Virus record (IMG/VR): IMGVR_UViG_3300036768_001053
Span: 1-29,697 of that record
Strand: one strand, 5' to 3'
Length of the DNA: 29,697 nt
From: a virus
Shown: piece by piece, positions 1 through 29,697 of the stretch
Layout of the letters: each line of letters starts with the position of its first letter
Position numbering within the stretch: position 1 is the stretch's first letter
Translations under genes and position numbers: made by a program
The notes under the pieces: model-generated
What the model saw: only the letters and a program-made list of their open reading frames with translations
Database searches by the model: none
Told to the model about the DNA's origin: nothing

Positions 1-88
1 CTCCCCACCGCCACGTATGCAGCCCTGTGGAGACACGCCAGCACCGTCGGCTTGCCGCTTCCCTCGGAACGCGTGCTTTGGAAGCGGC
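1..88. repeat. Terminal direct repeat, left copy (assembly overlap or terminal redundancy)
   Basis: These 88 bases are identical to bases 29610-29697. The repeat lies inside one open reading frame, and the codon phase is kept when the two copies are merged (28641 to 29610 is 969 nt, a multiple of 3). It therefore marks the closing point of a circular or circularly permuted genome, with a unique length of 29,609 bp. An exact overlap in mid-gene is typical of an assembler cut in a circular contig. A physical terminal repeat is less likely but cannot be excluded from sequence alone. Confidence 0.95.
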
Positions 89-717
89 TGGCTGAGCGGG
101 GAGCTATCGCAACCCACCAAGAAAGCGTGGAGTTGCGGACCAAGGTGAAACTGCAGGTGGGAGGCTCCCGCCAGCGGGTGGTATGCGTACCGCTGAACAA
201 CCTAGAGGGGGGATATCAAGAATGGACTGGGTCGCAGCGATATGCCAGGTCGGACGTGGCTCCCCTAGGCCAGGCGATCCTCGAGCTCACCAGGCGCTGG
301 GAGGATGGGGAAGAAAGGCGATATCGAGCTGGCGAGCTTCTGAAAGAGCTGGAACAGGCTACGGGACTGGAGAAGGCGCGCGTCAAGCCCGAATGGTGGC
401 CCAAGACTGCTGAAGCCCTGGCCAAGCGCCTGCCGCCATTGAAGGCAGCACTTGGAGCCGGAGCTGTGGTGCTCGAGTGGTGGAGGGACCCACACACGAA
501 GCAGATGGTTTGGATCCTCAGAAAAGACGGTGGCAGGGAGTCGCCACCGCCCAATGTTGATTCTCCGGAAACCCACCAGCCAGTCGTTCAAGCTCGGAGA
601 CCTGAGCCAAAACCGGCGAAGTCGGTCTCGGCTTTGTGGAAGGCCATTTCGCGCTTCTACAGGAGCAGCCCTTCCTCGCCACCCCGGCCGAAGACGGCCC
701 ACAAAAACGGCCTATAA
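1..717 (+). CDS. RepA-like replicative ATPase/helicase, C-terminal part (gene crosses the contig join)
   Basis: This is the 3' part of the gene that starts at 28641. Base 1 is the first base of a codon, and the frame stays open to the TAA at 715-717. It supplies roughly residues 324-561 of a 561-residue protein. The region after the ATPase core (about residues 310-390) looks like the winged-helix-type segment that follows RecA-like domains in phage and plasmid helicase/primase proteins: a GW-D---YLLP stretch, then LPSERVLWKRLAERGAI and a short beta region. A charged middle section and a Pro/Lys/Arg/Ser-rich tail follow. The ATG-like TTG at 52 is an artefact of cutting the contig and is not a start. 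This is the last gene of the early rightward unit, followed by the hairpin at 732-761. Confidence 0.85.
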   Translation, partial: LPTATYAALWRHASTVGLPLPSERVLWKRLAERGAIATHQESVELRTKVKLQVGGSRQRVVCVPLNNLEGGYQEWTGSQRYARSDVAPLGQAILELTRRWEDGEERRYRAGELLKELEQATGLEKARVKPEWWPKTAEALAKRLPPLKAALGAGAVVLEWWRDPHTKQMVWILRKDGGRESPPPNVDSPETHQPVVQARRPEPKPAKSVSALWKAISRFYRSSPSSPPRPKTAHKNGL

Positions 718-731
718 GCCCTCGGAGGCGA

Positions 732-761
732 GGGGGGAGGCATCGTATAGTACCTCCCCCC
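732..761 (+). terminator. Strong stem-loop after the replication operon
   Basis: GGGGGGAGG (732-740) pairs perfectly with CCTCCCCCC (753-761) across a 12-nt A/T-rich loop. It begins 15 nt after the stop codon of the RepA-like gene and precedes the terminase promoter. There is no T-tract on either side, so it is not a classical intrinsic terminator. It could be a rho-assisted terminator, an RNA-stabilising hairpin, or part of a packaging (cos/pac) site, since it lies just upstream of the terminase genes. Confidence 0.55.
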
Positions 762-840
762 CGCGCTCCACGCATCCCAAGGCCAGGACGTGGCCACAAC
801 GGGGGCCTGCGGCATCCACCAGTGGCAACCGGCCCCAGGG

Positions 841-862
841 GTCCGCGGCACGTGTCCGCGGA
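841..862. other. Repeated GTCCGCGG with a 10-bp palindrome; possible terminase binding site
   Basis: GTCCGCGG occurs at 841-848 and again at 853-860, where it extends into the perfect palindrome GTCCGCGGAC (853-862). The repeat spacing is 12 bp. The 189-bp gap between the RepA-like gene and the small terminase gene contains this element, the hairpin at 732-761 and the promoter at 872-900, and nothing else recognisable. Phage cos or pac sites often lie next to the small terminase gene, so a packaging or operator role is plausible but unproven. Confidence 0.35.
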
Positions 863-871
863 CGCGACATG

Positions 872-900
872 TTGCCTTTCCGGTCACGAGGTCCTAGAAT
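872..900 (+). promoter_or_regulatory. Probable sigma70-type late promoter driving a leaderless terminase mRNA
   Basis: TTGCCT (872-877) and TAGAAT (895-900) are separated by exactly 17 nt, matching the -35 and -10 consensus at 4/6 and 5/6 positions. Six nucleotides separate the -10 box from ATG 907, so transcription should start at or within one base of the A of that ATG. No ribosome-binding site precedes 907. The -10 box itself contains an in-frame TAG (895-897), so the protein cannot start earlier. Together these point to a leaderless transcript. Confidence 0.65.
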
Positions 901-906
901 CGTGGT

Positions 907-1311
907 ATGAGGCGACGCTCGAAGCCCGCGCTGTCGCGGCGCCAACAGGCGGTTCGCCCAGCCAGGGCGTCGGCAGCCCTCGATCATCTCCCAGACCCGC
1001 CAAGTGGTCTGCTGCCTCCAGAGGCGACCGAGGCCTGGGAGCTCCTCGGCGAGGCGGCAGTCGCAGCCCGCACGCTCAGGGAGAGCGACCTCCCTGCCCT
1101 CGCCCTCGCAGCGATCGGGTGGCGAGAGATGATCCAGGCGATCCAAAACGGGGACGGCAGGGCAGCGTCCGCATGGTACGGCCGCTTGTCCGTCCTCATG
1201 AGCCAGCTCGGGCTGACCCCGCGCGGCAGACAGCTGGTGCCGGTCGAGGAAGACGATGCAGAGGATGGCGCTGACAACCCGTTCGCGGCGCTCGTACGCG
1301 GCAGCCGCTGA
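907..1311 (+). CDS. terS: Terminase small subunit, P27 family
   Basis: This 134-residue protein has the P27 terminase small subunit layout. A basic, disordered N-terminus (about 1-25) is followed by a helical core, LPPEATEAWELLGEAA then RESDLPALALAAIGWREM. The typical ending is LGLTPRGRQL followed by an acidic stretch and NPFAALV. In this family the protein recognises phage DNA and loads the large subunit for packaging. Its start at 907 is forced by the in-frame TAG at 895 and by the absence of later Met or Val codons before the domain. It has no ribosome site and sits on the predicted transcription start. It overlaps the large subunit gene by 56 nt. Confidence 0.88.
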   Translation: MRRRSKPALSRRQQAVRPARASAALDHLPDPPSGLLPPEATEAWELLGEAAVAARTLRESDLPALALAAIGWREMIQAIQNGDGRAASAWYGRLSVLMSQLGLTPRGRQLVPVEEDDAEDGADNPFAALVRGSR

Positions 1312-2980
1312 GCGCTACGCGGCTTCGGTCGCCGCAGGTAAGCGCGTGGCTGGGTCGGCCGAGGTGGCAGCGGTGCGGCGATTCCTTGCGGACCTCGAGA
1401 GGCGCAGGAGCCCATGGGTCTGGGATCGGCAGCGCGTGGAGATGGTCTGCCGCGCGATCGAGGCGTTCCCCCACGTCAGCGGTGCCTGGGCAGCACGCGG
1501 CGAAAGGCTGGTCCTGTCACCCTGGCAGGTGTTCCTCGTGGCCAACCTCTTCGGCTGGATCGAGCGGCGGTCAGGGCTTCGCCGCTACCGCCAGGCGTAC
1601 ATTTCCGTGGCGAGGAAAAATGGCAAAACGACACTAGCAGCGGCGCTGATGCTCTACATGCTTGGGCTTGACGGGGAAGCTGGGGCCGAGGTCTACTCCG
1701 CGGCAACGACGCGAGAACAAGCGTCGATCTGCTGGCGCATCGCCCGCCAAATGGCCATGCGCTGCCCGGAGTACCGCTTGGCCACCGGAGTGCGCTGCGG
1801 AGCGTACGTGCTCCAGTCCGATACGCTCAACGCGCGCTGCCAGGCCCTGAGCTCGGACGCGCATACGCTCGACGGGCTCAGCGTGCATTGCGCCATTCTC
1901 GATGAGCTGCATGCGCACAAGACGCGCGACGTGTACGACGTGATCATGACCGCCACTGGGGCGCGCCTGCAGCCGATGATAATCGGGATTTCCACCGCCG
2001 GGAGCGACAGGGCAGGCATATGCTGGGAGCTCGACAGGTACGCCATCGACGTGCTCGGCGAAAAGATACGAGACGACAGGTTCTTCGCGATGATTTTCCG
2101 CCCTGACGGTGAGGACTTTCAAGACCGCGTTGCCTGGCAGAAGGCGAACCCGAACCTTGGCGTCTCCATCTTCGAGGCCGACATCGCGAGGAAAGCGCAG
2201 CTCGCCGCGGTCTCGCCGTCGAACTTAGCCGCGTTCCGCGTGAAACACCTCAACGAGTGGGTGGCCACGCATTCCGCCTGGATGGACATGCACGCGTGGG
2301 ATTCCTGTGCATCCGCCGTGGACTGGGAGGAATTCCGCGGAAAGCCGGCAATCATGGCCATGGATCTCGCGTCGAAGCGCGACGTGTGCGTGCTCGCCTT
2401 GCTGTTCAAACGCGACGGCAAATACTACGTGAAAGAGCACTACTTCCTGCCTGAATCAGCTCTGCAGCATGGTGTAAACGCAACCGCGTACCGTGGGTGG
2501 TACGAGCGCGGATTGATCACGGTCACGCCTGGGAATGTGACGGATTTCGGCGTGGTAGAGCAGGTTGCAAAATCGCTCGCAGAGACTTACGATGTACGTG
2601 TGGTGGTTTACGACCCGTACCAGGCGACGCAGCTCGTCACAGAGCTGGAGCAATATGGGCTGTATTGCGTCGAGCTCGGTGCGACCGTGAAGAATTTCTC
2701 GGAGCCGATGAAACAGCTGGAGGCGCTTGTGCTCAGCGGCCAGCTCGTGCACGATGGCGACCCCGTGCTGGCATGGATGGCCTCGAACGTCGTAGCACAT
2801 CGAGACGCGAAGGACAACATCTTCCCGCGCAAGGAACATCACGACGCAAAAATTGATGGGATCGTTGCACTGATTATGGCGCTCGCCTGGGACGCCCGCG
2901 ACCCGGATTGGGATGCCCCGGCCCGGGGTGGTTACGCGGAGATCGACCCCGAGGAGGCAATCAGCAGATGGGTGTCCTGA
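1256..2980 (+). CDS. terL: Terminase large subunit (packaging ATPase/nuclease)
   Basis: A 574-residue HK97-type (Terminase_1/YmfN-like) large terminase that powers DNA packaging into proheads and cuts the concatemer. The Walker A-like SVARKNGKT is at residues 117-125, the Walker B HCAILDELH at 211-219 and the coupling motif IGISTAG at 243-249. The C-terminal RNase H-like nuclease shows the expected acidic residues in AMDLAS (D370), VYDPYQ (D453) and KIDGIVAL (D534). Start ATG 1256 has GAGGA 5 nt upstream. ATG 1265 is an alternative with poorer spacing. It overlaps terS by 56 nt and the portal gene by 13 nt, as expected for a translationally coupled packaging operon. Confidence 0.96.
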   Translation: MQRMALTTRSRRSYAAAAERYAASVAAGKRVAGSAEVAAVRRFLADLERRRSPWVWDRQRVEMVCRAIEAFPHVSGAWAARGERLVLSPWQVFLVANLFGWIERRSGLRRYRQAYISVARKNGKTTLAAALMLYMLGLDGEAGAEVYSAATTREQASICWRIARQMAMRCPEYRLATGVRCGAYVLQSDTLNARCQALSSDAHTLDGLSVHCAILDELHAHKTRDVYDVIMTATGARLQPMIIGISTAGSDRAGICWELDRYAIDVLGEKIRDDRFFAMIFRPDGEDFQDRVAWQKANPNLGVSIFEADIARKAQLAAVSPSNLAAFRVKHLNEWVATHSAWMDMHAWDSCASAVDWEEFRGKPAIMAMDLASKRDVCVLALLFKRDGKYYVKEHYFLPESALQHGVNATAYRGWYERGLITVTPGNVTDFGVVEQVAKSLAETYDVRVVVYDPYQATQLVTELEQYGLYCVELGATVKNFSEPMKQLEALVLSGQLVHDGDPVLAWMASNVVAHRDAKDNIFPRKEHHDAKIDGIVALIMALAWDARDPDWDAPARGGYAEIDPEEAISRWVS

Positions 2981-4185
2981 CCTCGGTCGCATCTGCGCTT
3001 CGCAGATTCTTCTCCAGCCGCAGCGCCAGCTTCGGGCAAGCTGACGAGCTGCTGGCGCCGCTGTCGACTGCTGGCGTTGCCGTGAGCTCCGAGACGGCGA
3101 TGCGGTGCGCCGCTGTGCACGCGTGCGTGCGCGTCCTTGCAGACTCGGTCGCGTCTCTGCCCCTCATCGTGTACCGCCGTACGTCTCGTGGGCGCGAGCG
3201 CGCAGCTGATTCGCCGCTGTACTCGTTGCTCCACGATGCTCCTAACCCAGAGCACACGTCCTACGAGTTCCGCGAATTTATCATGGTGTCGCTCCTCCTC
3301 ACTGGTAACGCCTACGCTCTCGTGGAAAGAGACAGAGACGGCACACCGACGGCGCTCTGGCCGATCCCCCCCGACAGAGTCGGGATCGAGGTGGTCAACG
3401 GCCAGCTACGCTACCACGTCATGCAGCAGGACCTCACAACCAGGACCATCCCGCGCTCGGGCATTCTGCATGTGCGTGGCCTTTCTCGCGACGGCATCGT
3501 GGGGATGTCGCCGATCGCCGCAGCGCGTGAGGCGATCGGGCTCGCCCTAGCGCAGGAAGAAGCGGCGGCGCGCTTCTGGCGAGGCGGCGCGGCTCCGCGG
3601 ATCGCGATCCTGATCCCAGGGATTTCCGACCCGGAGACCTGGGACAGGTGGAGGACAGCGATCGAGCGTCACCGCCGCGGTCTCGAGGGCGGGGACAGGA
3701 TTTCAGTGTTCCCCGCAGACTGGAAGGTGGATAAGATCGGAATCTCACCGCAGGACGCGGAGTTCATCGAGTCCCGCAAGTTCCAGGTGCTCGAGATCGC
3801 GCGGCTCTTCCGCGTCCCGCCGCACAAGCTCGGGCTCGTGGAGCGAATGAGCTACTCCTCACTGGAGCAGCAGAGCATCGAATTTCTGACAGACTCGCTA
3901 CTCCCGTGGCTGCGTAGGATCGAATCAGCGCTCAAACGCGACGTAATTCCGCCGTGGGAGCGCGACCTTTATCCGGAGCATTTGGTTGACGCCATCGTTC
4001 GCGGCGACATCAAATCCCGTTACGAGGCATACGCAACAGCCAGGCAATGGGGCTGGATGTCCGCCAACGAAATCCGCGAGCGGGAGAACCTCAACGCGCT
4101 TGCAGGAGAGGCTGGCGACACCTATCTTGTACCATTGAACATGGCGCCTGTTGGCGCCGCTGGAGGCAACAATGCCAGCGATTAG
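2968..4185 (+). CDS. Portal protein, HK97 family
   Basis: A 405-residue portal protein forming the dodecameric DNA gate at one capsid vertex. Family features in order: ACVRVLADSVASLPLIVYRR near the N-terminus, HDAPNPEHTSYEFRE, LLTGNAYALVERD, LWPIPPDRV, and ISPQDAEFIESRKFQVLEIARLFRVPPHKLG in the C-terminal half. Start ATG 2968 is chosen because GAGGAGG at 2951-2957 lies about 10 nt upstream and it overlaps the terminase stop by 13 nt. An open frame extends 20 codons further upstream but has no ribosome site. The gene overlaps the protease gene by 14 nt. Confidence 0.95.
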   Translation: MGVLTSVASALRRFFSSRSASFGQADELLAPLSTAGVAVSSETAMRCAAVHACVRVLADSVASLPLIVYRRTSRGRERAADSPLYSLLHDAPNPEHTSYEFREFIMVSLLLTGNAYALVERDRDGTPTALWPIPPDRVGIEVVNGQLRYHVMQQDLTTRTIPRSGILHVRGLSRDGIVGMSPIAAAREAIGLALAQEEAAARFWRGGAAPRIAILIPGISDPETWDRWRTAIERHRRGLEGGDRISVFPADWKVDKIGISPQDAEFIESRKFQVLEIARLFRVPPHKLGLVERMSYSSLEQQSIEFLTDSLLPWLRRIESALKRDVIPPWERDLYPEHLVDAIVRGDIKSRYEAYATARQWGWMSANEIRERENLNALAGEAGDTYLVPLNMAPVGAAGGNNASD

Positions 4186-5245
4186 ACCTCACAGCACCGA
4201 GACATCAGGTGGCCCGTGGGACGGGCCGGCAAACGAGGCGCGTCTTCGCCTCGATCAAGAGCCGGCGTACTACCGCCAGGCTTACGCATGGTACGATCAA
4301 GAGGCAAATCCGCGAACCAAAGCGGCGTACAAATTCATCCACCACGAGGTGAACAGCGAGGGCAATGTTGGCGCTGCAAACGTCCGAGCGTGTATTACTG
4401 GAATCGGCGTGCTGAATGGTGCACGCGGTGGGGCGAACATTCCCGACGCTGACCGCGTCGGTGTGTGGCGGCATTTGGCGCGGCACCTCGAGGATGCAGG
4501 AGTGGAAGCCCCGGCGCTCCGTGGCCGATTGCTGTCCGAACCGTCCTATGAGCGCAGGGCGTGGCCCGTCGAGTGCGAGGTAAGGCAAGACGGTGAATCC
4601 AAGCGCCTGGTTGGCTACGCCGCGCTGTTTGGCGTCACCGCGGAGGTGATGCCAGGTCTGTACGAGAGGGTGGCACCTGGAGCGTTTCGGAAGACGTTGA
4701 AAGAGCGCGATGTGGTAGCGCTATGGGATCACGATTCCCAGCTCGTTTTGGGGCGCGTCTCTGCGGGAACGCTAGAGCTTGCGACTGATGAGAAGGGGCT
4801 GAAATTCTCCGTCCTGTTGCCCGAAACCAGTTACGCCCGCGACCTCGTGGAGCTCGTTGGGCGCGGCGACATTTCCGGGGCGTCGTTCGGCTTCCGGGTG
4901 ATCCGCGACAGCTGGGACGGGAATGTGCGACAGCTCGACGAGGTTGACCTCTACGAGGTCTCCATCGTGGCGTTCCCTGCGTACCCGCAGACCACGGTCG
5001 CGTTGCGCGCCCTGTTCCCGCGTGAAGCGGAACGCGAATTGCTCGAGCTTGCGGCACTCGGTGTGCCGCTCTCGCGTGACGGGATTTCCCGCCTCCGTCA
5101 CGCCGTCGAACTCCTGGCCGGGGATGATAGTGGCGCGCCGGGCACGTCCGATGCACCACCCGCCACTGCCACCCAGCGCCTAGCGCTGCGCCGGCGCCGG
5201 CTGGAGTTGGCGCTGAGATTTGCGGGGAAAGGAGGCATTCGATGA
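4172..5245 (+). CDS. HK97-family prohead protease with an N-terminal extra domain
   Basis: The 357-residue product has the herpes/HK97-type (U35) serine protease domain at about 135-280. LVGYAALFG, VAPGAFRKTL, LWDHDSQLVLGR (His187) and GDISGASFGF (Ser238) are the conserved and catalytic landmarks. It cleaves the capsid delta domain and scaffold during head maturation. Residues 40-118 form a separate conserved-looking domain (AAYKFIHHEV, GARGGANIPDADR, HLARHLEDAG) seen in a subset of phage proteases, with unknown function. Start ATG 4172 has GGAGG 5 nt upstream. A TTG at 4151 in the same frame has no such site. The stop overlaps the capsid start as ATGA. Confidence 0.93.
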   Translation: MPAIRPHSTETSGGPWDGPANEARLRLDQEPAYYRQAYAWYDQEANPRTKAAYKFIHHEVNSEGNVGAANVRACITGIGVLNGARGGANIPDADRVGVWRHLARHLEDAGVEAPALRGRLLSEPSYERRAWPVECEVRQDGESKRLVGYAALFGVTAEVMPGLYERVAPGAFRKTLKERDVVALWDHDSQLVLGRVSAGTLELATDEKGLKFSVLLPETSYARDLVELVGRGDISGASFGFRVIRDSWDGNVRQLDEVDLYEVSIVAFPAYPQTTVALRALFPREAERELLELAALGVPLSRDGISRLRHAVELLAGDDSGAPGTSDAPPATATQRLALRRRRLELALRFAGKGGIR

Positions 5246-6396
5246 ACGTGAAAGAGATGCAGGAAAAGCGGTCGAAATTGCTGGCCGATGCCCGCGCGCT
5301 GTTGGATCGCGCCGAGCACGAGGGCCGCGACCTGACGCCGGAGGAAAGCCAGCAATTCGACCGGATGATGCAAGAGGCTGACGCGCTCGCCCAAGCGGTC
5401 GAGCGGCGTGCACAGCTGGAGCAGCGGGACGCTGTGAAGATCGTGAGCGTCGCCGGGGAATCTGCCGAAAAGCCGCAGGATGTCGAGTATCGCTCCGCAT
5501 TTCTGCGGTATTTGCGGTTCGATAAGCCTGCCTTGTCGCCTGAGGAGCTCCGCGCGCTCGGCGAGGGCAGCGGCGCCCAGGGCGGGTACCTCGTGCCGAC
5601 CTCGATGGCCCAGCAGATCGTGACCAAGCTGCACGAGGCCAACTTCATCAGGCGGCTCGCCACCGTCATCAAGACGGACAGCACCACCACGATCCCTGTG
5701 GAAGACACCGTTGCGGCGGCCGCGTGGACTGGCGAGTCCGGTGCGATCCCTGAAACCACCGCCACGTTCGCCCAAAAGCAGCTCGGCGCGTACAAGTTGA
5801 CGTGCTTGTTCAAGGTGTCCGAGGAGCTGCTACAGGACGCCGCGTTCGACCTGGAGGCCTACTTGGCCGGGCGGATTGCTGGGGCCTTCGCTGATGCCGA
5901 GATTGCGGCCTTCGTCAACGGTGACGGTAGCGGCAAGCCTGCCGGCATCGTTGGCGCTGCGGGCGTTGGCGTGACGGCGGCGAGCGCCACTGCGATCGCG
6001 GCTGACGAGCTGATTTCCCTCTTCTACGCGCTCGACCAGCAGTACCGCCAGAACGCTGTCTGGGTCATGCACCCCACCACCGCTGCGGCCGTGCGGAAAC
6101 TGAAGGCCACCACGAACGAGTATCTGTGGCAGCCTGGCCTCGCTGGCGGGCAGCCCGAGACGCTGCTCGGACTGCCGCTCTACACCACGGTGGCGATGCC
6201 GACCATCGGGGCTGGCAAGCGGTCGGTTTTGCTGGCCAACTTCGGCTACTACTGGGTCGGCGACCGCGGGCAGCGGCAGATGCAGCGTCTGAGCGAGCTC
6301 TACGCCGCCAACGGCCAGGTCGGGTTCAGGGCATGGGAGCGGGTCGACGGGGTGCTAACCCTGTCCGACGCCGCCAAGGTGCTCGTGCACCCCTAA
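5242..6396 (+). CDS. Major capsid protein, HK97 gp5 fold
   Basis: A 384-residue HK97-family capsid protein. Residues 1-75 are a helical, charged delta/scaffold domain expected to be removed by the protease encoded just upstream. The shell domain follows, with the family hallmarks GSGAQGGYLVPTSM, TIPVEDT, WTGESGAIPETTATF, LFKVSEELLQDA, FVNGDGSGKPAGI and GDRGQRQMQRLSE. ATG 5242 overlaps the protease stop (ATGA), and GGAGG lies 6 nt upstream. The cleavage site is not directly visible; it probably falls between residues 70 and 105. A strong hairpin lies immediately downstream. Confidence 0.96.
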   Translation: MNVKEMQEKRSKLLADARALLDRAEHEGRDLTPEESQQFDRMMQEADALAQAVERRAQLEQRDAVKIVSVAGESAEKPQDVEYRSAFLRYLRFDKPALSPEELRALGEGSGAQGGYLVPTSMAQQIVTKLHEANFIRRLATVIKTDSTTTIPVEDTVAAAAWTGESGAIPETTATFAQKQLGAYKLTCLFKVSEELLQDAAFDLEAYLAGRIAGAFADAEIAAFVNGDGSGKPAGIVGAAGVGVTAASATAIAADELISLFYALDQQYRQNAVWVMHPTTAAAVRKLKATTNEYLWQPGLAGGQPETLLGLPLYTTVAMPTIGAGKRSVLLANFGYYWVGDRGQRQMQRLSELYAANGQVGFRAWERVDGVLTLSDAAKVLVHP

Positions 6397-6405
6397 CGTG
6401 AGTTA

Positions 6406-6441
6406 GCCCCCGCGGTCGGGTGCACCCCCGGCCGCGGGGGC
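6406..6441 (+). terminator. GC-rich stem-loop behind the capsid gene
   Basis: A 15-bp stem (6406-6420 with 6427-6441, one G-T pair) closes a 6-nt loop and begins 10 nt after the capsid stop codon. There is no T-tract; a ribosome site for the next gene follows directly. It probably stabilises the capsid mRNA end or partly attenuates read-through, setting a high ratio of capsid to neck proteins. The role is inferred from position. Confidence 0.6.
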
Positions 6442-6453
6442 AAGGAGGCGATC

Positions 6454-6633
6454 ATGGCAAAGACAAAGGTGCGGTTGCTGGTTGCTCTGGCGGGGCCGGC
6501 TGGAGCGTGGCAAGCTGGCGACACCTACGAATGCAGCGATGACGAGGCCGAGCGCCTCATTGAGCGCGGTTTTGCCGAGCCCGTTACCGCCCAAAAGGGC
6601 AGCGAAGATCACAAGAAAAAGGCCCGGCGATGA
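6454..6633 (+). CDS. Small conserved-type phage head protein (59 aa)
   Basis: This short gene begins at ATG 6454 with AGGAGG 6 nt upstream and ends in a TGA sharing ATGA with the next gene at 6630. The sequence begins MAKTKVRLLVALAG and contains AGDTYECSDDEAERLIERGFAEPV. That pattern (beta strands, a --PGD-- turn, then an acidic helix E-A--LI--G-AEPV) is common in small proteins encoded beside HK97-type capsid genes. Their role is unclear; a head-decoration or assembly function is often assumed. It has a Lys/Arg-rich tail. Confidence 0.8.
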   Translation: MAKTKVRLLVALAGPAGAWQAGDTYECSDDEAERLIERGFAEPVTAQKGSEDHKKKARR

Positions 6634-7226
6634 TCAAGGTGCGCGTCTCACAGCCGACGTCGGAGCCGATCACCATCGCAGATGCGAAGCTCTGGCTCCC
6701 TGGCGCTGATGACGCATGGCTGTCCGCGATGATCCCGATGGTGCGCGAAGTCGTGGAGCTCTGGACGTCTCGAGTTCTGGCACCGAGCACCTGGAAAGTG
6801 GCCTTCGACGCGGACGAGACCGCGAAGGTGATGCGCCTCCCGATCCGCCCGGTTTCGGCGATCACTTCCTGCGAGATTTACACGCCTGACGGGACGCAGG
6901 TCAGCCTCTCACCGGTCCCCCAGCACAGAATCGCCAGCGAATACGTGTTGCACTGGGCGCACGTCGAGGACATCACAACGCACGATCTTGATTCCGAGAA
7001 CGCTCTCGTGCTCACCGTCACCGCCGGCTACGCTTCACCGGCAGAAATCCCTTCGCTGTTGCGTATTGCGATGCGCGAGATCCTGGCCTACTGGTACCAG
7101 AACCGCGGCGAAGGATTCTCCCTCACGGGTGCGGTGCGCGAGGCTGGAGTAGGTTCCGCTACCGTGCCGCCACCTGTCCCGATTTGGGTCCGCCAGCGGC
7201 TGGCGGACATGGTGCACGCATGTTGA
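6630..7226 (+). CDS. Head-tail connector (gp6-like adaptor)
   Basis: The 198-residue protein matches the layout of HK97 gp6-like adaptor proteins, which form the ring below the portal. A helical N-terminus (ITIADAKLWLPGADDAWLSAMIPMVREVVELWTSR) leads to a beta-rich middle (RLPIRPVSAITSCEIYTPDG) and a C-terminal helix pair starting YASPAEIPSLLRIAMREILAYWYQNRGE. The gene follows the capsid region directly, which is the expected place. Start ATG 6630 overlaps the upstream stop, and the next start lies inside its last codons, so translation is probably coupled. Confidence 0.87.
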   Translation: MIKVRVSQPTSEPITIADAKLWLPGADDAWLSAMIPMVREVVELWTSRVLAPSTWKVAFDADETAKVMRLPIRPVSAITSCEIYTPDGTQVSLSPVPQHRIASEYVLHWAHVEDITTHDLDSENALVLTVTAGYASPAEIPSLLRIAMREILAYWYQNRGEGFSLTGAVREAGVGSATVPPPVPIWVRQRLADMVHAC

Positions 7227-7687
7227 CCGTCGACTTCCGCGATGCGACCGAGGCGGCCAACCAGCGCTGGCCCAGAGCGATCTCCAGGGGTGCGCTCCGC
7301 GAGGTGCTGGACGTGATGGCGTCAGATCTCCTCGGGTTCGCCCGTGGGGCATTCAGCGGGCAGCGAGACCCGGCTACAGGCCAGGCATGGGCCGGGCCAT
7401 CCCCGCGCACCCTTCAGGACGCCGGCTTCCGCTCGCTCCTGGTTCGCACCGGCGAGCTGCTCGGCTCGATCTCGAGCGAGGTTCGTCTCGGGGAATTCGG
7501 TGGGGAGGCCGCACTCACTCTCCCGCCGGTGGGAGCGATCGTGCGGAGGGGCCTCGTGCACATGTTCGGTGCGCAGACGAAGCGACACCACATCCCTCAG
7601 CGCCGCTGGGCTGGCTACCCGATGGGGACCGTCAGGCGGTGGGCCATGGTCATGCGCGACGCGTTCGAGCGGGAGGCAGGTAGATGA
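7220..7687 (+). CDS. Tail completion / virion morphogenesis protein, Mu gpG / P2 gpS-like
   Basis: The 155-residue product fits the Phage_tail_S family. DPATGQAWAGPSPRTLQ matches the dG--W--Ls--T signature, LVRTGELLGSISSEV matches the L--tG-L--Si motif, and VHMFGAQTKRHHIPQRRWAGY matches the HqfG---iPaRpf motif. Members cap or complete the tail-head junction. ATG 7220 starts inside the connector gene (7-nt overlap). There is no strong ribosome site, so coupling to upstream translation is likely. An open frame extends 12 codons upstream but would deepen the overlap. Confidence 0.85.
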   Translation: MLTVDFRDATEAANQRWPRAISRGALREVLDVMASDLLGFARGAFSGQRDPATGQAWAGPSPRTLQDAGFRSLLVRTGELLGSISSEVRLGEFGGEAALTLPPVGAIVRRGLVHMFGAQTKRHHIPQRRWAGYPMGTVRRWAMVMRDAFEREAGR

Positions 7688-8106
7688 CGCCGCTGGGACA
7701 GCTCTACGACGCTATCGTGGCCCGACTGCAGGCGCAGCTCACTGGCGTGCAAGTGCTCGCGCGGGAAAACACGGTGCAGTTCCTGCGGCGCAAGCCGTCA
7801 GTACCGACGGTGGTCATCAACTGGTCTGGTGCAGAAACGCAGCCGCCGCCGATCATCGGGCAGTCGCACCAGCAGTCTGAGATGATCTGGACTTTGGAGG
7901 TGTTCGCACCAGGCGCTTCTGACGCCGCCGAGGAGCTGGCTTCGGCGCTGGCCAACGATGTGATCGAAGCACTCGCTCCGGCCGCGTCATCGTGGAGCCC
8001 GGCTGACGACTGCGGGCCAATGCGCTGGGAGCGCAGCGAGGCGCTCGGCGAAACGGAGACAGGATACGTAATTGCCGTGACGTTTCGCCACGCGATCTGG
8101 AGGTGA
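7684..8106 (+). CDS. Neck/tail terminator protein, gp37-like
   Basis: This 140-residue protein resembles Mu gp37-like (DUF1834) neck proteins. It starts with a helix TPLGQLYDAIVARLQAQL, then has alternating beta strands (TVVINWSGA, QQSEMIWTLEVFAP) and ends GETETGYVIAVTFRHAIW. Its position between the tail completion gene and the tail tube gene is where a tail terminator is encoded. ATGA overlap with the previous gene suggests coupled translation. Gp37-like versus lambda U-like terminator cannot be settled without a profile search. Confidence 0.72.
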   Translation: MTPLGQLYDAIVARLQAQLTGVQVLARENTVQFLRRKPSVPTVVINWSGAETQPPPIIGQSHQQSEMIWTLEVFAPGASDAAEELASALANDVIEALAPAASSWSPADDCGPMRWERSEALGETETGYVIAVTFRHAIWR

Positions 8107-8108
8107 TC

Positions 8109-8303
8109 ATGGCAGTATCGCTCTACGAAGTACGCTGGCCTGACGACGCGCCGACCGAGACCGTGTCGGTGCTCGGGCTTGGGATCTGGAAGCGCGGAGA
8201 GATCCGCGTTGTACCCCTCGCCCCTGCGGGTGTAGAATCGCTGCGGGCGAAGGGGTTCGAGGTCTTGCCGGCCAGAAAGCCGGCGAAAAAGGGAGGTGAA
8301 TGA
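8109..8303 (+). CDS. Small protein before the tail tube gene (64 aa)
   Basis: ATG 8109 has GGAGG exactly 5 nt upstream; a GTG at 8103 in the same frame overlaps that site and is unlikely. The product starts MAVSLYEVRWPDDAPTETV, has a beta-like GIWKRGEIRVVPL and ends in a basic tail (ARKPAKKGGE). I do not recognise a family. It resembles the 59-aa protein at 6454 in general style (short beta strands, a helix LRAKGFEVL, a Lys-rich end), which may mean a shared fold. The stop overlaps the next start as TGATG. Confidence 0.7.
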   Translation: MAVSLYEVRWPDDAPTETVSVLGLGIWKRGEIRVVPLAPAGVESLRAKGFEVLPARKPAKKGGE

Positions 8304-9283
8304 TGCCGTACCGTCGCAAGGAGAACGTGCAGGTCGTCATCGGCAAGGAGACGACCTTCAATCAGGGGCAGACCACGCCGGACGGGTACCAGTTCCCGTT
8401 CGCACAGCTTTCTGGTGGGATCACGCGTGAGTTCGGTAAGTCGCCGATCCTGCGCGGCGACGCATTCGAATCGCAGCCGATTCTCGGGATGTACCGTGGG
8501 AACTTTCGGCTTCGCGCAGCGGCCACTCTCGAGACCGTCCCGCGGCTCTTTCGGCTGATCGGCGGAGCGATCTCCACCTCAGGCACAGGCCCGTACACGC
8601 ATACGGTCAAGGGCGCCACCGACGGCAGTACACCGTCGATCTGGGTGGAAAAGTGGCATACCGACGTTGCCAAGGGCGATCTCTACTATGGGCTGAAGCT
8701 GGCCAGCATTCAGCTGGCCGTTGCTGGACGCCAGGCCGCTCCTGTGTTGCTCGAGGTCGCTCTCGCGTCTGCAGGTAAGCAGGACGTGAACCGCACCACG
8801 CGGTACGACACCACGCCGATCACGAGCATGATGTCCGGACCATTCCCCACGCTGGCCGAGGTGTCCGTGCTCGTTGACGGCGCTGCCCCGGCCGGATCCA
8901 TCACCGGGGCACAGATCCAGGTCCAGCTCGCCCAGGATCCTATCGACCTGCTTGACGGCCAGTACTACTCTGCTGGTCTGGCGCAACGCTGGTACGAGGT
9001 CTCTGGACAGATCGAGGGGCTGTTCGACGACGCCGACTACCTTCGCGGGCTCGACGGGTTGACGAAGGCAATCTCGATCAAGGTGACCAAGCCTGGTGAT
9101 CCTACGAGATACTTCGAGCTGAAAGTCCCCTCGGCGTTCCTGCACATCACCGACGTCGGGGACGTTTCTGGTTCCGGCACAATCACGCAGCGCGTCGAGT
9201 TCACTGGCTACTTCGACGCTGGTGCCGGCAGCTCCTGGGTCTGCACCACGGTGAACGACACTTCCGGGTACGGGACCTGGTAA
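8303..9283 (+). CDS. Major tail tube protein
   Basis: This ~327-residue beta-rich protein is encoded directly after the neck genes and before the tail chaperones, the standard place for the tail tube subunit. It begins PYRRKENVQVVIGKETTF. SGTGPYTHTVKGATDGSTPS and YYGLKLASIQLAVAGRQ match tail tube families of the Phage_tube type. It is large for a tail tube, and the C-terminal part (TQRVEFTGYFDAGAGSS) may be an added or elaborated domain. Two ATGs lie in a row, at 8300 and 8303. The second is preferred because GGAGG then sits 6 nt away, as elsewhere in this genome. Confidence 0.87.
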   Translation: MPYRRKENVQVVIGKETTFNQGQTTPDGYQFPFAQLSGGITREFGKSPILRGDAFESQPILGMYRGNFRLRAAATLETVPRLFRLIGGAISTSGTGPYTHTVKGATDGSTPSIWVEKWHTDVAKGDLYYGLKLASIQLAVAGRQAAPVLLEVALASAGKQDVNRTTRYDTTPITSMMSGPFPTLAEVSVLVDGAAPAGSITGAQIQVQLAQDPIDLLDGQYYSAGLAQRWYEVSGQIEGLFDDADYLRGLDGLTKAISIKVTKPGDPTRYFELKVPSAFLHITDVGDVSGSGTITQRVEFTGYFDAGAGSSWVCTTVNDTSGYGTW

Positions 9284-9293
9284 GGAGGGCCCT

Positions 9294-9806
9294 ATGGAGG
9301 TCTTCGACTGGAGGATCACGATCCACGACTCGTGGCTACGCGGGGACGATGAGTTCGTTCAAGTCCCGATCCCAGAGATCTACTCTTCACCGGTGTTTGC
9401 GCTACGCCCGACAGACGAGGAGGACCGGGTTCGGATCGCATCGCGGGCCGGATACTGCAGGGCGTGCGACGGACGTGGTGCGATCCCTGCTGGGTTCGCC
9501 GCTAATCCTGCTCCGATGACGTGCCCGAAGTGCAAGGGAAAAGGGAAAGGAATGGATCACCCGGACGTGCGGCTCGCGATCTTCCGGCACGTCGTTGGCG
9601 GGTGGAGTGGGTGGCGTACTGAGGAGGGCACGGAGATCCCATTTACGCCGGAGAACGTCGAGCGGGCAGCGCGGCACACGGCGCTGTTCGCCGTTGTTGT
9701 GGCGAAGGCCCAGACGCTGAAGGTCGAGTACAGGCAGGCGATCGATGAAAATTTAGCGTCTGGGCCGCCTTCGTTATCGGCGGCCGAGGACAGCAGCCAC
9801 GAGTAG
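9294..9806 (+). CDS. Tail assembly chaperone (gpG-like) with a DnaJ-type zinc motif insert
   Basis: The 170-residue product is the zero-frame product of the tail chaperone pair. After the N-terminal FALRPTDEEDRVRIASR and again at DVRLAIFRHVVGGWSGW through GTEIPFTPENVERA it follows the usual chaperone pattern. Between them, residues 55-86 contain two CxxCxGxG units (CRACDGRG, CPKCKGKGKG), the hallmark of the DnaJ cysteine-rich domain, here with half the usual four. It should bind one zinc ion. The protein coats the tape measure during tail assembly. Near its end lies a -1 frameshift signal at 9749-9785 that yields an extended form. Confidence 0.88.
   Translation: MEVFDWRITIHDSWLRGDDEFVQVPIPEIYSSPVFALRPTDEEDRVRIASRAGYCRACDGRGAIPAGFAANPAPMTCPKCKGKGKGMDHPDVRLAIFRHVVGGWSGWRTEEGTEIPFTPENVERAARHTALFAVVVAKAQTLKVEYRQAIDENLASGPPSLSAAEDSSHE
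9749..9785 (+). promoter_or_regulatory. -1 programmed ribosomal frameshift signal (slippery site plus stem-loop)
   Basis: In zero frame the codons GAA AAT TTA contain the heptamer A AAT TTA (9749-9755), a canonical X XXY YYZ slippery site. After a 7-nt spacer, GGCCGCC (9763-9769) pairs with GGCGGCC (9779-9785) across a 9-nt loop. The -1 frame is closed by TGA at 9746-9748, immediately before the heptamer, and open from there to 10078. This is the layout seen in lambda G/GT-type tail genes, and A/T-rich bases stand out in this GC-rich genome. Confidence 0.88.
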
Positions 9807-10078
9807 CAGTGCCGTGGATGAGGGACGTGCTGCGAGCATGGAGCCTGGTGCAGGGACAGTGGCGGGTCGGCATGGCCGGCATCGTGAGCGGAGATTACGG
9901 CTCCTGGGCGGCCGTCCTGCGTCCCTACGGGCTTTGGCGGCGGCGGATCATCGAGGCTCTGCGCGTCTTCGAGGCTGAGGCCCTGCGCGAGGCGCGCGAG
10001 CGGGAGCGCGCCCAGCGCTACTACGGCGACGCCGACTACGCCGCGATGGTAGAGGAGGCAATCCGTGCCGAGAGCTGA
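9755..10078 (+). CDS. Tail assembly chaperone, frameshifted T-like extension (gpGT fusion)
   Basis: Read in the -1 frame from the slippery site, this segment adds 107 residues to the first 154 of the upstream gene, giving a 261-residue G-T fusion. The extension starts SVWAAFVIGG and continues MRDVLRAWSLVQGQWRVG, then a charged helix (EAEALREARERERAQRYYGD). In lambda-like phages the T part recruits the tail tube protein to the chaperone-coated tape measure. A GTG at 9809 (or ATG 9818) could start a separate 86-89 residue protein, but it has no ribosome site. The last codons overlap the tape measure start by 14 nt. Confidence 0.85.
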   Translation, partial: SVWAAFVIGGRGQQPRVAVPWMRDVLRAWSLVQGQWRVGMAGIVSGDYGSWAAVLRPYGLWRRRIIEALRVFEAEALREARERERAQRYYGDADYAAMVEEAIRAES

Positions 10079-13000
10079 CGCGATCATCGTTGCGCGGGCC
10101 GACGTCACAGGTGCCATCGAGGGCCTGCAGACGCTTTCCCAGCAGCTCGAGGCGACCGGGAAAACCGGCGACGTTGCCGCGCAGGAGTCCGCAAAGTTCG
10201 AGCGGCAGCTCTCGAATCTCCTACGCAGCCTCGACCCAGTCGGTGCCGCAACAGCGCGTTACGAGCGTCAGCAAGACCTTCTCCGGCAGGCCTACGAGCG
10301 CGGCAGATTGTCCGCAGAGCAGTACGCGGACGCGACAGCAAAGCTCAAAGCAAAATTTGAAGAAAAAATGGCTGCACTGCAGCGCGGGCCCCAGGTGTTT
10401 GACGCGCTGATTCAGCGTTACACCGGGCTTTCTCGCGAGGCGTTCACGGCTGTCGGGATCATCGGTGGGCTTGCGGCTGGTCTGACCTTTTCGGTCCGCG
10501 CCGCAGCTGAGGCCGAGGCCGCCGATAGAAGGCTTGAGGCGATGCTGCGCGCAACTGGAGGCGCGGCGGGCGTGACGAAGGCACAGCTCGACGCGCTCGC
10601 GACCGAGATCCAGCGCGCCACAGGGATGTCTGACGAGCACGTCAAGGCGGCCGAGGCCATCCTGCTTACGTATCGCAGCGTGAATGCCGAGGTATTCCCC
10701 AAGGCAATCAGACTTGCCGCAGACCTCGCAGCGGTGATGGGGACGGATCTCCAGACGGCTGTGCGCCAGGTCGGCATGGCGCTCGAGGATCCGATCGGAG
10801 GCATGGACCGGCTGCGCCGCGCTGGCGTAGTCCTCGATGAGCAGACGCGGGCCTATATCCAAACGCTCGTGGACGCTGGCAAGCAGGAAGAAGCTCAGCG
10901 CGTGCTTCTGGAGCAGCTCGAAATTCGCGTCGGCGGCGTGGCGAAGGCGGTCGGAAGCGGACTCACTGGGCAGCTCAATGCGGCAAAACAGGCGTTCGGC
11001 GACCTGGCTGAGTACGTCGGCGGTACTGTGCTCCCGCTGCTGACAAGTATCGCCACCGGATTCAACAACGTTCTCTCTGGAATCAACGAACTGATTGGCC
11101 AGACGAAAGAGCGAGGGTTGAAGGGCCTTGTAGACACGTTCGGCGACCTCGCTGTCGGCCTTGGCCTCGCCAAAGCTGAGGATGTAAACGCCGGGGCTGC
11201 GATGCTCGGGCTCAAGGATAGCACCGAGAAGGCGCGCATCCAGGTGAAGACGCTCCAGGAGGCCGTGAAGGGCATTACGCCCGATGTCGTAGCCTGGAAA
11301 GAGGAGACAAAGAAGGCTGGAGACGAACAGGCGCGCCTCAAGGTGCTCAACGAGCAGCTGAAGAGCGTCACGGACGAGCTGAAGATCGCCCAGCAGGAGC
11401 ACCGCGACCTCGTGCAGGATCTGGTGAAGGCAGGCGCTGATCACTACACCGTGATCCAGATGACACTGCCGGAGCTGGAGCAGTACTGGCAGAAGTGGCA
11501 GAACGTAGACCTCGTGTTGCGCAATCTACCTGACGACGTGAATGCGGTGATCCAGGCCTGGCCGAGCGTAGACGAGATCGAGCGCGTTTTCCCGATCCCG
11601 AAACCACCAGAAGAGCAGTGGTGGAAGGACAAGTGGTCAGCAAAGGGGCGCGAGGCTATCTCTGCATTCTCCGAGTCGTTCGGAGCTGGGTTCTTCGCGT
11701 TCCTGTCAGGTGATGATTTCCGGAGTGCATTTTCCCAGGTCTGGGGCACGCTCGCCAACATTGCCCAGGGCATTCTCGGGAATACTTTCCAACAGATCTT
11801 CTCGGGCCAGGGGAGCTTCATGAAGCGCCTGCAGGAGAGCGGCTGGGTCTCTCCCGGCGGAGCGGTCAACTGGCAGCAGGTCGGCATGGTTGGCGGCACC
11901 ATGCTGTGGGGCTACGGTGCGTCCCAGGGGAACAGGGGTATGGGCGCGGCCGGTGGAGCGATTGCGGGTGCCTCGATGGGAATGACGTTCGGGCCGTGGG
12001 GCGCGGTGATCGGGGCAATTATCGGTGGAATCATCGGGTATTTCACAAGTGGGGCAAAAACCTACGGGTACAACATCGCACTCGACAGGTACGGCCGCGG
12101 TATCGTTGACATTACAGGGGTCAGTCAGCCCGAGGAAGACGAGCGCCTGCGTCAGCTGCGTGATGTAGCGCGCCAGTATTTTTCGGGATTTCGGGCGCTG
12201 CTGGAGCTTCTTCGGCAGCCGTTGCCTGACACTTCGCAGTGGAAATTCGAGGCGCATGGGCAGGCAGGCGACACCGCTGGCATGTGGCAGCGCATCATCT
12301 CTGGCGATCTGCCTCGCTCGATTTTTGCCCTGTACAGGCCAGCGATCGAGGCCGGGCTTGGGCAGCTGGGTGTGGCCCAGGAGCGCATCGCTGAGCTGAT
12401 GGGGCAGTTCCAGACTGGGCAATTTTCGGAGGCCTTGTCCGAGCTGACGGACTACGTGCGGGCCCTAATGAGGCTCCGAGATCTCCATGCCGAGCTGGGT
12501 AAGTCGCTCGAGCAGCTGCGCAGTGAATGGCAGCAAACCGTCGAGGAGAGGTTGCGCCAGGGCACCATGGACACGCTGCAGGCGATCCAAGAGGGGATCG
12601 CCGCGATGCAGCAGATGACCTCCCCTGAACAGGTCCAGCGTGCCAACCAGCTCGCTGATGCCATCGAGCGGCAGGGGCAAGCGCTGGCGCAGTACATCCA
12701 GGCAATCTTCGCCGAACAGACGCGTGCGCAACAGCAAGTGGAAGGGCTGCGCGCATCGTGGGAGGAGCAGCGCGCCAGGGAGCAGGGTGCCGGCGCGCTT
12801 GCCGACTATTACCAGCAGCGGTACTCGCAGCTGGTGCAGCAGCTGTCCGGTGCAACGAGTCTCGAGCAGGCGCAATTCCTCTGGCAGCAGGTGCTCCAAG
12901 TCCTGCAGGGTGGCTGGCAAGTCGGCGGCCAACCTGGCATGGAGTACATGCGGCAATGGGCCGAGCATGCGCTTGGGCCGGCCGAAGCGATGTACCATGA

Positions 13001-13337
13001 GCTGCTCGGGCGGTTCGCCGAGCAGGCGCAGGCCCAGCGCAAGCAGCTGCAGGACGCCCTCGGCCAGGTCCAGGCCGTGCTCACGTCCGAAACGTCCGTT
13101 CATCATGACCTGACTGCGGCGCTCGAAAGCGAGCAGGACGCGCGCCGCGAGGTGCTTGAGACCATGCGCGAGGAGGGGCGTATGCGGCGCGAAGCGCTAG
13201 GCGACCTCGGGGCACTCGCCGTGGCGGCTGCGTCGGCTGCTGCCGCTGCGTCGGCTGCTGCCGCTGCGCTGGATGCGCTCCGCGTAGCCAGCGAGGCGCT
13301 GCCGGCGCCGGTACCGGCTACGAGGACGACGTCATGA
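10065..13337 (+). CDS. Tape measure protein
   Basis: At 1090 residues this is the longest gene. Start is GTG 10065 with AGAGGAGG 6 nt upstream. The N-terminal half has coiled-coil helices followed by a lambda H/TMP_2-like domain (TGMSDEHVKAAEAILLTYRSV, VMGTDLQTAVRQVGMALEDP). A glycine-rich hydrophobic region at about residues 603-665 (GAAGGAIAGASMGMTFGPWGAVIGAIIGG split by short links) probably enters the host membrane. The C-terminal third is coiled coil and ends with an alanine-rich helix. The protein sets tail length: at about 1.5 angstrom per residue the tail would be roughly 150-160 nm. An 18-bp tandem repeat lies near the 3' end. Confidence 0.93.
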   Translation: MPRADAIIVARADVTGAIEGLQTLSQQLEATGKTGDVAAQESAKFERQLSNLLRSLDPVGAATARYERQQDLLRQAYERGRLSAEQYADATAKLKAKFEEKMAALQRGPQVFDALIQRYTGLSREAFTAVGIIGGLAAGLTFSVRAAAEAEAADRRLEAMLRATGGAAGVTKAQLDALATEIQRATGMSDEHVKAAEAILLTYRSVNAEVFPKAIRLAADLAAVMGTDLQTAVRQVGMALEDPIGGMDRLRRAGVVLDEQTRAYIQTLVDAGKQEEAQRVLLEQLEIRVGGVAKAVGSGLTGQLNAAKQAFGDLAEYVGGTVLPLLTSIATGFNNVLSGINELIGQTKERGLKGLVDTFGDLAVGLGLAKAEDVNAGAAMLGLKDSTEKARIQVKTLQEAVKGITPDVVAWKEETKKAGDEQARLKVLNEQLKSVTDELKIAQQEHRDLVQDLVKAGADHYTVIQMTLPELEQYWQKWQNVDLVLRNLPDDVNAVIQAWPSVDEIERVFPIPKPPEEQWWKDKWSAKGREAISAFSESFGAGFFAFLSGDDFRSAFSQVWGTLANIAQGILGNTFQQIFSGQGSFMKRLQESGWVSPGGAVNWQQVGMVGGTMLWGYGASQGNRGMGAAGGAIAGASMGMTFGPWGAVIGAIIGGIIGYFTSGAKTYGYNIALDRYGRGIVDITGVSQPEEDERLRQLRDVARQYFSGFRALLELLRQPLPDTSQWKFEAHGQAGDTAGMWQRIISGDLPRSIFALYRPAIEAGLGQLGVAQERIAELMGQFQTGQFSEALSELTDYVRALMRLRDLHAELGKSLEQLRSEWQQTVEERLRQGTMDTLQAIQEGIAAMQQMTSPEQVQRANQLADAIERQGQALAQYIQAIFAEQTRAQQQVEGLRASWEEQRAREQGAGALADYYQQRYSQLVQQLSGATSLEQAQFLWQQVLQVLQGGWQVGGQPGMEYMRQWAEHALGPAEAMYHELLGRFAEQAQAQRKQLQDALGQVQAVLTSETSVHHDLTAALESEQDARREVLETMREEGRMRREALGDLGALAVAAASAAAAASAAAAALDALRVASEALPAPVPATRTTS
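13227..13262. repeat. 18-bp perfect tandem repeat in the tape measure gene
   Basis: Two adjacent copies of an 18-bp unit (gctgcgtcggctgctgcc) at 13227-13244 and 13245-13262, with six further matching bases after them. They code for Ala/Ser repeats (AASAAA) in the C-terminal helix. The in-frame length means slippage would lengthen or shorten the helix by six residues without breaking the gene. Confidence 0.85.
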
Positions 13338-14617
13338 GCAACTGGAGTCTGCCAGGATATGTCCTTGACGTGGCATTCGCCACTAACACTGGGTTCGGTG
13401 CGACCACGCGGCCGGGCGGGCAGCAGCTTACGCTGTACTGGTACTACGCCGATGATTCTGGCGGCTATGAGGTCAGGCAGGTCCCCGAGGGCATGGTAGA
13501 AGTTGGCGACGTGGACACCGCGGACGGCTACGTGACCGTGCAAGTTGCCGACCCTGGCGCGAGCCTGCTGTCGGCCGCCGGAGCGCAGGCTCACGTCATC
13601 ATGACGCTGCGGTCACCTGGGGGTGCAGAGGAGAAGGTGAACTGGCACATGATGGTTGCCGACGTGCGCTGGGCGCGAGACATGGCGACAGTCACGCTGC
13701 ATCCATTTCGCTTCAGCTCGCTGAAGGGGCCAGGTCATGTCGGCAGGATGCTGCTGGAGCGCTGCAACTGGACCTTCGGCGGGCTGCAGTGCCTAACATC
13801 CGATTCGTCCGGATGTGACAAGACGCTGGCAACCTGCAAGACCAAGAAGCGCAACCGGTTGGCGGACGATAACACCGCCAGCATCGAAACCTCGGCTGCC
13901 GGCTGGGAGGCGTTGGGCGGAGCGACGGTCAGTCGCGTAACTGGCGTCGCGTACCACGGGTCGGCGAGCCTGCAGGTGGTCACGACCGGCGCGACCCAGG
14001 GAACGAGGACCTCGGCGAGCGGGCGAGCATCGAACCCAAACGGAGGCGGTGAGTGGACTGGGTCAATCTACCTCCGCGCGGCTTCTGGCAGCCCAGTGGT
14101 GCGCGTGCGCCTTGAGTGGTTCGACGCGGCTGGGAACTCCCTCGGGCTTTCCACGCAGTACACCGACGCGACCTTGAGCGCGGCCTGGCAGCGCGTTTCA
14201 GTGACGGCGAGCGCGCCGGCGGACTGCCGGGCGGTGGCCATCCGCATCCTGCAGCAGTCCACCTCGGGCGCTACGTGGTATCTTGATGCGGCGATGCTTG
14301 AGACGACTTTCAGCTATCTGCAACAGCTGCCTTCGCCATGGTGCCTGCCGTCCGACGGGAATGCGCTGCGCTTCGGCGGGTTCCCAACCGCACCAAGGAC
14401 TGGGCAGGTGTTGAGGTGGTTGCAGTCAGTACAGTCGCCGGCATACGTGGTGGCACCTGCGCCGCGGCCTGACGTCCCGGCGAACCCTCCGGCACCACCT
14501 CCGCCGACGCCTGGTGGTGGTGGAGATCGGGAACCGCGTCGGCACCTCCAGCCCGGTCCACCGAGCCCGCCTAAGTCCCTGCCGTTTTTGCCAGGCGTGC
14601 CTGAGGAGGTGGCATGA
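13334..14617 (+). CDS. Tail-tip protein, lambda L / BR0599 (DUF2163)-like, with an inserted beta-sandwich
   Basis: The 427-residue protein starts with a beta-rich domain (residues 1-140). It then has the four-cysteine motif of L-like tail-tip proteins, C144-x8-C153-x7-C161-x6-C168 around CDKTLATC, which in lambda gpL holds an iron-sulfur cluster. The RFGGFP motif that normally follows within a few residues is found only at 346-351. The intervening ~150 residues (175-325) look like a carbohydrate-binding (CBM4_9-like) jelly roll: ETSAAGWEALGGATVSR, GSASLQVVTTG, WTGSIYLRAASG, WQRVSVTASAP and WYLDAAMLE. A proline-rich tail ends the protein. It overlaps the tape measure gene (ATGA) and the next gene by 4 nt. 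Confidence 0.82.
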   Translation: MSNWSLPGYVLDVAFATNTGFGATTRPGGQQLTLYWYYADDSGGYEVRQVPEGMVEVGDVDTADGYVTVQVADPGASLLSAAGAQAHVIMTLRSPGGAEEKVNWHMMVADVRWARDMATVTLHPFRFSSLKGPGHVGRMLLERCNWTFGGLQCLTSDSSGCDKTLATCKTKKRNRLADDNTASIETSAAGWEALGGATVSRVTGVAYHGSASLQVVTTGATQGTRTSASGRASNPNGGGEWTGSIYLRAASGSPVVRVRLEWFDAAGNSLGLSTQYTDATLSAAWQRVSVTASAPADCRAVAIRILQQSTSGATWYLDAAMLETTFSYLQQLPSPWCLPSDGNALRFGGFPTAPRTGQVLRWLQSVQSPAYVVAPAPRPDVPANPPAPPPPTPGGGGDREPRRHLQPGPPSPPKSLPFLPGVPEEVA

Positions 14618-15699
14618 CCCTAGTGAGGTACCCATACCCGTCTGTCGACGGCACCTCGCGCAGCGAGGACTGGCACCCGATTGAGCTGCGCTCCATCTCC
14701 GGTGCGCTGTCCCAGGCGGTCGGCACCAGAAGCACGCCATACCACAGGCTAAGACTCACCTTCCGCAACCTCGCGACCTCCGAGCTCGCCGACCTGCTGC
14801 GAACCATCCGCTCAGGGTCCGGACCGGTGTCGCGTTGGCACATCTGGACCCCCTTCCCCGAGCCCTGGGTTTTGGCGGTCGGGTCAGGCGACGGAGCGAC
14901 GCGGGTCTGGGCCGTCCCCCTCCGGGAGATTGTCGGCACGCCGACCGTGCTGGTTGGCGGAGCAGCGGTGACCGCCTGGCTCGGCGCCGAGAACATACTG
15001 AAGAATTCAGAGGACCTGTCGCAGGCGTCAGTGTGGCAGGCTGTGGGCGGCGCGACCGTTACGCGAACCTCCGGGCGCACGGACCCGCTGGGAGGCACGA
15101 CGGCTTGGAGGATTCAGACCTCCGGCGGAAGCTACGCCGAGAAGCTAGCGCAGATTCGCACGGACATCCCTACAACTACCAGCTCGAAGTGGGGCGTCAG
15201 CTGCTGGGTCAAGAACAACGGTAGCAGAACTGTCCGGGTAGGAATCAGATATCACGGCGACCCAGGGACATACGTAGACGTGCCAGGAGGCGCTGGCTGG
15301 ACTGAGGTCAGGGCTGCCGGGTCGCCGACCATTGCATACTACCTGGGCATCGAGTTTCGGGCGCTGAGCGTGTCGGACTCCTTGGACTTTGACGTATGGC
15401 ACCCGGTCGCGGCGATGTGGCGCAGCCCATGGGATGCGGTCACCTCGCCAGAGCACATGGCGGAGGTTGGGTACGTCCTGACCGGAGTAAACCCGGCCCC
15501 GGTTGACTCGCTCGGCCGGGCGTATCTCACGCTCGCCGCCGCACCAGCGAGCGGTGCCGCGATCGAGCTGCGGGCGGTGGCGAAGCGGCTGCTCTGGGGG
15601 CGCTTTGGCCCGGCCACAGAAGTGGTCTCGGAAACGCCTGGCCGGGTGTCCTGCGCGCTGTCGTTCGAAGGTGAAGAGGCGACTGGGACGGAGTCATGA
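14614..15699 (+). CDS. Distal tail / tail-tip protein (DUF2460-like) with an inserted beta-sandwich
   Basis: In the 361-residue protein, residues 1-122 and 272-361 together resemble DUF2460/Dit-type tail proteins. They contain RLRLTFRNLATSELADLLRTI, a GSGDGATRVWAVPLREI stretch ending in VLVGGAAV, then LTLAAAPASGAAIELRA near the end and a final LSFEGEE. Residues 126-270 interrupt this and look like a second carbohydrate-binding jelly roll: ENILKNSEDLSQASVWQ, GGATVTRTSG, GTTAWRIQTSGG, KWGVSCWVKNNGS and DSLDFDVWHPVAAMW. The N-L--SEDl---W opening is common in phage receptor-binding modules. The family assignment is moderate; the insertion is clearer. Confidence 0.72.
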   Translation: MTLVRYPYPSVDGTSRSEDWHPIELRSISGALSQAVGTRSTPYHRLRLTFRNLATSELADLLRTIRSGSGPVSRWHIWTPFPEPWVLAVGSGDGATRVWAVPLREIVGTPTVLVGGAAVTAWLGAENILKNSEDLSQASVWQAVGGATVTRTSGRTDPLGGTTAWRIQTSGGSYAEKLAQIRTDIPTTTSSKWGVSCWVKNNGSRTVRVGIRYHGDPGTYVDVPGGAGWTEVRAAGSPTIAYYLGIEFRALSVSDSLDFDVWHPVAAMWRSPWDAVTSPEHMAEVGYVLTGVNPAPVDSLGRAYLTLAAAPASGAAIELRAVAKRLLWGRFGPATEVVSETPGRVSCALSFEGEEATGTES

Positions 15700-17396
15700 G
15701 CGAGCTGCCGTACGGGTCGGACGTCAGGACCGTGGAGCTGCGCACCGGCCAAAGCCCCATCGGCGGGGCGTGGCCAATCGTGTACGGCCGCTGCAAGGTG
15801 GAGTTGCCTATAGTCCACTTGCACCTAGCGAGCGCTGGGCAGCTTGAATGCATAGCAGTGGTATCGCTCGGCGAGATTGACGCCATCGAAAAGGTGTACG
15901 TGGGCGAGACGGAGGTCTATCCTTCCGTGCAAGGCTGGTGCCAGGCGGAGGTGCGCACCGGTTCGCTGTGGCAGTCGCCTCCCACCATCCTGCGCCATAC
16001 AGCGGCAAAAAGTACCCTGCCAGGCGTGGCATACGTTGCCCTCTCGATGGACCTGTCCCTCGCCCCGGTGGCCGGTATGCCTCAGGTGACCGCAGTGGTG
16101 CGAGGAAGAAAGGTCGGCAGCGGTGGGTCTTACACCACGAACCCAATCTGGTTCATCAAGGACCTGCTGGAGAACACCGATTACGGCGCTGGTATCGTGC
16201 TGCACCCGCCACCGGGAAAGACGTTCGACGACTTGGCTGCGGCCATCACCGCGCCTGCCTGGTGGGTCTGGAGCACGCGGGAGCCGATGGTTCCCTGGCC
16301 AGAGCGCCTTCGCGCTCTGCTGTCGGCGATTGGTGGGCGCCTGTACTGGATTGGTGAATGGCGCCTCGTGCTGGATTCGCAGGCGCAGAATGTTGGCACC
16401 GTCTCGTACGATGGGCCCATCCGCCTGCTGGATGAGCCTGCCGTCGAAAGCTCGCTTTTCCGGGCGCCAAACCGGGTAACTGGTACGTGGCTTGACCCGA
16501 GCACCTGGACACAGAAGCAGCTGGCTCTCGAGCGCGCCGAAGTTGCCACTGGGCAGGAGGCACCGCGGGAGCTGCACCTCGGCCTCTTGCCGCTCGTCAA
16601 CTACCAGGACTGCATGCGGCTGTTGGCCACGGCGCTCAACCGGGCGCGGAGGGCCGCCGTGACCTGGGCTCTGCTAACTGACGGAACGGGCGAGGCCGCC
16701 CTCCCCGGCACTCGTGTCACATTGCAGCACCCGCGCCTCGGCACGCGCGAGATGCTCGTCATCGGCCACGAAATCACGGGCTGGAAGCGCAAGCTGGTAT
16801 GCGTTGAGTGGTCTGCGAGTGACTGGGACGCTGGTACCTACCCGGACCCGCAGGACCCGGCAGGCACTACAGCGTCAGCTACCGAGGTCGTGTTGCTGGC
16901 GGATGAGTTCACCGGGGGAGGCGACGGCGCGAACGACGGGATTCTTGGGGAGCTCGGGTGGCATTACACCGGCACGGCGGTGGCGTCGTATACATCGGAG
17001 ACAGGGCACCCTGGTGTCGTTAGCTTCGCCTACGGCGGCAGCGCCCAACTCCAGAGCGTGAGTCTCCAGGGCGGAGCCGACTGGAGCGCCCGGGCTAAGA
17101 TCAAACTCAACGGGGCATTTCCCTCGGCTATCACCATGGGTGTGGAAGTGGCAATGGCGAGCGGCGGCGCTCTTTCGATAGGCGGCGAGACAGTGGCAAC
17201 CGGAGCACCAAACGGGTGGTACGACATAACTTGGCTGTCTGGCCCGTCTGGGGTGCTTGTCACCGTGGTCGGACCTACCGGCACTGTGTATCAGCGCACG
17301 AAGCAGGTAACATCGGCTACGCCTGCTTTTGAGCCGAGTGTCAGCGGCTCGGTTGTGTACGTGGATTACGTTCAAATCGCAGTCGGGAGGGCATGA
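15696..17396 (+). CDS. Tail-tip hub/receptor protein, lambda J-like (Phage_tail_3), with C-terminal beta-sandwich
   Basis: In the 566-residue protein, residues 1-390 resemble the hub of J-like central tail proteins. It opens GQSPIGGAWPIVYGRCKV, carries NPIWFIKDLLENTDYGAGI (the usual NPa-i--dlLtn--yG-gi motif), PWPERLRALLSAIGGRLYW, and NRVTGTWLDPSTW. From about residue 396 it changes to a lectin-like module (LLADEFTGGGDG, HPGVVSFAYGGSAQL, WSARAKIKLNG, GWYDITWLSGPSG, YVDYVQIAVG). The hub should form the tail tip and the C-terminal module a receptor contact. It overlaps its neighbours by 4 nt and 1 nt. It is half the size of lambda J. Confidence 0.82.
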   Translation: MSELPYGSDVRTVELRTGQSPIGGAWPIVYGRCKVELPIVHLHLASAGQLECIAVVSLGEIDAIEKVYVGETEVYPSVQGWCQAEVRTGSLWQSPPTILRHTAAKSTLPGVAYVALSMDLSLAPVAGMPQVTAVVRGRKVGSGGSYTTNPIWFIKDLLENTDYGAGIVLHPPPGKTFDDLAAAITAPAWWVWSTREPMVPWPERLRALLSAIGGRLYWIGEWRLVLDSQAQNVGTVSYDGPIRLLDEPAVESSLFRAPNRVTGTWLDPSTWTQKQLALERAEVATGQEAPRELHLGLLPLVNYQDCMRLLATALNRARRAAVTWALLTDGTGEAALPGTRVTLQHPRLGTREMLVIGHEITGWKRKLVCVEWSASDWDAGTYPDPQDPAGTTASATEVVLLADEFTGGGDGANDGILGELGWHYTGTAVASYTSETGHPGVVSFAYGGSAQLQSVSLQGGADWSARAKIKLNGAFPSAITMGVEVAMASGGALSIGGETVATGAPNGWYDITWLSGPSGVLVTVVGPTGTVYQRTKQVTSATPAFEPSVSGSVVYVDYVQIAVGRA

Positions 17397-17659
17397 TGCC
17401 GCTGGAGCAAACGGTCTGGTGGATGGTCACGACGGCTGTCGCGGTGCTCGCAACCATCGCCCTGGCGCTGGCGCGGCGGCAGCTGTCAGTGATTGACGAC
17501 TCGCTCCGGTCGCTGAGGGCGGAACTGGCCGAGCAGCGTGCGGAGCTGGCCGCGCTGCGGCGCGAGGTTGCGGAGGTGACTCGCGAACACGAGGGGCGCA
17601 TCGCAAGGCTCGAGGCCAGGGCCAACGGCCGCGGGGTATTCCCCCCGCCTGGGGTGTGA
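17396..17659 (+). CDS. Membrane-anchored coiled-coil protein, likely lysis-related
   Basis: The 87-residue protein has one membrane segment near the N-terminus (WWMVTTAVAVLATIALALA, residues 9-27). A heptad-rich coiled coil follows (LRSLRAELAEQRAELAALRREVAEVTREHEGRIARLEAR, about 37-75), then a short Gly/Pro tail. This plan fits XhlA-type holin partners or Rz-like spanin subunits. Its position just before the endolysin favours a lysis role. Two ATGs lie at 17393 and 17396. The second has GGAGG 5 nt upstream and is preferred; it overlaps the previous stop as TGATG. Confidence 0.72.
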   Translation: MPLEQTVWWMVTTAVAVLATIALALARRQLSVIDDSLRSLRAELAEQRAELAALRREVAEVTREHEGRIARLEARANGRGVFPPPGV

Positions 17660-17660
17660 C

Positions 17661-18140
17661 ATGCTGCCGCACCACCTGGCTATCGCGGAGTGCGTTGTGG
17701 CCGCAGCGCGCCACCTGTGGCCCCGCCCATGGGGCAGTCGGCCCGCGGTGCGGATGTTGTTGGCCATCGCGCTCCAGGAGTCGAATCTCGCAAACCGGAG
17801 GCAGCAACCGGCTGGCCCGGCGCGGACGTACTGGCAGCTCGAACCACAAACCGTCCAAGCCGTGCTGGCGCACCCGGTGGTCGGCCCAGTGGTCACCTCG
17901 GTGCTGCGCCAGTTGGGCGTGGTGGACCCGTGGCATCCAGACGTTGACATCATGGCCGCGGCTACCGTGGCCCGGGGCCTGTTGCGCACATCGCCTCGGC
18001 CTCTCCCGATGACGGAGCCCGAGGCCTGGGAGGAGTACACTAGGACCTGGCGGCCTGGGAAGCCCGCCCCCGAACGCTGGGCCCAGAACTGGGCGCTGGC
18101 CGGCGAGCTAACTGCAGCCGCCTGGAGGGAGGAACCATGA
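17661..18140 (+). CDS. Putative endolysin, lytic transglycosylase-like
   Basis: The 159-residue protein contains MLLAIALQESNLANRRQ and then PAGPARTYWQLEP. This arrangement matches lysozyme-like transglycosylases (catalytic Glu in a QES motif, here E40, followed by GpA-g-WQ-e). The C-terminal part has WEEYTRTWRPGKPAPERW, a signature of a family of short phage lysis-region proteins in Gram-negative phages. It should cut murein between the sugars. No signal peptide is visible, so a holin is needed. It starts 1 nt after the previous stop with only a weak ribosome site. The family link rests on motifs alone. Confidence 0.7.
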   Translation: MLPHHLAIAECVVAAARHLWPRPWGSRPAVRMLLAIALQESNLANRRQQPAGPARTYWQLEPQTVQAVLAHPVVGPVVTSVLRQLGVVDPWHPDVDIMAAATVARGLLRTSPRPLPMTEPEAWEEYTRTWRPGKPAPERWAQNWALAGELTAAAWREEP

Positions 18141-18664
18141 AGCGAGTGGTCACTGTCCTGTTGGTGCTGTTGGCCGCGGCCCCTGCCGTGGCCGGCTGGC
18201 TCGTTGACGAGTCGGCCCTGGTCTGCTATGGGCCGGTGGCGGGTCCACCTGGCATCGGCCTCGGCGGGCTCAAGTACGCCGACGGCTGCCCTGCTGGCTA
18301 CACGCAGGCGCAGTTACCGCAGGCGCCAAGGCCTTGGTGGCAGGCGCTGCTGGAGCAGCTGGACACCTGGTTCGGCCTCTCACAGCGGGTAGTCTGGGTG
18401 CCGACCGCCAAGCAGTTGGCCGCCCTCACCTTGCTGATTGCCATCCTCCGCAACGGGCTCGGGCTGTCCCGCTGGATCAATGGGCCCTGGACGCTGCTGC
18501 TGAGCGCGGCGCTCGCGGTCGCGCTCTACGTCCAAAGTGCGGTGGCCGACGGGTCGCTCACTCTCATGGAGGCCATTCTGGCGGTTGTCAGCACGGTCGC
18601 CGGCTCCGCTGGCCTGTGGGAGGGCCTGAAGCACCTCGTGCGGCACCGCCTCGAGCACGGATAG
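18137..18664 (+). CDS. Membrane protein of the lysis region, possible holin
   Basis: The 175-residue protein begins with a clear signal sequence or first membrane segment (MKRVVTVLLVLLAAAPAVAG). It has a ~75-residue external-type region with two cysteines (LVCYGP, DGCPAGY) and then three hydrophobic stretches (QLAALTLLIAILRNGL, WTLLLSAALAVALYVQ, ILAVVSTVAGSAGLW) ending in a basic tail HLVRHRLEHG. Three C-terminal membrane segments plus a charged tail suit a holin, but the long exported domain is unusual. The gene overlaps the endolysin stop (ATGA) and ends the late operon. Confidence 0.65.
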   Translation: MKRVVTVLLVLLAAAPAVAGWLVDESALVCYGPVAGPPGIGLGGLKYADGCPAGYTQAQLPQAPRPWWQALLEQLDTWFGLSQRVVWVPTAKQLAALTLLIAILRNGLGLSRWINGPWTLLLSAALAVALYVQSAVADGSLTLMEAILAVVSTVAGSAGLWEGLKHLVRHRLEHG

Positions 18665-18731
18665 AAGTGGCTGCCTCCCTGCCGCCCGCCCTCCCGGCAC
18701 GGTTCGCTCCTCCAGCCGAAAGCCGGGGCAT

Positions 18732-18776
18732 GCCTGCGCCTGGGCATACTGCCGGGCAGGTGCAGGCGTCTTTTTT
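18732..18776 (+). terminator. Rho-independent terminator of the late operon
   Basis: GCCTGCGCCTG (18732-18742) pairs with CAGGTGCAGGC (18757-18767) with one G-T pair, an 11-bp stem. The loop of 14 nt contains a further GGCA/TGCC pairing. Three nucleotides later comes a run of six T (18771-18776). It lies 67 nt after the last late gene, on the correct strand. The rest of the gap to 18890 holds no gene. Confidence 0.88.
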
Positions 18777-18834
18777 CGCGCATGCGCCCTGAGCAGGACC
18801 CCAGGCAGCCATACGTCCCGGGGCCTCCGACAGG

Positions 18835-18858
18835 AGAGCCCCCGGCTAAGGGGGCTCT
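18835..18858 (-). terminator. Stem-loop at the end of the leftward operon
   Basis: AGAGCCCCC (18835-18843) pairs perfectly with GGGGGCTCT (18850-18858) over a 6-nt loop. It is 32 nt past the stop codon of the last leftward gene. There is no T-run on the minus strand, so termination efficiency is uncertain. It separates the two converging units together with the rightward terminator at 18732. Confidence 0.6.
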
Positions 18859-18890
18859 GCGCCTCCTGATTCTGTTTGTGCGGCGGCTCC

Positions 18891-19235
18891 TCACCCGCGG
18901 AGGTGGAGGAATGCGGCCACCTTGAGAGGGTGGCGCTCGAGGTACCACTCCACTGTCCGGGTGTAGACCCGCCGCCGGCGTCCCAGCATGACGAGCACCC
19001 GGAGCGTCGGCCACCGGGAGCCGCGCGCCACCGGGCAGCCGGTGAGCACGACCGGCACACCACGTCCCAGAGCCTCCAGCGCATCCTGCGGCAGGGCGGC
19101 CCGCGGCACCTGGTGCTTCGCCATCGGCGAGTCAGGTCCGCGGGAGAATGCGATAGACGGGGGGCAGGGCAGCACCATCACTGCCAAAGCCGCCCCGGCC
19201 CCCCACTCGCAGGCGACTTTCTCAGCTGTCTTCAT
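18891..19235 (-). CDS. Protein of unknown function, last gene of the leftward operon (114 aa)
   Basis: I do not recognise this protein. It starts MKTAEKVACEWGAGAALAVM and contains PCPPSIAFSRGPD, PVVLTGCPVARGSRWPTLRV and VYTRTVEWYLERHP. It overlaps the upstream leftward gene by 14 nt, the same overlap size seen in the packaging genes, which supports it as real. There is no strong ribosome site, so translation is probably coupled. It has three cysteines and many Arg residues. The alternative that it is a chance frame in GC-rich DNA cannot be excluded. Confidence 0.6.
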   Translation of the reverse strand: MKTAEKVACEWGAGAALAVMVLPCPPSIAFSRGPDSPMAKHQVPRAALPQDALEALGRGVPVVLTGCPVARGSRWPTLRVLVMLGRRRRVYTRTVEWYLERHPLKVAAFLHLRG

Positions 19236-19758
19236 AGCTCAGCCCATCGCTTAGCGCCTCGAGCCGCAGACGATCCAGGCGCCCGAGGCAGATCGTCGGC
19301 TTCTCCGATTTGCGCCGCCTTGACCAGAGGTGAAGATACACCAGCGGCTTCGGGAACTCGTCGAGGAGTGCCGCGGCCTCAGGTGTCAGGCTGGCCCTAA
19401 GTGCGTTCCTCTTCGCGATCGCAACTTCTGTCTCGAGGTCGCCTATGGGCCAGCACGCAAGCGTCATCTGTCCCTCCGCCCAGTGCCGGAGAACCGTCCA
19501 CCCCTGGTTGACCTCTTCCGCCGTTCCGTTGACAACGACTGCGAAGGATAGTTGGTACCCTTCGAACACCCGGAGCCTGCGAAACCGGCAGACGAATCGC
19601 AGCTGGTTGCCGGTGCCTGTGGCAGCGGGGTAAACGAAGCCCCACGCGCCAACTTCGTCTCCAATGGCGCGGGCGATTCTCGGTAAAATGCCAGGCGCTT
19701 TTGCGGCAATTTTCGCGGCCAGCAATGAGGCCTCCCATACGTTTTCCGGCCATTTCAT
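19222..19758 (-). CDS. Protein of unknown function, middle gene of the leftward operon (178 aa)
   Basis: No family recognised. The chosen start is the ATG at 19758 (minus strand), with GGAGG 8 nt upstream. Frames extending further upstream lack a ribosome site. The N-terminus is a helix (VWEASLLAAKIAAKAPGILPRIARAIG). A beta-rich core follows (NQLRFVCRFRRLRVFEGYQLSFAVVV, TLACWPIGD), then a helical C-terminus with LTPEAAALLDEFPK and a basic RRRKSEK loop. Mixed alpha/beta, soluble, with no signal peptide or catalytic motif seen. Downstream it overlaps the 114-residue gene by 14 nt. Confidence 0.75.
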   Translation of the reverse strand: MKWPENVWEASLLAAKIAAKAPGILPRIARAIGDEVGAWGFVYPAATGTGNQLRFVCRFRRLRVFEGYQLSFAVVVNGTAEEVNQGWTVLRHWAEGQMTLACWPIGDLETEVAIAKRNALRASLTPEAAALLDEFPKPLVYLHLWSRRRKSEKPTICLGRLDRLRLEALSDGLSYEDS

Positions 19759-19857
19759 TGTCCTGCCCTCCATGCCCCGTTTACCCCCGGGGCGAGGGCC
19801 CAGTGCCGGCTTCGCCTGCCGCCGCGGCCACCCCGGCATGGCAACCGCGGGGGAAAG

Positions 19858-19877
19858 GGGCGCGCCTAAGCGCGCCC
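19858..19877 (-). terminator. Stem-loop between the first and second leftward genes
   Basis: GGGCGCGC (19858-19865) pairs with GCGCGCCC (19870-19877) around a 4-nt loop, touching the stop codon of the 281-residue gene. On the minus strand a short CTTT follows. It could act as a partial terminator that lowers expression of the two downstream genes. The 118-nt gap up to the next gene start has no other recognisable element. Confidence 0.5.
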
Positions 19878-20722
19878 TATCCCTCGATCACGTAGCTCTT
19901 CCAGGCCCGGCGGAGCGCAGGCTGCCGGAGCTCTGCGCCTTCCGGCACCTCGAGCTCGAACCAGACGACAACGGACGGCGCCACCGCCGGGTGCTTGGCG
20001 AAGCTGGCGGCTCCGGCGACCTGGGCGGCCGCCCACCAGAACTCGTTCGGCTCGATGGCGGCCGGCCCAGGGGGCAGCGGCACCACCAGGCCAACCACCT
20101 GGCCACCAGCCACCACCTCCAGCGGGGCGGAATAATCGGCAGCCCCCCGCCTCGGCCGGATCTCCACGGTTACCACGGTGGACGGCCCGGCGGCATGCGG
20201 GAGCTTCTCCGCCAGCAGGAGCAGGTTGCGCTCGGCGGCGGGGTGCGGCTCTGGCGCCGCGGCTTGCCCGGCTGCCTGGGGCTCACCGCCGCCGCCGAGG
20301 AGCGTGCGGATCTTTTCCTCGGCGGCGTCCCACGCCGCCGCCACCTCCGGGTCCATGGCCCGGAGGAGCTCCCGGGCCCCCTCGGCCGGCACCCCCAGCG
20401 TGCTGGCGAGGAGGGCCTCCCACTCGGCCCAGGAGGCCGGAATGGGCCCCCGCTTCCCGATGGCCGACCAGAGCCCCTCGGGGAAGTCCCCGGTGTCCCA
20501 GCCGTAATGGCCGGACACTGGGAGGACGCCGTCGGCCAGCGCGAGGCGCCAGACGGTGGCGGTCCACTTCCCCTTCCTGGGGCCAAGCTGGCGCGCCCTG
20601 ACGACACACCAGCCGGGGATGTCACGGCCATTGAACGGCCGGGCCTCCCCGGCGCGGAAGAACACCAGCCAGGCCGCGCGCGAGCGCGGCGCAAGCTGTT
20701 CCGTCCACGTGAACTCCATCAT
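19877..20722 (-). CDS. Protein of unknown function, first gene of the leftward operon (~281 aa)
   Basis: No family recognised. It starts at minus-strand ATG 20722 (or the adjacent ATG 20719) with GGGAGG 4-7 nt upstream. Two parts are visible. Residues 1-160 are tryptophan-rich (FTWTEQLAPRSRAAWLVFF, NGRDIPGWCVVRARQLG, KWTATVWRLALADG, GHYGWDTGDFPEGLW). Residues 190-281 have beta strands (STVVTVEIRPRR, PLEVVAGGQVVGLVVPL, SVVVWFELEVPEG). A low-complexity Gly/Ala/Pro/Glu linker joins them. The gene is even more GC-rich than the late genes by eye. It is driven by the promoter at 20838-20866. Being the promoter-proximal gene of an isolated opposite-strand operon suggests an accessory (anti-defence, exclusion or regulatory) role, which is an inference only. 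Confidence 0.75.
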   Translation of the reverse strand: MMEFTWTEQLAPRSRAAWLVFFRAGEARPFNGRDIPGWCVVRARQLGPRKGKWTATVWRLALADGVLPVSGHYGWDTGDFPEGLWSAIGKRGPIPASWAEWEALLASTLGVPAEGARELLRAMDPEVAAAWDAAEEKIRTLLGGGGEPQAAGQAAAPEPHPAAERNLLLLAEKLPHAAGPSTVVTVEIRPRRGAADYSAPLEVVAGGQVVGLVVPLPPGPAAIEPNEFWWAAAQVAGAASFAKHPAVAPSVVVWFELEVPEGAELRQPALRRAWKSYVIEG

Positions 20723-20734
20723 GGCTCCTCCCTT

Positions 20735-20756
20735 CCCCGGCTTTACGGCTCCGGGG
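20735..20756 (-). promoter_or_regulatory. Inverted repeat in the leader of the leftward operon
   Basis: CCCCGG (20735-20740) and CCGGGG (20751-20756) flank a 10-nt centre. The repeat sits a few bases upstream of the ribosome site of the first leftward gene, so in RNA it could form a small hairpin influencing translation, or in DNA be an operator. The evidence is only the symmetry and position. Confidence 0.35.
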
Positions 20757-20837
20757 TAGCCGTCCTGCCGGCCTCGGTTCGAGCCACCCACCACCCAGGC
20801 TTGGCGGCGGGGGGTGCTTTCTCACCACCCGGCTCCC

Positions 20838-20866
20838 AATCTAGTGCCGGCAAGCCGAGTTGTCAA
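20838..20866 (-). promoter_or_regulatory. Sigma70-type promoter of the leftward operon
   Basis: On the minus strand TTGACA (20866-20861) and TAGATT (20843-20838) are separated by exactly 17 nt. The -35 box is a perfect consensus and the -10 box matches 4 of 6 positions. This is the best promoter-like sequence I noticed in the window. The expected start is near 20831, giving a leader of about 110 nt. The palindrome TGCCGGCA (20845-20852) inside the spacer is a candidate operator. Confidence 0.72.
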
Positions 20867-21036
20867 GGGGGATGCAGCGTTGGCGAACGATCTTCGGCTC
20901 CCGCCGGCATTGCGCCACGTATGGCCGAATCTTTTGCGGCGCTTGCCTGTGTATTCCTTTCGCGTTTCGCCAGTGCCTCATGTACCCCCCTTGCCACGTG
21001 GCCAGGCGCGGCCCATGATGCAGCCAGGAGGTGGTC

Positions 21037-21261
21037 ATGGCGTGGATCCAATGGGTTGACGATAGAGACCGAGAGAGGGCGAAGCAGTGGGTCGCCCGCC
21101 TCGAGCAGGCAGCCGCTCGCCGCGGGATCGGCATTACCGAGCTCGCCGAGCGGCTTGGCGTTTCGCGGGCCACGGTTTACCTCTGGCGGCGAGGCCAGGT
21201 CCCGCGGCCCGAGACAATCCGCCGCGCCGAGGAGGTCTTCGGCGTCCGGTGGGGAGAGTAA
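21037..21261 (+). CDS. Small helix-turn-helix DNA-binding protein (Cro/XRE-like)
   Basis: The 74-residue protein has a helix-turn-helix at about residues 33-53, ITELAERLGVSRATVYLWRRG, with the usual glycine turn and a recognition helix followed by QVPRPETIRRAEEVFGV. ATG 21037 has GGAGG 5 nt upstream. As the first gene of the early operon, next to the divergent control region, it probably regulates one or both of these transcription units in the way of Cro. It has no dimerisation or cleavage domain of the CI type. Confidence 0.85.
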   Translation: MAWIQWVDDRDRERAKQWVARLEQAAARRGIGITELAERLGVSRATVYLWRRGQVPRPETIRRAEEVFGVRWGE

Positions 21262-21271
21262 GGAGGAGACA

Positions 21272-22003
21272 ATGGCAGACATCGTACTGGCACAAGGGGC
21301 AGAGATCGCTACGGCAGAGGACGCGGCGCGCGTCGCGGAGCTACACCGCGCCCTCCGCGTGGCAACACTCCGCATCACCCGGGCCTCCGACTGGGTGGAC
21401 ATGGATGGCCAGCCATACCTTTCCGCTTCTGGGGCCCAGCGGCTCGCTCCGCTGTTCAGGATCAGGACGCGGGGCGTACGCGTTGAACGGGTCGAGGAAC
21501 CGGGCGGCGGGTACACCGTCGTTGTGACCGGGGAGGCGTGCTCCGAGGTGCTCGACCCTGACGGCTGGCAAGAGGTCGTGGGCACCGCGAGCTCGGAGGA
21601 CCGCTTCTTGACCAAGGGCGGCAGGGTGAAGGCGGCCTACGGCGACGTGTTGAAAAAAGCCATGACCAACTTCACCGCGCGGGCCATCAAGCAGCTGATC
21701 GGCCTCGGCGGCATAACCTGGGAGGACCTCGCCGAGCACGGCATCCGCAGGCAGGATGCGCCCCAGGTGCACTACGCCTCGCCTACGCGCGAGGGGTGGG
21801 TAGCGATCAAGATCCGCTACCAGGACCGCGACCGCCTGCGGGCGATCTGCAGGTCAACAGCCGGCGTGTCCCCGACATGGGACGGTGAGACAAAAACGTG
21901 GAGGGTCCCGGCTGAGGTCGCGTCGCATCAGGAGGTGAAGGCGATGATCGAGGCCGCCTTGGCGGCGAAGAGCAGCGCCGAGCTGCCACTGGAGGAGCCA
22001 TGA
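21272..22003 (+). CDS. Putative ssDNA-binding/annealing-type recombination protein with a HARP-like C-terminus
   Basis: The 243-residue protein starts at ATG 21272 with AAGGAGG a few bases upstream. The N-terminal part carries TRASDWVDMDGQPYLSASGAQRLAPLF. That pattern recurs in phage proteins encoded beside RecB-like exonucleases and is usually annotated hypothetical. The middle has TKGGRVKAAYGDVLKKAMTNF. The C-terminal segment (about 180-215, IKIRYQDRDRLRAICR through SPTWDGETKTWRVP) resembles a HARP-type motif found in SMARCAL1-family annealing helicases. Directly followed (ATGA) by a Cas4-like nuclease, it may act as the annealing partner in a two-component recombination system. The function is inferred from context. 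Confidence 0.7.
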   Translation: MADIVLAQGAEIATAEDAARVAELHRALRVATLRITRASDWVDMDGQPYLSASGAQRLAPLFRIRTRGVRVERVEEPGGGYTVVVTGEACSEVLDPDGWQEVVGTASSEDRFLTKGGRVKAAYGDVLKKAMTNFTARAIKQLIGLGGITWEDLAEHGIRRQDAPQVHYASPTREGWVAIKIRYQDRDRLRAICRSTAGVSPTWDGETKTWRVPAEVASHQEVKAMIEAALAAKSSAELPLEEP

Positions 22004-22962
22004 TCGCGGAGCGTATCGCAGAGCGCATCGTGTCCACCCAGAAGGTCTACAAGCCGGCTGGATTCAGGGCCTCCGAGGCAGGGCATCTGTGTCCGCGCTA
22101 TCACTACCATTCCAGGGTCAACTGGGATGCGCGCCCGACGCCGGACGCTACTCTCGCTCATATCTTCAGGCTTGGCCAAGCCATCGAGGAGTACGTGGTC
22201 GCCTTGCTGCGCGATGCCGGCATCCAGGTGGTGAAGGCGCAGGTGGCGGCCTACGAGCGCGCCAGCGATATCGTTGGGCACGTAGACGGGTTCGCCGTCA
22301 TCGGCGGCGAGGAGGTCCCGATCGAGATCAAGTCCGTGAGCGAATGGACGTGGCAAAACCTGCGCTCGTTCGGGGACATCCTGGCCTCGCAGAAGCCGTA
22401 TGTGCTTCGGTGGGCTGCCCAGCTCCCGCTCTACCTCTACTTGCACGAGCGCCATCGCGGGCTCTGGCTCCTGCTGAACAAGCAGACCGGCGAGCTGCGG
22501 GAGATCGAGGTGCGCCTCGAGGATGCCTGGCCGCTCCTCGAGCGCGTAGACGCGGTGCTCCGAGAGGCACGCGAGGCAATCTCGCGCGGCGAGCCTCCGG
22601 CGCCAAAGCCCGATTCTGTGGCCTTCTGCGGGAGCTGCTGGTGTCGCCAGGTCGGCCTGTGCCCAGGAGCCGCCCCGGCGGAGCCATCTGTCTCCGAGAT
22701 AGCCAGCGATCCTGAGATCGCAGAGGCAGCTGCTACAGTGGCCGAGCTCCGCGACGCCGCCAAACGGTACGAGTCAGCCCAAAAACGCCTCAAGGAGGCG
22801 CTGGCAAAGGTGCAGGTCGCTCCAGGTCAGCGCGTCGAGCTCCTCATCGGCAGTGTGCCGGTCCGCGTTTCGGCATACGAGACCACGCGGTACGACGTGC
22901 CCGAGGAGGTCCGCAGGCAGTACGCCACTCGCGTGGTGCAACAGCGGGTAGAAGTCCTGTAG
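22000..22962 (+). CDS. Cas4/RecB-like PD-(D/E)XK exonuclease with a cysteine cluster
   Basis: The 320-residue protein has a RecB-type nuclease core: GHVDGFAV (H94, D96), VPIEIKSV (E109, K111) and AAQLPLYLYL (Q141, Y145). One cysteine precedes the core (HLCPRY, C31), and a cluster follows it (FCGSCWCRQVGLCPG, C210, C213, C215, C221). This spacing is the mark of iron-sulfur-bound Cas4/AddB-type nucleases. A C-terminal helix-beta tail of ~100 residues is extra. It probably resects DNA ends for recombination-linked replication with the protein just upstream (ATGA overlap, GGAGG 4 nt from the start). Confidence 0.88.
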   Translation: MIAERIAERIVSTQKVYKPAGFRASEAGHLCPRYHYHSRVNWDARPTPDATLAHIFRLGQAIEEYVVALLRDAGIQVVKAQVAAYERASDIVGHVDGFAVIGGEEVPIEIKSVSEWTWQNLRSFGDILASQKPYVLRWAAQLPLYLYLHERHRGLWLLLNKQTGELREIEVRLEDAWPLLERVDAVLREAREAISRGEPPAPKPDSVAFCGSCWCRQVGLCPGAAPAEPSVSEIASDPEIAEAAATVAELRDAAKRYESAQKRLKEALAKVQVAPGQRVELLIGSVPVRVSAYETTRYDVPEEVRRQYATRVVQQRVEVL

Positions 22963-22972
22963 GGGGGCAGAG

Positions 22973-23056
22973 ATGGGCGAGCTGGCGGCTATCCTAGCCG
23001 GGATTCTCGGGCTCCTCGGTTGGTGGGCCGTTCTGCGCAGGATGCCGGAGGCCTGA
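22973..23056 (+). CDS. Tiny single-span membrane peptide (27 aa)
   Basis: A short frame starts at ATG 22973, 5 nt after a GGGGGG run (a possible ribosome site), and ends at 23056, two bases before the GTG start of the initiator gene. It reads MGELAAILAGILGLLGWWAV followed by LRRMPEA, one hydrophobic helix and a basic end. No family can be assigned. It fills the gap between two genes exactly and its composition is membrane-like, so I consider it likely translated. It could also simply couple ribosomes to the initiator gene. Confidence 0.5.
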   Translation: MGELAAILAGILGLLGWWAVLRRMPEA

Positions 23057-23057
23057 G

Positions 23058-24524
23058 GTGTACGCGAAGATCTTCGACACCATCCTTCGCAGCTCGATCT
23101 GGGTCAACCACCCGCCCCACGTGCGTGTTGCCTGGATCGGGCTGCTGCTGCTCGCGAGGCCGGGGAGACTTCCGGACGGGCGCAGGGTCGGCATCGTGCA
23201 GGGGACGCGAGCAGGGCTCGCGAGGGCGCTCTCCCTCGAGCTGGAGCAGTTCGAGGAGGCCTTGGAGGTCCTGATGGCGCCGGACCCGGACTCCACCTCG
23301 ACCGAGTTCGAGGGAAGGAGGATCATCGAGCTGAAGCCGAACCGGTGGGCCGTGGTGAACTACTCCCGCTACCAGCGGATGCGTGACGAGGACAACCGGC
23401 GGATCCAGTCCCGCGAGCTCATGCGCGAGCTTCGCGAGGCGAGGAGGGGTGGCGGTGCTGCTGCTGGTTCGGGCAGCTCCTGGAGAAGCGCAGATGTGGG
23501 GACAAGGTTAGATGGGTCAACGACTTCAGCCAGAAATGCTAACAATGCTAACAGTGCTAACACTTGGCTCGCGAATGACCTAAAGCTAGCCGAGTCAACA
23601 ACTTCAGCCAGATGTGCTAACAATGCTAACATTGCTAACGCAGACGGCGGAAAAAGGCTAAGTGTAGACAGGTCACTAAGTTCAGCCAGAAATGCTAACA
23701 ATGCTAACAATGCTAACATCGGTAGCAGTGCTAACAAGGTGGCGGGTGACCGAAACCCGGACGCTGAGAGTGCCATTTTGGCACGCTCGGGAGGCTCGGC
23801 TGGTGCCATTTTGGCACCTCCAGCCGGCTCGAAAGGCGCTGGACCCGAGTTTTCCACAGGTTTTCCACAGGACACGGTCCTGAATGAGCAAGTCGTTGAC
23901 TGCGTAGGGGATGTTCCGACTTTTTCCACAGCTTTTCCACAGGTTTTCCACAGCTTTTCCACAACTTTTCCACAGCCTCCGAACTCGCCAGCATCGAGCA
24001 GACCGGCCCGGTTGCACAAAAACGAGTGCAGCGCCTACTACTACGATAAAGAGAGTACAGAGATCTCTCAGGAGTCTATAGTCGTGGGGGATATGGAGGA
24101 TAGGGGGGGATGCAAGGGGGGGAAAGGGGGAAAAGGGGTAGTCACATATCCTGCATCTCAGCCGAAGCACACGAAGCCCAAGAGGTCGACCGCCTCCTCG
24201 ATCTGGGTGCTGCAGCCGGGCGAGGAGCCCGTCATGAACTTCCCGTGCGAAGGAGAGGCCGACACCTGGGCCCTTTCCCCTTCAGGTTTTCGCTGGCTCC
24301 AGGAGCACTACCGCACCGTGGACGTTGAGGCGGAGCTCAGGTCCGCAAAGGCGTGGTTAGTAGGCAACCCTGGCCGGCTCAAGACCGCGCGCGGGATGCC
24401 GCGGTTCCTGGTCAACTGGATGGAGAAGGCTGCCCGCGACAGGCGCGGCTACCGGCGCCAGCCTGACCTGCTCGCGGGCGTGGAGGACCTGCTCAAGGGG
24501 GCAGGGGAAGGAGGTGACGAGTGA
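23058..24524 (+). CDS. Replication initiator (lambda O-like) carrying an internal origin
   Basis: The 488-residue protein starts at GTG 23058 with GGAGG 6 nt upstream. Residues 1-110 look like a winged-helix initiator domain (MYAKIFDTILRSSIWVNHPPHVRVAWIG split over two helices, IIELKPNRWAVVNYSRYQ). The C-terminal 90 residues (SGFRWLQEHYRTV, AKAWLVGNPGRLKTARGMPRFLVNWMEKA) match the end of many phage primosomal/replication proteins that contact the helicase. Between them (about 150-370) is low-complexity sequence: three NANNAN-type repeats spaced by 26 residues, FSTxFPQ repeats, and a GGKGGKG stretch. This part appears shaped by DNA-level origin elements. As in lambda O, the protein probably binds iterons within its own gene. 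Confidence 0.85.
   Translation: MYAKIFDTILRSSIWVNHPPHVRVAWIGLLLLARPGRLPDGRRVGIVQGTRAGLARALSLELEQFEEALEVLMAPDPDSTSTEFEGRRIIELKPNRWAVVNYSRYQRMRDEDNRRIQSRELMRELREARRGGGAAAGSGSSWRSADVGTRLDGSTTSARNANNANSANTWLANDLKLAESTTSARCANNANIANADGGKRLSVDRSLSSARNANNANNANIGSSANKVAGDRNPDAESAILARSGGSAGAILAPPAGSKGAGPEFSTGFPQDTVLNEQVVDCVGDVPTFSTAFPQVFHSFSTTFPQPPNSPASSRPARLHKNECSAYYYDKESTEISQESIVVGDMEDRGGCKGGKGGKGVVTYPASQPKHTKPKRSTASSIWVLQPGEEPVMNFPCEGEADTWALSPSGFRWLQEHYRTVDVEAELRSAKAWLVGNPGRLKTARGMPRFLVNWMEKAARDRRGYRRQPDLLAGVEDLLKGAGEGGDE
23516..23749. repeat. Three 78-bp direct repeats, each with an iteron triplet
   Basis: The marker GTCAAC/GTCAC begins at 23516, 23594 and 23672, exactly 78 bp apart. TTCAGCCAGA follows each, then three iterons with the core GCTAAC at 9-bp spacing. 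The core positions are 23538, 23547, 23556; 23616, 23625, 23634; 23694, 23703, 23712; and a tenth at 23730. Consensus of the 9-bp unit is AATGCTAAC. Both periods are multiples of three, so the repeats preserve the reading frame and code for NAN tripeptides. The third unit diverges after its iterons. Confidence 0.95.
23770..23817. repeat. Two identical 15-bp palindromes 33 bp apart
   Basis: GTGCCATTTTGGCAC occurs at 23770-23784 and 23803-23817. Each is a 6-bp inverted repeat around TTT; the second has one extra flanking G-C pair. The spacing of 33 bp is close to three helical turns, so both sites face the same side of the DNA. They lie between the iterons and the DnaA-like boxes and look like binding sites for a dimeric protein, perhaps the helix-turn-helix protein encoded at 21037 or a host factor. 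Confidence 0.88.
23850..23974 (+). repeat. Seven DnaA-box-like TTTTCCACA sites at 11-bp spacing
   Basis: TTTTCCACA starts at 23850 and 23861, and again at 23922, 23933, 23944, 23955 and 23966. All have the same orientation, and every neighbour within a group is exactly 11 bp away. The sequence fits the broad DnaA consensus TTWTNCACA. Since 11 is not a multiple of 3, each copy is read in a different codon phase, so the repetition is maintained for the DNA and not the protein. It probably loads host DnaA cooperatively. Confidence 0.9.
24103..24138 (+). other. G-quadruplex motif next to the origin
   Basis: Runs of 7, 7, 5 and 4 G are separated by loops of 6, 3 (AAA) and 4 (AAAA) nt, with a further G5 at 24086-24090. 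This fulfils the strict four-tract quadruplex pattern on the plus strand. It encodes a Gly/Lys-rich linker (GCKGGKGGKG) in the initiator. Being just beyond the DnaA-like boxes it may influence unwinding, primer synthesis or fork stalling. Confidence 0.75.
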
Positions 24525-25030
24525 CGTTCGAGGAGTTCCGGTCGTGGTTCGGCGAATACTGCCAGCTCAGCCCGCGAACGCCAGCCTGGATGCGAGAGGC
24601 AGCGCAGCGGGCAAGCGAGGCCGGCGTAGCGCTCACGCCGGACCAGGTGGTGCGAGGCTGGTACCGCTCGCTCGAGCGGCGGCCGGCATGGGCCGTCCGC
24701 AAGGCCACCACGCGCCTCGCCGAGTCCGGGGCGCTGTCACGGCTGCACCCCGAGCAGCACCTTGGCGCCATCATCTCGGAGGCGGTCGAGATCGAGCGGA
24801 ACGAGGGGTTCGGCCGTGCTGACAACCCGGGGTGGGACGAGTACTCCTGCGACATCTGCGGCGGGGTCGGGATGGTGGTGATCGAGACGCCCTACCCGGA
24901 CGGGCGGCCGCACGAATCCACGGTTGCCTGCATCTGCGAGCGCGGAGCGCGGCCACCAGTTCGCGGGATGCGAAGGCTTCGGCCTGGCGACGTGTTTGCT
25001 GGGACCGGGGGAAGGAGGTTCGAGGGATGA
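24521..25030 (+). CDS. Replication-region protein with a zinc-binding motif (169 aa)
   Basis: This gene follows the initiator with a 4-nt overlap (GTG 24521, GGAGG 6 nt upstream), the place of a helicase-loader gene in lambda-like phages. The N-terminal half is helical (MTFEEFRSWFGEYCQLSP, LTPDQVVRGWYRSLERRPAWAV). The second half has CDICGGVGMVVIETPYPDG and then ACICERG, a CxxC...CxC arrangement likely to bind zinc. No P-loop is present, so it is not a DnaC-type ATPase. A helicase-loading adaptor or primosome link with the RepA-like protein is plausible, but I recognise no family. Confidence 0.7.
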   Translation: MTFEEFRSWFGEYCQLSPRTPAWMREAAQRASEAGVALTPDQVVRGWYRSLERRPAWAVRKATTRLAESGALSRLHPEQHLGAIISEAVEIERNEGFGRADNPGWDEYSCDICGGVGMVVIETPYPDGRPHESTVACICERGARPPVRGMRRLRPGDVFAGTGGRRFEG

Positions 25031-25254
25031 ACTGGTCACCGAGGAACGACGTCAAAGTGAGAGACGGCACGATCTACCACGTCCACTGCCGCGCCACCGA
25101 ATACTCGGCGACGACAGAGTCAATGGCTACGCTCCAGGAGGTGGCGCTCGAGGATTTCTCCGCAGTGCCGTCTGGAGAGCCTGTGCGGCTCCGGGTTCTT
25201 GCGTGCAAAAGCTGCGGGGCGATCCTCGCAGTGGTTTCCGTCGTGAGACCGTAG
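25027..25254 (+). CDS. Small protein with a CxxC motif (75 aa)
   Basis: ATG 25027 overlaps the upstream stop (ATGA). The product begins MNWSPRNDVKVRDGTIYHVH and ends LRVLACKSCGAILAVVSVVRP. Cys in HVHCRA and the CKSCG pair could form a small zinc site. No family recognised. It belongs to the run of short early genes after the replication genes. Confidence 0.65.
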   Translation: MNWSPRNDVKVRDGTIYHVHCRATEYSATTESMATLQEVALEDFSAVPSGEPVRLRVLACKSCGAILAVVSVVRP

Positions 25255-25280
25255 TGTTGGACGCACCGGAAGGAGGAGCC

Positions 25281-25517
25281 ATGACTTGGTGCAATATCAG
25301 ACCGACGATCGGGCTTTACGGGTCAGAAAGGGCATTCTACGCCACCATCGAGGTCCGCGAATGCGGGACGTGCGTGATTCGCTTCGATGCTGGCTACGTA
25401 GGCATTGAGCTGTCAGCCAAGTCGCCTGAAGAGATGCTGCGGTACCTCCGCGAGCTAGCGGAGGCAGTAGAGGCCGAGGCAAAGACCGCGGCCAGGAAAG
25501 GAGGAGACGATGAGTAA
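25281..25517 (+). CDS. Small acidic protein, paralog A (78 aa)
   Basis: ATG 25281 has AAGGAGG 4-5 nt upstream. The protein has a beta-rich first half (FYATIEVRECGTCVIRFDAGYVGIELS) and a long C-terminal helix beginning AKSPEEMLRYLRELAEAVEAE. The next gene encodes a protein of the same length and layout (AKSPDELRRFLETALKLLDEA), so the two are paralogs from a tandem duplication. Function unknown; small acidic early phage proteins often act on host proteins. Confidence 0.75.
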   Translation: MTWCNIRPTIGLYGSERAFYATIEVRECGTCVIRFDAGYVGIELSAKSPEEMLRYLRELAEAVEAEAKTAARKGGDDE

Positions 25518-25746
25518 GGCACCGATTGCTGTGGAATGTGGGACGGCCTCCAGCTTCACCACGAGGTGGATCGTGGTGAAAATCTGGGATAACGACGCCG
25601 TCATTCTCCACTTCTCTGGCGATGGCGAAGAAATGTGGATCCACGCGAAATCGCCAGACGAGCTGCGCCGATTCCTTGAGACTGCGCTCAAGCTCCTGGA
25701 TGAGGCCGTTGCCGAGCGCAATGGGCCCAAGGACGGCCAGGATTGA
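25510..25746 (+). CDS. Small acidic protein, paralog B (78 aa)
   Basis: ATG 25510 lies within the end of paralog A (8-nt overlap), with AGGAGG upstream. The layout is the same: beta strands (TTRWIVVKIWDNDAVILHFSG, EMWIHAK) then SPDELRRFLETALKLLDEAV and a charged tail. The shared AKSP-E/D-L-R-L motif at the same position supports common origin, although the first halves have diverged strongly. Function unknown. Confidence 0.75.
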   Translation: MSKAPIAVECGTASSFTTRWIVVKIWDNDAVILHFSGDGEEMWIHAKSPDELRRFLETALKLLDEAVAERNGPKDGQD

Positions 25747-25757
25747 GGAGGTGGCCC

Positions 25758-25970
25758 ATGGAACTCGCGATCACGCTTGCCATGCTTGGCCTTGCTGCCG
25801 CTGCGGCCGGGGCGCTGTGGTTCATCGCCCGCGTGCCGGAGGAGCTCTACTGCTGGCGCTGCGGGAAGGAGCTCGTCTACGAGGACGAGTGGCACATCGA
25901 CGTTACTCGGCTGCCGGGCGAAGTGCTCTGCGGGCGGTGCTGGAACGCTACCCAGGGAGGCGCGGAATGA
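25758..25970 (+). CDS. Membrane-anchored zinc-ribbon protein (70 aa)
   Basis: ATG 25758 has GGAGG 6 nt upstream. An in-frame TTG at 25743 precedes that ribosome site and is rejected. Residues 3-25 form a hydrophobic helix (AITLAMLGLAAAAAGALWFI). The rest has two CxxC pairs, YCWRCGKEL and VLCGRCW, the layout of a small zinc ribbon. The function is unknown. The stop overlaps the next start as ATGA. Confidence 0.68.
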   Translation: MELAITLAMLGLAAAAAGALWFIARVPEELYCWRCGKELVYEDEWHIDVTRLPGEVLCGRCWNATQGGAE

Positions 25971-26527
25971 TCAGCCTGCTCGCGTCTTGGCTCCTCTTCC
26001 AGGGTACTTGCTACGGCCTGGTGCCCACGCGCGAGCTCGCCGTCCCCGGGGCGAGGCTCGCCATCGCCAGGCCGGACGGGTCGTGCCTCGCCGAGTCCCC
26101 ACCGGACCACCGGCTGGTGCTGGCGCTCTACGCCCAGAGATTCGGTGACCTGGCGGCGGCCGGGGCGCGGCTCCTCTTCGGCCCGACGCGACCACCAGCG
26201 GACGGCGCGCGGCGCTTGCTGTGCGTCGTCGACGGACCGACGGGCCGGATCGCCGCGTGCTCGGAGGTCGGGAAGCCGTTTACGGTCGACCCGGCGCTCG
26301 TGGCCGTGGCGGTCGTAGTGTGCCCGGAGCCGCTACCGGAGCGGGCGGTCGGGTACCACAACACGCTCGCAGACTACGTGACGCTGCGGACGGACCGCGG
26401 CCAGCACGTCGAGGTCGCGCCGCTCTGGGTCTTGTGCTGGCGAAACTGCTGGGGAACCAACAACGACATCTGCCGCGCCTGGTGGCGCGGAGGAAATAGC
26501 GCCGTCGTGCGCGCTTTTGGGAGGTGA
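25967..26527 (+). CDS. Cysteine-rich protein with a hydrophobic N-terminus, unknown function (186 aa)
   Basis: The start at ATG 25967 is coupled to the preceding gene (ATGA). The N-terminus MISLLASWLLFQGTCYG looks like a weak export signal but lacks positive charges. Eight cysteines (15, 40, 86, 98, 119, 157, 161, 169) and a conserved-looking ending LWVLCWRNCWGTNNDICRAW suggest disulfides or metal binding. No family recognised. If exported it could act at the envelope, for example in superinfection exclusion; this is speculation from composition. Confidence 0.65.
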   Translation: MISLLASWLLFQGTCYGLVPTRELAVPGARLAIARPDGSCLAESPPDHRLVLALYAQRFGDLAAAGARLLFGPTRPPADGARRLLCVVDGPTGRIAACSEVGKPFTVDPALVAVAVVVCPEPLPERAVGYHNTLADYVTLRTDRGQHVEVAPLWVLCWRNCWGTNNDICRAWWRGGNSAVVRAFGR

Positions 26528-26530
26528 ATC

Positions 26531-26989
26531 TTGTTCGCAAAGATCGACCCCAGGAAGCTCATCCATCCTAAGGCCAGGACGCAGGTGAGAATGGCCTGCA
26601 ACGTCATGTCGCAGGGCGGCGTCCAGCACAAGCGGGTCGTCCTTAGGATCCCCGCAGCCATCGCCCAGAAGCTCGGTCCAAGGATCGACGTCTTTGTCGG
26701 GCTTGTCGGGACGCCTGACGAGGGGATGCTTCGACTCACGCCGGGGCAGGCCTACAGCCTGTGGAGGGAGAATGGCAGGAACCACCAGGATCGCTGCTTC
26801 ACGGTGTCGATTTCGGTCTCCAGGGGTTTGCCTCGCATCAAGAGCATGCCGGTGAAGCACCAGATGGACGGCGACGCGCTCGTGGTGATCGTCCCGAGTG
26901 AGTTTCGGCCCCACTACGAGGACCTGGCACGCCGTGTGGAGGCGTGCCTTAGCGAAGAGAAAGAACAGCTGGAGGTGGCGAATGCTTAG
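26531..26989 (+). CDS. Unknown early protein, paralog C (152 aa)
   Basis: Start is TTG 26531 with GGGAGG 6 nt upstream; no ATG is available at a better place. The protein aligns along its length with the one at 27074. Shared landmarks are RVVLRIPAAIAQKLGPRIDVFVG, GTPDEGMLRLTPGQ, VSRGLPRIK and EFRPHYEDLARR. The pattern is mostly beta with a final helix. I recognise no family. The pair is separated by a 29-residue frame. Confidence 0.78.
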   Translation: MFAKIDPRKLIHPKARTQVRMACNVMSQGGVQHKRVVLRIPAAIAQKLGPRIDVFVGLVGTPDEGMLRLTPGQAYSLWRENGRNHQDRCFTVSISVSRGLPRIKSMPVKHQMDGDALVVIVPSEFRPHYEDLARRVEACLSEEKEQLEVANA

Positions 26990-27071
26990 GGTTTTCTTCT
27001 GCGGCCAGTACTCTGGCCGAGATTCGGGGCGCAGAAGGAACCGTTCGGTGCAACCGTCTTTCGGGAGGTAG
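26982..27071 (+). CDS. Possible 29-aa basic peptide between the two paralogs
   Basis: ATG 26982 has GGAGG exactly 6 nt upstream and overlaps the stop of the preceding gene by 8 nt. The frame closes at 27071, two bases before the next gene. It reads MLRVFFCGQYSGRDSGRRRN followed by RSVQPSFGR, very basic in its second half. The ribosome site is as good as that of any gene here. It may also be a remnant or a coupling peptide. Confidence 0.42.
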   Translation: MLRVFFCGQYSGRDSGRRRNRSVQPSFGR

Positions 27072-27073
27072 CA

Positions 27074-27538
27074 ATGTTCTTGACCATAGACCCGTACAGG
27101 ATGCGGTTCTCGAGGCAGTCGCAGGCCGTGAGGATCTCGTGCACCCGCATGTCTGGCAGGGGGGAGTACCGGGTGCTCGTGGTCAGGATCCCGCTTGGTA
27201 TGCTCGCTGCAGCCGGCATACGCGGACCGCGAGTCGATGTCGCTGTTGGCGCGATAGGGACACCTGATGAAGGGCTCATGCGCATCGCGGCTGGCGAGAC
27301 CTTCGCACTGCTCAGCGACCGGAAGGGCAACTATCAGTCGCATGCAGCCTACGTGCGGATGTCGCTCTCGCCTGGGCTCCCGTTGGTGCCGGCGACGGAG
27401 GTCAAGGTGAGGGAACAGCAAGGTGCGATCATAATTGTGATGCCACACCAGCTGCGCCCGCATTACGAGGACCTCGCGCGCAAGGCCGCCCGTATCGCGG
27501 AGAACAGAGTTGCGCTGAAGGAGGTGAAGCATGGGTGA
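27074..27538 (+). CDS. Unknown early protein, paralog D (154 aa)
   Basis: ATG 27074 has GGGAGG 5 nt upstream. The protein is a diverged copy of the 152-residue protein at 26531: MFLTIDP versus MFAKIDP, LVVRIPLGML versus VVLRIPAAIA, GAIGTPDEGLMRIAAGE versus GLVGTPDEGMLRLTPGQ, and LRPHYEDLARK versus FRPHYEDLARR. Conservation is highest in the TPDEG and RPHYEDLAR segments, suggesting functional sites. No known family recognised. Confidence 0.78.
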   Translation: MFLTIDPYRMRFSRQSQAVRISCTRMSGRGEYRVLVVRIPLGMLAAAGIRGPRVDVAVGAIGTPDEGLMRIAAGETFALLSDRKGNYQSHAAYVRMSLSPGLPLVPATEVKVREQQGAIIIVMPHQLRPHYEDLARKAARIAENRVALKEVKHG

Positions 27539-27794
27539 TGTCTCCCAAGGAGCCACGGTATTCATAGTGCTGCTGCTGGTGTCGATCGCCATCGCGGGCA
27601 GCGATGTGCCTGATGCTTCTCTTCAGGCTGAGCAAATCTGCTGGCCTGTCTACGAGGACGCGGTCGTCTGCACCGTGTACCAGCCCAGGAGACACCTGCA
27701 GCGGGAGCCAGCGAGGAGACCGCGCAGGCACCTCGACCGGTACCCGCCGCACATCATCCCGATCCCGACGCCGACGCCACCACCGATCGAGTGA
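27531..27794 (+). CDS. Small exported or membrane protein with a proline-rich tail (87 aa)
   Basis: ATG 27531 has GGAGG 5-6 nt upstream and overlaps the previous stop by 8 nt. Residues 9-23 are hydrophobic (TVFIVLLLVSIAIAG), a signal or anchor. Two cysteines flank WPVYEDAVV. An Arg/His-rich stretch (RRHLQREPARRPRRHLDR) and a proline-rich end (PPHIIPIPTPTPPP) follow. The function is unknown. A spanin-like role is possible from the proline-rich tail, but the gene is far from the lysis genes. Confidence 0.62.
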   Translation: MGDVSQGATVFIVLLLVSIAIAGSDVPDASLQAEQICWPVYEDAVVCTVYQPRRHLQREPARRPRRHLDRYPPHIIPIPTPTPPPIE

Positions 27795-27801
27795 GGCAGC
27801 C

Positions 27802-28170
27802 ATGCGCCCCAAGATCCGCGCACGCGTGAGGGTAGGGATTGAGTACGCATCGCGGCTCGAAGCGGAGTTTGCCGCTGAGCTCCAGTGGTGGAAGGAAAGC
27901 GGGCAGATCCAGATTTGGCGCTACGAGCCGATTGTCTTGCGGCTCGGGCCGGGGCTCACGTACCGGCCAGATTTCTGGGTGGTCTGGAAAGATGGGTCGG
28001 TTGGGTTCGTAGAGGTCAAAGGCTGGATGCGTGACGATGCGCGCGTGAAGTTACTCACCGCAGCGGAGCAGTACCCGGAGTTTCGCTTCCTGCTCGCAAC
28101 CAAGCCAGGTGGGAAGCGTGGGCAGTGGGTGCTGACCGAAATCAACGGGAACGGGCATGCCGAGGGATAG
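27802..28170 (+). CDS. DUF1064-like PD-(D/E)XK nuclease, possible Holliday junction resolvase
   Basis: The 122-residue protein starts at ATG 27802; the upstream site GAGG is moderate. SRLEAEFAAEL (E20), YRPDFWVV (D57) and FVEVKGW (E71, K73) form the E-PD-EVK catalytic pattern of phage DUF1064/T7 endonuclease I-like proteins. A final beta region FRFLLATKPGG follows. Members resolve branched DNA or trim ends during replication and before packaging. It sits beside the HNH gene, which overlaps its stop by 14 nt. Confidence 0.83.
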   Translation: MRPKIRARVRVGIEYASRLEAEFAAELQWWKESGQIQIWRYEPIVLRLGPGLTYRPDFWVVWKDGSVGFVEVKGWMRDDARVKLLTAAEQYPEFRFLLATKPGGKRGQWVLTEINGNGHAEG

Positions 28171-28531
28171 ACGGGCGTGTGCTGACATCCGCTGTCCACG
28201 TCCGGCTGTGCCGGGCCACGCCTGGTGCGAGGAGCACCTAGCGCGGCACAGCAGGGAGGAGGATGCCGAGTACCGCCGTCGGCATCCCCGGGCGGGGGAT
28301 CCCAGGGGAACGCAGCGGTGGCGACGCATCGCCGCGGCGTACCTCGCGATGCATCCGCTCTGCCAGCGGTGCGGCAAGGCGCTTGCCAGGCAGGTCCACC
28401 ACCGGGTGGCGATCGCGGCCGGCGGCGATCCGTGGGACACCGCCAACCTCCTGGCGGTCTGCCTGCGATGCCATGCCGACCTGGAGCGGGAGGAGCGGCC
28501 GAAGAGGAAGGGGGGGTCAAATTGTGGCTAA
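28157..28531 (+). CDS. HNH endonuclease
   Basis: The 124-residue protein has an N-terminal zinc knuckle (C8, C13, C24, H27: CADIRCPRP, WCEEH) and a classical HNH fold. CQRCG (C69, C72) and CLRCH (C102, C105) hold zinc, QVHHRVAIAAGGDPWDTANLLAVC has the catalytic His pair (81-82) and N97, and H106 is the last histidine. In HK97-like phages such an HNH protein stimulates terminase cutting at cos. Here it lies about 2 kb before the terminase genes across the join, consistent with that role. The stop overlaps a possible small gene. Confidence 0.93.
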   Translation: MPRDRRACADIRCPRPAVPGHAWCEEHLARHSREEDAEYRRRHPRAGDPRGTQRWRRIAAAYLAMHPLCQRCGKALARQVHHRVAIAAGGDPWDTANLLAVCLRCHADLEREERPKRKGGSNCG

Positions 28532-28637
28532 GTCCGTGTCTGCGAGCGGGTTGCCGGCCTCTTCGCGCTGCGCACCGCCGGGGCATCGTGGCCCGGAAGA
28601 CGCTTTGCAGCGCCATCTTTGGCGCCAAGGGAGGTGA
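28524..28637 (+). CDS. Possible 37-aa peptide upstream of the RepA-like gene
   Basis: GTG 28524 has a G-run 7 nt upstream and the frame ends at 28637, three bases before the next start. It reads VAKSVSASGLPASSRCAPPG and ends QRHLWRQGR. Composition is not clearly protein-like, and the frame may be open by chance in GC-rich DNA. Without it the gap 28532-28640 would be the only sizeable untranslated stretch inside the early operon. Confidence 0.28.
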   Translation: MAKSVSASGLPASSRCAPPGHRGPEDALQRHLWRQGR

Positions 28638-28640
28638 AAT

Positions 28641-29697
28641 ATGCTAGTACCCATCGAACTCTCTGAGGAGTTGCCGGCGATTCAGTGGCATATTCCAGGG
28701 CTCATCCCTGGTGGGTACATCACCACTGTCTACTCCCAGCCCGGGGTTTCGAAGACATGCATCGGCGCCTTCCTGGCCGTCCAGACGGCACGAAAGCATG
28801 GGAGCTTCGCTGGATACCAGGTCCGACACGGCAGGGCAGTGGTCATTGACGCCGATGATGGCAGCGGGATCGGTTATACGCTTTGGCTAAATCGCTTCAT
28901 GAGGGTGTACAAGGACGCTGACCGTCGCCTCATCTCGCTTTACTCGGTGGACGTGGATGGCCTGACCAGCGAAGACATCGAGCTGCTGGGGCAAGATCTG
29001 CGACGCGACCCGCCGGCCCTGGTTGTGCTGGATAGCTTCTCGTCTGCGTTCCCCTCGCTTGCCACACACATCCCGCACAAGGTCCACGCTTGCCTGAGAA
29101 CAATAGGCATGATCGCAAAGGAGAGTGGTGCTGCCATCGTGGTAGTAGACAGCGCCGGAAAACTTGTCACAGGGCAGAGCATCGCGTCGAAGGGTCCGCT
29201 TGGCACCGTGGCGAAGCTCATTCTCCCCCGGGCAGCGTTCGCGCTGGAGCGGGTGCCCCCTGCCGATGTGGACGGGCGGGACGTGCTCAAGCTCACGTGC
29301 ACCAAGCAGAGCTTTGGACCGGTGCCTCCTGCCCTGTGGCTGGAGTTGGTGAGACGCGGAGACGATGCGTTCGACATCGAGGTGGTGGAAGGGCAGTCCG
29401 CGATCCAGCGCGATGCGGACCACGTCCCGCGGTTCTTCGAGCTTCTGGGTGAGCTCTTGGGTTCCGGGCAGGCGCACTTGCTCTCCCGGGAGCACCCCCA
29501 GCAGCCACCAGAGCACCCGGAGCGCTGGGGCTGGAAGCCTGACGCCGCAGGAAGCCTCAGGCCGGGCGGGCCGCACATCGGCTGGGTGGACCGCACCTTC
29601 GCTTACCTGCTCCCCACCGCCACGTATGCAGCCCTGTGGAGACACGCCAGCACCGTCGGCTTGCCGCTTCCCTCGGAACGCGTGCTTTGGAAGCGGC
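28641..29697 (+). CDS. RepA-like replicative ATPase/helicase, N-terminal part (continues at base 1)
   Basis: The start is ATG 28641 with GGGAGG 6-7 nt upstream. The full protein across the join is 561 residues. The core resembles the RecA-fold AAA_25/RepA family of hexameric helicases. A P-loop-like SQPGVSKT lies at residues 32-39, IDADDG at 69-74, a Walker B strand PALVVLDS ends at D131, and VVVDSAGK at 167-174 occupies the place of the family's usual HH-GK sensor. The first and last glycines of the P-loop consensus GxxxxGKT are replaced by Ser, and the sensor histidines by Asp-Ser, although Lys38-Thr39 remain. The likely role is DNA unwinding or helicase/primase recruitment for phage replication, working with the initiator at 23058. 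The altered motifs leave ATPase activity unproven. Confidence 0.82.
   Translation, partial: MLVPIELSEELPAIQWHIPGLIPGGYITTVYSQPGVSKTCIGAFLAVQTARKHGSFAGYQVRHGRAVVIDADDGSGIGYTLWLNRFMRVYKDADRRLISLYSVDVDGLTSEDIELLGQDLRRDPPALVVLDSFSSAFPSLATHIPHKVHACLRTIGMIAKESGAAIVVVDSAGKLVTGQSIASKGPLGTVAKLILPRAAFALERVPPADVDGRDVLKLTCTKQSFGPVPPALWLELVRRGDDAFDIEVVEGQSAIQRDADHVPRFFELLGELLGSGQAHLLSREHPQQPPEHPERWGWKPDAAGSLRPGGPHIGWVDRTFAYLLPTATYAALWRHASTVGLPLPSERVLWKR
29610..29697. repeat. Terminal direct repeat, right copy
   Basis: Exact copy of bases 1-88. Merging the copies joins the reading frame that begins at 28641 to the one that ends at 717 without a stop or a frame change. Confidence 0.95.

Follow-up and report, generated by a model that had tools for sequence, protein, structure and literature searches.

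The 29,697-base window that we analysed, IMG/VR record IMGVR_UViG_3300036768_001053 of a small bacterial virus, encodes what we read, with moderate confidence, as the host-adhesion tip of a lambda/GTA-type siphophage apparently without a fibre gene, in which a J-like protein is the main receptor binder and two neighbouring proteins are accessory glycan binders. By computation, an L-like four-cysteine hub (L) bears a CBM4/22-like module and a Dit-like protein (D) a second, homologous one. The short J-like protein (J) consists of the hub only, with the long central fibre absent, and ends in a ConA-like module.

The window begins and ends with an exact 88-base direct repeat (1-88, 100% identical to 29610-29697), and the genome is therefore probably complete. 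The late operon follows the siphophage order of terminase, portal, protease, major capsid protein, adaptor, tail proteins, tape measure, L, D and J, with three small genes after J. The tape measure protein (1090 aa, 10065-13337, plus strand) was recognised by PF06791 (E 3.9e-11) and by PHROG tape-measure families. Overlaps of four bases (ATGA) chain its gene to L, D, J and a membrane/coiled-coil protein directly 3' of J (88 aa, 17393-17659, plus strand), which by its overlap belongs to the same transcript and is 92% identical in the relative L003. The place where a fibre gene would sit is taken by a 159-aa protein (17661-18140, plus strand) that matches phrog_3108 (E 2.1e-25), looks lysozyme-like by eye and has a homologue at the equivalent place in a second relative, L079. 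When all 33 gene models were run against PHROGs, the gene spanning the record ends being entered as two pieces, none apart from J and the L module matched a fibre family, and no fibre-like gene was found between J and the lysis-type genes of either the window or L079. Because many of the genes have no family match at all, the absence of a fibre is probable, short of proof. The sequence-only reading had stated that the genome holds no fibre gene, and this stands as far as the terminal repeat and the 33 PHROG comparisons can test it.

The genome is otherwise plus-strand except for a minus-strand gene pair (205 and 305 aa) at 19222-20794, a region whose DNA similarity to the contig IMGVR_UViG_3300036768_000752 (G001) is inverted and occurs at more than one place, which suggests a moved or repeated element. 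The 305-aa product was considered as a fibre and rejected, with nothing fibre-like in its sequence and no PHROG match. Two in-gene repeat arrays (23504-23736 and 23850-23975) lie in a 488-aa replication-type gene; their units contain TGCTAACA and TTTTCCACAG, respectively, and the TTTTCCACAG type resembles origin-type repeats.

L (427 aa, 13334-14617, plus strand, as are its parts) comprises an attachment and ion-binding part (aa 1-176, 13334-13861) with cysteines C144, C153, C161 and C168, a CBM4/22-like module (aa 177-328, 13862-14317) and a proline/glycine-rich C-terminal tail containing PRRHL (aa 374-427, 14453-14614), which is 48.6% identical to that of L003 over 35 of its 54 residues. The four cysteines are invariant across six aligned hubs (window, L003, L079, L006, L008 and L087), and the module-free hub of L087 matches lambda gpL (E 3.7e-4). 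On the window protein, the family profiles TIGR02218 (11.3 of 80.5) and PF09356 (16.2 of 22.9) stayed below cut-off, each with a weak match at 159-175, and the hub is therefore named gpL-like from its cysteine motif and the relative L087. The module exceeds the curated 36-bit cut-off of NCBIfam NF048003, a phage head spike fibre domain that takes its name from the corresponding GTA structure, in the window (43.2), L003 (47.8) and L079 (46.3). A three-row profile of the module was searched against the PDB, and seven of its nine matches were carbohydrate-binding modules of xylanases (E 0.007-0.088), of which 4xuo and 4xup are CBM22 by their structure titles; the others we take to be CBM22 as well. 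From NF048003 and these xylanase modules we infer a beta sandwich. Pfam CBM_4_9 (PF02018, gathering cut-off 25.9) fell short in all cases, scoring 12.7 on the whole window protein and 16.1 on its module, 20.2 for L003 and 25.7 for L079, hence our label of CBM4/22-like rather than assignment to a filed family. The module also gave one weak match to the tail fiber family phrog_12940 (E 7.7e-4). A PDB sequence search with the whole L alignment returned nothing credible, tblastn of L (E<=1) gave 25 weakly matching records, mostly minor tail proteins of actinophages and all below 60% identity, and an IMG/VR pattern scan for the module recovered the close relative only.

The PRRH[LI] motif of the L tail (aa 401-405, 14534-14548) occurs twice more in the window, in an 87-aa membrane-type protein (27531-27794). 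The three copies among the 33 gene models (9210 aa) compare with 0.0155 expected, and none of 2000 shuffles reached three, a post hoc statistic as the motif was chosen after being seen. G001 and L079 carry variants in their L tails, L006 and L008 at the N terminus of J, and G001 6572-6865 is also concerned. It is tempting to speculate that a motif found in a hub tail, in a small membrane protein and, in other phages, at the J N terminus might reflect a common partner or a superinfection decoy.

D, a DUF2460-like protein of 361 aa (14614-15699, plus strand), was assigned from its position and from a match to the distal tail protein family phrog_1302; as that match reaches only E 0.075, the Dit identity of the scaffold is tentative, and the scaffold without its module had zero Pfam matches. 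The module itself (aa 123-272, 14980-15429, plus strand) is recognised as a CBM-like insertion by the contrast in identity with its scaffold described below, by its predicted fold and by its kinship to the L module. The AlphaFold model of D is poor overall (pLDDT 40), with block values of 40-75 over residues 141-270, and residues 131-265 align with the jelly rolls of CBM4, CBM22, CBM61 and CBM11 (Z up to 9.9), the CBM4 structure 1GUI being among them (Z 7.9). The D module of L003 passes NF048003 (42.4 against the cut-off of 36 bits); the D proteins of the window, L006, L008 and L079 gave no match to it. PDB sequence searches with the D module profile and the whole D alignment found nothing credible, tblastn of D (E<=1) gave two weak records below 60% identity, and the IMG/VR pattern scan for the module recovered only the close relative, L006 and L008. 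In bacterial genomes, the 57 pattern matches included no relative. In another phage, L101, the Dit position is occupied by a 355-aa protein (4796-5863) whose C-terminal half looks LamG/ConA-like by eye; it had zero Pfam matches.

J (566 aa, 15696-17396, plus strand) matches phrog_31, central tail fiber J (E 4.1e-12), and T5 pb3 by profile (E 1.3e-4). Its predicted model has a pLDDT of 54 overall, with blocks of 74-90 over residues 461-540 and 31-45 over 401-460, and in the structure searches no weight was given to absent PDB matches over low-confidence parts. Among the 50 fold matches listed, seven are J-like hubs of phages and GTA, and on these the hub part (aa 1-385, 15696-16850, plus strand) aligns best with T5 pb3 (Z 11.8), followed by GTA (9.8), R4C (9.5) and lambda J (8.9). 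The other 43 are confined to residues 417-566, and most of them are galectins, ConA-like lectins or enzyme domains with the ConA-like fold. The C-terminal module (aa 396-566, 16881-17393, plus strand) is all beta over 397-563 in the model, and its residues 436-566 align with ConA-like lectins and galectins at Z of about 8.6-9.5; the module also matches the fold of 5ly8, the evolved Dit from phage J-1 (Z 8.8). The J homologue of L079 passes PF13550 (31.9 of 23) and reaches 22.5 bits over about 105 profile positions of the GTA megatron profile NF048004 (cut-off 800 bits), to which window J gave no match. When viral models were searched with J in Foldseek, most of the entries listed were tip protein J and related proteins, at low TM-scores. 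With tblastn against 50,697 phage records, J had zero matches at E<=1e-5 and one chance-level match at E 2; the PDB sequence search with the module profile found nothing credible and the IMG/VR pattern scan for the module only the close relative.

The three modules are of two kinds. Comparison of the L and D module profiles with hhalign gave a probability of 90.6% (P 1.3e-6), falling to 16.9% with fewer sequences, and their pairwise local score of 90 was reached by none of 2000 shuffles (maximum 80). Judged by their sequences, the L and D modules are homologous and form one CBM4/22-like family. The J module gave nothing by profile against either, and 173 and 753 of 2000 shuffles reached its pairwise scores with L and D, respectively; it is a separate ConA-like fold unrelated by sequence to the other two, and the idea that all three are duplicates of one another was dropped for this reason. 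The sequence-only reading had placed a different beta-sandwich decoration on each of three neighbouring tip proteins. Its anatomy was accurate: limits drawn from the relatives (L 177-328, D 123-272, J 396-566) agree almost exactly with its values for L (175-325) and D (126-270) and are identical for J. Sandwich folds are supported by predicted models for D and J and probable for L from sequence matches. The word different, however, applies to the J module only.

The relatives indicate how the modules came to be where they are. In three of the six aligned hubs (window, L003 and L079) the L module follows the fourth cysteine; in L006, L008 and L087 that cysteine leads straight into an F-x-GF motif with no module between. 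The D modules of L006 and L008 are 77.3% identical to that of the window, whereas the scaffold before the module is 26-28% and its last part 22-24% identical, with intermediate values (47-53%) over the 34 residues that follow the module. Module and scaffold of D therefore have different histories. On these alignments the L and D modules are insertions, and the D module resembles a cassette exchanged among viruses that are otherwise unrelated. The tip as a whole would also be mobile. The three-module tip recurs in L003 and L079, and our comparisons draw on three related tips, two of them close. L079, located in a MAG labelled Hydrogenophaga, keeps all three modules at 42, 37 and 44% identity for L, D and J, with a tape measure 49% identical to that of the window; of 399 genomes sampled within the order to which this MAG belongs, three matched a profile of J, and the match ran the full length only in the L079 genome itself. 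The host assignment, with Comamonadaceae as a first guess, is weak because it rests on this one MAG contig. G001 shares the tip-to-lysis cassette (window 13313-18651, G001 23070-28423) at about 83% DNA identity over 13313-14482 and 14628-18651. At the protein level its tape measure agrees with that of the window at 34%; no DNA match to the window begins before base 11930, and the head genes show none. With the cassette shared with G001 and the full layout found in L079, the three-module layout is common to three phages of differing backbone, and from this distribution we infer that recombination transfers modules, as well as the entire L-D-J-to-lysis cassette, from one phage backbone to another.

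The modules have diverged unequally. Between the window and L003, the L module is 87.5% identical and its attachment part 91.5%, the D module 88.0% and its two scaffold parts 84.4 and 89.9%, and the J module 66.9% and its hub 91.9%; no segment of this pair has a dN/dS above 0.29. Against L079 the corresponding values are 49.7% and 35.5% for L, 38.1% against 36.4 and 36.0% for D, and 26.9% against 51.5% for J. The D modules of L006 and L008 are 80.4% identical, with 96.4 and 86.0% in the scaffold. The J module alone is the faster part in all comparisons made of its protein; D differs between pairs. The L module, more conserved than its own scaffold in the L079 comparison, counts against a general reading in which decorations evolve fast. 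The unequal divergence points to a division of labour, with J carrying the main specificity module.

By analogy with RcGTA and R4C, the tip would be built on a Dit hexamer, a hub trimer and a J trimer, and would therefore display some six modules of D and three each of L and J. Being C-terminal and fastest diverging, the J module would be the putative main host-specific receptor binder; J is the best candidate for this role because its ConA-like module stands where lambda J continues into the central fibre. The L and D modules may serve as accessory glycan binders and keep the particle within the surface polysaccharide, a role that experiments on Dit insertions in skunaviruses support. The sequence-only reading had proposed a multivalent decorated tip in place of a fibre, with recognition spread over three ring layers. 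The decorated, fibreless tip fits the anatomy and its recurrence in L003 and L079, but an even spread does not fit the unequal divergence and the common family of the L and D modules. Equal sharing by three rings with three different ligand specificities would account for three modules on three proteins, all kept in both relatives, and for the missing fibre gene; given that L and D carry one family and only the J module diverges fast, we consider it unlikely. A fibre or tailspike could instead be hidden among the family-less genes, or the record could lack a gene, the modules being mere accessories as in R4C. Many small genes do lack a PHROG match, and RcGTA and R4C combine fibres with decorations; the terminal repeat, the J-to-lysis stretch without a fibre-like gene here and in L079, and a J so short that it seems to lack a fibre-binding domain make this quite unlikely.

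Two further alternatives concern what the modules do. Instead of a lectin, the J module might be a depolymerase, an enzyme with the ConA-like fold: the best non-hub fold matches listed include an alginate lyase (Z 9.5) and glycosidase domains of ConA-like fold. Many pure lectins and galectins appear among the same matches, however, and the model is of low confidence, so that an enzyme is very improbable. The L and D modules could also be structural, stiffening ring contacts instead of binding glycans, a role that the conservation of the L module relative to its scaffold against L079 would fit. Insert-free hubs exist and the D module occurs in unlike scaffolds, and therefore no fixed ring contact is needed; we regard a purely structural role as scarcely probable. 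Our preferred reading of a fibreless tip led by J can be extended into a fuller one: adhesion by about twelve lectin-like ring domains (six on Dit, three on the hub, three on J), with conserved generalist CBMs on L and D and a fast-evolving lectin on J, the modules and the tip-plus-lysis cassette being swapped between unrelated backbones. Taken as a whole, this extension is tentative and somewhat doubtful.

As a small and testable example of host recognition without a fibre, the window has three removable domains in a 29.7-kb genome, and the natural module-free hubs provide controls for the decorated one. One carbohydrate-binding-type module is found in two unlike Dit scaffolds, and two phages of different backbone share the whole tip cassette. 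Exchange of modules and cassettes bears on how phages change surface specificity while the rest of the virion stays the same. Among the titles and abstract openings of the open-access literature, we found neither this phage nor a fibreless tip bearing the same set of modules described.

Decorated tips as such are already known. RcGTA has an oligosaccharide-binding domain on its hub, an insertion domain on its Dit and a J-like megatron, with 21 oligosaccharide-binding sites counted in the tail, and its head fibres enable capsule attachment (PMC7296036). In roseophage vB_DshS-R4C, Dit, hub and megatron all bear carbohydrate-binding accessories, of which one is CBM11-like, and the authors suggest that the hub domain was gained by horizontal transfer (PMC10276861). 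Both particles are described with six Dit, three hub and three megatron copies (PMC7296036, PMC10276861). The window resembles RcGTA in its decorated hub and Dit combined with a J-like protein, but RcGTA possesses tail fibres, its megatron is 1304 aa long, its hub domain sits inside the ion-binding domain (168-249) rather than after the fourth cysteine, and its hub and Dit domains are described as LKA1- and T5-like, whereas those of the window are CBM4/22-like (PMC7296036). R4C possesses nine fibre proteins, and its 1447-aa megatron includes a fibre-binding domain (PMC10276861); in the window J has 566 aa and no fibre gene was found. Evolved Dits and Tals of Gram-positive phages hold carbohydrate-binding modules inserted in Dit and sometimes in Tal, and the BppA module resembles the CBM4 structure 1GUI (PMC7291167). 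An evolved Dit put into skunaviruses restored infection of polysaccharide-coated cells (PMC10688798). Such phages differ from the window in usually having a separate receptor-binding protein and a Tal without a lambda-type iron-sulfur hub (PMC7291167, PMC10688798). The hub of Alishewanella phage LSH1 is, like window J, a short J-like protein leading directly into a C-terminal receptor-binding domain; unlike the window, LSH1 is described as joining gpL- and gpJ-like parts in one chain, lacking the iron-sulfur cysteines and possessing a side fibre (PMC13243795). RcGTA and R4C thus already provide examples of hub, Dit and J-like protein decorated with carbohydrate-binding domains, and the evolved Dits examples of Dit insertions. 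The tip described here differs from these decorated tips in its apparent lack of a fibre gene, in its short J and in the portable module of D.

Follow-up and report, generated by a model that had tools for sequence, protein, structure and literature searches.

A repeated, predicted pseudoknot leader precedes exchangeable accessory genes of a tailed phage

Three leftward genes between the late and early regions

The window, by which we mean the whole 29,697-base stretch analysed here, belongs to an HK97-type tailed phage with terminase, portal, protease, capsid, tape measure and tail genes and has a GC content of 65%. Its late genes run rightward and end at 18664. Further right, and again rightward to the end of the window, lie an Xre gene, a gene for a 243-aa protein, a Cas4-type exonuclease gene, resolvase- and HNH-type genes and a last, cut gene that we read from its position and sequence as ATPase-like; the window contig is cut at this right end. 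The 243-aa protein has no family match in Pfam, PHROGs or NCBIfam, and we refer to it as the RecT-position protein, our own reading, again from position and sequence.

Between the late genes and the Xre/RecT-position early genes sit three leftward genes, g1, g2 and g3 (Table 1). Gene calling by a greedy codon-score method yields 36 genes on the rightward strand and just these three on the leftward, as the original prediction had it. All three are confirmed as real coding genes, with scores of 0.277, 0.164 and 0.186 bits per codon for g1, g2 and g3 against an off-frame mean of −0.205 (sd 0.169, maximum 0.083; training set, 17 other genes of the window). The overlap of g2 and g3 (19222-19235) has the 14 nt claimed for it, and the promoter ahead of g1 has the claimed consensus −35 and 17-nt spacer, matching 10 of 12 consensus positions. 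Two promoter-type sites occur in 18600-21300, where 0.1 are expected; the second is a divergent TTGCCA-17-CATGAT before the Xre gene, so that the cassette promoter is not unique.

Table 1. Positions of genes and signals in and around the leftward cassette of the window.
Feature	Position	Strand	Details
g1	20722-19877	-	281 aa
g2	19758-19222	-	178 aa
g3	19235-18891	-	114 aa; without a leader of its own
Sigma-70-like promoter (predicted)	20838..20866	-	TTGACA (20866-20861), 17 nt, TAGATT (20843-20838)
Leader hairpin 1 of g1	20787..20811	-	9-bp stem, 7-nt loop AAGCCTG
Predicted H-type pseudoknot before g1	20735..20763	-	S1 ACGGCU:AGCCGU, L1 = A, S2 CCCCGG:CCGGGG, L3 = AAAG
Shine-Dalgarno of g1	20727..20734	-	AAGGGAGG; directly behind the pseudoknot
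Hairpin overlapping the g1 stop codon	19877-19858	-	Terminator-like; weak U tract CTTTCCCC right after
Leader hairpin 1 of g2	19822..19850	-	Loop ATGCCGG
Predicted H-type pseudoknot before g2	19774..19799	-	S1 4 bp including one wobble pair, S2 GCCCCG:CGGGGC, A-rich L3
Shine-Dalgarno of g2	19766..19771	-	GGAGGG
Hairpin after g3	18835..18858	.	Between convergent units
Hairpin and T6 after the late operon	18728..18776	+	Rightward terminator, found by eye
Xre/HTH_3 gene	21031..21261	+	Divergent from the cassette
Palindrome at the Xre promoter	20991-21004		TTGCCACGTGGCCA

Stem-loops had been proposed after g1 and g3, and both are present. The one at the g1 stop codon gave no call in a terminator scan. 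The one after g3 has its counterpart right behind the final late gene of a sister phage (described below), where window positions 18783-18871 match 28443-28531 and g3 is not nearby; it is therefore the late operon's end hairpin, at most shared with g3. Thus the description of the trio as a self-contained cassette holds in that it is compact, has a promoter of its own and lies between late and early genes, and fails as regards a terminator of its own.

The proteins are without a recognisable family, as had been stated. The proposed sensitive profile searches were run with the 281-, 178- and 114-residue proteins and found none: Pfam, NCBIfam and PADLOC gave no family for any of the three, and the sole match in PHROGs (g2, E 0.58) is at chance level. 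Among PDB sequences there was none for g2 and g3, and for g1 only chance-level matches, the best being a 70-residue homeobox construct (E 0.0078). Searches with tblastn returned nothing for g1, g2 and g3 in 50,697 phages and nothing for g1 and g2 in plasmids. The whole proteins found no match in viral contigs (g1 and g2) or in genome contigs (g1), and a whole-protein scan of 300 genomes of a mine MAG's order found none either. Nine whole genomes with TerL relatives gave only noise (E 0.008-0.009, in two). A weak g1 match in one of 30 virus records (G002) fell in a long ORF that resembles a replication protein, and we dismissed it as a chance match. AlphaFold models were too poor to use (mean pLDDT 49.9 for g1 from three sequences and 43.0 for g2 alone).

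An exchangeable accessory zone in related phages

Relatives appeared only when residues 1-100 of g1 served as query, in two contigs, G339 and G340; an alignment of the three g1 proteins again found only these. The first, G339 (IMGVR_UViG_3300036768_000752), is a contig of 34,766 bases from a sister phage. It shares 80-93% identity with the window in its tail-tip and lysis-region genes, 57% in the RecT-position protein, 51% in the Cas4-type protein and only 32% in the tape measure. Its g1 is 71% identical to that of the window, and its g3, cut by the contig end, is 82% identical over 62 residues. Both follow the late genes and precede the RecT-position gene, which is the same place as in the window, and both run rightward. 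Between them, genes for 117 and 128 aa stand in place of g2; neither resembles g2, for which the searches made found no relative.

G339 holds the end of g1 and the 117-aa and 128-aa genes twice, at both contig ends, with DNA identities of 91.3% and 86.8%. Two strains assembled into one contig could account for this duplication. An extra 328 bp (bases 644-971) in the first copy comprise a hairpin, a pseudoknot leader of the kind described below and an 81-aa ORF; another gene of the zone is a paralogue of this ORF, with 43% identity.

The second contig, G340 (135,539 bases, with a tmRNA), encodes a 209-aa protein resembling residues 4-136 of g1 (33% over 133 aa, E 4e-16); no relative of g2 or g3 was found in the 20 kb around it. 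The IMG taxon numbers of another locus, L003 (91% terminase identity), and of G340 lead to Chocolate Pots hot spring cores and Great Boiling Spring sample GBS60, respectively (PMC6137239, PMC6624737, PMC6843859), and given this hot-spring origin a thermophilic host is likely.

With g1 and g3 inverted and g2 replaced, neither orientation nor gene set is conserved, which indicates that g1-g3 belong to an accessory zone whose content is exchangeable and which lies, in this tailed phage, between the late genes and the early, recombination-type genes. The isolated leftward orientation, to which the original prediction attached meaning, loses it here, since in the sister phage g1 and g3 run in line with everything else.

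This comparison bears on two readings of the genes themselves. The first, put forward in the original prediction, is that g1-g3 form a host-takeover, exclusion, defence or anti-defence system in an operon set apart for that. Small orphan proteins, the replacement of a gene and a variable zone beside early genes all fit such functions, as does the finding that g1-g3 lack homology to structural or lysogeny genes. However, PADLOC gave no match, there is no homologue of known function, and around the g1 relative of G340 neither of the other genes was found; the absence of g2 from the sister's cassette means that the three are not a fixed set. We regard this reading, which is compatible with the leader model developed below, as possible, though we would not favour it, and the interpretation in the original prediction as partly supported overall.

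The second is that the leftward unit is a lysogeny remnant and that the divergent Xre gene is its Cro-like partner. In a locus from a mine MAG (L101), whose tail and lysis-region proteins are 36-51% identical, leftward Xre and tyrosine-recombinase-like genes occupy the same place, and the Xre gene of the window has a palindrome at its promoter and faces away from the cassette. Yet Pfam and PHROGs reveal no HTH, integrase or CI-like repressor in g1-g3, none of them matches any of three leftward L101 proteins, and g1 and g3 are rightward in the sister; an integrase could lie beyond the cut right end of the window. We consider a lysogeny remnant distinctly unlikely.

A recurring leader flush against the Shine-Dalgarno sequence

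The repeated pseudoknot leader is a more interesting feature of the locus than its reversed orientation. The recurring form first showed in a scan for hairpins before Shine-Dalgarno sequences; the original prediction does not mention the structured leaders of g1 and g2. Our descriptor of it reads, in order, S1 5' arm, 1-2 nt, S2 5' arm (6-7 bp), S1 3' arm, loop 3 (3-5 nt with at least two A), S2 3' arm, 0-4 nt, Shine-Dalgarno and start. In the window it precedes g1 and g2, and in G339 it precedes g1, the RecT-position gene and the genes for 81, 175 and 128 aa; a version with a 3-bp S1 precedes a 124-aa gene of G339. The window therefore has two leader-bearing genes and G339 five, or six counting the 3-bp S1. 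Of the two 128-aa gene copies in G339, the second has a leader that does not fit.

At six of the eight leaders a further hairpin stands upstream, with a loop like AAGCCGG or ATGCCGG (read by eye at w_g2, S_a, S_b and S_g1, where the hairpin listing put other hairpins ahead of it), together with the linker GCCGGCA (ACCGGCA once). Pairing between the hairpin-1 loop and this linker is plausible; covariation is uninformative there because GCCGGC is self-complementary. Ahead of the g2 leader and of two leaders in G339, the stop codon of the preceding gene is overlapped by a terminator-like hairpin.

The descriptor fits eight starts (seven genes, g1 having two adjacent ATGs) out of 221 Shine-Dalgarno-bearing starts in the window and G339, and dinucleotide shuffles of the same upstream regions averaged 0.01 hits per replicate, with never more than 1 in any of 200 replicates. 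With S1 of at least 3 bp, one more gene fits in the two phages. An S2-type hairpin occurs before the Shine-Dalgarno at only nine starts in both, eight with S1 of at least 4 bp and one with S1 of 3 bp. Since the descriptor was fitted to examples already in view, the control side is the informative one. Among 104 other loci (1.35 Mb, 1385 Shine-Dalgarno-bearing starts), none fits with S1 of at least 4 bp and one (L080) with at least 3 bp, in agreement with an earlier run on 92 loci. Loci taken from the window, from G339 or from L103 were not among these controls, nor were L083, L098-L100 and L118-L123. No start of G340 itself fits.

Could such hairpins simply arise by chance in GC-rich DNA? The base composition of the window and the C or G runs that form several of the stems would favour it, whereas the shuffles are against it and the 27 control loci with a GC content of at least 0.60 (535 starts) already contradict it, having no start with S1 of at least 4 bp and one with at least 3 bp. 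We hold this explanation to be highly improbable.

As judged from the alignments, the leader stems vary, with partly compensatory changes. In a MAFFT alignment (A2), 83.7% of cells are standard pairs compared to 76.1% after shuffling, and six pairs changed on both sides compared to 2.9, neither value being reached in 500 shuffles. When the pairing partners were slid along this alignment, pairing dropped to 29-60.5%. The events are few because only two phages carry the element. The S1 5' arms pair better with their own loops (−72.1 kcal/mol) than with swapped ones (−52.1 kcal/mol; 1% of 20,000 permutations), a result that rests mainly on two S1 types, the g1 type and the GCCC type, with the two g1 leaders being orthologous. 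Nested folds alone are mildly unusual (z −2.28 and −1.62), RNAfold being unable to fold pseudoknots. A switch model in which S1-loop pairing alternates with S1-Shine-Dalgarno pairing is possible, yet the pairing it calls for showed no specificity (33% of permutations).

These patterns also speak to whether the leaders are RNA elements or, instead, repeats acting at the DNA level, as recombination joints or protein binding sites that stand before genes by chance. Dispersed copies can indeed be aligned (the window g1 and g2 leaders match G339 29485-29585 at 74.8 and 78%), and a leader-plus-ORF unit has been inserted or lost as a block. Against this, the element keeps a fixed distance to the Shine-Dalgarno and is always on the coding strand, its stems have changed in both arms yet still pair, and the S1 helix makes sense only in a single strand. 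We therefore find DNA-level repeats an unlikely explanation.

Wider searches returned little else. At the gathering score, Rfam gave no match in the window, L102, L105 and L106 and only the tmRNA in L103, and permissive searches of the cassette region and the sister leaders stayed at chance level; a ribozyme reading was dropped since the Rfam models gave no such match. A covariance model (R1) recovered its eight training leaders at 46-59 bits, followed by L080 9022-9063 (25.6 bits, E 0.003) and L105 969-1010 (23.0 bits), while the remaining 8 of 18 rows did not rise above noise. In 200 genomes of one order, R1 scored 29-31 bits in three, one match lying in tandem repeats and the others looking coding-like by eye, and these were dropped. 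An exact-pattern scan of 2.9 million viral contigs, with a pattern for one stem type that covers just three of the eight leaders, returned only the two copies of G339, and blastn of the leader against phages returned none.

A possible translational role and its nearest precedents

On balance we favour, with moderate confidence, the view that these are exchangeable accessory genes, that g1 and g2 each carry a dispersed pseudoknot leader acting on translation as a booster or a switch, and that the units move as modules. A single transcript from its own promoter would cover the cassette, and g1 and g2 would each be translated from the start behind a leader that usually comprises a hairpin with an A[AU]GCC[GU]G-like loop, the GCCGGCA linker and a compact H-type pseudoknot, if this folds in the cell as predicted. 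Because the leader touches the Shine-Dalgarno, the simplest reading is that the pseudoknot acts on translation initiation. It may keep the Shine-Dalgarno accessible for ribosomes to land on, so that each gene of the operon is translated on its own, or a common factor from phage or host may bind it and so tune every gene that has the leader. The gene g3, which has no leader, would be coupled to g2 by their overlap. Leader-plus-ORF units would move as modules. Given the hot-spring setting, it is also possible that the leader responds to temperature.

The nearest known systems are the SAS of cluster K mycobacteriophages and the pseudoknots of T4 gene 32 and of repZ. SAS are reported to occur in many copies per genome immediately upstream of the starts of unrelated genes, with a 13-bp consensus GGGATAGGAGCCC and at most two deviations, and a similar set exists in Microbacterium cluster EF phages; next to part of the copies stand ESAS, 17-bp imperfect inverted repeats with a variable spacer. 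Their function is given as unknown, and they are not known to include a pseudoknot (PMC3203893, PMC7302621). Our leader is similar in occurring several times per genome directly upstream of unrelated starts. However, SAS conserve sequence, while the leader varies in sequence and keeps its pseudoknot structure. The window has 10 SAS-like sites with at most three mismatches compared to 12.2 expected, thus no excess, and the sole site with two mismatches (24218-24230) is not at g1 or g2. Hairpin 1, seen at six of the eight leaders and partly by eye, might correspond to ESAS as far as layout goes.

In the T4 gene 32 operator, a pseudoknot lies 5' of the Shine-Dalgarno of an autoregulated gene, with a less structured, UUAAA-bearing region of more than 40 nt between pseudoknot and start. 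That pseudoknot has a short first loop over a 6-7 bp S2, a feature it has in common with the leader. The leader likewise places a (computationally predicted) pseudoknot 5' of the Shine-Dalgarno, but it does so at several genes, and its S2 ends 0-4 nt before the Shine-Dalgarno without a UUAAA-rich stretch. Riboswitches of the preQ1-I and SAM-II types are also H-type pseudoknots with an A-rich third loop near the Shine-Dalgarno; unlike them, the leader has no Rfam match, no evident conserved pocket for a ligand and no metabolic genes behind it. In the IncIalpha plasmid ColIb-P9, translation of repZ depends on a pseudoknot upstream of the ribosome binding site (PMC8383071); in contrast to our leader, this pseudoknot serves a single plasmid gene, one that has an antisense RNA. 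T4 gene 32 and repZ show that a pseudoknot placed ahead of a Shine-Dalgarno can either repress translation or enable it, and the effect here might go either way. Our literature search, with most subscription journals outside its reach, found no description of repeated pseudoknot leaders in a DNA phage.

It is tempting to speculate that a hot-spring phage lineage carries a whole regulon of modular cassettes, each with a pseudoknot switch answering one common signal, although we consider this rather improbable. Candidate signals are a phage protein, a host factor, a small molecule or temperature. If such a regulon exists, foreign genes would be co-regulated on arrival by joining behind a leader.

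Repeated start-associated elements have been reported in phages before, without a known role. The leader described here shows a defined structure with helix covariation, a position flush against the Shine-Dalgarno and travel with single genes, and these same properties make its role readily testable. If the leader is a switch, it would explain how a phage could gain immediate control over newly acquired accessory genes, and the leaders offer a handle for finding exchangeable accessory zones where the proteins are orphans.

Leader-like structures and a repeated element

A marginal pseudoknot-like leader (25.6 bits, E 0.003), in which stem S1 is 3 bp long, stands upstream of a gene in a distant terminase relative, the control locus L080. 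In the window itself, a long GC hairpin lies flush upstream of the AAGGAGG of a 59-aa gene downstream of the capsid gene, and the relative with 91% terminase identity (L003) gives a weak match in a comparable place (19.9 and 14.8 bits).

The 135-kb hot-spring contig (L103) contains two copies of a GC-rich, structured and apparently non-coding element, which share 81% identity across 216 nt. One copy is directly upstream of the g1 relative, and each is followed by GCTCTTTTTTT or a similar stretch, which could pair back. Searches with this element found nothing above chance level in Rfam and no match among phages by blastn.

Coordinates of the side features.
Locus	Position	Feature
L080	9022-9063	pseudoknot-like leader
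Window	6418-6456	GC hairpin
L103	9697-9925, 10769-10990	repeated element
L105	1-1337	accessory genes, near-duplicate
L102	10567-11573	accessory genes, near-duplicate
L102	5750-5860, 8425-8530	AT-rich stretches
L101	9621-12829	other cargo
Window	20991-21004	palindrome

Accessory regions of the relatives

Accessory genes are nearly duplicated at the two ends of one sister contig (L105 and L102), and one of the copies has a 328-bp leader-plus-ORF insertion; this is either a true duplication or a mixed assembly. In the mine relative (L101), the cargo downstream of the lysis region is a different one, with Xre and tyrosine-recombinase-like genes, both leftward; ~100 bases of this stretch are given as N.

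Possible regulatory sites

By eye, two similar AT-rich stretches upstream of accessory-zone genes in L102 have the motif TTTTGCATC..CAA.GAGCTGAC.AAAAAGTGCA in common. We looked for a sigma-70 site in both stretches and found none; they are possible candidates for a phage-specific promoter or operator. At the Xre promoter of the window, the palindrome TTGCCACGTGGCCA covers the -35 and is a candidate autoregulatory operator.

Follow-up and report, generated by a model that had tools for sequence, protein, structure and literature searches.

Introduction

Why should a phage gene for DNA replication carry, in the middle of its coding sequence, rows of short repeats of several kinds? The gene in question lies in a virus record of 29.7 kb (IMGVR_UViG_3300036768_001053), whose whole stretch of 29,697 nucleotides was analysed and is here called the window, and which carries terminase, portal, head, tail, Cas4-like exonuclease, Holliday-junction-resolvase-like and ATPase genes. 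Judged from its sequence, the virus is a high-GC phage without a close relative in the collections searched. Its terminase reaches no more than 46% identity, with that of a Marinobacter phage, which is insufficient to assign a host. An original prediction had placed an iteron origin at positions 23516-23749, inside the gene for the phage initiator, and the analysis that follows deals with what those repeats are, how far they extend and what they may do.

The initiator and its linker

The initiator (replisome organizer) gene occupies positions 23058-24524 on the + strand, starts with GTG and encodes 488 amino acids, an assignment based on its open frame and on homologues of its N- and C-terminal parts. 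Just upstream, at 22000-22962, lies a gene for a Cas4-domain/RecE-like exonuclease (PHROG 1990, E 4e-28). An AAA_25 ATPase gene at 28641-29696 (Pfam E 2e-16) is cut by the end of the contig and could encode a phage helicase partner of the initiator. The N-terminal domain (residues 1-130; 23058-23447, + strand) is predicted by AlphaFold2 to be a winged helix, with a mean pLDDT of 94. Folding of the single sequence was poor, and the model used instead was built on an alignment of 15 sequences, namely the window protein and 14 phage relatives found through two loci similar to it at both protein ends (L022 and L059). Replisome organizers and replication proteins are among the best-ranked matches of this fold in a viral structure library, and comparison with the PDB gave general winged-helix regulators only, with Z below 8. 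The C-terminal domain (24213-24521, + strand) is assigned through its homologues to the replisome-organizer/DnaD-like type: tblastn hits (E 1e-5 to 2e-4) include proteins of a Ruminococcus phage (replisome organizer gp42) and of Vibrio phages (replication proteins), listed in PHROGs as DnaD-like helicase loader and replication initiation protein, and 89 homologous stretches were confirmed in viral contigs. For the protein as a whole, Pfam and NCBIfam gave no match and PHROGs no significant one, and searches of viral contigs and GTDB genomes brought up no close relative. On this sequence evidence, the initiator is a remote relative of the DnaD-like loader/replisome-organizer family through its C-terminal domain only.

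The linker region between both domains (23504-24140) has the lowest GC content of any 637-bp stretch in the window, and along it iterons, palindromes, DnaA-box-like sites, a weak stretch and a G-run tract follow each other in a row. A single initiator ORF spans the whole repeat array, and its frame is free of stops over 23504-24140, where the other two + frames hold 9 and 18. The span given by the original prediction was too short: it covered the left third of a structure that continues to about 24140, and missed the palindromes, the array of DnaA-box-like sites and a candidate element for DNA unwinding.

Nested iterons

The left part of the linker is made of three units (23504-23581, 23582-23659 and 23660-23737, + strand), whose starts are spaced by 78 and 78 bp, an offset that gives the strongest autocorrelation of the region. 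The number and the spacing of these units had been correctly anticipated, but not their exactness, as the pairwise identities are 56/78, 54/78 and 50/78 (64-72%). Each unit contains three adjacent 9-bp copies of (A/G)TGCTAACA, starting at 23536, 23545 and 23554 in the first, at 23614, 23623 and 23632 in the second and at 23692, 23701 and 23710 in the third; the expected count of three per unit is exceeded in this last one, where a degenerate copy (23719) and one more iteron (23728) follow. Exact TGCTAACA occurs nine times in the window, always on the + strand and within 23537-23736, against 0.11 expected on both strands, and TGCTAAC occurs ten times in the array, the tenth iteron being in unit 3. 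A triple-iteron pattern allowing up to 3 mismatches matches at the three units only, with none expected. Elsewhere in the window, long near-identical repeats lie close together at one site only, a perfect 18-bp tandem repeat (13225-13268) near the end of the tape-measure gene.

Conservation within the units is very uneven. A 38-bp core, made of TTCAGCCAG and the three 9-bp iterons, is identical at 34-37 of its 38 positions between units (89-97%), whereas outside the core only 16-22 of 40 positions agree (core versus rest, Fisher p 9e-4, 5e-8 and 5e-6). Judged from the sequences, such a pattern would result if the unit had been duplicated and the core then kept by selection, and gene conversion could produce it alternatively. 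The open frame translates the array as NANNANSAN, CANNANIAN and NANNANNAN, so that the predicted NANNAN peptides, 26 residues apart, are indeed encoded. With 10.5 bp per helical turn, 9 bp correspond to 0.86 turn and 78 bp to 7.43 turns, which would place successive triplets on roughly opposite faces of the helix. This phasing is unfavourable to the wrapping of DNA by initiator oligomers, a role that had been proposed for the two-level order.

Palindromes, DnaA-box-like sites and weak DNA

Downstream of the iterons, the perfect 15-bp palindrome GTGCCATTTTGGCAC occurs at 23770-23784 and, 33 bp further, at 23803-23817, its core being present 2 times against 0.0008 expected. The pair is able to form hairpins (z -4.7), and a relaxed version of the pattern had a single match in the compared loci (L069). 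These palindromes may be the sites of another regulator or hairpins.

The next element is an array of exact matches to the DnaA-box-like sequence TTTTCCACA, with two copies at 23850-23869 and five at 23922-23974, all on the + strand and at an 11-bp step, which would be about one helical turn. The 2+5 copies of this one-strand array compare with 0.09 expected, and there are none elsewhere in the window. The clustered sites fit TT(A/T)TNCACA, the published consensus of the DnaA box (PMC4674748), though the box preferred by the host may differ; TTTTCCACA is the usual box of most cyanobacteria (PMC4674748). Tandem TTTTCCACA/TTATCCACA with an 11-12-bp step was also seen in other viral contigs (L009, L013, L015, L017 and L019), for instance between Prim-Pol and terminase genes in L009 and near a Phage_F capsid gene in the microvirus-like contig L017. 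The DNA examined of other viral contigs with 11-bp TTTTCCACA arrays does not encode this initiator family.

The least stable 40-60-bp stretch of the window in a nearest-neighbour stability scan, at 24035-24095, is a candidate DNA unwinding element. The DnaA-box-like sites lie in the roughly 300 bp that separate it from the last iteron. It begins with a trio-like CTACTACTAC, and an oriC basal unwinding module of DnaA box plus DnaA-trios was thus considered. Such modules follow the rule that at least three DnaA-trios lie no more than 16 bp from a DnaA box (PMC8287927), and the candidate was rejected because CTACTACTAC starts 60 bp past the last consensus box; at 16 bp from that box, only a weak GGTTGCACA was found. 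The weak DNA adjoins a G-run (quadruplex-type) tract, GGGGGGGATGCAAGGGGGGGAAAGGGGGAAAAGGGG, detected by pattern scan at 24103-24138 on the + strand and also inside the coding frame.

Apparent constraint on the DNA of the linker

Among 5000 synonymous recodings that kept the protein, the maximum was 4 copies of TGCTAACA and 2 of TTTTCCACA, compared with the 9 and 7 observed. GC3 drops from about 0.9 to 0.33-0.53 in the linker, with rare codons kept, and the 11-bp boxes are read in all three codon phases. Codon differences between the 78-bp units are 39 non-synonymous versus 3 synonymous. The excess of repeats, the recoding test, the fall in GC3 and the stop-free frame together indicate that the linker appears to be translated and yet shaped by constraint at the DNA level.

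Arrays in related initiators and the same motifs elsewhere

Repeat arrays are common in the linkers of related initiators. In a dereplicated set from viral contigs, 36/60 linkers contain some 8-mer three or more times and 15/60 four or more times, compared with 2.6% and 1.0% of control segments, which were similar pieces of other ORFs from the same loci (Fisher p 4e-28 for 36/60 versus 2.6%). The steps of these arrays are mostly of 10-12, 15 and 22 bp, and the Ruminococcus and Vibrio homologues carry in-frame linker arrays of 11 bp x 4-5 and 24 bp x 5. The sequence of the array varies from phage to phage in this family, as has likewise been noted for lambda, P22 and L (PMC8022706). The two-level order, which the original prediction contrasted with the simple iterons of lambda ori, is rare among the relatives but not unique, as one of them (L025) has an array with offsets of 54, 56 and 110. 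The initiator linkers of L104-L117 show 6-bp repeats coding AEAEAE, TDTDTD, SDSDSD or NTNTNT, which may be another iteron type or the result of slippage. A DnaA-box cluster is present in 0/63 relatives.

The closest comparison within the family is gp42 of Ruminococcus phage phiRgIBDN1 and its kin (phrog_8489, phrog_5708, phrog_1032), which share a homologous C-terminal domain and an in-frame 11-bp linker array, but differ in their much shorter linker, a different array sequence and the absence of a DnaA-box cluster.

On the other hand, the iteron sequence is found in other settings. In an unrelated viral contig (L003, 1790-2110), a triple TGCTAACAG and more copies in both orientations lie between replication-type genes, some of these copies coding SANSAN at a gene end. 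In Psychrobacter, Colwellia, Pseudoalteromonas, Methylophilales and others (L118-L128), tandem AATGCTAAC in 3-11 copies occurs both between genes and within genes that are unrelated, and these tandems look like a widespread 9-bp minisatellite. The use of the iteron as a mark of the family was dropped, as L003 and 11 bacterial minisatellite-like loci carry it; since tandem AATGCTAAC also turns up as a plain minisatellite in bacterial genes that are unrelated, the sequence of the iteron has no diagnostic value by itself.

A candidate origin inside the initiator gene

The linker-coding part of the initiator gene is probably the replication origin of the phage, in which the initiator would act on the iterons and DnaA as a helper. 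The layout is that of the origins within initiator genes of the lambda, SPP1 and phage L type, with an array between a predicted winged helix and a region of replisome-organizer homology, and with weak DNA nearby. The iteron origin of the original prediction is supported in its main lines, which agree with the predicted winged-helix N-terminus, the replisome-organizer-type C-terminus, the arrays in related linkers and the weak DNA downstream in the same linker, but without the wrapping. The main warning against an origin is the occurrence of tandem AATGCTAAC as a minisatellite in unrelated genomes. Other observations also count against it: GC skew, put forward earlier as a check, shows no switch at the site along the window; L022 and L059 have no comparable array; the 9-bp step is unlike the 10-12, 15 and 22 bp of the relatives; and 78 bp is not an integral number of turns.

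Initiation would start with the binding of the initiator winged-helix domain to the ten TGCTAACA iterons, followed by the binding of host DnaA to the phased 2+5 TTTTCCACA array. Initiator and DnaA would then open the adjacent weak DNA around 24035-24095, and the initiator C-terminal domain would bring in the replicative helicase or its loader. Homology and the precedents of lambda ori, SPP1 oriL and RK2 oriV are what suggest each of these binding and opening steps.

Iteron origins inside genes are already known in lambda, Stx phages, SPP1 and phage L. In lambda, four 19-bp iterons with inverted repeats lie in gene O, with six in Stx phages, and two DnaA-protected sites are located downstream of the pO promoter (PMC3985674, PMC7466680, PMC5043065). 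The present locus resembles the lambdoid origin in that its iterons sit midway along the initiator gene and have an AT-rich region beside them, but differs in its ten 9-bp direct iterons in triplets and in having seven DnaA-box matches within the gene. In phage L, the initiator gene 18 holds six imprecise 11-bp copies that have been proposed as an origin (PMC8022706); they are likewise short repeats within an initiator gene, but form a single-level array, with no DnaA-box array described in the accessible part of that source. SPP1 oriL, in gene 38, is described as having direct repeats in the gene of its own origin-binding protein and an AT-rich unwinding element, with helicase loading afterwards (PMC6316719), the first two of which have counterparts here; a point of difference is the second origin of SPP1, oriR, about 13 kb away, and the accessible part of that account describes no DnaA module (PMC6316719). 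Finally, RK2 oriV combines an unwinding element with iterons for its own initiator and with a set of boxes for the DnaA of the host (PMC4980987), similar to the iterons, DnaA-box-like sites and weak DNA of the linker. Iteron plasmids differ in that their iterons are typically of 17-22 bp; here the whole set lies inside the initiator coding sequence, and the initiator has no Pfam match. A kinship with the plasmid Rep-family initiators of the RK2/P1/F type was also considered, and the structural comparison gave general winged-helix matches, with Z below 8. The combination of a seven-box DnaA array in coding sequence with triplet iterons was not found among the relatives examined or in the open-licence literature, which is weak evidence of absence.

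Other readings of the repeats

An unlikely, though not negligible, reading keeps the iteron origin as real but gives the TTTTCCACA array no part in initiation, so that it would be a sink for host DnaA that slows host initiation, a regulator of transcription through the gene or the site of another protein. The array is dense and one-sided, no relative in the initiator family needs a DnaA-box array, and the similar 11-bp arrays of other viral contigs lie near differing genes (Prim-Pol, terminase, Phage_F capsid), all of which would suit such roles. However, the array separates the iterons from the weakest DNA of the window, which reproduces the set of elements of RK2 oriV (PMC4980987).

With still lower probability, the 9-bp repeats would be a minisatellite born by slippage, grown by 78-bp duplication and tolerated in a disordered linker without any binding role. 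The 9-bp step is a multiple of 3, and AATGCTAAC tandems do recur across bacteria and genes that are unrelated, as well as in one gene of a Helicobacter prophage, but this explanation fits poorly with a 38-bp core that was kept while its surroundings diverged, with the rare codons kept, with the position of the array among DnaA-box-like sites and weak DNA in an initiator gene, and with the finding that relatives carry arrays of a different sequence in the corresponding position. That the arrays shape the protein, as a NAN-rich flexible linker, and not the DNA is very improbable, for although the length of the iteron, like that of the unit, is a multiple of 3 and NAN peptides are repeated, the DnaA-box-like array runs with its 11-bp step through all three phases, the repeats of the DNA are not recovered by synonymous recoding, most of the differences between units are non-synonymous and the 10-, 11- and 22-bp steps of the relatives are not codon multiples.

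Biological meaning

A replication origin in the linker of the initiator gene would extend the in-gene plan known from lambda and SPP1 to a phage of high GC content and join it with the iteron-plus-DnaA plan of the RK2 type. A more tentative idea, with chances somewhat short of even, is that two initiators act on one coding sequence, the phage winged-helix protein on the nested iterons and host DnaA on the phased array, so that the DnaA cycle of the host could gate phage replication and three DNA codes (iterons, palindromes and DnaA boxes) would coexist in one translated linker. Should the DnaA boxes be functional, the phage would rely on the initiator of its own host or compete with the host for it. 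Linker arrays are common and fast-changing in this initiator family, which would make them a simple predictor of origins in metagenomic phages.

Follow-up and report, generated by a model that had tools for sequence, protein, structure and literature searches.

A phased DnaA-box array within a phage initiator gene suggests replication initiation by a phage initiator together with host DnaA

Why does a phage gene carry, inside its coding sequence, seven exact copies of TTTTCCACA, an established DnaA box of cyanobacteria (PMC4674748, PMC6323995)? The gene lies in IMG/VR record IMGVR_UViG_3300036768_001053, the whole of which (29,697 bp) is the window analyzed here. The 29.7-kb genome is that of a tailed phage, with terminase, capsid, and tape-measure genes recognized in it, and an 88-bp direct terminal repeat (1-88 and 29610-29697) indicates that it is probably complete. 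In the terminase-based host prediction all matches fell below 50% identity and were spread over many hosts, and no host is claimed. A close terminase relative (L023, 91%), on an 11-kb contig, has one TTCTCCACA and lacks the array. The anatomy of the locus suggests that this virus may start copying its DNA with both an initiator of its own and the DnaA of its host.

Seven boxes in three reading frames

The first-pass annotation had described seven DnaA-like boxes in one orientation between 23850 and 23974, spaced exactly 11 bp apart within two groups and changing reading frame from copy to copy, and our recount agreed on each point. Exact TTTTCCACA occurred seven times, on the + strand only, with starts at 23850 and 23861 (boxes 1-2, 23850-23869) and at 23922, 23933, 23944, 23955, and 23966 (boxes 3-7, 23922-23974). 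The start-to-start distance was 11 bp throughout both groups, leaving 2-bp spacers, while 61 bp separated the starts of boxes 2 and 3. Relative to the 488-aa open reading frame that contains them, the first group occupies frames 0,2 and the second frames 0,2,1,0,2; all three frames are used, and the encoded peptides are FST, FPQ, and FHS. Elsewhere in the 29,697-bp record there was no further exact copy, and when up to one mismatch was allowed the record held 10 sites, against 2.07 expected, a number reached in 0 of 100 shuffles.

The 9-mer cores of the seven boxes were invariant, and all four deviations between units fell in the spacers (GG, GG, GC, GG, GC, AC, and GC; P = 7e-4). Among 200,000 synonymous recodings made with the phage codon usage, the maximum was four TTTTCCACA boxes, compared to the seven that are present. 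Because the cores are invariant and recodings never exceeded four boxes, it is the DNA itself that has been kept, beyond the peptide that it encodes, and selection on DNA within the initiator gene is well supported. An explanation of the array as a protein repeat was excluded by the frame changes and the synonymous recoding. The earlier argument for selection is upheld by the recodings. As a sign of DnaA, the pitch on its own would fit binding sites of the initiator equally well.

All seven copies fit the consensus TTA/TTNCACA and equal the cyanobacterial box. Their arrangement is also that of oriC-type arrays, with one orientation, 2-bp spacing, and sites that share one face of the helix.

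The initiator gene and the elements in its linker

The gene that contains the array (23058-24524, + strand) encodes 488 aa comprising a winged helix, a linker of about 246 aa, and a C-terminal replication-protein domain. In the AF2 model of the first 138 residues (23058-23471; pLDDT 92, from a 15-sequence alignment), a winged helix is followed by a tail that is helical and basic, and the model resembled CRP-type winged helices, with a Z score of 8.7 over 68-73 residues. The names replisome organizer and replication initiator appeared among the weaker viral matches of this domain; tblastn of the N-terminal part against phages gave no match worth keeping. The C-terminal domain (24198-24521) was modeled with AF2 at a pLDDT of 86.7. 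By tblastn, the last 108 residues matched the replisome organizer of a Ruminococcus phage as well as initiation proteins from Vibrio phage, and the C-terminal part also matched an Acidovorax plasmid protein adjoining an ATP-binding protein and a DnaB-like helicase. PHROG 1032, a replication initiation protein, was matched by 10 of 31 aligned C-terminal relatives; the window protein itself had no PHROG match, either at full length (E up to 0.1) or with its C-terminal domain (E up to 0.001). Pfam recovered neither the N-terminal nor the C-terminal domain, Foldseek with the C-terminal model returned no solved structure, and searches of viral and genome collections with the full-length protein returned no close relative. 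Two full-length relatives (L232 and L273) resembled it at both ends. Given the winged helix, the C-terminal matches, and these both-end relatives, the 488-aa protein is most likely a phage initiator. Its layout is that of initiators with an origin inside their gene, in that N-terminal DNA-binding and C-terminal replication domains flank a repeat-bearing linker; a linker between two folded domains tolerates change in protein sequence, which is how an origin can sit within the gene.

Neither Pfam nor PHROG gave a match for the product of the next gene (24521-25030, + strand, 169 aa), a helicase loader candidate by position only. Among the ORFs searched we recognized no helicase, loader, or primase, which would make DnaA useful for loading, although a loader may have escaped recognition, the 24521-25030 gene being among the candidates. 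Upstream of the initiator gene, at 22000-22962, lies a gene for a Cas4-domain/RecE-like exonuclease (PHROG 1990, E 4e-28).

The linker holds, in order, TGCTAACA repeats, two GTGCCATTTTGGCAC palindromes, the boxes in groups of two and five, the least stable stretch, and a G-tract, altogether spanning about 635 bp. The candidate initiator iterons (23504-23736, + strand) consist of three 59-nt repeats at a 78-bp pitch containing nine exact TGCTAACA, all nine in one codon frame; their 9-bp in-frame pitch is unusual for phased iterons. The palindrome GTGCCATTTTGGCAC stands at 23770-23784 and again at 23803-23817, 33 bp from the first copy, and a related CCTCCAAAATGGAGG was observed within the initiator gene of another phage (L313, about 3787-3803). 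A nearest-neighbor stability scan of the whole genome placed both its least stable 30 bp and its least stable 50 bp in 24035-24085, a candidate unwinding element that begins about 60-61 bp past the last box. This stretch starts with CTACTACTA, which a check for three or more DnaA-trios (YTW on this strand), as in the basal unwinding system of a DnaA box with an adjoining trio, located at 24035, 60 bp past the last box and thus not adjacent to it; three trios can arise by chance. Directly behind it, the G-tract (24086-24138, + strand) is the only tract in the genome with at least four closely spaced runs of at least four G. Runs of at least five G behind repeats, often split by TAT or TA, were also observed in several relatives, among them L261, L291, L347, and L356 (8 of 107 genes against 1.0 expected), and, on the opposite strand, in L015 (about 3930-3950). 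Judged by its elements, which are the set expected of an origin, the linker looks like a full origin.

Candidate binding proteins for the phased repeats

To place the linker in its family, we examined a de-duplicated set of 92 initiator genes that have this C-terminal domain in common (L103-L105, L232-L341, and the window gene). Out-of-frame repeats at shifts of 10, 11, 20, and 22 bp occurred in 32, 43, 17, and 29 of these genes, respectively, where codon shuffles led us to expect about 3; for other out-of-frame shifts the counts ranged from 2 to 11 genes. Helically phased repeats are therefore common in the linkers of this family, which shows that its coding sequence has been shaped by the helical phasing of DNA sites. 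The repeat unit varied from phage to phage and included TGTCAACCA, GTAACG, GTCACG, and TGTCCGCC, among others. In the sisters with a winged helix, the repeats stood directly behind that domain and were mostly GTAACG, GTTACA, or GTCACG units; in the window this position is occupied by TGCTAACA, which has a TAAC core in common with the sisters' units, and TTTTCCACA follows further on. None of the surveyed relatives had a DnaA-box array in its own gene. Since 11-bp out-of-frame repeats are so frequent in the family, a rigid pitch alone cannot identify DnaA sites.

Arrays of TTTTCCACA were also found well beyond this family. IMG/VR contained at least 120 triple arrays, against 12 for the reversed motif, making them at least tenfold commoner. 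Among the matches listed, their pitch peaked at 11, 12, 21, and 22 bp, 90 of 110 unique arrays lay outside ORFs of at least 130 aa, and the commonest one-mismatch neighbors were TTATCCACA (17) and TTGTCCACA (8), both DnaA-box forms. Such arrays recurred in unrelated viral contigs (L006-L022, L106-L219), and mixed arrays of TTTTCCACA and TTATCCACA were present in L007, L012, L014, L018, and L022. One viral contig with a relative of the C-terminal domain (L015) had four boxes at an 11-bp pitch and an identical 15-bp GTGCCATTTTGGCAC (3866-3880) in one region, roughly 1.2-1.6 kb from the gene for that relative; the palindrome match was noticed afterwards and so carries limited weight. In L129, L133, and L194, TTTTCCACA was observed at a 15-bp in-frame pitch (VDFPQ repeats) within another protein family with a DNA-binding look. 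A search of IMG/VR with the 17-mer TGCTAACAATGCTAACA led chiefly to genes for structural proteins, and no hit was accompanied by an initiator relative. Short-query BLAST of the array gave no hits among plasmids and phages, a result that carries no weight because of the low-complexity filter.

Among 386 chromosomes (246 Planctomycetota, 81 Bacillota, and 59 Desulfobacterota), none had perfect three-box tandems with 2-bp spacers, the motif sought being TTTTCCACA alone in Planctomycetota and TTWTCCACA in the other two phyla. This is accordingly not the usual chromosomal arrangement of DnaA boxes there, and full-consensus tandems look like more of a phage than a chromosome trait, at least in these three phyla.

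These surveys bear on who binds the boxes. The array could consist of the initiator's own iterons, bound by the winged helix, with a likeness to DnaA boxes that is accidental or reflects convergence toward sites like those of the host, and with TGCTAACA as a protein-level repeat or an accessory site. Such an origin of the boxes would accord with the family, in which the linkers, as counted above, typically have repeats out of frame at shifts of 10, 11, 20, and 22 bp and the unit sequence changes between phages; furthermore, TTTCCACAG equals the TGTCCGCCG unit of L356 at six of nine positions. Nevertheless, we consider it unlikely. A repeat unit of arbitrary sequence should seldom coincide with a DnaA box at all nine bases; TGCTAACA, with its TAAC core, occupies the position just behind the winged helix where iterons are expected, which makes TTTTCCACA an extra module; and TTTTCCACA arrays recur in phages that lack the initiator and have TTATCCACA and TTGTCCACA as their commonest near-variants among the matches listed. 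We prefer DnaA as the ligand for these reasons, and likewise because TTTTCCACA is an established DnaA box set at an oriC-like 2-bp, same-direction spacing, because the IMG/VR arrays are in excess, peak at particular pitches, lie mostly outside long ORFs, and neighbor DnaA-box forms, and because of the four boxes and identical palindrome of L015.

Binding by DnaA could also serve an end other than firing the phage origin. With seven boxes of full consensus on each copy, a multicopy phage genome could take up many DnaA molecules, and as a datA-like decoy the boxes might titrate host DnaA, delaying host replication or regulating transcription, a role that sequence alone does not separate from that of an origin. 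The boxes, however, have the iterons on one side and the genome's least stable stretch on the other, within the initiator gene, a position that befits an origin module, and we regard titration as quite improbable. Least credible of all is that tandem duplication within a disordered linker left the array behind, with no function as DNA. Slippage does make tandem repeats, and the linker is variable across the family, but each single 11-bp step shifts the frame, variation is confined to the spacers and spares the cores, two separate groups agree in unit and pitch, and the recodings stayed short of the actual box count.

The hybrid origin proposed in the first-pass annotation, with the phage initiator and host DnaA acting together, remains the best-supported reading, owing to the TGCTAACA class of repeats, the unstable stretch, the lack of a recognized loader, and the arrays elsewhere; what did not stand is the pitch as a DnaA-specific sign, since sisters have 10-11-bp iterons of their own. 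We think it probable that the linker is the phage origin. The winged helix of the initiator would bind the TGCTAACA iterons, host DnaA would form a filament on the seven TTTTCCACA boxes, in one direction and on one face of the helix, the two proteins would jointly open the destabilized 24035-24085, and the opened origin would receive host DnaB. Speaking against a hybrid origin are the family-wide 11-bp units that are not DnaA boxes, the in-frame pitch of TGCTAACA, the relatives without a DnaA-box array, and the absence of tandems from the sampled chromosomes. More tentatively, and with doubt outweighing confidence, helically phased full-consensus DnaA-box tandems might be a general phage device, widespread among unrelated viral genomes and in this one worked into the initiator's coding sequence. 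A phage that has no helicase loader of its own would use it to recruit the DnaA of its host, and by way of DnaA also DnaB, for firing its origin.

An origin within an initiator gene is already known from lambda, and iterons combined with DnaA boxes are known from plasmids (PMC4980987). We did not find a description of the two united within the coding sequence of a phage, with seven boxes that have the full consensus and the oriC spacing; the literature searched, with incomplete coverage, contained no account of DnaA-box arrays in phage initiator genes. If the hybrid origin is real, dependence of phage replication on host DnaA would be a testable and perhaps common trait, given the phased arrays in many uncultured phages.

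Comparison with known origins

In the lambda O-type origin, the central part of the initiator gene, which joins the N-terminal DNA-binding domain to the C-terminal part, contains direct repeats, and past these comes a stretch that melts easily. The window resembles it in both respects and departs from it by adding a second repeat class, the seven DnaA-like boxes. The textbook lambda origin has O iterons and is not known to include such a DnaA-box array; plasmid origins often need DnaA boxes. With the replisome organizers and PHROG 1032 proteins the window has in common the C-terminal domain and the phased linker repeats, whereas its linker is much longer (246 aa) and the surveyed relatives have no DnaA-box array in the gene.

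The arrays of the Escherichia coli oriC contain same-direction sites exactly 2 bp apart on one helix face (PMC4451416), and the boxes in the window match them in direction, spacer length, and helix face. The oriC sites are low-affinity and divergent, in contrast to the seven full TTTTCCACA copies in coding sequence here. In the plasmid origins of RK2, P1, F, and pSC101, Rep iterons and DnaA boxes accompany a region that melts easily, and box orientation is critical in RK2 (PMC4980987). In sequence anatomy the window parallels them, with candidate iterons, DnaA-like boxes, and an easily melted region. It differs in belonging to a phage, in having its origin in coding sequence, and in its seven identical boxes, compared to four in RK2, and its initiator may not belong to a plasmid Rep family. 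Our best reading is of a lambda-O-type origin within its own gene, to which a DnaA-box module that would recruit host DnaA has been added, as in iteron plasmids. The first-pass annotation had measured the array against lambda, a comparison that holds for the origin-in-gene half; for the whole, the iteron plasmids RK2, P1, and F are the closer functional precedent.
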